Positions 1 through 41,961 of a stretch of DNA of 41,961 bases are shown here, one piece after another (positions within the stretch are counted from its first letter, which is position 1; each line of letters starts with the position of its first letter). The notes beneath the pieces are model-generated. The model was not told the DNA's origin, did no database searches, and was given only the letters and a program-made list of their open reading frames with translations. The position numbers were made by a program, and so were the translations under genes. The DNA comes from a bacterium (GTDB taxonomy: Bacteria; Patescibacteriota; Patescibacteriia; JACQRZ01): positions 1-41,961 of the forward strand of contig JAHFJA010000008.1 of NCBI GenBank assembly GCA_023246095.1. The letters run 5' to 3'.

Positions 1-1
1 A

Positions 2-103
2 ATCGGCAATAGCCATAAGGAAATCGAAATCGTAGTAACCCGTGGTCGGGTGAAAGTGTTTTTTGATAGAGACCGATTAGAAATGAAACAATTGTTTTCA
101 TAA
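2..103 (+). CDS. C-terminal fragment of an unidentified protein
   Basis: An open frame of 33 codons runs from the left window edge to a TAA at 101-103. Its stop abuts the stop codon of rnpA on the opposite strand with no spacer. The visible tail is charged, with alternating hydrophobic residues (EIEIVV, VKVFFDRDR, MKQLFS), so it looks like real coding sequence. It is too short to assign to a family. The start lies outside the window. Confidence 0.5.
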   Translation: MGNSHKEIEIVVTRGRVKVFFDRDRLEMKQLFS

Positions 104-457
104 TTACGAACGCTTTGAGGATGAAGTACTTGGTTGAGAAAATGCTCGAATGACCTGGCTATGGATTTGCTCATAGCTTGCCGTCACAATAGAAGGTTTT
201 GAAATGATCACGATGTCGGTTGGTGATGTGATACGTCCTCGTTCTTCGTAGCTCGCAGCACGCAAGCGTCTTTTTATGCGATTGCGGATCGTTGCTTTTT
301 TGGAAATCTTATTGGACACCACTACGCCGATGCGAGGATTACTGAGAGATGAAGGAAGGAGGCGAACAAAAAAATAGGGAGTTGAAACAGAAACACCTTT
401 GCGAAACACCCGTGCAAAGTCACGTTGGGCGGACAAGCGCAAAGGACGAGGAAGCAT
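104..457 (-). CDS. rnpA: Ribonuclease P protein component
   Basis: This 117-residue basic protein is the protein subunit of RNase P, which helps the catalytic RNA remove 5' leaders from pre-tRNAs. The family hallmark RNR motif is visible around residues 53-66 (KKATIRNRIKRRLR). The N-terminal region (LRLSAQRDFARVFRKG) and the RIGVVVSNK strand also match the family, and the length is normal. It starts 2 bp downstream of the rpmH stop, the classic rpmH-rnpA pair, so both are probably transcribed from the rpmH promoter. Its 3' end is convergent with an unknown plus-strand gene ending at 103, and I see no clear terminator between them. Confidence 0.95.
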   Translation of the reverse strand: MLPRPLRLSAQRDFARVFRKGVSVSTPYFFVRLLPSSLSNPRIGVVVSNKISKKATIRNRIKRRLRAASYEERGRITSPTDIVIISKPSIVTASYEQIHSQVIRAFSQPSTSSSKRS

Positions 458-459
458 TG

Positions 460-597
460 CTACACCGTTAATGCATGACGACCCTTTTTCCGACGAGCTT
501 TAAGAACATTTCGGCCGGTTTTTGAAGCCATGCGGATACGAAATCCATGAGTTCGTGCTCGTTTACGTTTTTTTGGTTGATAGGTTCTCTTTGGCAT
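460..597 (-). CDS. rpmH: 50S ribosomal protein L34
   Basis: The 45-residue product starting [19 protein letters not shown] matches L34, a small, extremely basic large-subunit ribosomal protein. The GFRIRM and [13 protein letters not shown] segments are typical of the family. An upstream in-frame ATG at 654 would add 19 hydrophobic residues foreign to L34 and would lie inside the promoter -35 element, so the start at 597 is preferred. No Shine-Dalgarno sequence is evident before it. A near-consensus sigma-70 promoter lies at 626-654. rnpA follows after 2 bp. Confidence 0.96.
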
Positions 598-625
598 ATA
601 TATAAGTGAAGCGAAAAGTAGGATC

Positions 626-654
626 ACTATATCCGTTTTCCTTATAGCTGTCAA
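626..654 (-). promoter_or_regulatory. rpmH-rnpA promoter
   Basis: On the minus strand, TTGACA (649-654) is followed after exactly 17 bp by TATAGT (626-631). This is an almost perfect sigma-70 promoter, about 30 bp upstream of the rpmH ATG. Confidence 0.8.
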
Positions 655-659
655 GTCAA

Positions 660-710
660 GGCCGCAGGCCGCAGATACCCTTTAGGGTACCGAACTCCGT
701 AATGTACCCT
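660..710. repeat. Short repeats in the rpmH-dnaA intergenic region
   Basis: Two tandem copies of GGCCGCA (660-673) are followed by the palindrome TACCCTTTAGGGTA (676-689). Another TACCCT copy lies at about 705-710. The function is unknown. The position next to dnaA makes an origin-related or regulatory role possible. Confidence 0.4.
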
Positions 711-733
711 TTCTATCCCCACAAATTCACTGC

Positions 734-753
734 TTATACACATCTTATTCACT
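734..753 (+). promoter_or_regulatory. DnaA-box-like sites upstream of dnaA
   Basis: TTATACACA (734-742) matches the DnaA-box consensus TTATNCACA exactly. TTATTCACT (745-753), 2 bp further on, has one mismatch. The two sites sit between rpmH and dnaA, the classic position of oriC and of dnaA autoregulation. Only two boxes are visible, so a full origin is not demonstrated. Confidence 0.5.
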
Positions 754-775
754 TTTTCTTGCAGGTGTGGTACCG

Positions 776-804
776 TTGTTTGTCTGGCAAGTGTGTGATA
801 CACT
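776..804 (+). promoter_or_regulatory. Candidate dnaA promoter
   Basis: TTGTTT (776-781), a 17-bp spacer and TACACT (799-804) preceded by TG (extended -10) would start a transcript about 50 nt upstream of the dnaA ATG at 860. The -35 match is weak. The DnaA-box-like sites lie just upstream, as expected for autoregulation. Confidence 0.35.
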
Positions 805-859
805 GCACGCACAGGACATATTCGTCCAAAACTATCAATTAGCTAAAAGTATTTTTTCT

Positions 860-2254
860 ATGACAACCCAACAACTGTGGCAAGCAGCGTTAGGAGAACT
901 AGAGCTTTTGGTGAGCAAGCCAAATTTTAGCACCTGGTTCAAAGCCACATTTATTGTTTCGTTTGAAAATAACAGGGCCATCGTTGGGGTCCCGAACACG
1001 TTTGCAAAATCATGGCTCGAACGAAAATACCATTTGATGATTATAAAAGCTCTTCGCAATGTCGCGCATGAGCCGATTAAAGAAGTGATCTATAAAGTAG
1101 AGGTAACGCGACCAGCCTCTTCTTTGTCAATGCCATTGTTCCCTTCTGAAAAAGCGGTACCTGCATTTACTGCCGCCGCTGTAGCTGCACCTGTTGCAAC
1201 AATTACCCCGACTGCAACGGGAGGGCATACTCATTCATTGAATCCTAAGTACACATTTTCAAATTTTGTCGTTGGTAAATATTGTGAACTCGCCAATGCC
1301 GCATGTTTGGCGGTGGCCTCAAATCCAGGTGAAGTTTATAACCCGCTCTATATATATGGGCCGGTTGGATTGGGTAAAACCCATCTTCTCCATGCGGTAG
1401 GCCATGAAATCATGACGAATTTTCCGGCAAAGAAGGTAATGTTTGTGACATGTGAAAAATTTACTAATGATTATATTCAAGCCGTGAGATCGGGACGAGG
1501 AAAAGAGCTGAAAGATTTTTACCGTTCCGTTGATGTACTTATTATCGACGACATCCAATTTCTTTCAAGCAAAGAAGGAACACAGGAAGAATTTTTTCAT
1601 ACATTTAACACACTTCATCAGACAAACCGTCAGCTCGTGATCGCGTCCGACCGTCCACCAAAAGCTATCCCTGCTATTGAGAGTCGTCTTCTTTCTCGCT
1701 TGGAATGGGGAATGATTGCTGATATAAACATGCCTGACCTAGAGACCCGTATTGCTATTTTGGAACAAAAATGTGTCGAGCGGGGATTGGAGGTTTCTCC
1801 TGAAATGTTGAATTACATGGCTACGATGGTACAGACGAACATTCGTGAACTTGAAGGAGCACTTAATCGAATTGTTGCCTACTCGCAACTTCAGCCAGAC
1901 GCCATGAGTTTTGAAAAAGTGAAGCAGATCCTTTCATCCATCACTACCAATCCTGCCAAAAAATCATTAACTCCAAAACAGCTCATTAATATTGTTTCAG
2001 AGTTTTTTGATGTGGCTCTTCCTGATATCTTGGGTGCGTGTCGTAAAAAGGAATTGACTATGCCGCGCCAGATCATCATGTATCTCATGCGTGAAGAGCT
2101 CAAGTGTTCATTTCCTTCCATTGGCGCAGAGTTAGGGGGCCGTGATCATACCACCGCGATCCATGCCTATAATAAAATTGCACGAGAAACAGAAGAATCG
2201 CCAAAAGTAAAATCAGATATTGATCTTATCCGTCAGCGTATCTATAACATATGA
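860..2254 (+). CDS. dnaA: Chromosomal replication initiator DnaA
   Basis: DnaA binds DnaA boxes at oriC, melts the origin with ATP and loads the helicase. With the start at 860 the protein has 464 residues, the usual length. Domain I at the N-terminus (LWQAALGELELLVSKPNFSTWF) matches the family and is followed by an Ala/Pro/Thr-rich linker at about 95-125. The AAA+ domain shows Walker A GPVGLGKT (167-174) and Walker B VLIIDDIQF (about 226-234). Domain IV ends with the DnaA-box-reading signature GGRDHTTAIHAYNKI. An in-frame ATG at 767 would add 31 residues that do not resemble domain I and would overlap the candidate promoter, so 860 is preferred. The TGA overlaps the dnaN ATG by 4 bp, suggesting translational coupling. 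Confidence 0.97.
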   Translation: MTTQQLWQAALGELELLVSKPNFSTWFKATFIVSFENNRAIVGVPNTFAKSWLERKYHLMIIKALRNVAHEPIKEVIYKVEVTRPASSLSMPLFPSEKAVPAFTAAAVAAPVATITPTATGGHTHSLNPKYTFSNFVVGKYCELANAACLAVASNPGEVYNPLYIYGPVGLGKTHLLHAVGHEIMTNFPAKKVMFVTCEKFTNDYIQAVRSGRGKELKDFYRSVDVLIIDDIQFLSSKEGTQEEFFHTFNTLHQTNRQLVIASDRPPKAIPAIESRLLSRLEWGMIADINMPDLETRIAILEQKCVERGLEVSPEMLNYMATMVQTNIRELEGALNRIVAYSQLQPDAMSFEKVKQILSSITTNPAKKSLTPKQLINIVSEFFDVALPDILGACRKKELTMPRQIIMYLMREELKCSFPSIGAELGGRDHTTAIHAYNKIARETEESPKVKSDIDLIRQRIYNI

Positions 2255-3369
2255 AGTTTTCGTGCATCCAGGAAAATCTATTCAAGGGTTTGCAGGTTGT
2301 TAGTCATATTGCAGGAACGAGTTCTGGACTTCCTATTCTTGCCAATATTTTGTTGAAAACAGAAGATGGTTTTTTGACTCTTTGTTCGACAAACCTTGAG
2401 ATGGGGGTGAAATGCACAGTACGAGGTAAGGTAGAAACAGAAGGGGTGATTGCGATTGATGCACGCATTATTACTGAGTATCTTGGTTTGCTTCCCAAAG
2501 ATCGTGTAGAACTCGAAGTATTAGAAGGGCCTATCCTCTCTATCTCTTGTGGTACATACCACACTCAAATCAAAGGGGTGGTGGCAGATGAATATCCCAT
2601 TCTTCCTCCCGCAGAAAAAGCTCACTCGTTACAATGTCGTGCAAAGGATCTGAAAAAACATCTTCAACGAGTAGTCGGTGCGGCGAAGTATGACGAAACA
2701 AGAATGGAACTTTCTGGCGTGTTATTTGTCGCTCATGAGAAAACACTTACTCTGGTTGCTACTGATGCATATCGTTTGGCAGAGAGCACTCTTGTTTTGG
2801 ATGAAGCCGCAGCACAGGATATTCGAGTGATTGTTCCATTGAAAACCGTGCAAGAATTGTTACGAAATTTATCCGATGACCCTGAGATGGTGGTGCAACT
2901 CATGATTAGCGATACACAGATTACGGCGGTTGTTGAAAATATCGAATTGGTATCAAAATTGGTTGATGGACAATATCCTGATTATACCCAAATCATTCCT
3001 TCTTCATTTTCGACTCGAGCGGTTGTTGATCGACAGGAGTGGATGCGCGCGGTCAAAGCATCGAGTATTTTTTCAAAGTCGGGTCTCAATGATGTCACTC
3101 TGGATTTTGCACCCGGTGAAAGTGATAAAGGGATTTTGACTATCTCGTCCGCAAACACCACAGTAGGGGAAACAGCAGTTAAACTGGATATTCAATGCAG
3201 TGGAAGCGCAATGTCGGCGTCACTGAATTACCGATATCTCCTTGATGGACTGCAGAATATGACTACTACCCAAGTATCAGTCGGTGCTATTGATTCAAAT
3301 AGTCCTTGTATTCTCAAACCAGTAAACGAAGAAGGATACCAATATATGGTTATGCCTATTCGAGAGTAG
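2251..3369 (+). CDS. dnaN: DNA polymerase III beta subunit (sliding clamp)
   Basis: The product has 372 residues, the standard length for the ring-shaped processivity clamp that tethers DNA polymerase III to DNA. It shows the typical clamp start (MKFSCIQENLFKGLQVVSHIAG), the central LSGVLF.. and LVATDAYRLAE strands, and the C-terminal YQYMVMPIR, which contributes to the protein-binding pocket. The ATG overlaps the dnaA stop (ATGA), so the two genes form an operon. The 3' end overlaps the convergent nucleotidyltransferase gene by 14 bp. Confidence 0.97.
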   Translation: MKFSCIQENLFKGLQVVSHIAGTSSGLPILANILLKTEDGFLTLCSTNLEMGVKCTVRGKVETEGVIAIDARIITEYLGLLPKDRVELEVLEGPILSISCGTYHTQIKGVVADEYPILPPAEKAHSLQCRAKDLKKHLQRVVGAAKYDETRMELSGVLFVAHEKTLTLVATDAYRLAESTLVLDEAAAQDIRVIVPLKTVQELLRNLSDDPEMVVQLMISDTQITAVVENIELVSKLVDGQYPDYTQIIPSSFSTRAVVDRQEWMRAVKASSIFSKSGLNDVTLDFAPGESDKGILTISSANTTVGETAVKLDIQCSGSAMSASLNYRYLLDGLQNMTTTQVSVGAIDSNSPCILKPVNEEGYQYMVMPIRE

Positions 3370-4063
3370 AGAAGTGTTTTTGTTGCATTGTTTCTTCAGC
3401 ACGCAACTTCTCTTCAGGAGAATTGATGGGGAGCCATTGTGAAAAGATTACGGTATGGACCGTATTTTTTTTTGCAAATTGTTCGAGAGTTTGAGGAAGT
3501 CCATATTCACCACTTTTTAATACTACCGGGGTTTCTTGAAAAATTGCATCGTCTAGCATGTATACACCGGTTGCTGAATATATTTGAGTGTCTTGAGGTT
3601 GTGGTCGAGAAAGTGTTGTAAATACTCCATCTGTGTTGAAATTTACAGAAAGCACATTGTCAGGGGCAAGAGCACGGTCAGTGGGGAATACACCAAGTGC
3701 ATAGTTATAGGAAAGTAGTTTTTTGATATCCGCTGCAAAAATAACATCATCACAATTTGATACGATGAATTGTTCTCCCTTCAAAAATTCTTTTACAGAC
3801 CATAGAGCACCGGCACTGCCTTTCATTTCTCCTTGTGATACATACCTGATTGGTTTATTGAGATAGGTTGTGCCGAGAGTTGAGATGATATTCTTAGAAA
3901 GATGTTCTATGATGATAATAAATTCATCAACAAATGGCGTGAGCGCATCGAGCGCAAAGTAAATAACCGGTCTTTCTAGGACCGTGATAAGTGCTTTTGG
4001 GATTGTTTCAGTCAAAGGAAGGAAGCGTTTTCCTTTTCCTGCTGCGAAAATTACGCCTTTCAT
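3356..4063 (-). CDS. Nucleotidyltransferase family protein (sugar-1-phosphate NTP transferase-like)
   Basis: This 235-residue protein has the N-terminal nucleotide-binding signature AAGKGKRFLPLTETIPKAL (residues 6-24), found in GlmU, RmlA and GalU-type enzymes that make NDP-sugars from NTP and sugar-1-phosphate. SNCDDVIFAAD (about 109-119) fits the metal-binding D of the family. There is no C-terminal hexapeptide-repeat acyltransferase domain, so it is a stand-alone transferase. The substrate cannot be told from sequence. The frame is open upstream to 4153, but the family motif begins right at the ATG at 4063, which fixes the start. The Nudix gene lies upstream on the same strand, with a terminator-like hairpin between them. 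Its 3' end overlaps dnaN by 14 bp. Confidence 0.85.
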   Translation of the reverse strand: MKGVIFAAGKGKRFLPLTETIPKALITVLERPVIYFALDALTPFVDEFIIIIEHLSKNIISTLGTTYLNKPIRYVSQGEMKGSAGALWSVKEFLKGEQFIVSNCDDVIFAADIKKLLSYNYALGVFPTDRALAPDNVLSVNFNTDGVFTTLSRPQPQDTQIYSATGVYMLDDAIFQETPVVLKSGEYGLPQTLEQFAKKNTVHTVIFSQWLPINSPEEKLRAEETMQQKHFSTLE

Positions 4064-4076
4064 GTAGGTAGTATAT

Positions 4077-4116
4077 AAAAATATGCTCTGCACGCATATT
4101 GTGCACAGAGCATATT
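4077..4116 (-). terminator. Hairpin with U-tract between Nudix and nucleotidyltransferase genes
   Basis: On the minus strand, arms 4107-4116 and 4080-4089 pair over 10 bp, then GTGC (4101-4104) pairs with GCAC (4090-4093) after a 2-nt bulge, and a short T-run follows. This is a plausible intrinsic terminator placed immediately after the Nudix stop and only about 14 nt before the next ATG. Confidence 0.55.
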
Positions 4117-4118
4117 GA

Positions 4119-4628
4119 TCAGACCACGACCGGTGATTGAAGGTAGTGTTCAATCTCTTTATGTGTGAGAGGCTTACTCATATATTCGAGATATGGATTC
4201 CACTCACCATTCTGTTTTGAAAGACAATCAAGATATGATTGAAATGTTGCAAGGAATATGCATTGAGCGGGCAATATAAGAAGTTTTTGCGCCTCGTTTT
4301 TACTTACAAATTGAACATCATCAATCTCATTTTTATTCTCTGGATTGAGTTGAGACTCGGTTTCCAAGAATCCATGATACAAAAACGTTGTTTGCCCCTC
4401 ATATTTCCTGGACTGGTACTCTGCGATTTTGGTAATGATTCGGGGAGTACACCCCGTCTCTTCTGTACATTCTCTTAATGCTGCGGTACGGAATGATTCT
4501 CCCGATTCTCTGCCGCCACCAGGGAATGACCAGTGTTTCACCCCTTTTTTATCTGGATATGCGTGGTGTACTAGTAGGATCAACGATCCCCTTGAAATAA
4601 CTGTAAATGATCCATCAAGTGCAACCAT
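4119..4628 (-). CDS. Nudix hydrolase
   Basis: The 169-residue product contains a complete Nudix box (GX5EX7REUXEEXGU) within GGRESGESFRTAALREC-TEETGC, about residues 38-60. This is the Mg2+ site for hydrolysis of nucleoside diphosphates linked to another moiety. WSFPGGG precedes it as usual. The substrate is not predictable; MutT-type sanitation or NDP-sugar turnover are possibilities. The start is supported by a strong Shine-Dalgarno sequence (AAAGGAGG) 5 nt upstream of the ATG, which is unusual here because most neighbours lack one. A promoter-like TTGACA/TAGTAT pair lies at 4674-4702. Confidence 0.92.
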   Translation of the reverse strand: MVALDGSFTVISRGSLILLVHHAYPDKKGVKHWSFPGGGRESGESFRTAALRECTEETGCTPRIITKIAEYQSRKYEGQTTFLYHGFLETESQLNPENKNEIDDVQFVSKNEAQKLLILPAQCIFLATFQSYLDCLSKQNGEWNPYLEYMSKPLTHKEIEHYLQSPVVV

Positions 4629-4673
4629 GGCACCCTCCTTTTCGATTTTCGCTTATAATTTAATACAAAGGAT

Positions 4674-4702
4674 ATACTACTCATAAGTAGATGATTTGTC
4701 AA
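4674..4702 (-). promoter_or_regulatory. Promoter for the Nudix gene
   Basis: On the minus strand, TTGACA (4697-4702), a 17-bp spacer and TAGTAT (4674-4679) lie about 45 bp upstream of the Nudix start. Confidence 0.6.
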
Positions 4703-4801
4703 CCTTCTTCCTATTCAATGCTTTATTTTTTCTCCAAAAGTGTGTAGTGTGCTTTGAAGTGTTTTATCTCATAACGAAAAATTTCTTGTTCAGAGGATTG
4801 T

Positions 4802-5773
4802 ATGGTCAAAGGATTTTGGGGACAACTTAAAAAACCTATCATGGTTCTAGCTCCGATGGCTGATGTTACGGACGCTGCTTTTCGCGAAATTATCGCAAAA
4901 TATGGCAAGCCGGATGTTGTTTGGACCGAATTTGTGTCGGCTGATGGTCTTGCATCTGAAAAAGGACGTAAGGGTTTGCTCATTGATTTTAAATATTCTG
5001 AGCAAGAACGGCCCATTGTCGCGCAATTGTTCGGTGCAACCCCTGAACACTTTTATGATGCGGCGAAATTGGCTAAAACACTAGGTTTTGATGGTGTTGA
5101 TATCAACATGGGATGCCCTGATAAGAAGGTTTTGAAGCAGGGGGCAGGTGCTTTTTTGTGTAAACATCCTCAATTAGCTCAGGAAATTATCTATCAAACA
5201 ATGCGGGGAGCGGAAGGATTGCCTGTATCAGTGAAGATTCGACTGGGATACAACACTGATATACTAGAAGAATGGGTTCCTGCACTTTTGGAAACACAAC
5301 TTGCCGCGATCATTATCCATGCTCGCACAATGAAAGAGATGTCTGATGTGCCCGCTCGATGGGAGCGAGTGGCTGATGCGGTCAAGATGCGCAATCAAAT
5401 GCAGGGAGACAATAAACAGACACTTATTTTAGGAAATGGTGATGTGAAAAATCTCGTCGAAGCTCAAAGTCGTGTCGATGAGACAGGGTGTGATGGAGTG
5501 ATGATCGGTCGAGGAATTTTTGGCAACCCTTGGTTGTTTGATCGCGATGCTCGTGAAATACCCCTTGAGGAAAAACTTCGAGTTATGGTTGAGCATACAT
5601 TGTTGTTTAAAAAATATTTTGAGAATATCAAAAGTTTTGACGTAATGAAGAAGCACTACAAGGCCTATGTAAATGGTTTTGATGGTGCTAAAGATTTAAG
5701 AGTACTGTTGATGGATTGTAAGAACGCTAAAGAAGTAGGGGGTGTTGTCGATCATTTTTTGAGATCAAATTGA
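4802..5773 (+). CDS. dus: tRNA-dihydrouridine synthase
   Basis: This 323-residue FMN enzyme reduces uridines in the tRNA D-loop to dihydrouridine. It begins its TIM-barrel with IMVLAPMADVTDAAFR (residues 13-28), the family's flavin-binding opening. It carries the catalytic cysteine in NMGCPDKKV (C105), the KIRLGY segment, the IHARTMKEMS segment that contributes FMN/tRNA contacts, and GVMIGRGIFGNPWLF near the end of the barrel. Length is normal. A weak GAGG lies 6 nt before the ATG. The subfamily (DusA, B or C) is not resolved. It stands alone, between the divergent Nudix promoter and a hairpin at 5834-5865. Confidence 0.95.
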   Translation: MVKGFWGQLKKPIMVLAPMADVTDAAFREIIAKYGKPDVVWTEFVSADGLASEKGRKGLLIDFKYSEQERPIVAQLFGATPEHFYDAAKLAKTLGFDGVDINMGCPDKKVLKQGAGAFLCKHPQLAQEIIYQTMRGAEGLPVSVKIRLGYNTDILEEWVPALLETQLAAIIIHARTMKEMSDVPARWERVADAVKMRNQMQGDNKQTLILGNGDVKNLVEAQSRVDETGCDGVMIGRGIFGNPWLFDRDAREIPLEEKLRVMVEHTLLFKKYFENIKSFDVMKKHYKAYVNGFDGAKDLRVLLMDCKNAKEVGGVVDHFLRSN

Positions 5774-5833
5774 ACTGAAAATAATTCGTGTTTCTTATAA
5801 CACAAAGATTATAAATAAATCAGAGGGCACATA

Positions 5834-5865
5834 CAAAAAGGATTCATATTTGTGGGTCCTTTTTG
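5834..5865 (+). terminator. Possible terminator after dus
   Basis: Arms AAAAAGGA (5835-5842) and TCCTTTTT (5857-5864), extendable by one C-G pair, enclose a 14-nt loop. The T-run is part of the stem and the stem is A/T-rich, so this is only a moderate candidate. Confidence 0.4.
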
Positions 5866-5866
5866 C

Positions 5867-5895
5867 TTATCAAAATGCCAAAAAGATGGTATAAT
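5867..5895 (+). promoter_or_regulatory. Promoter of the first giant surface-protein gene
   Basis: A perfect TATAAT (5890-5895) is preceded by TGG (extended -10). TTATCA (5867-5872), a 4/6 match to the -35, lies at 17-bp spacing. The predicted leader is about 25-30 nt and has no Shine-Dalgarno sequence. Confidence 0.65.
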
Positions 5896-5927
5896 TAAGA
5901 CAAATTATGGTTATTGCCTGAGTTTGT

Positions 5928-8900
5928 ATGATTCCAAAAAAACAAAAAGCAAAAAAACCTTACAGATTTTTACCTCATATTCTTTCTCTCTCTTTTTTGT
6001 TGGCTTCAGTTTTGGGAGCTTTTTTAATTCTCTATTTAAATTCGCGTACTTCCGACACCTCTGCTGTTATTAACAACACAATCGCTACGACTAACATTAC
6101 CCAAGAGTCATCAATGGCTTTGGGTGCGGATGGTTTCGCCCGTGTAACTTACTTTGGGGGTCTAAGTCTTAATTTGTATTTCGTACAATGCACCAACACA
6201 GCATGTACCACTAAGAACACAACAGACGTGGACACGGGGGGTTCAGTTGGTCGGTATTCTTCTGTGGCTATGGATACATCTGCTGGCGGTGATGGATTTG
6301 CTCGAATTAGTTATGAAAGCCAAGCAGATGGAGATCTTAAATTTATACAGTGTACCAACGCTGACTGCTCAACACGAAACACCACTACACTAGACACTGT
6401 TGGTAGCGTCGGGTTTTATACATCCACCGTGATAGACCCTACAGACCATTTTGCTCGAATTAGTTATACAGATAACACAAATGCACATCTCAAATATATA
6501 CGATGCACGAATGCTTCTTGTTCTACAAATGTAATGACGGTAGTAGATACTGCGAGCGGTACGGCAGGGTTTAGTTCGCTAGCATTAGACTCTTCTCCAG
6601 GTGGTGATGGGTTTGCTCGAATCAGTGAATTTGACGCATCGTTCAATCTTAGACTTGTGCAATGTACAGACGCTGATTGTTCCACTCACAACATAACGGT
6701 GGTAGATTCGATAAGTGGACGGTATACATCTTTGGCGTTGGACCCAACTGACCACTTTGCTCGGATCAGTTATTATAACCAAGCAACGGGGGATTTGAAA
6801 TTTGCGCAGTGCACAGACGCCACATGTTCGACTCATAACATTACAACAGTTGACTCAACCGATGATGTTGGATGGTATCCATCTTTGGCATTAGATACGT
6901 CTGTCGGTGGCGATGGTTTTGCCCGTATCAGCTATTATGACAACACTCATGCTTTTCTGAAATACGCCCAATGTACAGACGCTACATGTGCAGGACGTAA
7001 TGTCACTACTATTTTTAATACGCAAGCAGTCGGACAAAATACTACAATAAAGATTGACCCCACGGATCATTTTGCGCGCATTAGTTATCTTGACCAAACA
7101 AATCACGCGATGAAGTTTGCTCAATGTATTGATGCCGCTTGTTCGGGCTTTCCTCCTACTGCGCCAACGTCGCTAATTGCAAACACTGGAACTGCCACGG
7201 CCCAGGTGGCACCCGCTGACCCAACAGCATTGACTTCTTCCGACATTGTCTTCTCGGCAATTTATCATGATCCAGACACGGAGGCGGGGTTGCAATATCA
7301 GCTTCAAGTTGCCACAGACAATCTTTTTAATTCTATCGTTTACGATTCAGGCGCTAATATTTCTTTAGCGGCAAACGCTGTGGATGGGGCTCGTTCTTCC
7401 GATATTTCTTCTCCTGCCGTTTTTGCCCAAAATACTACATACTATTGGCGTATTAGATTTTGGGACGCAGGTAACACGGGGACAGGGGCTTGGTCACCTA
7501 GTGGAGGAAGTGCTGCGTCTTTTAAGACGAATCCCGATCTTTCTATCACACTCACTGATTTAGATTACTCCACAGATCTTTCGGGTTTGTATAGTTCTAT
7601 TGCTGTTGGGCTGGATGGGTTTTCTCGCATTAGTTATTACAATCAGACGACCGGTGATTTAAAATATGTCCAATGTACTAATGCCACATGTTCCACAAGG
7701 GTCCTCACGACTATCGATAGTACCGGTGATGTTGGTATGTATACCTCAATCAAGGTGGCCTCCGACGGCTTTGCTCGTATTAGCTATTATGACAATACTA
7801 ACGGTGACCTTAAGTTCGTTAAATGTGGTGATGCCGCTTGTACTCCAGGGAGTGCTACATTCACAACTATTGATAGTGCGACCCAAGTCGGCCAATATAC
7901 TTCACTGGTGTTAGGATCTGATGGGTTTGCACGAATAAGCTATTATGATGCTACGCCAGGCAATAAAGGGGCGGGCACTATTCAAGATCTAAAATTCGTT
8001 CAATGTACCAATGCAACATGTTCAACAAACGTTATCAGTACGGTAGATAGTACGGGTAATGTGGGTATGTATACTTCACTGGCGTTAGGCTCTGATGGTT
8101 TTGCACGTATCTCTTATTATGATAGTACGAATGCCGATCTGAAATTTGCTCAATGTACCAATGCTACCTGCTCAACAAATGTGCTTACGACTGTTGATAG
8201 CTTTAGAACAGTAGGCTCGTACTCTTCTATCGCTATGGCCTCGGATGGTTTTGCGCGAATTAGTTATTCTAATCCAAACGATGGTGATCTAAAATTTGCT
8301 CAATGTACCAATGCTACCTGCTCAACAAATGTGCTTACAACTGTTGATAGTGTAGGAACTGTAGGGGACTATACCTCGTTGTCTATGGCTTCGGATGGTT
8401 TCGCTCGCATAAGCTATTACGATGCCACAAATACAGCAGTAAAAGTTGCCGCATGTACCAATACAGCATGTAGTACAAACACGTTGACGACGATTCAGAC
8501 AGGTGGAAATGTTGGACAGTACACTGCAATGACCCTTGTAAGTGATATTCCGCAGATTACCTACTTTCATGGTCTTCCTCATTATGATTTAACTCTGGCA
8601 CAATGTTCTACTAGTACTTGTGCTGCTGCTGTGGTTAACATCGCACCGACTGCAAACAGTGTTTCGATTACCGGTACTGTCCTTATTGGGCAGACTCTTA
8701 CTGGTCACTACACTTACGCTGATACAGAAAGTGATCCTCAAGGTACTTCCACTTTTCGTTGGCTTAGAGATGGCGCAACGGCGATAAGTGGAGCTACTGC
8801 TTTGACCTATACTATAGTTCCCGCTGATATGGGTCATACGGTTGTTTTTGAAGTGACGCCGGTGGCGACCACAGGAACGACCCCAGGAACCCCTGTGCCA

Positions 8901-10577
8901 AGTTCTGCGACCATTTCGGTTCCTGGGGTTAGTTGTATTAACGCGCCAACTGGTCTTGTCTCATGGTGGCCTGGTGATGGTAATACGAGTGATAGGCAAG
9001 GTACTGATACAGGGCAACTTAATAATGGCGCGACGTTTGCTTCTGGCCAGGTTTCTCAGGGGTTTAGTTTTGATGGGGTCAACGATAGTATGACTGCGAG
9101 TGATGCAGGTTTTCCCAGCGGAAATGCAGATAGGACGATTATCGCTTGGGTAAAGACCGCCGCAACAGGGGAAAAATACTTCCTTTCTTATGGTACCAAT
9201 TCTGCGACGAATGCATTTGCTGTCGGTGTGCTCAATAATAAACTAACAATTGCTCAATCGGGTACTAATATTTCTTCCAACGCCAGCATAAATGATAATA
9301 ATTTTCATCTTGTGGCGGTAACGTATTCTGGAACGGGGGATAGTTATAAGCTATATATCGACGGCGTTCTTGATAAGACAGCTACGATGACAACCTCGAC
9401 TACGTTAGGAGGCTCCCTATACCTTGGAAGATACCTTACTGCCAGTAATTACTTTGCTGGTGTTGTTGATGAAGTAATGGTCTATAATCGCGCGCTGAAT
9501 TTTTCAAATATTAATGCACTATATAACGCTGGGGCAGTATGTCATTCAATTAACGAACTCCTTAATCTTACTGATACTGTTACTCGTCAAACAACCTCAG
9601 TGGACGCAAATCACACTTTGGTTTTCACTACACCTTCAGGCATACCGGAAGATAGTACTCTCACGGTGACATTCCCTACAGGATTTAACCTCTCTACTCT
9701 CACTGAAGATGATGTCGATATTCAAGATGATGGTGTTGATCTAACAACCGCGACAACATGTACTGGTTCCGAAAAGGCGAGTGTTGTAATAAGTGGTCAA
9801 ATAGTGACGGTAACGATTTGTAATAGTGATGGCGGTGCCATCGCTCCCAACAGTGTGGTGACGGTAAAAATCGGTACGAACGCAACTCAGTCGGGGGTTG
9901 GTAGTCATATGATTGCGAATCCAGCAACGGCTGCCAATTACCTCGTCTCTATTGGAGGTACTTTTGGTGAAGCAGAATCCCTCAGTCTCCCTATCGTCGA
10001 TAGTGATCAAGTAACCGAGTCAGCAAGCATCACTCCATATATTACATTTGATCTCGACACAGGTATCAGTGTCGGTGAAACCTTGCCTCCTTACACGGTG
10101 TACTTTGGCAACCTCTCTCCGTTGGTTGTTTCTTCATCAGATCACACCAGTATTAACTCAGTATATTTAGATCTCAATACCAATGCGTATGGCGGAGCAA
10201 TTGTTACCGTCAAAGGCGCGTATGGGGGATTAAAGAGTACAATCGTTAACTCTTTAATTACGACCACTGACTCGGGTACGGCTGTTCCTCTCTCGGCGGG
10301 CACTGAAGGATTCGGTCTATGTATCGCCAGTACTTCAGCGGTAGGGGGAGCTATTACCAAAACGGCACCCTACAATGGAAGCTGTGATGCCACTACTCAC
10401 AATATTGGAGGTATCACCACTTCACCTCGTACGTTGTTCACTAGTGCTGGTGCTCCAGTCGATGGAACAGCTAACGACACGGCCGAAGTGATGTTTAAGA
10501 CCTCTATTGCTCCTACCACAAAAGCAGCGACTGACTACACTGAAGTGATTACTTTTATTGCTACCGGGAGTTTCTAA
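5928..10577 (+). CDS. Giant surface protein 1: two seven-repeat propellers, Fn3, Ig-like, LamG and C-terminal module
   Basis: This 1549-residue protein has a basic N-terminus and one hydrophobic segment (about 14-37) acting as a signal anchor or signal peptide. Two arrays of seven ~50-residue repeats (about 50-406 and 537-904) carry the core DGFARISYYD..NGDLKF.QCTNA.C and are separated by an Fn3-like domain (about 407-535, TTYYWRIRFWD). An Ig-like domain with a VLIGQTLTGHYTY-type opening follows (about 905-1000), then a LamG/concanavalin-like domain (about 1001-1205, LVSWWPGDGN, FSFDGVNDS). The last ~340 residues form a beta-rich module shared with the next two genes and end EVITFIATGSF. No LPXTG or C-terminal membrane segment is present. 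It is probably exposed at the cell surface and adhesive or carbohydrate-binding, which is inference. The next gene starts 3 bp downstream. Confidence 0.85.
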   Translation: MIPKKQKAKKPYRFLPHILSLSFLLASVLGAFLILYLNSRTSDTSAVINNTIATTNITQESSMALGADGFARVTYFGGLSLNLYFVQCTNTACTTKNTTDVDTGGSVGRYSSVAMDTSAGGDGFARISYESQADGDLKFIQCTNADCSTRNTTTLDTVGSVGFYTSTVIDPTDHFARISYTDNTNAHLKYIRCTNASCSTNVMTVVDTASGTAGFSSLALDSSPGGDGFARISEFDASFNLRLVQCTDADCSTHNITVVDSISGRYTSLALDPTDHFARISYYNQATGDLKFAQCTDATCSTHNITTVDSTDDVGWYPSLALDTSVGGDGFARISYYDNTHAFLKYAQCTDATCAGRNVTTIFNTQAVGQNTTIKIDPTDHFARISYLDQTNHAMKFAQCIDAACSGFPPTAPTSLIANTGTATAQVAPADPTALTSSDIVFSAIYHDPDTEAGLQYQLQVATDNLFNSIVYDSGANISLAANAVDGARSSDISSPAVFAQNTTYYWRIRFWDAGNTGTGAWSPSGGSAASFKTNPDLSITLTDLDYSTDLSGLYSSIAVGLDGFSRISYYNQTTGDLKYVQCTNATCSTRVLTTIDSTGDVGMYTSIKVASDGFARISYYDNTNGDLKFVKCGDAACTPGSATFTTIDSATQVGQYTSLVLGSDGFARISYYDATPGNKGAGTIQDLKFVQCTNATCSTNVISTVDSTGNVGMYTSLALGSDGFARISYYDSTNADLKFAQCTNATCSTNVLTTVDSFRTVGSYSSIAMASDGFARISYSNPNDGDLKFAQCTNATCSTNVLTTVDSVGTVGDYTSLSMASDGFARISYYDATNTAVKVAACTNTACSTNTLTTIQTGGNVGQYTAMTLVSDIPQITYFHGLPHYDLTLAQCSTSTCAAAVVNIAPTANSVSITGTVLIGQTLTGHYTYADTESDPQGTSTFRWLRDGATAISGATALTYTIVPADMGHTVVFEVTPVATTGTTPGTPVPSSATISVPGVSCINAPTGLVSWWPGDGNTSDRQGTDTGQLNNGATFASGQVSQGFSFDGVNDSMTASDAGFPSGNADRTIIAWVKTAATGEKYFLSYGTNSATNAFAVGVLNNKLTIAQSGTNISSNASINDNNFHLVAVTYSGTGDSYKLYIDGVLDKTATMTTSTTLGGSLYLGRYLTASNYFAGVVDEVMVYNRALNFSNINALYNAGAVCHSINELLNLTDTVTRQTTSVDANHTLVFTTPSGIPEDSTLTVTFPTGFNLSTLTEDDVDIQDDGVDLTTATTCTGSEKASVVISGQIVTVTICNSDGGAIAPNSVVTVKIGTNATQSGVGSHMIANPATAANYLVSIGGTFGEAESLSLPIVDSDQVTESASITPYITFDLDTGISVGETLPPYTVYFGNLSPLVVSSSDHTSINSVYLDLNTNAYGGAIVTVKGAYGGLKSTIVNSLITTTDSGTAVPLSAGTEGFGLCIASTSAVGGAITKTAPYNGSCDATTHNIGGITTSPRTLFTSAGAPVDGTANDTAEVMFKTSIAPTTKAATDYTEVITFIATGSF
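6075..7146 (+). repeat. Seven-repeat array 1A (predicted beta-propeller)
   Basis: Seven units are counted by their core motifs, here alternating DGFARISY and DHFARISY-type. Most units have a Cx4C pair (e.g. CTDATC). Unit length is about 50 residues. Confidence 0.75.
7536..8640 (+). repeat. Seven-repeat array 1B (predicted beta-propeller)
   Basis: There are six clear units with DGF-A/S-RISY and a seventh degenerate one (DIPQITYF). Adjacent units 4 and 5 are nearly identical in DNA at a 150-bp offset (around 8141 and 8291), pointing to recent unit duplication. Confidence 0.75.
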
Positions 10578-10580
10578 AAT

Positions 10581-13500
10581 ATGCTAAAGAAAAAACACTT
10601 TAATTTTCCGCTGTTACTTTCTGTATTGATTCTGGTGGTTGGAGTCACTACATTTCTTTTTCTACAAACCAAAGATACTCCCACAGAGGCAAGTAGTACG
10701 GTGATAAACTCTATTGATACCACAGGGGATGTTGGGTTAAATTCCTCCATTGCTATTGATACTTCTCCGGGGGCTCCCGATAATTTTCCGTACATTAGTT
10801 ATTTCGATCAAACAAACCAAGATTTGAAATACATAAAATGTGGCGACGCTGCATGTACACCAGCAACCAATATTGTCACCACGATTGAAGGTCAAGTTGT
10901 GGGATCGCCTGCTGTTGCAGCTACTCAAACAGGACTGCACACCTCTATTGTAATCGGTTCCGATCACTTTGCTCGAATTTCGTATTACAGTATAACGAAC
11001 AATGCCCCGGCAGCTAACTTTAGTTTACGGTTTGTTAAATGTCTTAATATTGAATGTCGTAGTACCACAACGAGTCCTGCGGGGATACCTACGAATTCTC
11101 CTGTTGATTTAGGTACTGCGGAAAACTCTCCCACATCAATTGCACTTGATAATTCTGGGTTCCCGAGAATCACTTTCAGTAAAAGTAATGGAACAGGGAG
11201 TGGTTTGAATATTATTCAGTGCTCAAGTGCCGATTGCTCGACAGGAAAAACCCCTGTTGAATTAGACGGTTCTGCGGCGGTGGTAGGGTCCGCTTCGTCG
11301 ATTGCTGTAGGCTCTGATAATTTGACTAGAGTAGCCTACAACGATCAAACAAATACGAACCTAAAGTTTATTAAATGTGCAACAGTGACGTGTACTACAT
11401 CAGAAACAAAGACAGTGCTTGATGGTGCAACTCCTGCAACAACAGTTGGGTATAATCCTTCAATGAAACTTAGCACATCTAATCTTCCTCGAATTAGTTA
11501 CTTTGATGTAACGACTTCAAATCAACATTATAAATACGCCGAGTGTACGGTTGATGATTGTACGGGTACGGTAAACATCACTCAACTTGATCCAGAAATA
11601 GTTACCGACAGTGGAGGTTCTATTTCATCTTTGACACTAGGTACTGACGGTATCCCTAGTATCGCATATCAGTCAATTCAAAAATTGAAGTTTATTCGAT
11701 GTTCTGATACCTCATGTACTTCAAAAAACATACTATTTTTAGATAGTACTGGAAACGTGGGAGCTGATAATTCAATTGCGTTCGGGGCAGATGGATTTCC
11801 TCGTATAAGCTATCGTGATCAGACGAATGCAGATTTGAAATATATTCAATGTACCGATGCAACATGCGGTCGTGTTCCAAGTGCACCCACTTCCCTTTTA
11901 ATGAACGTCATAGAAAATGGTGCTCTCACTCAATTTAACACCACAGACAGTGGGAGGTTGGCACTGACTTCCAAAGAACTTGTTGTTACCGCAGTAAACA
12001 ATGATCTGGACCTGGCAGATGTTGTCGATAAGTATGAAGTTCAAGTAGCTACCGATAATGCTTTCTCCAGTATTGTTTATGATTCTGGATCGACGGGAAC
12101 AAGTATGGCATCGAGGGCGAATGGGGCTCAATCCGCCCAGATTGAAGTACCTGCCGCTATATCTGAAAATACAACGTACTATTGGAGGATACGGTTTTGG
12201 GATCACGCAGGAAACGCAGGTGATTTTTCACCATCAGGGGCTGGGGCAGCTAGTTTCAAGACAAGTGCTGGACTTACTCCTGTTATAAACAATATCGATA
12301 CAACAGGGGATGTAGGTCAATATTCTTCCATTGTTATCTATCCAACAGACGGTTTTGCACGAATCAGTTATTATGATGCGACCAATGGAGATCTAAAATT
12401 TAAACGATGTACAAATGCAGATTGTACGACGGCAGTTACCACTACCGTTGATAGTACGGGTATTATTGGACAACATACCGCGTTGGCATTAAATTCATCA
12501 GGGTTGGCAAGAATTGTTTACTATAATGCGACATTGGGTGGTCCATTTGGACCTGTCGGAGATGTAAAATATGTAGAGTGTCTCGATGCAGATTGTTCGA
12601 CAGGCAATAGAAATATCACTACTATTGCCACATCTGGTGATGTAGGTCAGTTTGCATCCATTGCTATAAGCTCTGTATCTGACGGAGAACTTGCAAGTAT
12701 TAGTTATTATAATACATCTGGCGGATTTCCATCGGGACCGGGTGATCTTATTTTTGTAAAATGCCCCAATACCGCTTGTACAGGAAGTTCTTCTGTTAAT
12801 CTTGATACTGTAGGGAACACTGGCTCCTACACGTCTCTAAAATTGAGTACCACTGCAGGAACTATTGATTATCCTCGCATCAGTTTTTATGATACTACCA
12901 ATGGAAATCTCAGGTTCGTACGATGTGGCGATAAAACATGTACACCAGCAAGCGCAACATTTACCAATGTTGACGGGGTGTCTCCTGTAACCAATGTGGG
13001 ACAATACACATCACTTTCTCTCACCTCAACGGACATCCCCTATATCAGCTATTATGATGTGACAAATGGAGATCTAAAGTTGGTGATCTGTGGCGATGTT
13101 ACTTGTTCGAGCGGAAATACTTTTCCTGTTTTGGATACCACAGGAGATGTGGGGAAATATACGTCTCTTAGTCTTACTGTCACCGGTATACCGCGGATTA
13201 GTTATTATGATGTAACTAATACTGCGCTTAAGTTTGCAACGTGTTCCGATACTGTGTGTACTTCCAGTACTATGACAACCCTTAATAAGGTGGGTAATAT
13301 GGGTCAATACAGTTCTCTCTCTTTAGGTGCTGATTCATTTGCGCGGGTTAGTTATTATGATGCATCTAATGGTGATTTAAAGTTTGCGTTGTGCACGACA
13401 GGAAGTTGTACTGCACCTACCAACACTCCTCCCACCACCCCTACCACCCTCTATGCAAACACCGCCGCAAACACCGCACAGTCCGGCGTTGCAAGCCCGG

Positions 13501-15953
13501 CAACCCTAAACTCTACCAGTGTCGTTTTTTCTGCGGTACACAATGATCCTGATGGAGACGCAACAGATAAGTACGAATTGCAAATCGATAACAATAATGA
13601 CTTTTCGAGTTTACTCTATGACTCGGAACAGACAGGTCTTGTTGGTACAACTCTTACTTCAACTTCCAGTGGAAGTCGTACCCCTACTCCTGATATAAGT
13701 ATTCTTGCAAATGGTGCAAACTCGGGAGCCGTACTCAATAACTTTTCCGGAGGAGTGCCTACGCCAAATACGGTGTACTACTGGCGTATTCGTTTTTGGG
13801 ATATCAATGGCGCGAGAGGGGATTTTTCACCGGATATCGGGGGTGCTGCCCAATTCACGGTGATTATAGGGGGCGCACCAACCGCACCAACTGCACTGTA
13901 TGCAAACACATCTGTGATAGGAGCACAGTCGGGTCGGGATAATCCAACTAATCTTGCATCAACCAGCGTAGTTTTCTCAGCCATTCATAATGACCCTGAC
14001 GCAAATGCAGCAAACAAATATGAATTGCAGATTGATGATGATAATGATTTTTCAAGCGTGATCTATGATTCCGGATCATTGGGAACGAGTATGACATCAA
14101 CGACGGATGGCAGTCGGACCCATACTCCCGATATCGGTATCTTGGCTGCCGGTGGGGGGGTAACGAATACATTGGTTGGAGGTGTTCCTTCACTCAATAC
14201 TACTTATTTCTGGCGTATTAAATTTTGGGATACCGATTCTAATGTAGGCGCCTATTCCCCTAGTGGTGTCGATGCTGCATATTTCATAGTTTCTACTACA
14301 AACTGCGCAACTCCTCCAACAGGATTAGTTTCGTGGTGGCCAGGAGATAATAATAGTTCTGATATGCAAGGTACCCATCCAGGCATCTTAACAGGAGGCA
14401 CTACATTTAACTCAGCAAAAGTTGCACAAGGATTTAGTTTTGATGGGGTGAATGATTCTGTGAGTATGACAGATACTGGTTTTCCTAGTGGAACACAAGA
14501 TCGAACATTATCTGCATGGATTAAGACATCTGCAACAGGAGAAAAATATTTCCTATCCTATGGTACTGATGTTGCGACACAAGCGTTTGGATTTGGAGTA
14601 TTAAACAACAAACTCACGGTGACTCAGTCAGGTAGTTCTATCTCATCTAGTGCAAGCGTAAACAGCAATGTATTTCATCATGTTGCCGTCACCTATAGTG
14701 CAACAGGTGATACTTACAAACTTTATATTGATGGAGTGCAAGATGGTACAGGGACAATGACAACCTCGACAGTGTTAAGCGGTTCTCTTTTTCTCGGACG
14801 ATATGTGACAGCAACGAATTTTTTCGCTGGTATTGTGGATGAGCCTATGATATTTAATCGCGCATTGTCACTCTCTGAAATTAATTCGATGTATCTTATG
14901 GGCTCGACGGGAGTATGTAAACCGTCGTTGAATGTTTTCAACATGGCCGATACCCTTACTCGTCAAGCTAAAACAGCAGACTCGAACCACACACTGATCC
15001 TTACTACTCCAAAAGGTATCCCTGATTCTTCTACTTTTACTATCACATTTCCTGCAGGATTTAATCTGACTACTCTCACTGAAGATGATATCGATATCCA
15101 AGATGATGGTGTTGATCTCACTACCGCCCCCGATTGTACTGGTTCTGAAAAAGCGAGTGTTTCGATTAGTGGTCAGGTGATCACGGTGACAATTTGTAAT
15201 GGTGATGGCGGTGCGATCGCCCCAAATAGTGTAGTGACAGTAAAAATTGGTACCAACGCAACACAATCAGGTACTGGTAGTCATACCATATCCAATCCAT
15301 CGTCGGTCGCTAACTATGTGATTTCTATCGGCGGTACCTTTGGAGAAACAGGATCCCTCAGTCTCCCTATTGTTGATAGTGATCAAGTAAATGAGTCAGC
15401 AAGTATCACTCCTTATATTACCTTTGATCTTGACACGGGTATCAGTGTTGGTGAGACTCCAACTCCTTACACTGTGTACTTTGGCAACCTATCTCCTTTG
15501 GTTGTCTCATCGTCGGATCACACCAGTATCAACTCGGTATATTTAGACCTCAACACCAATGCTGTAGGCGGAGCAATCGTTACTGTCAAAGGGGCATATG
15601 GAGGATTGAAGAGCACTATGGTTAACTCTCTTATCACCACCACTGACTCGGGTACGGCAGTTCCTCTCTCGGCAGGAACGGAAGGATTTGGTTTATGTAT
15701 CGCCAACACCTCGACGGTAGGGGGAACTATCACCAAAACCGCCCCATACAACGGAAGTTGTGATGCAACAACACACAATATCGGAGGTATCACTATTTCA
15801 CCACGTACGTTGTTCACTAGTTCAGGCGCACCGGTCGATGGTACAGACAACAATACTGCCGAAGTGATGTTTAAGACCTCTATATCTCCTACCACAAAAG
15901 CAGCGATTGATTATACTGAGGTCGTTACCTTTATTGCAACGGGGAGCTTTTAA
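10581..15953 (+). CDS. Giant surface protein 2: two seven-repeat propellers, three Fn3-like domains, LamG and C-terminal module
   Basis: This 1790-residue paralogue of the preceding gene starts 3 bp after its stop, so the two are probably co-transcribed. It has an N-terminal basic stretch and one hydrophobic segment (about 5-28). Seven divergent repeats (about 39-433) are followed by an Fn3-like domain (434-563) and seven further repeats (about 566-947). Two tandem Fn3-like domains come next (about 948-1096 and 1097-1238, each with YYWRIRFWD or YFWRIKFWD), then a LamG-like domain (about 1241-1447) and the C-terminal module (about 1450-1790, ending EVVTFIATGSF). The C-terminal module is almost the same protein sequence as in protein 1, while the propeller repeats have diverged strongly. 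The role is presumably surface display of binding domains; the ligand is unknown. Confidence 0.85.
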   Translation: MLKKKHFNFPLLLSVLILVVGVTTFLFLQTKDTPTEASSTVINSIDTTGDVGLNSSIAIDTSPGAPDNFPYISYFDQTNQDLKYIKCGDAACTPATNIVTTIEGQVVGSPAVAATQTGLHTSIVIGSDHFARISYYSITNNAPAANFSLRFVKCLNIECRSTTTSPAGIPTNSPVDLGTAENSPTSIALDNSGFPRITFSKSNGTGSGLNIIQCSSADCSTGKTPVELDGSAAVVGSASSIAVGSDNLTRVAYNDQTNTNLKFIKCATVTCTTSETKTVLDGATPATTVGYNPSMKLSTSNLPRISYFDVTTSNQHYKYAECTVDDCTGTVNITQLDPEIVTDSGGSISSLTLGTDGIPSIAYQSIQKLKFIRCSDTSCTSKNILFLDSTGNVGADNSIAFGADGFPRISYRDQTNADLKYIQCTDATCGRVPSAPTSLLMNVIENGALTQFNTTDSGRLALTSKELVVTAVNNDLDLADVVDKYEVQVATDNAFSSIVYDSGSTGTSMASRANGAQSAQIEVPAAISENTTYYWRIRFWDHAGNAGDFSPSGAGAASFKTSAGLTPVINNIDTTGDVGQYSSIVIYPTDGFARISYYDATNGDLKFKRCTNADCTTAVTTTVDSTGIIGQHTALALNSSGLARIVYYNATLGGPFGPVGDVKYVECLDADCSTGNRNITTIATSGDVGQFASIAISSVSDGELASISYYNTSGGFPSGPGDLIFVKCPNTACTGSSSVNLDTVGNTGSYTSLKLSTTAGTIDYPRISFYDTTNGNLRFVRCGDKTCTPASATFTNVDGVSPVTNVGQYTSLSLTSTDIPYISYYDVTNGDLKLVICGDVTCSSGNTFPVLDTTGDVGKYTSLSLTVTGIPRISYYDVTNTALKFATCSDTVCTSSTMTTLNKVGNMGQYSSLSLGADSFARVSYYDASNGDLKFALCTTGSCTAPTNTPPTTPTTLYANTAANTAQSGVASPATLNSTSVVFSAVHNDPDGDATDKYELQIDNNNDFSSLLYDSEQTGLVGTTLTSTSSGSRTPTPDISILANGANSGAVLNNFSGGVPTPNTVYYWRIRFWDINGARGDFSPDIGGAAQFTVIIGGAPTAPTALYANTSVIGAQSGRDNPTNLASTSVVFSAIHNDPDANAANKYELQIDDDNDFSSVIYDSGSLGTSMTSTTDGSRTHTPDIGILAAGGGVTNTLVGGVPSLNTTYFWRIKFWDTDSNVGAYSPSGVDAAYFIVSTTNCATPPTGLVSWWPGDNNSSDMQGTHPGILTGGTTFNSAKVAQGFSFDGVNDSVSMTDTGFPSGTQDRTLSAWIKTSATGEKYFLSYGTDVATQAFGFGVLNNKLTVTQSGSSISSSASVNSNVFHHVAVTYSATGDTYKLYIDGVQDGTGTMTTSTVLSGSLFLGRYVTATNFFAGIVDEPMIFNRALSLSEINSMYLMGSTGVCKPSLNVFNMADTLTRQAKTADSNHTLILTTPKGIPDSSTFTITFPAGFNLTTLTEDDIDIQDDGVDLTTAPDCTGSEKASVSISGQVITVTICNGDGGAIAPNSVVTVKIGTNATQSGTGSHTISNPSSVANYVISIGGTFGETGSLSLPIVDSDQVNESASITPYITFDLDTGISVGETPTPYTVYFGNLSPLVVSSSDHTSINSVYLDLNTNAVGGAIVTVKGAYGGLKSTMVNSLITTTDSGTAVPLSAGTEGFGLCIANTSTVGGTITKTAPYNGSCDATTHNIGGITISPRTLFTSSGAPVDGTDNNTAEVMFKTSISPTTKAAIDYTEVVTFIATGSF
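10695..11877 (+). repeat. Seven-repeat array 2A (predicted beta-propeller)
   Basis: Seven divergent units are recognised by DNFPYISY, DHFARISY, SGFPRITF, DNLTRVAY, SNLPRISY, DGIPSIAY and DGFPRISY. Each is followed by a Cx4C pair. Confidence 0.75.
12276..13420 (+). repeat. Seven-repeat array 2B (predicted beta-propeller)
   Basis: Seven units are recognised by DGFARISY, SGLARIVY, ELASISY, DYPRISF, DIPYISY, TGIPRISY and DSFARVSY. Each has a Cx4C pair. Confidence 0.75.
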
Positions 15954-15999
15954 AGTGTAAAAGGGATTATGAGGGGTAGCTGATGTAGAGAGGGTATGG

Positions 16000-16005
16000 T
16001 ATAGT
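16000..16005 (+). promoter_or_regulatory. Extended -10 promoter of the third giant gene
   Basis: TATAGT is preceded by TGG. No good -35 is visible at 17 bp. A start near 16012 would give a leader of about 47 nt ending in a pyrimidine-rich stretch directly before the ATG at 16059. Confidence 0.5.
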
Positions 16006-16058
16006 TAAAATATACAATCCGTCGCTAAAGACCCGGTTTCAACCCTCTTTTTCTTTCT

Positions 16059-19000
16059 ATGATACAGAAGAAACATTTTCGACTTACAGCCCTTTTTTCG
16101 GTGCTTCTTCTTATTATTGGAGCAACTGCATTCCTATTTATACAAAGTAACAATACTCCGACGTACGCCACGACTATTACTACAGTAGATACGGTCGGTG
16201 ATGTAGGATCGTATCCGTCTACTGCGATTGCTTCATCTGACGGATTTGCTCGTATTAGTTATTATGATACTACCAATGGTGATCTAAAATTCGTCCAATG
16301 CACCAACGCCTTATGCTCAACACACAATATTACAACAGTTGACTCGACTGGTGATGTGGGATGGTATACGTCAATCGCGCTCGATTCAAATAATTTAGCC
16401 TTTATCAGCTATTATGATGCTACCAATGGTGATCTAAAATTCGTTCAATGTACCAACGCGGCATGCTCTACTAGCAATATTACCACAGTCGACTCGACTG
16501 GTGATGTAGGAACAGGTTCTTCTCTTAAGATCGCATCCGACGGATTTGCCCGTATCGCTTATACTGATACTACTAATGCTGATATTAAATTCGCCCAGTG
16601 CACCAACGCCGCATGTACAACGAAGACTATTACCTCTGTAATTACACTCCCAAATGCCTCTGGTGTTATTTCGCTCGCTCTTAACTCTAGTGATCTTGCG
16701 CGATTCACCTACTATGATTTTGGTGTTAGCGATCTTATATTCGTCCAGTGCACCAACGCCGCATGCTCTACTAAAAATACCACCACAGTCGACTCGACCG
16801 GTATTGTAGGGTCAAGTTCATCGTTAGTTCTTAACTCTAGTGACTTGGCGCGAATCAGTTATTTTGATCAAACTAACGGCGATCTCAAATTTGCAGAGTG
16901 CACCAATAGTGTGTGTTCAACTAAAAATATTACTACAGTAGACGCGACTGGTGTCGCAGGAGTGCAATCCTCAATTACTTTGGCTTCCGATGGTTTTGCG
17001 CGGATTAGCTATGTTAGCAATGGTGGCGGGCTTAAGTTTATTGGCTGTCTCACTAGTAATTGTGCATCAAGATTCAATACCACCGTAGATGTTTCAGCAG
17101 CGCAATTTGGAGCTCCATCAATCGCATTGGGGTCTGATGGGTTTGCACGGATTAGCTACTATTATGGAGGTAATGCAGGTTTAAATTTCGTTCAATGTAC
17201 GAACAATGCCTGTAATAGTAATCAAGCCCCCTCTGCCCCTGACACATTATTTGCAAACGTTAGTACGACGGGTGCAGCGACAGGGAGTGCGAATCCTACT
17301 AATTTGAGTCTAAAAGCCGTATCATTTACTGCCATCCATCGCGATCTTGGCGAAGATGCGGCAAATAAGTATAGGTTACAAATTTCAACCAATTCGGATT
17401 TTTCAGTTACCGGGGCCTATGTATATGATAGTGGTTCAGCGGGAACTCCTCTCCCAGCCAACGTATCAAATAATGCACGATCAACAAGTATAGGAAGTCC
17501 ATATCTTGCTCTTACTGGGGGCACCACATACTATTGGCGCATTGCTTTTTATGATACTTCTGGAAATGTTGGACCATTTTCAACAGAGACAGCAACATTT
17601 ACCACAGTGACCACACCTACACCAAGCACAAGTCTTGCCGACGGAGATTTAATTGCCGGTACGATAGGCAATTATGCAAGTCTAGGTATTGGGGGAGATG
17701 GTTTCCCTCGCATTGCTTACCAATATATAACAGGTCTTGATCTTTATTATGTGCAGTGTTTTGACGCAGTGTGTGGAACGCATGCCACAACAGTACTAGA
17801 AACAACTAATAGTGTGGGGGCATACATATCTATGTATACTGATCCTGTGGACGGATTTTCTCGTATTAGTTATCAAGATTCGACAAATGGAGACCTAAAA
17901 TTCATCCGTTGTACCAATGCTTCTTGCAGTACAAAAAATTCTAGATTGGTTGATTCAACAAATGTTACTGGTTTGTATACTTCTATAGCGCGAGGATCAG
18001 GTGGGTTCCCTCAAATTAGTTACTATGACTCGACTTTGGGAGACCTAAAGTTTGTGCAATGTGCTGACGCAGACTGCTTGACGGTATATAATTCAAGTAA
18101 CGTTATTGTTGCGAGCGGCACTACTTCAATCACTCTTGATTCGACCGGTGATGTTGGGCAATACACTTCGTTATCTATTGACAGTAATGGGTTTCCACGA
18201 ATTGCCTATTATGATGTCACAAACACAGATTTAAAACTGGTGCGATGTGGAAATAATGGCTCTGTGTTTTGTACAACGGGAAATGTTGTTGTGGGTGTGG
18301 ATGTTAGTGGAAATAATGAAGGACAATTTGAATCGCTCGCGTTGGATAGCCATAACTGTGAAAGCATTAGTTATCATGAAGGGGGGAGCGGAGATTTGAG
18401 ATTTGCTCGATATGCCTGGAATGGTTCAGCTTGTGACTCGTCGCCCACACTAACGACATTAGATACGGCGGGTGTTACAGGACAATATACATCAATTAAA
18501 ATGGGTGCTGGCGATATTCCTTCCATCGCGTATGTGAATGCCAGTAACCCAAACTTGAGATTTATACGATGCCCTAATGCTGCTTGTACTTCGCCAAGTC
18601 CAATCAATCTTGACGGAACTGTTGGATCAGGGGTATATGCGAGTCTTATTATAGGAAACTCTGGTACATATACAAACGATAATTTACCTAGAGTAGCGTA
18701 TATACGTGGTTCCGATCTCTACATAGCTGTTTGCTACAATACAGGGTGTCTTCCCAACCAAGGACCTAGTGCTCCAGCATCTCTCCTTGTAAACACCACT
18801 GCAAATGGTGCCCAAACAGCAGACTGTTCTCCTTCGTCCGGAAAACCGAATTGTACAAATCCTATTGATCTTGCATCCACGAGTCTCACTTTTTCTGCAG
18901 TAGGAAGCGATGTTGATCTTGAAAATATGAATAAGTACGAATTACAGATTTCAATATACCCTGACTTTAATACCTTGAAATACGATAGCGGTACAGCAGG

Positions 19001-22000
19001 TACCAGCCTTACTTCGTTTGCAAACGGGACTCGATCGGGAAGTGTGGGAATTCTTGGAAGCGGTGGAACCGGATTTTCGAATACGTTTACAGGAGGAGTT
19101 CCTTCACAAGATACGACCTACTATTGGCGCATTAAATTTTGGGATGTCTCGGGTAATGCGGGTACTTTTTCCAATACGACGCCAGTCGATTCATTTATTA
19201 TTCCTTCAGGGGGCACTACGCCGATACTAAGTGTCCTTGATGCGTTAGGTACTACTGGTCAATATCCTTCCGTTGCGGTCGATCAAACAAGTGGGCTGGC
19301 ACGTATAGCATATTCAGATGCGACAAATAGCGATCTTCGTTATATACAATGTACAAATATTCCTTGTTCAACCTATACGACTAAACTTGTAGACGGGGTT
19401 GGATTCACGACAGGTGCCTATACTTCTATCGCGCTGGGAACAGGAGGAATTCCTCAAATCAGCTATTATGACATCAATACGTCTCGGATGAAACTTGCTA
19501 TTTGTAATGATCTTGCGTGCAGTTCACCAACTATTGTTTCGACGTTTGCGGGTACTGTTGTCGGACAAGGACAGTATTCATCGATTGCTATAGGTAGCGA
19601 TAACCTCGCGCGCATTGCTCATTATGGAGCTGTGGGGCTCAATCCTTATATTACTCGATGTCTCACTGCATTGTGTGCTACCTCAACAACCACTACTATT
19701 GATGCCAGTGCCGGAGACCAAGGTCAATATATATCGCTCGTGTTAAGTACTGCACCCGCCACGCTCGATTTTCCTCGTGTCAGCTACTACGATGCCACTG
19801 TGGGAGATCTTATATATGTGAAATGTGGGAACGTGGATTGTACAGGATCTACACCTGTCTCTATTGATACCACGAATACTGTCGGTCAACACACATCTAT
19901 TGGGTTGACAAGCACAGGCATACCGATAATCAGCTATTACTATGTTACGGGATCTGATTTACGCATTGTCGTCTGTGGAAGTGATACATGCAGTTCAGGA
20001 AATACCATAACTACTCTTGATTCGATAAACGTTACAGGACAAAACACTTCGCTTAAGATTGGGTCAGATGATCGCGCTGCAATCGCGTATTACGCAAATA
20101 CAAGTGGCTCATTGAAATTAGCGCGATGTATCGATGCAACATGTAACACAGCACAAGTAAATACAGTCGAGAGTGGGTTGGGTAGTGGAACTTCTTTTGT
20201 TGGTATGGGAATAGGTTCGGACAATATTCCAAGGATTGGAGCTTATAATGTGTCGCTGGGGGATTTAAATTTTGCGAAGTGTAACAATATATATTGTGGC
20301 ACGGTACCCAACTTCGCCCCCACTGCTCCAACTACCTTATATAGCAATACAGGACAAAATGGTGCTCAATCAGGCCTGGACAATCCCACTACCCTTAACT
20401 CCACCAACGTGGTCTTCTCTGCCATCTACAATGATCCTAATACACTGGACACTGCTAGCAAATATGAACTTCAGATTGCCACCAACAATAGTTTCTCTGG
20501 TCCATCCATCGTTTATGATTCTGAAAACACCGGACTAATAGGAACCACTCTGACCCTCAATCCACTTAATGGAGCTCGCTCCACCAATATCCCTATCCTT
20601 GCCAACGGGGGAGCGGTGACCAATATCTTTAGTGGAGGCATGCCAACTCTTAATACCCCCTACTACTGGCGTATCCGTTTCTGGGACAACAGTGGTGCAC
20701 AAGGAGCATTTTCTTCTGATCTGGGGGGTGCTGCCTCTTTTATCGTCACATCAAATGTTGCACCTTCTATCACCACATTGGACAGTGTGGGGGATGTGGG
20801 ACAATACACCTCAAATGTTGTTAACTTGAACGTTACAGGCTCAGATGGATTTTCTCGAATTGCCTATTATGATACCACCAATGCAGATCTCAAGTTTATT
20901 CAATGTACTAACTCCAATTGTTTGACCCGAGTGACTACTACCGTCGATTCTACTAACATAACAGGTCAAAATCCTTCTATTTCAATGGGTGCCGATGGTT
21001 TCGCTCGCATTGCCTACAAAAATGTTTCGGGTGGTGCAACAAATGATGACCCTATACTTGCTCGATGTACCAGTGCAGATTGTTCTTCAAGAGTACCTAC
21101 AATTATTGATAGCACCGCTAACGCGGGAGTTGATACTTCAATCGCAATGGATAATGCCGTGGGCGGGGATGGTTTTGCGCGCGTTCTTTATACCGGTAAT
21201 AACGGAGTATTTTTTGCTCGATGTACCAACGCAAATTGTTCTACTAGCGTCGTTACGTCAACTGTCTTTATTTCTGCTACTAGTCCTACATCTCACAATA
21301 CTTCTATGACCCTTGGTGCTGATCATTTTGGTCGTGTTAGCTACTATCAAGGCAACACACTGAATTTTATGCAGTGCACTAATGCTAATTGCAGTACCAG
21401 AGTTCTTACTGTGTTGGATAATTCGGTTGCTAATGTGGGGTCTCACACGTGGATTGCGATGGGCTCTGATGGTTTTGCGCGTATTAGCTACTATGATGTC
21501 ACTAATGGTGACCTCAAATTCATCCAGTGTACCAATGATGCTTGTACAGCCAAGGTGACTACCACTGTCGATTCTACAGGGAACGTTGGACAATATACTT
21601 CTCTTTCTTTGGGTCCAAATGACTTTGCTCGTATTAGTTACTATGATGTCACTAACGGTGATCTTAAATATGCTCAATGTGGTAACGCAAGCTGTTCAAC
21701 TAGTGTGATTACGACACTTGATTCTGTGGGTAATGTAGGACAAAGTACATCGCTTTCTCTCGCCTCTGATGGATCTCCTCGCATTGCCTACTATGATGTC
21801 ACTAACGGTGATCTTAAATATGCTCAATGTGGTAACGACAGTTGTACTCCCAACATTGCCCCCACCACCCCTACCGTCCTCTACGTCAACACCACTACCA
21901 ACGGAGCACAATCCGGCGTAGCAAGTCCTGCCACTCTCGCATCCACGAGTATCGTCTTTTCCGCCATTCATCATGATACCGACGGAGATGCAGCCAACAA

Positions 22001-24833
22001 GTATGAATTGCAAATTGATAATAACAGTGATTTTTCAAGTGTGTTGTACGATTCGGAAAACACTGGTCTCGTAGGAACAACTCTTACCCCCAACGCAAAT
22101 AATGGTGCACGTTCTACCGACATAGCAATCTTGGTAAATGGAGGGGCAGTCACCAATCTATTTTCCGGAGGGGTACCATCTACAAGCACAACGTACTATT
22201 GGCGCATCCGTTTTTGGGATACCAACGGTGCGAGAGGAGATTATTCACCTGATACCGGAGGTGCAGCAAGTTTCTATATTAACTCCGCCCCCACCACCCC
22301 TACCGTCCTCTACGTCAACACTACTACCAGCGGAGCACAATCCGGTGTAGCAAGTCCCGCAACCCTCGCATCCACCAGTGTTGTCTTCTCCGCAGTTCAC
22401 CATGATGCGGACGGAGATGCAGCCAGCGAATATGAATTACAGATTGATAATAACAGTGATTTTTCAAGCGTGCTCTATGATTCGGAAAATACTGGTCTCG
22501 TAGGAACAACTCTTACTCCCAATGCAAACGATGGAGCACGCTCTACGAATATAGCAATCTTGGCAAATGGCGGAGCAGTCACCAACTTATTTTCGGGGGG
22601 CGTACCATCCACAAACACGACGTACTATTGGCGCATCCGTTTCTGGGATGCCAGAGGAGCACGAGGTGATTATTCACCTGATACCGGAGGTGCAGCTCAA
22701 TTCATGGTCGTCATAGGTAGCAGTCCTACAGCACCCACTTCACTATATGCAAATACCTCTGCCTTAGGTGCCCAACTTGGCCTTGCCAACCCCACCACCC
22801 TTAGTTCTTCAAATGTTGTCTTTTCCGCAATCAACAATGACCCGGATGGGGACATAGTAAACAAGTATGAATTGCAGATCGACGACGATGACACTTTCTC
22901 AAGTGTCCTCTATGATTCCGAGAACACTGGCTTGGTGGGTACGAACATGACGGCGACTTCCAACGGAAGTCGTACCCCCACACCTGACATTGCTATCCTC
23001 TCTAATGGAGGTGCAGTTACCAATACATTCAGTGGAGGATTACCATCGGTTGGTATTACCTACTATTGGCGTATTAGATTTTGGGATACTAACGGGAATA
23101 GAGGCGCATTTTCTCCCTCAGGAACAAACGCCGCCTATTTCTTAGTACCGGGGGTTAGTTGTGTCAACGCTCCTTCCGGTTTAGTTTCGTGGTGGCCCGC
23201 AGATAACAATACTACTGACCGACAAGGAAGCAATTCAGGGCAGCTTTCAAATGGTGCTACATTTGGTAATGGGAAAGTTTTAAGAGGTTTCAGTTTTGAT
23301 GGGATCAACGATTCAGTAAACATGACAGACACAGGACTTCCTAGTGGAACACAAGATCGTACGATAGTAGGCTGGCTCAAGACGGGTTCATCAGGAGAAA
23401 AATATTTCTTTTCCTATGGTACTGATGTGGCCACACAAGCATTTGCCTTTGGGATACTCGACAACAAACTTACTATCTCCAATTCAGGCACTAATATTTC
23501 TTCAGCATCCAACGTAAATGACAGTACATTCCATCATGTTGCGGTAACATACAACTCAACAGGAGATGTATACAAGCTGTATATTGATGGCGTACTAGAC
23601 GGCACAGGCACTATGACGACCTCAACGGTCCTGTCAGGTTCTACCTACCTAGGTCGTTACCTCACTGCCTCAAATTTCTTTGCGGGTATTCTCGATGAAC
23701 CTGCAATATTTAATCGTGTCCTCTCAAGTTCAGAAATCAATTCGTTATATCAAGCAAACTCATCGGGTATATGTAAACCCATCACAGGGGTGACGAGCGT
23801 GAGCAACACTCAAACGACACAGAAGACCTCAGCCACAGGGAATCAGACTATTTCCTTCAGTACTCCCAGCGGTGCCCCCGAGGACGCAACCATCACCCTC
23901 ACATTCCCTGCCAGTTTTAACATTGCCAGCATTACCGAAGATGACGTCGATTTGGCTGTTGATGGTGTAGATCTCACCACCGCTGCCACATGTTCCGGTT
24001 CAGAAAAGGCGAGTGTCGCTGTCAGTGGTCAAACGCTCACTTTCACGATCTGTAATGGTGACGGAGGTGCTATAGCAAAAAACAGCGTAGTGACTCTAAG
24101 GATAGGAACCAACGCCACCGTATCAGGGACAGGGGTGAATCAAATTACCAACCCTAGTACTGTTGGCAGTTATACTCTTGCCATAGGTGGTACGTTTGGA
24201 GATGTGGGTTCCATTGTCGTCCCTGTTACCGACAGCGATCAAGTGGGGGTAGGTGCTACCGTGTCTCCAACCATTACGTTTGATATTGATAGTGCACTCA
24301 CCGACAGTGAAACATCGGCACCATACACGATCGCTTTGGGATCACTCACTCCATCAATACTGACTACCTCGAATGGATTATTAATTAATGGGCCAGAGAT
24401 TAACAGTATCTTCCTTGATCTCAACAGTAATGCATTTGGTGGCGCATCAGTAACCGTATTTGGTACGAATGGAGGACTCTACTCTCCTAGCAAAACTACC
24501 CTTATTACTCCCGCAACCGCGGAAGAAACGATTGTTGCCGGGCAAGCAAAGTTTGGTCTCTGCGTCGCGGCGATTTCCCAGACTTCAGGATTAGGAACGT
24601 TCAGCGCATCACCCAATTATGATGCTGATGGATTATCAAACTGCACTACTACAAATGGAGGTACTCCAAAGATTGGAAAAGTGAATACCACCCCAACACC
24701 GATAGTGGCAACAAACGGTACCATCTCAGGAGGACGTGTTCAGATACTTGCCAAAGCATCGGTTACCAACATAACCCCTGCTTCCAATGATTATCAAGAG
24801 GTGCTTACATTTATTGCGACGGGGACGTTTTAA
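16059..24833 (+). CDS. Giant surface protein 3: four seven-repeat propellers, six Fn3-like domains, LamG and C-terminal module
   Basis: At 2924 residues this is the largest protein in the window. It has an N-terminal hydrophobic segment (about 8-28) followed by a likely processing region (TPTYAT). Four arrays of exactly seven repeats (about 38-389, 523-902, 1053-1418 and 1568-1932) are each followed by an Fn3-like domain. After the fourth array there are three in tandem (about 1934-2076, 2077-2218 and 2219-2363), the first two highly similar in DNA. A LamG-like domain (about 2364-2572) and the C-terminal module (about 2573-2924, ending EVLTFIATGTF) complete it. It belongs with the two preceding paralogues but has its own promoter. 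The C-terminal module is more divergent than those of proteins 1 and 2. Function unknown; adhesion or host-cell contact is a reasonable inference for an episymbiont. Confidence 0.85.
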   Translation: MIQKKHFRLTALFSVLLLIIGATAFLFIQSNNTPTYATTITTVDTVGDVGSYPSTAIASSDGFARISYYDTTNGDLKFVQCTNALCSTHNITTVDSTGDVGWYTSIALDSNNLAFISYYDATNGDLKFVQCTNAACSTSNITTVDSTGDVGTGSSLKIASDGFARIAYTDTTNADIKFAQCTNAACTTKTITSVITLPNASGVISLALNSSDLARFTYYDFGVSDLIFVQCTNAACSTKNTTTVDSTGIVGSSSSLVLNSSDLARISYFDQTNGDLKFAECTNSVCSTKNITTVDATGVAGVQSSITLASDGFARISYVSNGGGLKFIGCLTSNCASRFNTTVDVSAAQFGAPSIALGSDGFARISYYYGGNAGLNFVQCTNNACNSNQAPSAPDTLFANVSTTGAATGSANPTNLSLKAVSFTAIHRDLGEDAANKYRLQISTNSDFSVTGAYVYDSGSAGTPLPANVSNNARSTSIGSPYLALTGGTTYYWRIAFYDTSGNVGPFSTETATFTTVTTPTPSTSLADGDLIAGTIGNYASLGIGGDGFPRIAYQYITGLDLYYVQCFDAVCGTHATTVLETTNSVGAYISMYTDPVDGFSRISYQDSTNGDLKFIRCTNASCSTKNSRLVDSTNVTGLYTSIARGSGGFPQISYYDSTLGDLKFVQCADADCLTVYNSSNVIVASGTTSITLDSTGDVGQYTSLSIDSNGFPRIAYYDVTNTDLKLVRCGNNGSVFCTTGNVVVGVDVSGNNEGQFESLALDSHNCESISYHEGGSGDLRFARYAWNGSACDSSPTLTTLDTAGVTGQYTSIKMGAGDIPSIAYVNASNPNLRFIRCPNAACTSPSPINLDGTVGSGVYASLIIGNSGTYTNDNLPRVAYIRGSDLYIAVCYNTGCLPNQGPSAPASLLVNTTANGAQTADCSPSSGKPNCTNPIDLASTSLTFSAVGSDVDLENMNKYELQISIYPDFNTLKYDSGTAGTSLTSFANGTRSGSVGILGSGGTGFSNTFTGGVPSQDTTYYWRIKFWDVSGNAGTFSNTTPVDSFIIPSGGTTPILSVLDALGTTGQYPSVAVDQTSGLARIAYSDATNSDLRYIQCTNIPCSTYTTKLVDGVGFTTGAYTSIALGTGGIPQISYYDINTSRMKLAICNDLACSSPTIVSTFAGTVVGQGQYSSIAIGSDNLARIAHYGAVGLNPYITRCLTALCATSTTTTIDASAGDQGQYISLVLSTAPATLDFPRVSYYDATVGDLIYVKCGNVDCTGSTPVSIDTTNTVGQHTSIGLTSTGIPIISYYYVTGSDLRIVVCGSDTCSSGNTITTLDSINVTGQNTSLKIGSDDRAAIAYYANTSGSLKLARCIDATCNTAQVNTVESGLGSGTSFVGMGIGSDNIPRIGAYNVSLGDLNFAKCNNIYCGTVPNFAPTAPTTLYSNTGQNGAQSGLDNPTTLNSTNVVFSAIYNDPNTLDTASKYELQIATNNSFSGPSIVYDSENTGLIGTTLTLNPLNGARSTNIPILANGGAVTNIFSGGMPTLNTPYYWRIRFWDNSGAQGAFSSDLGGAASFIVTSNVAPSITTLDSVGDVGQYTSNVVNLNVTGSDGFSRIAYYDTTNADLKFIQCTNSNCLTRVTTTVDSTNITGQNPSISMGADGFARIAYKNVSGGATNDDPILARCTSADCSSRVPTIIDSTANAGVDTSIAMDNAVGGDGFARVLYTGNNGVFFARCTNANCSTSVVTSTVFISATSPTSHNTSMTLGADHFGRVSYYQGNTLNFMQCTNANCSTRVLTVLDNSVANVGSHTWIAMGSDGFARISYYDVTNGDLKFIQCTNDACTAKVTTTVDSTGNVGQYTSLSLGPNDFARISYYDVTNGDLKYAQCGNASCSTSVITTLDSVGNVGQSTSLSLASDGSPRIAYYDVTNGDLKYAQCGNDSCTPNIAPTTPTVLYVNTTTNGAQSGVASPATLASTSIVFSAIHHDTDGDAANKYELQIDNNSDFSSVLYDSENTGLVGTTLTPNANNGARSTDIAILVNGGAVTNLFSGGVPSTSTTYYWRIRFWDTNGARGDYSPDTGGAASFYINSAPTTPTVLYVNTTTSGAQSGVASPATLASTSVVFSAVHHDADGDAASEYELQIDNNSDFSSVLYDSENTGLVGTTLTPNANDGARSTNIAILANGGAVTNLFSGGVPSTNTTYYWRIRFWDARGARGDYSPDTGGAAQFMVVIGSSPTAPTSLYANTSALGAQLGLANPTTLSSSNVVFSAINNDPDGDIVNKYELQIDDDDTFSSVLYDSENTGLVGTNMTATSNGSRTPTPDIAILSNGGAVTNTFSGGLPSVGITYYWRIRFWDTNGNRGAFSPSGTNAAYFLVPGVSCVNAPSGLVSWWPADNNTTDRQGSNSGQLSNGATFGNGKVLRGFSFDGINDSVNMTDTGLPSGTQDRTIVGWLKTGSSGEKYFFSYGTDVATQAFAFGILDNKLTISNSGTNISSASNVNDSTFHHVAVTYNSTGDVYKLYIDGVLDGTGTMTTSTVLSGSTYLGRYLTASNFFAGILDEPAIFNRVLSSSEINSLYQANSSGICKPITGVTSVSNTQTTQKTSATGNQTISFSTPSGAPEDATITLTFPASFNIASITEDDVDLAVDGVDLTTAATCSGSEKASVAVSGQTLTFTICNGDGGAIAKNSVVTLRIGTNATVSGTGVNQITNPSTVGSYTLAIGGTFGDVGSIVVPVTDSDQVGVGATVSPTITFDIDSALTDSETSAPYTIALGSLTPSILTTSNGLLINGPEINSIFLDLNSNAFGGASVTVFGTNGGLYSPSKTTLITPATAEETIVAGQAKFGLCVAAISQTSGLGTFSASPNYDADGLSNCTTTNGGTPKIGKVNTTPTPIVATNGTISGGRVQILAKASVTNITPASNDYQEVLTFIATGTF
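16173..17224 (+). repeat. Seven-repeat array 3A (predicted beta-propeller)
   Basis: Seven units are present (DGFARISY, NLAFISY, DGFARIAY, DLARFTY, DLARISY, DGFARISY, DGFARISY), each with a Cx4C pair such as CTNAAC. Confidence 0.75.
17625..18765 (+). repeat. Seven-repeat array 3B (predicted beta-propeller, one irregular blade)
   Basis: Seven units are present (DGFPRIAY, DGFSRISY, GGFPQISY, NGFPRIAY, HNCESISY, GDIPSIAY, DNLPRVAY). Unit 4 has a longer Cys spacing (CGNNGSVFC). Unit 5 lacks the first Cys of the pair but carries an extra Cys in its HNCESISY core. Confidence 0.7.
19215..20316 (+). repeat. Seven-repeat array 3C (predicted beta-propeller)
   Basis: Seven units are present (GLARIAY, GGIPQISY, DNLARIAH, DFPRVSY, TGIPIISY, DDRAAIAY, DNIPRIGA), each with a Cx4C pair. 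Confidence 0.7.
20763..21857 (+). repeat. Seven-repeat array 3D (predicted beta-propeller)
   Basis: Seven units are present (DGFSRIAY, DGFARIAY, DGFARVLY, DHFGRVSY, DGFARISY, NDFARISY, DGSPRIAY). Units 5-7 share long identical DNA stretches at an exact 150-bp period (starting 21491, 21641, 21791). Confidence 0.75.
21858..22715 (+). repeat. Tandem duplication of an Fn3-like domain (period 429 bp)
   Basis: Copies 21858-22286 and 22287-about 22715 both begin GCCCCCACCACCCCTACCG and remain highly similar to their ends (by eye roughly nine bases in ten). The period of 143 codons keeps the frame. Confidence 0.85.
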
Positions 24834-24842
24834 CAGTTTATC

Positions 24843-24871
24843 TTGACCCGTGAACACTATAGGGGTATAGT
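24843..24871 (+). promoter_or_regulatory. Promoter of the SPFH gene
   Basis: TTGACC (24843-24848), a 17-bp spacer and TATAGT (24866-24871) lie 30 bp before the ATG at 24901. They begin only 9 bp after the stop of giant gene 3. No Shine-Dalgarno sequence precedes the ATG. Confidence 0.75.
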
Positions 24872-24900
24872 CGTGCTATCAATTCATAATACTTCTTTGT

Positions 24901-25656
24901 ATGACAATAGTATGGGTATTTATAGGTTTTATCGTATTTATTTGGCTGTTTTGTCTTCGTCAGATTAATCAGTATCAACGCGGTGTCATGTTTACGATGG
25001 GGCGGTTTTCCGGTATTAAAGGTCCGGGTTGGAGATTGGTTATTCCGGTATTTCAGTCAATGACAAAAGTAGACATGCGCGTTAAGGCAGTGGATGTGCC
25101 AAATCAAAAGGCTATCACCAAAGACAATATCACTGTCGATGTAAGTGCGGTGATTTATTATAATGTTGATGATGCGGGAAAAGCTATATTGATGGTTGAA
25201 AACTTTTTTTACGCGGTTTCCCAGCTTGCCCAAACAACAATGAGAAATGTAGTGGGTGAAGTTGAACTTGATGATCTATTGGCGGGACGAGAAAAAGTTT
25301 CAACACACATTCGTGACATTGTCGGTCAAACCAGCGAGGCATGGGGTATCAAGGTAGATAATGTAGAGCTCAAAGATGTCTCTCTCCCCCAAGAGATGGA
25401 ACGTACGATTGCAAAACAAGCAGAAGCAGAACGTGAAAAGAGAGCTGTGATCATTCAGGCAGAAGGAGAAGTGTTGGCCGCAGAAAATATGGCAAAGGCT
25501 GCAAGTATACTTTCAGCTGTTCCTGGCGCACTACATTTACGTACTTTGCAATCGATTAATGATATTAGTTCTGATCAATCTAACACAATAGTGTTCGTTA
25601 CTCCCGTTGAGGTACTGAAAGCGTTTGAAGGGTTTGTGAAAAAGACAGGAGTATAA
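24901..25656 (+). CDS. Stomatin/prohibitin-like SPFH (band 7) membrane protein
   Basis: The 251-residue product has an N-terminal membrane segment (about 2-19) and then the SPFH core: NQYQRGVMFTMGRF, GPGWRLVIPVFQ, KVDMRVKAVDVPNQ and the NITVDVSAVIYYNV strand. It continues with an Ala/Glu/Lys-rich predicted coiled coil (about 175-200). This matches bacterial stomatin-like proteins (slipins), which oligomerise on membranes and often work with membrane proteases. No NfeD-type partner is adjacent here. The length is normal for the family. It lies between the giant surface-protein genes and a secreted protein of unknown function. Confidence 0.93.
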   Translation: MTIVWVFIGFIVFIWLFCLRQINQYQRGVMFTMGRFSGIKGPGWRLVIPVFQSMTKVDMRVKAVDVPNQKAITKDNITVDVSAVIYYNVDDAGKAILMVENFFYAVSQLAQTTMRNVVGEVELDDLLAGREKVSTHIRDIVGQTSEAWGIKVDNVELKDVSLPQEMERTIAKQAEAEREKRAVIIQAEGEVLAAENMAKAASILSAVPGALHLRTLQSINDISSDQSNTIVFVTPVEVLKAFEGFVKKTGV

Positions 25657-25671
25657 AGAAGGGGATCGTGG

Positions 25672-25677
25672 TATAAT
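25672..25677 (+). promoter_or_regulatory. Extended -10 promoter of the secreted-protein gene
   Basis: A perfect TATAAT preceded by TGG lies 28 bp upstream of the ATG at 25705. The -35 is poor. Confidence 0.6.
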
Positions 25678-25704
25678 CACCATATTATTGCTGTCATCTT
25701 TTCT

Positions 25705-26541
25705 ATGAAAAAGTATTTTACCCTATTGGTGGTGTGTGTAGTTGTATTTGGTATTTCTCCTAGAGTACACGCGGATTCAGCTCCAGATCGTCCATTATGC
25801 AGTGAGACAGAAGACTATACAGTGTCGCCATCGAAAGCAGTTATACCGACATGTAAAGCAATTGGAAGGATTTTTAACCTTACTAATTCGCCAGAATTTC
25901 AGCAAAAGATATATATTCTTGAACACATCTCCGAAAGAGGGGGTTCGGAGTATTATCGTATACACAAAGATGGCCCGATCGATCAACCTCACGGCACAGG
26001 TGCAGACTTGATTGCAATTGATAAATCATATTTTGATTCTCATGGTGGTTTGTCTGGCGTTTTTAAAGAAAAAACAGTGGTAGATCCGGACTTTGGGAAC
26101 GCGACAGTTATGTCACCTGTCAATGAAGCAGATTTTTCTCAAAATACATTTCCGATTGTTGTGGCGAGAAATGATTCTGATTCTGGGCAAGACTATGGCG
26201 CATTTCTGGATACTGTACCCTCAAGTCCTTTTGTGAATGTCACCAACGCATACTATATCTATGACCAGGAATCGACTATCAGTCCGGTGACTGCGAAGGA
26301 AATGGTGTACATACCTCTTGATTTTGTTCAGGATGAGGGAAAAAAAAAGTTGGTGGTTTATAAATCGAAAATTATTTTTACTCTTGATAACAATAAGAAA
26401 TCGGAAAAAGTGTATCCTGTTCCCACTATGGAAGAATTAAAAACTCCCGTCGTAGCTCCGGGGTCAGCAACCCCAACAGCACCAACTGAGTCTCTCTTCA
26501 TTTATATTTTGAAGACCATCTTTCACTTTTTCCGAATCTAA
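25705..26541 (+). CDS. Secreted protein of unknown function
   Basis: This 278-residue protein has a clear signal peptide: MKK, a hydrophobic run to about residue 20, and a cleavage site near VHADS. I recognise no domain in the mature part. Two Cys residues occur early (C32 and C50). The C-terminus has a Pro/Ala/Thr-rich linker (about 248-262) and then a hydrophobic or amphipathic end (SLFIYILKTIFHFFRI) that could anchor it in the membrane. Its stop overlaps the ATG of the next gene (TAATG), so the two are coupled and may act together. Confidence 0.7.
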   Translation: MKKYFTLLVVCVVVFGISPRVHADSAPDRPLCSETEDYTVSPSKAVIPTCKAIGRIFNLTNSPEFQQKIYILEHISERGGSEYYRIHKDGPIDQPHGTGADLIAIDKSYFDSHGGLSGVFKEKTVVDPDFGNATVMSPVNEADFSQNTFPIVVARNDSDSGQDYGAFLDTVPSSPFVNVTNAYYIYDQESTISPVTAKEMVYIPLDFVQDEGKKKLVVYKSKIIFTLDNNKKSEKVYPVPTMEELKTPVVAPGSATPTAPTESLFIYILKTIFHFFRI

Positions 26542-26942
26542 TGCTCGAGTATACTTACAAATTCTTTTTCTACTCCGCATGTACCATTGTCATTGAGACA
26601 GTGGTATTGTTTTTACTCATTCGGAAAGGCTTTAAGATTGATGGAAGCACCGTGGCTACAAAGAAGATAATTATCGCGGGAATATTCGCCTCAATGATTA
26701 CTTTGCCGTACGTGTGGTATATTTTACCGATTCTTGTGTATTGGTCATACGGCTTACAAGTAATATTTTCTGAAGTACTTGCAGTGGTAGTTGAAGCACT
26801 ATTTTATGGACTTTTTTTGATACCCCGATGGAAACGCGCGATTGTTTTATCTGTTATTTGTAATGCTGTGTCATTTTTCTTGATGCTGTTGCTTAATACA
26901 ATTCCGGCATTTTCTGAGTTTGTTTCGTGGGTGGTGTCGTAA
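26541..26942 (+). CDS. Small multi-pass membrane protein of unknown function
   Basis: This 133-residue, strongly hydrophobic protein has about four predicted membrane segments (roughly 8-27, 43-66, 70-96 and 101-130). No motif is recognised. Its ATG shares a base with the stop of the secreted-protein gene, indicating translational coupling. It ends 4 bp before the convergent glycosyltransferase gene. Confidence 0.65.
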   Translation: MLEYTYKFFFYSACTIVIETVVLFLLIRKGFKIDGSTVATKKIIIAGIFASMITLPYVWYILPILVYWSYGLQVIFSEVLAVVVEALFYGLFLIPRWKRAIVLSVICNAVSFFLMLLLNTIPAFSEFVSWVVS

Positions 26943-26946
26943 CCCC

Positions 26947-27693
26947 TCAAAATCCATAGCAAAATGCAGGCATACGTTCGTCTTTGATACTCCGCACATC
27001 TCGAATTGAAAGTATGTCGTGCTCTATTAGTTTCTTAAAAAGAATTTCACACTCTGATTGAGCTTGCTCTATCTTTTGTTCGTTAGGACGCTTGTCATGG
27101 ATTATTTTTCCGATATTCACTTCGGTGATACGGGCGCCCGCAAAATAAGCATCAAGAAGAATGCCACATATTGCGTGCCCATCGGCAATTGATTCAGTAA
27201 ACAAGAATTCTTTTCGTGCTCCAAATAATCCTGATAATGGTTGGGTGATAGTACTGAGAGCTGGCACGAAGTATCGCAATAGAGGTTTGGCAAAAAGCTC
27301 AGTTACTCTTCCAAAACTCTCGAAGCCTCCCACGACGAAGTCGACTGTGTCACTGACGAGGGGATCAATAATCTGTTGAAATTGTTCGGTTGTAGCAGTG
27401 GATACATCAGTGTCGAAAAACAATACCAGAGGAGTCGTTGCTTCTTGTATTCCTCTTTTTCGTGCGCAGCCTACTCCTAGATTGATGTCATGGGAAATCA
27501 ATCGGACACGAGCATCCTGCATGACGCGTTCTTTTACGATGTTAGCAGTACTGTCAGTAGAGCCATCGTCAATAACAAGAATTTCTGTTGTATCAGTGCC
27601 TAGGGCAGCATCCAATACGATCCCCACCGTATCTTCTTCATTGTGCGCAGGAAGTATGATGGTGTACGTCAATTGTTTATTTATTGTTTCCAT
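26947..27693 (-). CDS. Family 2 glycosyltransferase
   Basis: This 248-residue GT-A fold enzyme transfers a sugar from an NDP- or lipid-linked donor. It shows IILPAHNEEDTV at the N-terminus, VIDDGSTDST (about 40-49) for nucleotide binding, and the metal-binding DxD in LFFDTDVST (about 91-99). No membrane segments are evident, so it is a soluble DPM1- or WcaA-like transferase. Acceptor and product are unknown. It lies 3 bp downstream of the PIG-L deacetylase gene on the same strand, so the pair is probably co-transcribed for a glycan or glycolipid. Confidence 0.9.
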   Translation of the reverse strand: METINKQLTYTIILPAHNEEDTVGIVLDAALGTDTTEILVIDDGSTDSTANIVKERVMQDARVRLISHDINLGVGCARKRGIQEATTPLVLFFDTDVSTATTEQFQQIIDPLVSDTVDFVVGGFESFGRVTELFAKPLLRYFVPALSTITQPLSGLFGARKEFLFTESIADGHAICGILLDAYFAGARITEVNIGKIIHDKRPNEQKIEQAQSECEILFKKLIEHDILSIRDVRSIKDERMPAFCYGF

Positions 27694-27696
27694 ATA

Positions 27697-28380
27697 TTAT
27701 CCGTAAAAAAAATTTGATGTTTTGAAGCTTTCCGCAAATTTACCTCTTTTGTACATAATTCCGCGAAATGCGTTCAAACCTTCGACTGCAGAAACGAGAT
27801 CTTTGCGTGATTGCTGTGATCCATACGAGAGAAGTATCTCTTTTTTCTTTTCAATGACGTTCGTGATGTCCTCGAAGTGATTAGGGTTTGACATAGGTCG
27901 ATCACCTTCGGATTCCCAGATTTCTTTGACTTTATGTGCTTGTCCATATTCGGGAAACGCCGAGCGTCCTGCATGCCATACGGCACGTTTTACTATTCTG
28001 GCGGTTAACTGGTGTTCTGTGTGGTATTCATCTTCTTGTAGAATAAGGACAATGTCCGGTTTAAATTCTCTTATCTCTTTCACGCAAGGTAAGATGGTGT
28101 CGTAAGAGAGTATGGGATAGTGAGGAAAGTCTAAAAAACTGTGGCTAGCTCCTAATGCATCAGCAACGGTTGAAAATTCTTTGAGGCGTGCGTTACGTTC
28201 ATCATTTGCATTGAGATCAGGCCTTGGTTCAGAAGGATCAATGCACAGTACTAGTTTCGCAGCGCCCCCTTGTTGCAGTGTTTTAATAATAAAACCGCCC
28301 GCGCCTGCAATCTCATCGTCGGGGTGTGCAGAAAAGAATAGTATTCGTTTTTGGGTGCTCTGTGTGTTGATGATATTCAT
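27697..28380 (-). CDS. PIG-L/LmbE-family N-acetylglucosamine deacetylase-like protein
   Basis: The 227-residue product has the zinc-binding AHPDDE motif (about residues 17-22) after a hydrophobic strand (ILFFSAHPDDE), the hallmark of PIG-L/LmbE deacetylases. These remove the acetyl group from GlcNAc units of glycolipids or small thiol precursors. The later histidine pair in EDEYHTEHQ (about 122-130) fits the second part of the metal site. The frame is open upstream to 28563, but that would run through the terminator hairpin at 28423-28471. The ATG at 28380, just before the first conserved strand, is preferred. A perfect -10 (TATAAT) lies at 28399-28404 on this strand. Confidence 0.9.
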   Translation of the reverse strand: MNIINTQSTQKRILFFSAHPDDEIAGAGGFIIKTLQQGGAAKLVLCIDPSEPRPDLNANDERNARLKEFSTVADALGASHSFLDFPHYPILSYDTILPCVKEIREFKPDIVLILQEDEYHTEHQLTARIVKRAVWHAGRSAFPEYGQAHKVKEIWESEGDRPMSNPNHFEDITNVIEKKKEILLSYGSQQSRKDLVSAVEGLNAFRGIMYKRGKFAESFKTSNFFYG

Positions 28381-28398
28381 ATGATTAGCATGTAATGA

Positions 28399-28404
28399 AT
28401 TATA
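28399..28404 (-). promoter_or_regulatory. -10 element for the PIG-L gene
   Basis: TATAAT on the minus strand is located 18 bp upstream of the ATG at 28380 and downstream of the terminator hairpin. No convincing -35 is seen. Confidence 0.45.
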
Positions 28405-28422
28405 GTAATTTGTTTTGTGAAG

Positions 28423-28471
28423 AAAAAAGAGTTCCCCTTTGCTTAGTAGGTGGACTATTAAGCAAAGGGAA
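28423..28471 (-). terminator. Intrinsic terminator of the upstream hypothetical gene
   Basis: On the minus strand, arm 28455-28471 pairs with arm 28432-28449 with one bulged base and one mismatch, around a 5-nt loop. A run of Ts (28424-28429) follows shortly after. It lies 11 bp after the stop of the gene ending at 28482. Confidence 0.75.
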
Positions 28472-28481
28472 TCAATACCGA

Positions 28482-29462
28482 CTAAAGTAGAGTTGCACTT
28501 TCTATCGTTGAATGGAGTGTACCCATCAGATGAGAAAAAATGAGAGTAGGTTTTTTTCTCCAATATTCGATAGCGAGATTTTTGGCTGTCTGGTGACCCG
28601 TGAATGACGGTTTGACTCGCTTATCCCATATTTTTAAATCGGGAATTGGCGCATCAAATTCGATGCGGATTGGTTTCGGAATGGAGATACCTCGTTCACG
28701 AGCATATTGTGCGCTTTCCTCCCAGTAGGGGATGTTGGTACAGAATAATGTACCTCGCAATGCAAGCTCAATGATAAGAAACTGTGCACGTGGCAGTCCA
28801 TTTTCCCACCGCCAGTCTTGGGGAAGAAGGTGCTCATATTTTTGAAGGCGAAGATCGTTCATACTTTCGACCACTGAACCGATGGGTAATGAAGGTAGTT
28901 TTTCAGCGAGTAGAATATGATTGACGATGGACTGTACACTTGCGCGTACGGGTTTGTCGCGTAGGTTATTTATGACTACCCGAAGCTCGTTTCCTCGTGT
29001 TTCTGCTCCTCCCATTTCAAGAGCCCAATCGATTTCTTTATGTAGTCCCGCTACGATGATCTCATCAAAAATAGAATCTACGATGAGCTTATTTGAATCT
29101 CCACCGCTTACTTTTAAGTGCGCGGGCGGGAATCCATAATCATGAAGTTTACTTGCTACTTTACTTTCAACTCCATGTATTCGGGGGGTAAAGGGAAATG
29201 TATTTGACCATGAACACCACCCTTTTCCATTCCACGGAACGAGATGTTTCGTCGTATTTTCGTTTGAATCACGATTTCCTAATACATCCCCATCATGCAT
29301 TTCATACACTAAGGGTGCGCTTGGGAAATGGTGTCGCATAACTAGTGCACGTAATACACCCCGGAGTAGTGGTTGTTGATCTCCTCCAATAAATGGATCA
29401 GGCTCGGACTGCCATGTGTTGTCGGTATTGATTATTAAAGAACTATTCGGCGTTTCATTCAT
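28482..29462 (-). CDS. Hypothetical protein preceded by an attenuator-like leader
   Basis: I do not recognise this 326-residue protein. It looks soluble, with no signal peptide or membrane segment. It has several Trp/His-rich stretches (VPWNGKGWCSWSN; MRHHFPSAPLVYEMHDGD) and a GGDSNK segment near residue 115. The start at 29462 is chosen because of a strong Shine-Dalgarno sequence (AAGGAGA, 7 nt spacing). The frame stays open upstream to 29663, but that extension would translate through a perfect terminator hairpin and looks non-coding. It is followed by its own terminator and then the PIG-L and glycosyltransferase genes, which hints at, but does not prove, a role in carbohydrate metabolism. 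Confidence 0.65.
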   Translation of the reverse strand: MNETPNSSLIINTDNTWQSEPDPFIGGDQQPLLRGVLRALVMRHHFPSAPLVYEMHDGDVLGNRDSNENTTKHLVPWNGKGWCSWSNTFPFTPRIHGVESKVASKLHDYGFPPAHLKVSGGDSNKLIVDSIFDEIIVAGLHKEIDWALEMGGAETRGNELRVVINNLRDKPVRASVQSIVNHILLAEKLPSLPIGSVVESMNDLRLQKYEHLLPQDWRWENGLPRAQFLIIELALRGTLFCTNIPYWEESAQYARERGISIPKPIRIEFDAPIPDLKIWDKRVKPSFTGHQTAKNLAIEYWRKKPTLIFSHLMGTLHSTIESATLL

Positions 29463-29724
29463 TTTGTTTCTCCTTGTTTCTATAATGCCGATGCGGGTTT
29501 TTTGACCCTCGATACCTTCAATGGCGCATAATTCAAGGTATTGACCGTCAAAAAACACCGCGGGTGTGACCGCGGTGTTTTGGAATTCTTTAAGAAAAAT
29601 GAGTTTACATCTTCGTAAGATTACCAGCCGCGATACGCGCATATGCAAAAAAGTGGAAAGCAAATGAGTTGCTCCACATACAAGGCATATAGTTGTACAA
29701 CGCTGAGGTATTCATATAATCTTA
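29463..29724 (-). ncRNA. Structured 5' leader with candidate transcription attenuator
   Basis: The predicted transcript starts near 29724 and reaches the ATG at 29462 after about 260 nt. It contains a palindrome (29692-29701) and an irregular stem-loop 29641-29690 (outer pair 29685-29690 with 29641-29646, inner hairpin 29653-29677). A small hairpin lies at 29609-29621 and a perfect intrinsic terminator at 29552-29581. The segment 29625-29632 could pair with one arm of the terminator and act as an antiterminator. I cannot match it to a known riboswitch, T-box or leader-peptide class. Confidence 0.5.
29548..29581 (-). terminator. Perfect GC-rich terminator inside the leader
   Basis: A 12-bp perfect stem (29570-29581 with 29552-29563) with a 6-nt loop continues into a run of six Ts on the minus strand. 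It lies 90 nt before the ATG at 29462 and downstream of the promoter at 29731-29758. It would therefore stop transcription before the gene unless prevented. Confidence 0.8.
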
Positions 29725-29730
29725 TGTACT

Positions 29731-29758
29731 ATGATAATCGATATTTTAAATGTGTCAA
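29731..29758 (-). promoter_or_regulatory. Promoter of the leader and gene at 29462
   Basis: On the minus strand, TTGACA (29753-29758), a 16-bp spacer and TATCAT (29731-29736) match the sigma-70 consensus in 11 of 12 positions. It lies just downstream of the TrmB-like gene's stop. Confidence 0.7.
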
Positions 29759-29770
29759 ATTTATTTAATA

Positions 29771-30514
29771 TTATTTTCCAATAAACGGCTTCGCGCTGTG
29801 CCATGCCATATCAAAAAGCGACTTCATACTGTTCACAATCGTAGGGTCTTCGATGCGGATTACGTAAAGGTTTACCCCTTCAATGCGAAAGAGCGCAGCG
29901 ATGTTATTATAGATTGCATTATCATTTTCGATACCTTGTATGGTGGCAAGACGAGAGGAGTAGGTCGCCCCGGCCGTATCTGCATAACGTCGAGAAGCAC
30001 GACGAGACTCCGAATCGTCATTAATAATTTCGTGAGAAGTGATTTTTTCCTTGTTTATTGAACGAGCAATGTTTTTCACTGAAGAGCTAAACGTAGTTTC
30101 AATCTTAGAAAGATGACCCCAAAAACGGATACTATTTGCATGGCGGATTTCATTGTATATTTGTTTGATCCCTTTTTCGCCTTCTAAAATGGTAATATGA
30201 GGCTTGCCTTGCGCGGTTTCTTGGAGGTGTTTGAGATTGGGGATGGCTTGTTTGATAAGTGAGAGGTGTTGTGATGCGCGCTGCTCCAATAGAGAGGGGT
30301 CTACGGCGATAAAGTACTCTTTTTTTCCGATTGGTAATTTTGTAAGTAATCCTTGACTGAGAAGTTCATCGACATGAAGGTATGTGGTGGGTCTCTTGAG
30401 TCCTGATTTTTGCGCTAAATCTTGTACTGAAGCAGTACCCAAAGAAAGAGCAGTGACATATATCTTTGACGCTTTTTCCGATATGCCTAAATTTTGAAAT
30501 AAAGAGAGGTCCAT
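29771..30514 (-). CDS. TrmB-family transcriptional regulator
   Basis: This 247-residue protein has an N-terminal winged helix-turn-helix (about 8-66: ISEKASKIYVTALSLG, SVQDLAQKSGLKRPTTYLHVDELLSQGLL). The central region KPHITILEGEKGIKQIYNEI (about 104-123) is typical of TrmB-like regulators, which often sense sugars or other small ligands. It is divergent from the secreted protein and ABC importer genes, so it is the natural candidate to regulate them and itself. Its promoter (TTGACA, 17 bp, TACCAT) ends 6 nt before the ATG, so the mRNA is probably leaderless. The ligand is unknown. Confidence 0.88.
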   Translation of the reverse strand: MDLSLFQNLGISEKASKIYVTALSLGTASVQDLAQKSGLKRPTTYLHVDELLSQGLLTKLPIGKKEYFIAVDPSLLEQRASQHLSLIKQAIPNLKHLQETAQGKPHITILEGEKGIKQIYNEIRHANSIRFWGHLSKIETTFSSSVKNIARSINKEKITSHEIINDDSESRRASRRYADTAGATYSSRLATIQGIENDNAIYNNIAALFRIEGVNLYVIRIEDPTIVNSMKSLFDMAWHSAKPFIGK

Positions 30515-30520
30515 ACAAGC

Positions 30521-30549
30521 ATGGTACCATAAAAAAGAGAATTTGTCAA
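30521..30549 (-). promoter_or_regulatory. Promoter of the TrmB-like gene (probably leaderless)
   Basis: On the minus strand, TTGACA (30544-30549), 17 bp, then TACCAT (30521-30526) preceded by TGG. The perfect palindrome ATGGTACCAT (30521-30530) overlaps the -10 and could be an operator. The ATG at 30514 falls where transcription should start. Confidence 0.65.
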
Positions 30550-30627
30550 CTTTTCTGACAAAAGATAGTATATATAAAAATATGAAAGCTTTAAAATAAA
30601 GGATTCTAATGAATAATGCAAAATTAC

Positions 30628-30656
30628 TGTCATAAGTAGCGTTGACATTTATGACA
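30628..30656. promoter_or_regulatory. Inverted-repeat operator candidate in the divergent region
   Basis: TGTCATAA (30628-30635) and TTATGACA (30649-30656) form a perfect inverted repeat with centres 21 bp apart, two helical turns. It overlaps the -35 of the rightward promoter. It is a good candidate for TrmB-like regulator binding. Confidence 0.55.
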
Positions 30657-30670
30657 TTTTATGGTATTCT
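30642..30670 (+). promoter_or_regulatory. Promoter of the secreted beta-rich protein gene
   Basis: TTGACA (30642-30647), 17 bp, then TATTCT (30665-30670) preceded by TGG. The ATG at 30716 is about 40 nt downstream. Confidence 0.8.
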
Positions 30671-30715
30671 ATATGCAGGTAAGTAATTGATGTGATGTAA
30701 GAAGGAGAAATAAAA

Positions 30716-31312
30716 ATGAAAAAGTTATCGTTTAGTTTATTAGTTCTGGTTAGTGTATTAGTTGTTTTTGTCAGCAGTGTAAAAGCTGAAGGCTACAAGA
30801 TGGTAAAACCGGCTGTATTTACTCTGATCAGTGGAGATATTCCTCTGACAGAAAAATTCAAAATCAATCTAACTATGTTGCATACATGGTCGATCGGTGG
30901 ATCACCATCGCCTCTGTATAGTTTTTTGTCACTTCCAATAGACGTGAATGGTACAATAGTATCTCCTGGAATTGGAGTTGCTACAAACTATGACGATACA
31001 GGGAATTCGGCTGGTTTTGCTATCGTATCGGCGTATGGGACAGTTGCAGGGTTTGTGCATTATTCTGAAGTTGATCTGTATTTTACAGAAAAGTCGGTAG
31101 ATGTTTGGGCGACCACTCGTTGGTTGTATCAGCCGCTTTCTGGAATTCCATTAAATATAGGCGGGCAAGCTTATTTGTCTAACAACAGCATAAGCGCAGG
31201 CCCAGAACTTAGCTGGAGCTTTCCACATCTCGATGCGGGAATACAGTTTACCGTTGGTTTACTGAATGATAAAACGTACTACCCACAAATAGTAATGAGA
31301 AGTTCGTTCTAA
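30716..31312 (+). CDS. Secreted beta-strand-rich protein of unknown function
   Basis: The 198-residue product has a signal peptide (MKKLSFSLLVLVSVLVVFVSS, cleavage near VKAEG). The mature part is rich in alternating hydrophobic/polar segments and aromatic residues and ends in Phe (QIVMRSSF). This recalls small outer-membrane beta-barrels, although Patescibacteria are not thought to have an outer membrane. It has no cysteines. A strong Shine-Dalgarno sequence (AAGGAGA) precedes the start. It lies between the divergent TrmB-like regulator and the ABC importer, so it may be co-regulated with the importer. No family is recognised. Confidence 0.65.
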   Translation: MKKLSFSLLVLVSVLVVFVSSVKAEGYKMVKPAVFTLISGDIPLTEKFKINLTMLHTWSIGGSPSPLYSFLSLPIDVNGTIVSPGIGVATNYDDTGNSAGFAIVSAYGTVAGFVHYSEVDLYFTEKSVDVWATTRWLYQPLSGIPLNIGGQAYLSNNSISAGPELSWSFPHLDAGIQFTVGLLNDKTYYPQIVMRSSF

Positions 31313-31333
31313 AAAAATAACAAAAAGGGTAAA

Positions 31334-31356
31334 AGGAGGTTCAAAAAAAACCTCCT
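31334..31356 (+). other. Stem-loop between the secreted protein and importer genes
   Basis: AGGAGGTT (31334-31341) pairs perfectly with AACCTCCT (31349-31356) around an A-rich 7-nt loop. No T-run follows on the plus strand, so it is not a typical terminator. It may be an mRNA 3'-end or processing structure. Confidence 0.45.
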
Positions 31357-31411
31357 CTCGATTCAGTGTAACAGTGAGTTTTTATTGGTACTCTGTGAGA
31401 GATAAAAATGC

Positions 31412-31417
31412 TATTAT
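31412..31417 (+). promoter_or_regulatory. Extended -10 element upstream of the ABC importer operon
   Basis: TATTAT preceded by TGC lies about 30 bp before the ATG at 31447. No clear -35 is present. Confidence 0.4.
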
Positions 31418-31446
31418 ATAAATAACTTAAAGTGACTTAATTTTTT

Positions 31447-32466
31447 ATGAAAAAGAATATCTTGTGGATTGTGGGAGTGGTAATCGTTTTAATAATTATT
31501 GTTGTGGCGATTTCAATGCGGCAAAATGCTCCGAGTGGAAACGTCACATCCAATGAGCCTGTGAAAAAGAGCCAAGAAATAACGATCGGTATGGTGACAT
31601 TCCCAGGGTACGCACCGCTGCATATTGCAAAATCAAAAGGGTATTATGGAAATACAAATGTAAAACTTGTCTTTATCGAGTCTTTGGGAGAACTTCGCTC
31701 GGCGATGCAATCAGGAACTATCGATGCATATGAAATGATATATGATATGTTCCAGTCGGTCAAAGACGTGACCCCTGAAGGTGTGGCGTTTCTTGCGACC
31801 GATGAATCACGCGGGGCTGATGGTATCGTTGCGCCAAACAGCATCACTAAGCCGGAAGATTTGAGAGGAAAGACGGTTGGTACAGAACCAGGTTTTCCTG
31901 CGTATCTTGCTTTGCTGTCATATTTAGACAAGGGTGGAATGACATTGGCTGATGTGAAATTTAAAGATCTTCCTTCAAAGGACGTTGTGGCAGCATATCT
32001 GTCAAAGTCGATTGATGTGGGAGGGACGTATGAGCCGTATTTGTCAGAACTTGCATCGAAAGCAAAAGATTCTCACATACTGATTTCAACAAAAGATACC
32101 TCAGGGCTAGCGGTTGAGTTTATGTGGGTCACTCCAAAAACTCTTGCAGACAAGAAAGATGCCTTGCTTGACGTCGCTCGAGGATATTTCAAGGCAACTG
32201 ATCTTATAAAAACAAACCCTGATGAAGCATTTGCATCTGCTGCTCCTGCGTTTGGGATTTCAAAGGAAGAGATGGCTTTATTTAAAGATGGTATCGTATG
32301 GCCAGATTTAGCATATAATCAACAACTCTTAGAAGGGAAGGGTGAAAAAAGTGCGAGTGTTATGTTTCCGTATATAGGCGATATTCTACGAAAGAATAAT
32401 GAAACAAATATCACCATGAAAGCGGATGACCATATTACTGACAGCATTCTCTCGCAAATTAAATAA
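31447..32466 (+). CDS. ABC importer substrate-binding protein (NMT1/SsuA/TauA-like)
   Basis: This 339-residue protein has an uncleaved-looking N-terminal membrane anchor (about 4-23) with no lipobox Cys, followed by a Ser/Asn-rich linker. The periplasmic-binding fold starts ITIGMVTFPGYAPLHIAKSKG (about 45-65) and includes DLRGKTVGTEPGFPAYLALLSYL (about 140-162) and DVGGTYEPYLSEL. This pattern is typical of SsuA/TauA/NrtA/ThiY-type proteins binding sulfonates, nitrate, taurine or pyrimidine precursors. The ligand cannot be assigned. It is first in a three-gene operon with permease and ATPase (gaps of 3 and 4 bp). Confidence 0.88.
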   Translation: MKKNILWIVGVVIVLIIIVVAISMRQNAPSGNVTSNEPVKKSQEITIGMVTFPGYAPLHIAKSKGYYGNTNVKLVFIESLGELRSAMQSGTIDAYEMIYDMFQSVKDVTPEGVAFLATDESRGADGIVAPNSITKPEDLRGKTVGTEPGFPAYLALLSYLDKGGMTLADVKFKDLPSKDVVAAYLSKSIDVGGTYEPYLSELASKAKDSHILISTKDTSGLAVEFMWVTPKTLADKKDALLDVARGYFKATDLIKTNPDEAFASAAPAFGISKEEMALFKDGIVWPDLAYNQQLLEGKGEKSASVMFPYIGDILRKNNETNITMKADDHITDSILSQIK

Positions 32467-32469
32467 TTC

Positions 32470-33237
32470 ATGAGTCAAAAAGCGAAACAACTACTTATCG
32501 GATTAGGATTATTTCTCCTTGTGATATTCGTTTGGTATATTGCTACCCGTACCGGAGGTGTTGATTCGCTTTTTCTTCCTTCGCCAGAACAAGTATTTCA
32601 TTCATTCATAACACTTTCAAAAGGAGGTCTCTGGATGCATGTCGGTGTTACTTCGCTACGTGTATTGGTTGCTGTTGTGTTGTCGTTTGTTGTTGCCATA
32701 CCTCTCGCAATCCTGCTCTATTGGAATAAAACGTCACGCGCTGTTCTGTCTCCTGTTACTGATTTCATGCGCTATCTGCCGGTTCCGGCTCTTATTCCGC
32801 TTCTCATTATATTTTTTGGGATTGGTGAAACAGCCAAAATCAGTGTTTTGTTTATCGGTACATTTTTTCAAGCCACAACGTTGATTTTTGATTTCATTAA
32901 AAATATCCATCGTGAATATTATGAGCTTGCGTATGTGCTGCATTTTAACAAAAGACAGACGTATTTAATGCAAATACGAGCAATGCTGCCTGAACTGTGG
33001 GATACGTTGCGTATCAGTATCGGACTATGTTGGACATATGTCATCATCGCTGAATTAATTGCCACGGACATTGGTATAGGGCGCGTAATAAAAGAAGCGC
33101 AACGATTTTCTGACTCATCAAAGCTTTATGTTGCCATCATCGTTATTGGGATAGTAGGGCTTTGTGTCGACCAGGCTATGAAGTGGTATGGACGTCGGTT
33201 GTTTCGTTATCGATACATGAGGGTAGAAGTATCATAG
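32470..33237 (+). CDS. ABC importer permease (SsuC/TauC/NrtB-like)
   Basis: This 255-residue inner-membrane protein has about six membrane segments (roughly 8-27, 57-82, 95-118, 120-140, 184-206 and 223-243). It carries a cytoplasmic loop that contacts the ATPase (ELAYVLHFNKRQTYLMQIRAMLPELWDTLRIS), where nitrate/taurine-type permeases have their EAA motif. The G of the usual EAA-G motif is not obvious, so the loop is somewhat degenerate. It starts 3 bp after the binding-protein gene and ends 4 bp before the ATPase gene. Confidence 0.88.
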   Translation: MSQKAKQLLIGLGLFLLVIFVWYIATRTGGVDSLFLPSPEQVFHSFITLSKGGLWMHVGVTSLRVLVAVVLSFVVAIPLAILLYWNKTSRAVLSPVTDFMRYLPVPALIPLLIIFFGIGETAKISVLFIGTFFQATTLIFDFIKNIHREYYELAYVLHFNKRQTYLMQIRAMLPELWDTLRISIGLCWTYVIIAELIATDIGIGRVIKEAQRFSDSSKLYVAIIVIGIVGLCVDQAMKWYGRRLFRYRYMRVEVS

Positions 33238-33241
33238 GTAT

Positions 33242-34810
33242 ATGTCTTATATAAATATTGAAAAGGTCAGTAAATCATATAACAAAAAAGATGTTTTAAA
33301 GGACATCTCTTTCGGGATGGAAAAAAATGAAATAATAGCCATTCTGGGGCCTTCCGGCTCGGGTAAGACCACTCTGCTTAAGTGCATTCTAGGATTGGAA
33401 CATCCTGATCGTGGGCTGATTACTATAGATTCAAAGTCTCATAGCGATTGGCTTTCAAAACAACGCATTGCATATGTTCCTCAACAGTATGCTAATTTTG
33501 AATATCTTACCGTACGACAGAATGTAGCACTCGCAGCACATGACAACCTTACCTTGTCTTCACAAGAAATTCTTAACAGTCTCAAAAGTGTTGGGCTCCA
33601 TAAGTACGCTGATCATTACCCTGGTTCGCTTTCTGGTGGTATGCAGCAGAGACTGGCATTGGCGCGTGCGTTAGCGCAAAAAACAAATATTGTCGCATTC
33701 GATGAGTCCTTGAGTGCGCTTGATGTGGAAACGAGACATCAAATGCAGGAGTTAATTCTTGATATTTGGGTTGAGAAGAAAAAAACGTTTTTGTTTGTGA
33801 CTCATGATATCGAAGAGGCGTTATTTTTGGCAAATCGTATTGTCGTAATGGGGACGCGTCCGGGGAGTATTCAACAAATTCTAAACATACCTTTTGAATA
33901 TCCTCGCGCTTCAAATCTTCGATTTGATGAACAGTTCCAACGGCTTCGAAAGGGGCTAACATTTAGTATTCGTTCAGAGATGATTAAAGGGAGATTAGTA
34001 GAAGGACAAACACTCAAAGCAGGTGCGCTTAAAGTTGGTCTTTATATATGGCCCGGTAATAGTCCTTTTTTCTACGCTCAAGATCAAGGCTTGTTTGATA
34101 AGCGAGGACTCTCGGTAGAGTTAATTTCATTTAGTGACAACCGAGAGAAAATTGAATATTGGAAGCGAAAACAGATCGACATTTTAAATGTAAGCATGGA
34201 TACAGCGTTGCGCTTGAAAAAGCAGATTCCCGAGACTGAAATTATTTCAGAGCTTGTATTGTCCAAGGGGGGAGATGCTCTTGTAACGAGAGAACCTTTA
34301 GAAAGTGTGAAGCAGATAAATGGTAAAAAGATTGCTCTTGAGCGGGGCGAGATTGGCGAGTTTTTTCTTAACTATGTGCTACACAAAAATGGTCTTTCAC
34401 TTGATGACGTCATTCTGCGGGACATGAAGAGTGACGAGATTGGCACTGCTCTGATTAATCACGCTGTCGATGCTGCTGTTTTGTGGGAGCCGTGGCTTTC
34501 AAAAACGATCGAGCTTTCCGGTGCCCATAAATTGGTGACCAGTAAACAATACCCTGTGTTTATGGACGTACTGGTAGCAAGAAAAAGTTTTATCAAAAAG
34601 AATAAAAAACACATTGAGCAGTTGAAACAAGTTTTTGAGGAATCGGTTGAAGTATTTAAGAGTGACAAAAATCATTTTATCCGTTCTGTTGCGCCTCATG
34701 TCGGTTTGGGAACGAGAGAACTTGAAGCTCAACTTGCGACGTTAGAATTTTTCAAAGGATCCGTGGTTGAGGTAACGCGTATTATGAATGAAATACGCCC
34801 GTTTGTTTAG
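33242..34810 (+). CDS. ABC ATPase fused to a C-terminal substrate-binding-like domain (NrtC/CmpC-like layout)
   Basis: The 522-residue product has a complete N-terminal nucleotide-binding domain: Walker A GPSGSGKT (36-43), Q-loop near Q81, signature LSGGMQQR (130-137), Walker B NIVAFDE (149-155), D-loop SALD and switch H187 (FVTHD). The usual DEPLSALD is DESLSALD here. After residue ~255 comes a second domain beginning LKVGLYIWPGNSPFFYAQDQGLF, with IDILNVSMDTALRLKKQ, INGKKIALERGEIGEFFLNYVL and DAAVLWEPWLSKTIELSG. This is an NMT1/NrtA-like binding fold without signal peptide, so it lies in the cytoplasm. NrtC and CmpC of cyanobacteria have the same layout; in NrtC the extra domain is regulatory. 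It is the third gene of the importer operon. Confidence 0.88.
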   Translation: MSYINIEKVSKSYNKKDVLKDISFGMEKNEIIAILGPSGSGKTTLLKCILGLEHPDRGLITIDSKSHSDWLSKQRIAYVPQQYANFEYLTVRQNVALAAHDNLTLSSQEILNSLKSVGLHKYADHYPGSLSGGMQQRLALARALAQKTNIVAFDESLSALDVETRHQMQELILDIWVEKKKTFLFVTHDIEEALFLANRIVVMGTRPGSIQQILNIPFEYPRASNLRFDEQFQRLRKGLTFSIRSEMIKGRLVEGQTLKAGALKVGLYIWPGNSPFFYAQDQGLFDKRGLSVELISFSDNREKIEYWKRKQIDILNVSMDTALRLKKQIPETEIISELVLSKGGDALVTREPLESVKQINGKKIALERGEIGEFFLNYVLHKNGLSLDDVILRDMKSDEIGTALINHAVDAAVLWEPWLSKTIELSGAHKLVTSKQYPVFMDVLVARKSFIKKNKKHIEQLKQVFEESVEVFKSDKNHFIRSVAPHVGLGTRELEAQLATLEFFKGSVVEVTRIMNEIRPFV

Positions 34811-34864
34811 GGAAGTTCCTCTGTGTTTCTTTGTTTGTCTTTTACGTCAAAGATTTGCATTCCG

Positions 34865-34896
34865 TTGAGTATATGATATATTACAAATATCATATA
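34865..34896 (+). promoter_or_regulatory. Toxin-antitoxin promoter with inverted-repeat operator
   Basis: TATATGATAT (34870-34879) and ATATCATATA (34887-34896) form a perfect 10-bp inverted repeat with a 7-bp spacer. It overlaps a promoter TTGAGT (34865-34870), 17 bp, TATCAT (34888-34893). This is the expected layout for autorepression by an antitoxin. Confidence 0.7.
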
Positions 34897-34912
34897 AATC
34901 ACATATTATTTT

Positions 34913-35137
34913 ATGTCTTTACTTCAAATACAAATTGACGACAAATTAAAGAAAGCGATTCAAAAAAAGGCTAAGACCTACGATATTCCTATGAGTTCTT
35001 TGGTAAAGATAGTGCTCACACAGTCATTTTTGAAAGAAGAAACGATCAATGCCTACGAACCAGGCAATATATTTAATGCTGATCGTGACAATAGCGGAAA
35101 AGGCGTTCCGTTGGATTCACTGATTAATGTGCTGTAA
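34913..35137 (+). CDS. RelB/DinJ-like antitoxin
   Basis: The 74-residue product begins with a beta strand followed by two helices (LLQIQIDDKLKKAIQKKAKTYDIPMSSLVKIVL), the ribbon-helix-helix pattern of RelB/DinJ-type antitoxins that bind DNA as dimers. The tail (about 45-74) is polar and probably neutralises the toxin. The toxin gene follows after 2 bp, and an inverted-repeat operator overlaps the promoter. Family naming is by layout and motif, not by search. Confidence 0.75.
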   Translation: MSLLQIQIDDKLKKAIQKKAKTYDIPMSSLVKIVLTQSFLKEETINAYEPGNIFNADRDNSGKGVPLDSLINVL

Positions 35138-35139
35138 CT

Positions 35140-35376
35140 ATGTCGGATAAATTCCAGAAGTTTATCGACTCTTTGGATGATAAATTTCGAGCACTGCTAA
35201 AAAACAAATTAGTAGAATTAAGAAAAGATCCGTACAGCATCAAGGATGTTATTAAAATGAAAGGGGATACTGATTTATATCGTGTATGTATCGGTAAGGT
35301 GCGAATTGTGTATCGAATTTCAAAAGATAAGAGTGTTGAAGTAATAGATATTGATTATCGGGGAAATATTTATTAA
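35140..35376 (+). CDS. RelE/ParE-superfamily toxin
   Basis: This 78-residue basic protein has two N-terminal helices and then the compact RelE-type sheet: IKMKGDTDLYRVCIGKVRIVY (about 46-66), followed by VEVIDIDYRGNIY. The LYRVCIGKVRIVYRI segment with its arginines is typical of RelE-family toxins that cleave mRNA on the ribosome. Its pairing with the upstream antitoxin (2-bp gap) supports the assignment. RelE versus ParE activity cannot be told from sequence alone. Confidence 0.82.
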   Translation: MSDKFQKFIDSLDDKFRALLKNKLVELRKDPYSIKDVIKMKGDTDLYRVCIGKVRIVYRISKDKSVEVIDIDYRGNIY

Positions 35377-35407
35377 ATATCTTTGATTTACCTCTTGTTT
35401 CATACAT

Positions 35408-35437
35408 AAAAACTCCGATATAATCATCGGAGTTTTT
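35408..35437. terminator. Bidirectional terminator between toxin and PBP1A genes
   Basis: Perfect 12-bp arms (35408-35419 and 35426-35437) with a 6-nt loop, A5 on one side and T5 on the other, lie between two convergent genes. Confidence 0.85.
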
Positions 35438-35453
35438 ACCTTTGTTAAATACA

Positions 35454-38321
35454 TTACTTCACCGTCACCCTGATTCGCGCGCTTCCCACGACGTAACCAT
35501 TACCGTCGGTCATTTTTACTAGCAATGTATATCGTCCTGAAGTGGCGGGTGTCCAGATGGTTGATAGTGCTGTTGAAGTGGGGGAAAGTGCAGAACTAAT
35601 CAGCGAATAGTTTTCCTGATTCCATGGAGTGAAATACCATGACACATTTTTTATTGACGACAATGCTGATCCATCGGGAATCGTGATGGTATTTTTTAAT
35701 GCGACAGGGTCACCTGCTTGTATACTCGTGCTGGCAATAGGAGCATCCCATTTGATACTAGATCGTTTACTACTCGTCATGAAGTTCAGTGTCATTGAGG
35801 CTGACTGAGTATTACCGAGGTCGTCTAAACTTTTCACAGTGAGAGTGTGGGTACCATTTTCTTGACCTGATAATGGGTAACTGAGTGCGAATGGGTCGGA
35901 GGTGATAATATCAATTAACTGATCGTCGAGATAATACTCGACGCGAGCAACTCCCCGCGGTGCACTGGTTTGTACCGTTACATTGAGGGTATCACCGTTA
36001 ATATAATCATTGTCTTGCGGAGAAGTGATAGTGAGCGATGGGGTTAGTTCTGAAAGGTGAGTATTGTCGGTTTCGGTAGGGGGTTTTTCGGTGACTAGAT
36101 TATTTCTTTTTGCCCAATTTTGAACTGCAGCTTCCCAGTTGGCATATTGCTGGTCGTCGTAAGGATTTCCCGGTGTAGGACCACGAGGATCATCTTTGTT
36201 TACGTAGTAGAGGATATCGTGAATTTCTTGGAATGTTTTTTCTTGAATCAAATCGGCAGGGGTTGCATCGGTGGCAAGTTTACCGCTTGAAATATCGATG
36301 TTTACTTTTTGTTCTTTTCCGGGCTTACCGTCGAGAACATCTTTGCCAGTCCATACGGGCTGTGGTGCCTTGAATTGCTCAACAGGCGTTCCAGTAAGTA
36401 CCTTTGCCATATAATCATGCCAGATCGGCGCAGACAACATCGAAGCGGAACCATTTTTCTTCATCGATGTGTTGTCATTGTTCCCTACCCAGACACCAGT
36501 GACCACTGACGGAGTGTACCCTATCGTCCAGGCGTCACGTACATCGTTGGTTGTTCCTGTCTTTGCAGCAACCGGTCGGTCAGAAAGAGTGAGTGCATTC
36601 TTTGCACCAAAAATGTATGACCGAGCGTTATTATCGGAAAGCATATCATTCATTTGACGTGCTATTTCTTCATCAAACACTTTATTCACTTTTGGTTCTT
36701 TAAACTCCTGCAGTACTTGCCCATGGCGGTCTTCAACTTTGAGGATTGCCACTGGCTCAACACGTTGGCCTTCACGAGCGAAGGCTGTGTACGCACTCAC
36801 ATGTTCAAGAAGAGTAACTTCACCACCACCGAGTACGAGAGTCAAACCATAGCGATTAGGATCATTGAGTGATGTGTAACCGAGATTTTTTGCTAAGTCA
36901 GCTACATTTTTCATGCCTGCGAGGTAGAGGACTTTTACTGCAGTGATGTTGAGTGACCCTGCAAGTGCCTTTTTTAAAGTAACGGGACCGTACTCTTTAT
37001 TGGTGTAATTGCTGGGGATATATGAATTTCCTGATACGGCGAAGTTTGTTGAAACGTCGTAGATGGTTGTCTGTGGGGTAAATCCTTTCATGAGGGCGGC
37101 CGCATACACAATCGGTTTGAACGATGAACCAGGCTGTCGTTTTCGCAATACTACGTTTACATTTCCGTCGATATCTTTATCAAAATAATCCTTCGAGCCT
37201 ACCATAGCTAAAATTTCACCCGTTTTGGCATCTAACGAAACCATTGCAGCATTGTTTGCTCCTTGTGCGAGATTTTCCTTTGCGCGCGTCTCGACGACTT
37301 GTTCTGCTATTTTCTGTTTATCATAATCAAGTGTGGTGGTTACCTTCAACCCCCCTTGTTCAATGGTTTTTTCGTCGTATTGATTGGCGAGCAATTCTTT
37401 TACATACATCACAAAATGAGGAGCATCTATATTGGTTCCCGGGTCTTTGAAATTGAGCGTTTCTTTTTTTGCTGCATCAGCTTGTTCTTTTTTAATATAT
37501 CCTTGTTCCACCATCACATTGAGGATGGTGTGTTGGCGGGCGATAAGGGCGTCTTTGTGGTTTCCCCAAGGGGAGTAGTAGGTTGGTGCCTGAGGAAGGG
37601 CTGCCAAGATCGCTGCTTCTCCTAAAGAAACATCTTGTACGTCTTTTCCAAAATAAACCCGAGAGGCCGACTCAACGCCGTATGCGGTTGAACCGTAGGG
37701 GATTTCATTAAAATAGAGCTGGAGGATTTGATCTTTGCTAAAGTTCTTTTCGATTTGATAGGAGAGTACGAGTTCTTTAATTTTTCGCGTATATGTTTTT
37801 TCGTTGGTGAGAATGGCATTTTTTACAAATTGCTGGGTGATAGTTGAACCACCTTGTGCCTTTCCTCCACGGAAGATGTTGGTAAGAATAGAGCGGGCAA
37901 TACCTTTGATGTCGAACCCTTGGTGATTGTAGAAATTTTTATCTTCCGCAGAGATGCTGGCATTTTTTACATTGTCAGGAACTTGGTCGATGGTAATAAG
38001 AGTTCGTTGCTGATCTCCGTGTACTTCATACAATACGTGGGTGCCGGTGCGGTCATAAATTTTTGTGCTCAATTGGACGGAACGGTCAATAAGTTTGTTT
38101 GGATCAGGAAGATCACGGGAAATCCATGCGACCATACCAAAGAAAGCAATGATGCCGAGGAGAAATGTAATAACGCCAGCTAAAAGGAGGCGTTTGAGAA
38201 GCATTTTCCTTCCTTTCTTTGTCGTAAAAAACTGAAAAAAAGATATTTTTTTCTTCGAAAGGGGTACTATCGCTTTTGAGTTTGTTTGAGAATTTCGATT
38301 GTACGAGTAATTCATCTGCAT
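35454..38321 (-). CDS. Class A penicillin-binding protein 1A (bifunctional) with Ig-like tail
   Basis: The 955-residue enzyme polymerises and cross-links peptidoglycan. After a basic cytoplasmic tail and one membrane segment (about 42-67) comes the GT51 glycosyltransferase domain. It has catalytic E126 in SAEDKNFYNHQGFD, then GGSTITQQFVKN and LQLYFNEIPYGSTAYGVESAS. The transpeptidase domain has SxxK at 399-402 (GSSFKP), SLN at 456-458 and KTGTT at 587-591. After about residue 750 there is an Ig-like domain (SLTITSPQDNDYINGDTLNVTV..) and a second beta-rich domain to the C-terminus, which are additions to the basic PBP1A. It starts 3 bp after the ruvC stop, suggesting a yebC-ruvC-pbp operon. 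Confidence 0.95.
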   Translation of the reverse strand: MQMNYSYNRNSQTNSKAIVPLSKKKISFFQFFTTKKGRKMLLKRLLLAGVITFLLGIIAFFGMVAWISRDLPDPNKLIDRSVQLSTKIYDRTGTHVLYEVHGDQQRTLITIDQVPDNVKNASISAEDKNFYNHQGFDIKGIARSILTNIFRGGKAQGGSTITQQFVKNAILTNEKTYTRKIKELVLSYQIEKNFSKDQILQLYFNEIPYGSTAYGVESASRVYFGKDVQDVSLGEAAILAALPQAPTYYSPWGNHKDALIARQHTILNVMVEQGYIKKEQADAAKKETLNFKDPGTNIDAPHFVMYVKELLANQYDEKTIEQGGLKVTTTLDYDKQKIAEQVVETRAKENLAQGANNAAMVSLDAKTGEILAMVGSKDYFDKDIDGNVNVVLRKRQPGSSFKPIVYAAALMKGFTPQTTIYDVSTNFAVSGNSYIPSNYTNKEYGPVTLKKALAGSLNITAVKVLYLAGMKNVADLAKNLGYTSLNDPNRYGLTLVLGGGEVTLLEHVSAYTAFAREGQRVEPVAILKVEDRHGQVLQEFKEPKVNKVFDEEIARQMNDMLSDNNARSYIFGAKNALTLSDRPVAAKTGTTNDVRDAWTIGYTPSVVTGVWVGNNDNTSMKKNGSASMLSAPIWHDYMAKVLTGTPVEQFKAPQPVWTGKDVLDGKPGKEQKVNIDISSGKLATDATPADLIQEKTFQEIHDILYYVNKDDPRGPTPGNPYDDQQYANWEAAVQNWAKRNNLVTEKPPTETDNTHLSELTPSLTITSPQDNDYINGDTLNVTVQTSAPRGVARVEYYLDDQLIDIITSDPFALSYPLSGQENGTHTLTVKSLDDLGNTQSASMTLNFMTSSKRSSIKWDAPIASTSIQAGDPVALKNTITIPDGSALSSIKNVSWYFTPWNQENYSLISSALSPTSTALSTIWTPATSGRYTLLVKMTDGNGYVVGSARIRVTVK

Positions 38322-38324
38322 ACA

Positions 38325-38828
38325 TTATTGATACAATAGTGTGGCAGCGCTACTGGCGCAAATGGCTAATGCCAGTGCATCCGCAGCGTCGTCAGGTGTA
38401 GGGTGTTTTTTAAGGCGTAGTAATAAGGTGACCATTTTTTTGATTTGAAGCTTGTCGGCTTGTCCGTATCCTGTTACTGATTGCTTCACTTGAAGGGGAG
38501 TAAACTCCAAAACGGGTAATTTTGCAAGCTTTGCGGTTAATAATATAACTCCTCGAGCTTGGCTGACATCAATGGCAGTCTTGGTGTTTTTACTAAAATA
38601 GAGCTTTTCTACTGCCACTAAGCGAGGCGAAGTCTCGGTAATCAGACGAGCAAGTTCTTGGTAAATCGTAAGAAGGCGGTCTGGGAATGTTTGGTCGGGG
38701 CTCGTGGTGATGCATCCATAATTGATACAGCTATAGGTAGACCCTTGTTGAGTCACCAAACCCCACCCAATGGTTCCATACCCTGGGTCGATACCCAATA
38801 TGGGAGCAGTGGGAGAGGTAGGTATCAT
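38325..38828 (-). CDS. ruvC: Holliday junction endonuclease RuvC
   Basis: This 167-residue, RNase H-fold resolvase cuts Holliday junctions with RuvAB. Catalytic acidic residues are visible in LGIDPGYGTIGWG (D14), VAVEKLYFSKN (E74) and the C-terminal HPTPDDAADALALAI cluster. The length is normal. Its ATG overlaps the yebC stop by 4 bp, a common gene order, and PBP1A follows after 3 bp. ruvA and ruvB are not in this window. Confidence 0.96.
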   Translation of the reverse strand: MIPTSPTAPILGIDPGYGTIGWGLVTQQGSTYSCINYGCITTSPDQTFPDRLLTIYQELARLITETSPRLVAVEKLYFSKNTKTAIDVSQARGVILLTAKLAKLPVLEFTPLQVKQSVTGYGQADKLQIKKMVTLLLRLKKHPTPDDAADALALAICASSAATLLYQ

Positions 38829-39538
38829 GAGAGGTTTGAATATACACGATCGACATCATCATGGTCTTCAAGTGTTTCAATGAGTGTCTGAATTTTTTCA
38901 TGAGCCTGGTCATCCGCCTCAGCCGGTGCTTTGGGGATGTAGGTAATCTCCGTTCCTTCGAGAGGAATTTTGAGTTCAGTGGCGACTGCTTGTACTTTTG
39001 CCAGTTGCTCAGGAGCAGTTATGATGGTTACCATTTCATCCTCTTGTATTATGTCCTCTGCGCCCGCTTCGATAAACGCAATTTCTACTGTTTCATTAAA
39101 ATGAGCGGGAGAGACTGAAATGATTCCTTTTTTTTCAAACATCCATGCAACACTATTGACCGCTCCGAGGTTTCCACCAGCTTTGGTCAGTATGTGTTTG
39201 ATTTCGTTAACGGTTCGGTTGCGATTATCAGTAATGGTGGTTATGAGAAGAGCAATACCATTGGGTCCATATCCCTCGTAAGTGATTTCTTCAATCTGGA
39301 CTCCCTCTAACTCACCAGTACCTCGCTTGATTGCGCGTTCGATATTATCTTTTGGCATGTTTGCTGCGCGTGCACTATCGACCGCGAGGCGTAATGAAAA
39401 GTTCATTTCCATATCCCCGCCTTTCAGTCGGGCGGCAATGGTGATGGCATTTCCTAATTTAGTAAACGTTGATGACTTTTTGGCATCGATGACTGCTTTG
39501 TGACGTCTTGTTGTCGCCCATTTTGAGTGTCCTGACAT
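38825..39538 (-). CDS. yebC: YebC/PmpR-family protein (TACO1-like)
   Basis: The 237-residue product starts MSGHSKWATTRRHKAVIDAKK, the signature of the YebC family. It continues with AANMPKDNIERAIKRGTGEL, YEGYGPNGIALLI and DNRNRTVNEIKHILTKAGGNLG, all conserved in the family. YebC-type proteins have been linked to transcription regulation and to relief of ribosome stalling. It is first of the yebC-ruvC-PBP1A cluster (4-bp overlap with ruvC). An extended -10 (TGGTATACT) at 39570-39578 would give a leader of about 25 nt without a Shine-Dalgarno sequence. Confidence 0.96.
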   Translation of the reverse strand: MSGHSKWATTRRHKAVIDAKKSSTFTKLGNAITIAARLKGGDMEMNFSLRLAVDSARAANMPKDNIERAIKRGTGELEGVQIEEITYEGYGPNGIALLITTITDNRNRTVNEIKHILTKAGGNLGAVNSVAWMFEKKGIISVSPAHFNETVEIAFIEAGAEDIIQEDEMVTIITAPEQLAKVQAVATELKIPLEGTEITYIPKAPAEADDQAHEKIQTLIETLEDHDDVDRVYSNLS

Positions 39539-39569
39539 AGAGTGGTGTATAGGGTGCTTATTGCTGTTT

Positions 39570-39578
39570 AGTATACCA
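39570..39578 (-). promoter_or_regulatory. Extended -10 promoter of yebC
   Basis: TGG followed directly by TATACT on the minus strand lies about 32 bp upstream of the ATG at 39538. The -35 is weak. Confidence 0.55.
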
Positions 39579-39584
39579 TGTCCG

Positions 39585-39613
39585 TTGACATTTTTGTGTG
39601 GCCATGGTAGCGT
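39585..39613 (+). promoter_or_regulatory. Possible rightward promoter upstream of ychF
   Basis: TTGACA (39585-39590) with 17-bp spacing leads to TAGCGT (39608-39613), a poor -10. TATAGT at 39613-39618 is better but 22 bp away. A perfect palindrome GCGTAATTTACGC (39619-39631) follows and could be an operator. Confidence 0.3.
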
Positions 39614-39669
39614 ATAGTGCGTAATTTACGCGGGATAAGTGTATATCATTTATATAACATTATCAAGGT

Positions 39670-39792
39670 ATGATCCTCAATATTGTCGCGTCTATCTTCA
39701 AGTCATCTACATTGCGAACGTATAGAAAAATGGTGGTAGGAAAAACAAAGAAAAAAGTATTCCGCTTACTTCGCAGTCCAAAACGTGCTTAA
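39670..39792 (+). CDS. Possible small basic protein upstream of ychF
   Basis: A 40-codon frame starts at the ATG at 39670 and ends TAA at 39792, 10 bp before ychF. The product would have a hydrophobic start (MILNIVASIF) and a very basic end (GKTKKKVFRLLRSPKRA). No family is recognised and the ribosome-binding context is poor (AAGG immediately before the ATG). It may be an upstream leader frame rather than a functional protein. Confidence 0.3.
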   Translation: MILNIVASIFKSSTLRTYRKMVVGKTKKKVFRLLRSPKRA

Positions 39793-39802
39793 ATGAAGCA
39801 AT

Positions 39803-40870
39803 ATGAATATAGGTATCGTCGGCTTACCCAACGTTGGTAAGTCAACTCTTTTTAAAGCACTGACAAAAAAACAGATCGACATTGCGAACTATCCGTTTTG
39901 TACGATTGAACCTAACACTGGTATTGTCAAAGTGCCTGATGAGCGGCTTGAGAAGTTGGCCGTTTTTTCTCATTCAGAAAAAATCCTTCCTGCAGCCATG
40001 GAATTTGTCGACATCGCTGGTCTTGTTGCGGGTGCCTCGAAGGGTGAGGGATTGGGTAATGCGTTCTTGGCGCATATTCGTTTGGTGGATGCGATTGCTC
40101 ATGTGGTGCGTACATTTGAAGGGACTGACGTGATTCACGTATCAGGAAAAACGGATCCATTGGCAGACGCGGAAGTGATAAACATTGAGCTTGCACTTTC
40201 AGACCTTGCGGTGTTGCAAAAACGACTTGATACACTCAGAGGAAAGATGAAATCAGGAAGCGATACAGAAAGTGTTGCACGGCTGGCGTTGTATCAAGAC
40301 GTGGAGAAACTACTTGAACGGGGGGTCATGCTGTATACACAAGAATGGACGCCGGAACAACGCGAGCTTTTGAGAGAACTCAATCTCATCACGCTCAAGC
40401 CCATGATCTATGTCCTTAATACTGATGAGACGGGCATTGTTTCTCCCGAGATTGTGGAGGCGTTTAAACATAAGAGCAAAGACCAGGCGGTGATTACATT
40501 ATGCGCAAAACAAGAGGCAGACATGGCGGAGCTTACCGATGAAGAACTGGAGGAGCTTGGCATGAAACGCACTGGCCTTGATCGGCTTATTGTGCAAGGA
40601 TATGCGACACTTGGATTGATTACTTATTTTACGACCGGACCAAAAGAAGCGCGTGCGTGGACGATCAACAAAGGAATGACAGCACCACAAGCCGCCGGCA
40701 AGATTCATACAGATTTTGAAAAAGGGTTTATTCGAGCGGAAGTGATTTCATGGAAAGATCTACTTGATGCCGGATCAGAAGTGGCGGCAAAAGAAAAAGG
40801 CCTTATCCGATTAGAGGGTAAGACTTATATTGCACAGGACGGGGATGTGATGGTGTTCCATTTTAACTAG
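39803..40870 (+). CDS. ychF: Ribosome-binding P-loop ATPase YchF (Obg/OLA1 family)
   Basis: The 355-residue protein has Walker A GLPNVGKS (residues 7-14), switch region [14 protein letters not shown] and [20 protein letters not shown] (G3 region), all diagnostic for YchF. The G4 position reads NTDE (about 207-210) instead of NKxD, which fits the known ATP preference of the family. The C-terminal TGS domain is present ([39 protein letters not shown]). The length is normal. YchF is a conserved translation-associated ATPase. A strong bidirectional terminator follows. Confidence 0.96.
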
Positions 40871-40887
40871 TAAATTTTTCTATTATT

Positions 40888-40925
40888 AAAGAGGCTCAAC
40901 GTATATATTTGCGTTGAGCCTCTTT
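40888..40925. terminator. Bidirectional terminator between ychF and the REC/HAD-like gene
   Basis: Perfect 14-bp arms (40888-40901 and 40912-40925) surround a 10-nt loop, with T-run extension on the plus strand. The genes on both sides converge on it. Confidence 0.88.
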
Positions 40926-41834
40926 TTATTTTTTCGCTACGCGTATGAATCGCTTTGCACTTATTCCATAAGTGTTTTTTAATTCATTTTCATCTAAATC
41001 GTCGATGGCGACTTCGACGGTGAAACCTCTGCAAGAAAACTTTGAAATTAACGGATACGTAATATTTAACTCCGGTAATAGATCCCGGTAACTAGTAATA
41101 TCACCGCCGGACCAAAGAGTTATTTTTTTTCCTTCTTTTAATTCAAAATCAGCCAGCTGCGAAAGTACTGCACTATTGACCTTACTATCGACAATGAGGG
41201 TTCCCTCAATGTCGCAGTAAACGCCCTCCATCTCTTTTGTTTGTGTAATAGTTCTAGCAAGAAGATTTGATTCTTCAACATATTGAATAATTTCCTGGTC
41301 AGTTTTGTCTGTCCAGTCTGGAAAGTATTCTTTGGCTCTTTCAATGAACTGTTCGTGGTGTTCAGTGTTTCTACTATTTTTTAAGTTTTTCAAATCATGT
41401 TTCAGGATTGAGATCTTATAATCATAGAGCTCTTGTTCTGCTTTTGCTGTGTCATCTTGATTTTGTGTTATCGGTGCTTCTTGTAAGAGATGGTTCAGTA
41501 GTGTTGTAGGAGTGAAAGGTAATCTCAAAAATCTAATATTTGGCCGTGTGACCAAATACTGAATCTCTTTGTCTCCTTTATTGTAATCTTTGAATTGCTG
41601 GAGAGTGAAAAAACTTGCGATGACAATGGTAGCGCCTTTTTTATTGTATAGCTCCATGACTTCAGCTATCTTTACTTCTTCTTTTTGTTTGTTCGAATCA
41701 ATACCCACCAAAACAATATTCAGTTTTGTGACTGTGTCTTTGTCTTTTTCGGGACATACGATTTGAAAATTTGCACTGAATTGATTTGCGTACTCAATTC
41801 CTAGACCAAGGATTTTATTTGGGTCGAGAATCAT
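40926..41834 (-). CDS. Protein with receiver-like N-terminus and HAD-like C-terminus
   Basis: The N-terminal ~115 of 302 residues look like a degenerate response-regulator receiver fold: LNIVLVGIDS as a strand, AEVMELYNKKGATIVIAS, and LRLPFTPTTLLNHLL where receivers have a K-P-F motif. A charged helical linker follows (about 125-200). The C-terminal ~100 residues have HAD-superfamily features: VYCDIEGTLIVD (motif I, with E in place of the second D), ITLWSGGD (motif II) and VAIDDLDENE (motif IV). The missing second Asp of motif I suggests altered or absent phosphatase activity. These are assignments by eye. No Shine-Dalgarno sequence is seen. A transposase gene starts 66 bp upstream on the other strand. 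Confidence 0.6.
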   Translation of the reverse strand: MILDPNKILGLGIEYANQFSANFQIVCPEKDKDTVTKLNIVLVGIDSNKQKEEVKIAEVMELYNKKGATIVIASFFTLQQFKDYNKGDKEIQYLVTRPNIRFLRLPFTPTTLLNHLLQEAPITQNQDDTAKAEQELYDYKISILKHDLKNLKNSRNTEHHEQFIERAKEYFPDWTDKTDQEIIQYVEESNLLARTITQTKEMEGVYCDIEGTLIVDSKVNSAVLSQLADFELKEGKKITLWSGGDITSYRDLLPELNITYPLISKFSCRGFTVEVAIDDLDENELKNTYGISAKRFIRVAKK

Positions 41835-41845
41835 GTTTACTAAGC

Positions 41846-41961
41846 TGGACTGGAAAATTAAGACAGGTATATTAGATAGAGAACTAACCTTCTCTCCCTA
41901 TGCGAAAAGTCTTTTCTCCCCAGTTCAAGGCCAAGGTCGCTTTTGCGGCAATCAAGGGTGA
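41846..41961 (+). mobile_element. Left end of an IS3-family-like insertion sequence (truncated by window)
   Basis: The element is inferred from the transposase start at 41900. TGGACTGG at 41846-41853 could be the start of the terminal inverted repeat, but the right end is outside the window, so the boundary is uncertain. Confidence 0.5.
41900..41961 (+). CDS. IS3-type transposase OrfA, N-terminus only
   Basis: The frame starts at ATG 41900 and runs off the right edge. The first residues, MRKVFSPQFKAKVAFAAIKG, match the start of the helix-turn-helix OrfA of IS3-family transposases (pattern FSPEFKAKVALEAIKGE). OrfA binds the IS ends, and OrfB with the DDE catalytic domain should lie outside the window. 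The gene reads away from the REC/HAD-like gene. Confidence 0.75.
   Translation, partial: MRKVFSPQFKAKVAFAAIKG

Follow-up and report, generated by a model that had tools for sequence, protein, structure and literature searches.

The stretch of DNA analysed here (the window; 41,961 nucleotides) is contig C3 of a 0.99 Mb Patescibacteria genome that is assembled in 40 contigs and is 95% complete. The first genes of the window are dnaA and dnaN. Further in lie three consecutive genes for giant proteins, with a dihydrouridine synthase gene on their 5' side and a gene for an SPFH protein on their 3' side, all on the plus strand. The first two giant genes are separated by 3 bases and the last two by 105 bases. 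Promoter and terminator scans gave signals no higher than background.

Open reading frames and domain searches delimit the three giant surface proteins as follows, with every feature on the plus strand. Protein 1 (1549 aa; 5928..10577) begins with a hydrophobic N-terminal export segment, followed by a first predicted propeller of seven units (array 1.1; 6057..7142), an Fn3/Ig-like domain, a second seven-unit propeller (array 1.2; 7548..8621), an AIR9-type Ig domain (8655..8882; PF23197, E 1.1e-6), a LamG or concanavalin-like domain (9072..9512; PF13385), and a C-terminal module of two beta domains (9534..10574) that ends DYTEVITFIATGSF. Protein 2 (1790 aa; 10581..15953) contains array 2.1 (10692..11867), the most diverged of the arrays and one with insertions, an Fn3/Ig-like domain (12027..12233; PF25788), array 2.2 (12276..13409), a LamG domain found by domain search (14442..14885), and the C-terminal module, recognized by sequence comparison (14907..15950). 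Protein 3 (2924 aa; 16059..24833) has four predicted propellers (arrays 3.1, 16170..17213; 3.2, 17628..18749; 3.3, 19215..20297; 3.4, 20766..21845) with Fn3/Ig-like linkers, three of them consecutive ahead of the LamG domain (23298..23741, domain search), and again the C-terminal module (23763..24830, sequence comparison). The first-pass annotation, made from the sequence alone, had each array end at an Fn3-like domain. Seven of the eight arrays do so, at Rha78A-type Fn3/Ig-like domains; array 1.2 ends at the AIR9-type Ig domain, as judged by domain search and by eye.

The repeat units were counted with a profile HMM that was seeded from clear units and iterated on the three proteins, with 60 shuffled versions of these proteins as the measure of noise. 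The profile finds 56 units: 14 in protein 1 (7+7), 14 in protein 2 (7+7), and 28 in protein 3 (7+7+7+7). The lowest score of a unit is 31.3 bits, whereas the shuffled proteins never exceed 4.6, and all other matches in the real proteins fall below 0. Per unit, scores range over 52–79 bits in array 1.1, 32–77 in array 2.1, 49–81 in array 2.2, 53–86 in array 3.1, and 47–85 in array 3.4. Thus, the count of seven in all eight arrays, originally made by eye, is borne out by the profile. The period of the unit is about 50 aa; steps vary between 39 and 76 aa, the long steps being insertions. The DGFARISY-type core used for the count by eye lies in the middle of a blade, and the phase of the unit that is consistent with a ring is 'TTVD...YTSIAL..DGFARISYY...DLKF.QC....C'. 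The repeat is nameless in Pfam (no model), NCBIfam, and PDB sequence searches; an array profile found no match among PDB chains at E <= 10, and a literature search for the peptide ISYYD returned nothing relevant.

The arrays are only 32–51% identical to each other, so the constant seven is no sign of recent copying. Copying of whole propellers with the order of blades kept was considered and is a weak candidate, because blades at the same position exceed other blades in similarity by just 0.7 points, a difference reached in 81 of 2000 permutations. As blade order is barely kept between arrays, the number seven seems, from the sequences, to be maintained while the blades turn over.

Two AlphaFold2 models were computed from input alignments of 18–19 sequences built in this analysis; together they cover arrays 3.2, 3.3, and 1.2 and the C-terminal part of protein 1. 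Arrays 3.3 (pLDDT ~90) and 1.2 (pLDDT ~95) each have 28 strands and array 3.2 (pLDDT mostly 80–90) has about 28, that is, four per unit. The linker, Ig, and LamG regions are poorly modelled, and the two domains of the C-terminal module are modelled well (pLDDT ~93 and 88). Foldseek searches of solved structures place the seven-bladed Photorhabdus lectins PLL, PLL2-5, and PHL at the top, with a target-normalised TM of 0.67–0.80 over ~345 residues at 9–15% identity. Further matches are the GH145-type propeller BT3686, the lectin CV39L, and human LGI1, and integrin alpha chains occur among the matches of the second model. Propeller matches filled the listing for that model, and among the matches listed the C-terminal module was not identified.

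Every array starts with a 'TTVD'-type strand, and in its last unit it breaks off at or just after the C-x4-C behind strand three. A lone strand at the N-terminus and three strands at the end (1+3 in the last blade) make the usual ring-closing pattern: the strand ahead of the first unit would complete blade 7 and so close the ring. Closed rings are strongly indicated by the strand count, the end-strand pattern, and the full-length matches to closed rings, with three arrays folded. For the three folded arrays the models are confident, each unit has four strands, and the match to closed seven-bladed propellers extends along the whole array, which speaks against open solenoids. The seven-bladed beta-propeller fold proposed in the first-pass annotation is thus almost certainly correct.

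A Cys pair closes 54 of the 56 units. This CX4C pair recurs in almost all blades and is probably disulfide-bonded, which would stiffen the blade outside the cell. Two adjacent blades of protein 3 (18114-18410 of the window; residues 686-784 of the 2924-aa protein) have altered Cys spacing. One carries C-x7-C; in the next, the first Cys is lost and a different strand has gained one, which looks like a rewiring of the disulfide. The CX4C pair is present in repeats of Patescibacteria, several archaea, Thermoanaerobaculia, and one Chloroflexi record, and is mostly absent in other phyla.

That related ISYYD..NGDLKYA repeats occur elsewhere, as stated in the first reading, is correct: repeats of other bacteria and of archaea belong to the same family by profile. 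A scan of collected genome contigs, with one single array as the query, gave 36 loci across many phyla, archaea included. Within the Patescibacteria, a phylum search found an array in 16 of 380 genomes, the window's genome counted. Among 49 arrays of relatives that have good units and are not cut by an end (one-unit gaps filled), 32 have seven units, 5 have fourteen, and the rest have 3–6, 12, or 13. Some six-unit arrays probably hide a diverged unit, as seen by eye in one locus (L013). Seven is therefore a strong mode in the relatives, not an absolute rule. These uncurated repeats are alike in profile family and in the prevalence of seven and fourteen, but they differ in that many have Trp in place of the Cys pair and in that their architectures are other ones. 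In an Azambacteria protein (L044; 618-3545), a PilX-type pilin-like N-terminus, seen by eye, is followed by a seven-unit array; judged from its sequence, it is possibly a pilus-borne version of the same propeller. The first reading had also taken the combination of several propellers, LamG, and a shared C-terminal module to be distinctive. The architecture is not confined to the window: a protein of the same genus (L042; 1281 aa) likewise combines two propellers with Fn3/Ig domains and one half of the module, though it has no LamG.

The last ~350 residues are common to the three giants. As had been noticed at the outset, they form one module, proteins 2 and 3 being 84% and 50% identical in it to protein 1. 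The module has 13 matches in its own genome, some of them stand-alone proteins of 370–400 aa that begin much like a signal peptide. Shorter relatives have just the final 180 residues of the module, and in multi-domain carriers its position is C-terminal. It matches no Pfam family, and none of 22 module copies has a match to Pfam WxL. Several contigs of the genome end inside module copies (G000:C2:17-118, C21:17-118, C16:8291-8674, and C38:6-476; the match scores of two of them are identical), so assembly breaks have probably removed further members of the family. The same genome also encodes two further giants (G000:C26:40272-51283; loci L001-L007), open frames of 3271 and 1194 aa that consist mostly of LamG domains, ~16 in tandem.

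Among 287 Patescibacteria genomes, the module is present in 47 and the WxLIP domain in 88. Both occur in 30 genomes versus 14.4 expected (p 2.5e-7, a value that is too small owing to the shared ancestry of the genomes). In 25 of the 47 module genomes the module lies within 5 kb of WxLIP, in 24 of these on the same strand; the copies concerned are stand-alone ones and not the locus in the window. This adjacency is hard to explain other than by a real link. In the genome of the window, the two WxLIP_PGBD genes lie solely beside stand-alone modules (contigs C11 and C18); the window itself has no WxLIP gene, and the giants stand outside the WxLIP gene clusters. Pfam WxL has no match in this genome. 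In the 287 genomes it is found in 15 at E <= 0.1, 5 of them above the Pfam cut-off, often near WxLIP genes. Small proteins with Pfam WxL occur in the Patescibacteria genomes G315, G070, G134, G142, G097, and G268 (L129-L136), several beside WxLIP genes. When the C-terminal half of the module was aligned with Patescibacteria WxL proteins by hhalign, the alignments were collinear, start to start, and weak (P 0.018 and 0.026, probability ~2%). With these values and no Pfam WxL match, the module is not established as a direct homologue of WxL.

The WxL clusters of Bacilli comprise a small WxL protein, a large WxL protein with host-binding domains, and WxLIP (PMC10599100, PMC9772566). The system seen here is like them in having a small module-only protein, a large protein that carries the module C-terminally, and a partner gene of WxLIP type. 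It differs in that the Patescibacteria module has no Pfam WxL match and in that the giants are not in a WxLIP gene cluster. By analogy, the C-terminal module would hold the giants at the cell wall in the manner of WxL, docking on membrane-anchored WxLIP-like proteins. We regard such WxLIP-dependent anchoring of the giants as close to evenly balanced, leaning slightly against it. More tentatively, the Patescibacteria may have a WxL-WxLIP-type display of their own, in which a WxL-like module without Trp-x-Leu motifs shows giant arms of several propellers, lectin-like in kind, for host attachment; this broader proposal we consider doubtful but worth stating. Alternatively, the module may be no anchor but a subunit of a polymer or coat, resembling an S-layer or a fibre, through which the giants copolymerise with the small stand-alone copies. 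The several stand-alone copies of 350–400 aa per genome, often in tandem, and the missing WxL sequence match suit this alternative, whereas an anchor would match the recurring WxLIP neighbourhood and the placement at the C-terminus, as in the WxL cluster of Bacilli (PMC10599100). We hold a coat or fibre subunit to be a serious candidate, yet one that is on balance improbable.

The simplest reading of a long arm of lectin-like rings with LamG that is exported and kept at the surface is an adhesin. The three genes would encode exported, cell-attached adhesins, each with two or four closed seven-bladed propellers (four strands and ~50 aa per blade) set apart by Fn3/Ig-like spacers, followed by a lectin-like LamG domain and then by the C-terminal module with its two beta domains. 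The propellers would offer many weak sites at which glycans or the surface proteins of other cells could bind. A role of the propellers in surface binding is likely. The whole explanation, that the giants are cell-anchored, multivalent, lectin-like adhesins, is somewhat favoured; in it the repeat counts, the strand pattern at the array ends, the match of the fold, the sharing of the module, and its gene linkage are shown, and we infer secretion, disulfides, the ligand, and anchoring. Comparable surface proteins have been described in other Patescibacteria. Vampirococcus has giant membrane proteins that are thought to bind prey (PMC8080830), and the hepta-bladed propeller of PilX2 of Saccharibacteria is a candidate host adhesin (PMC12206443). 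PilX2 is likewise a surface protein of Patescibacteria with seven propeller blades, but it is made of RCC1 repeats, is a single propeller, and is borne on a type IV pilus.

The closest structural match of the folded arrays, the Photorhabdus PLL lectins, is similar in its seven four-stranded blades and ~345 aa, but there is no sequence similarity in the PDB search and just the 9–15% identity of the structural alignments. PLL lectins bind sugar at Trp-based sites between blades (PMC6943638). The arrays differ from them by having the CX4C pair, by being embedded in giant proteins, and by being without the sugar-stacking Trp; there are 3 Trp in the 56 units. Since the sugar-binding Trp of PLL type is absent, glycan binding by the propellers is a guess. 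The missing residues would also suit propellers that are structural spacers or a surface coat, with LamG as the sole binder, and many rings on a long arm would serve such a purpose. However, closed sevens of strongly diverged sequence (32–51% between arrays) would be a costly spacer, and the nearest folds are lectins and other binding propellers; we consider a spacer or coat unlikely. Propellers that act as enzymes, either glycoside hydrolases or polysaccharide lyases, are brought to mind by GH145-type BT3686 and rhamnose-glucuronate lyase propellers among the structural matches. The repeats are near-symmetric, though, no blade with a conserved residue set of its own was noticed in the alignment, and lectins are the better structural matches, all of which makes enzymes very improbable. 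Open solenoids with seven units by chance are scarcely credible in view of the seven units in eight of eight arrays, the seven or fourteen units in 37 of the 49 good arrays of relatives, and the confident propeller models of three arrays.

Cultivated Patescibacteria are episymbionts, and because few have been cultured, their attachment to other cells is largely unknown. The giants are a well-delimited candidate for an adhesin: they carry up to four propellers, a repeat that has no Pfam entry, and a module linked to WxLIP across the phylum. The fold itself belongs to a type already described; what sets these proteins apart is the repeat family, the combination of several rings, and a module with a link to WxLIP. 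The link between module and WxLIP offers a testable route to surface anchoring in Patescibacteria, for which a literature search found no such system and no paper on WxL.

Elsewhere in the window, an open reading frame of 522 aa (33242-34810) is unusual in that an ABC transporter ATPase domain is fused to an NMT1-type substrate-binding domain. It adjoins a permease gene (32470-33237) and a gene for a separate NMT1-type binding protein (31447-32466). Together with these neighbours, the fusion is possibly an importer of a thiamine precursor.
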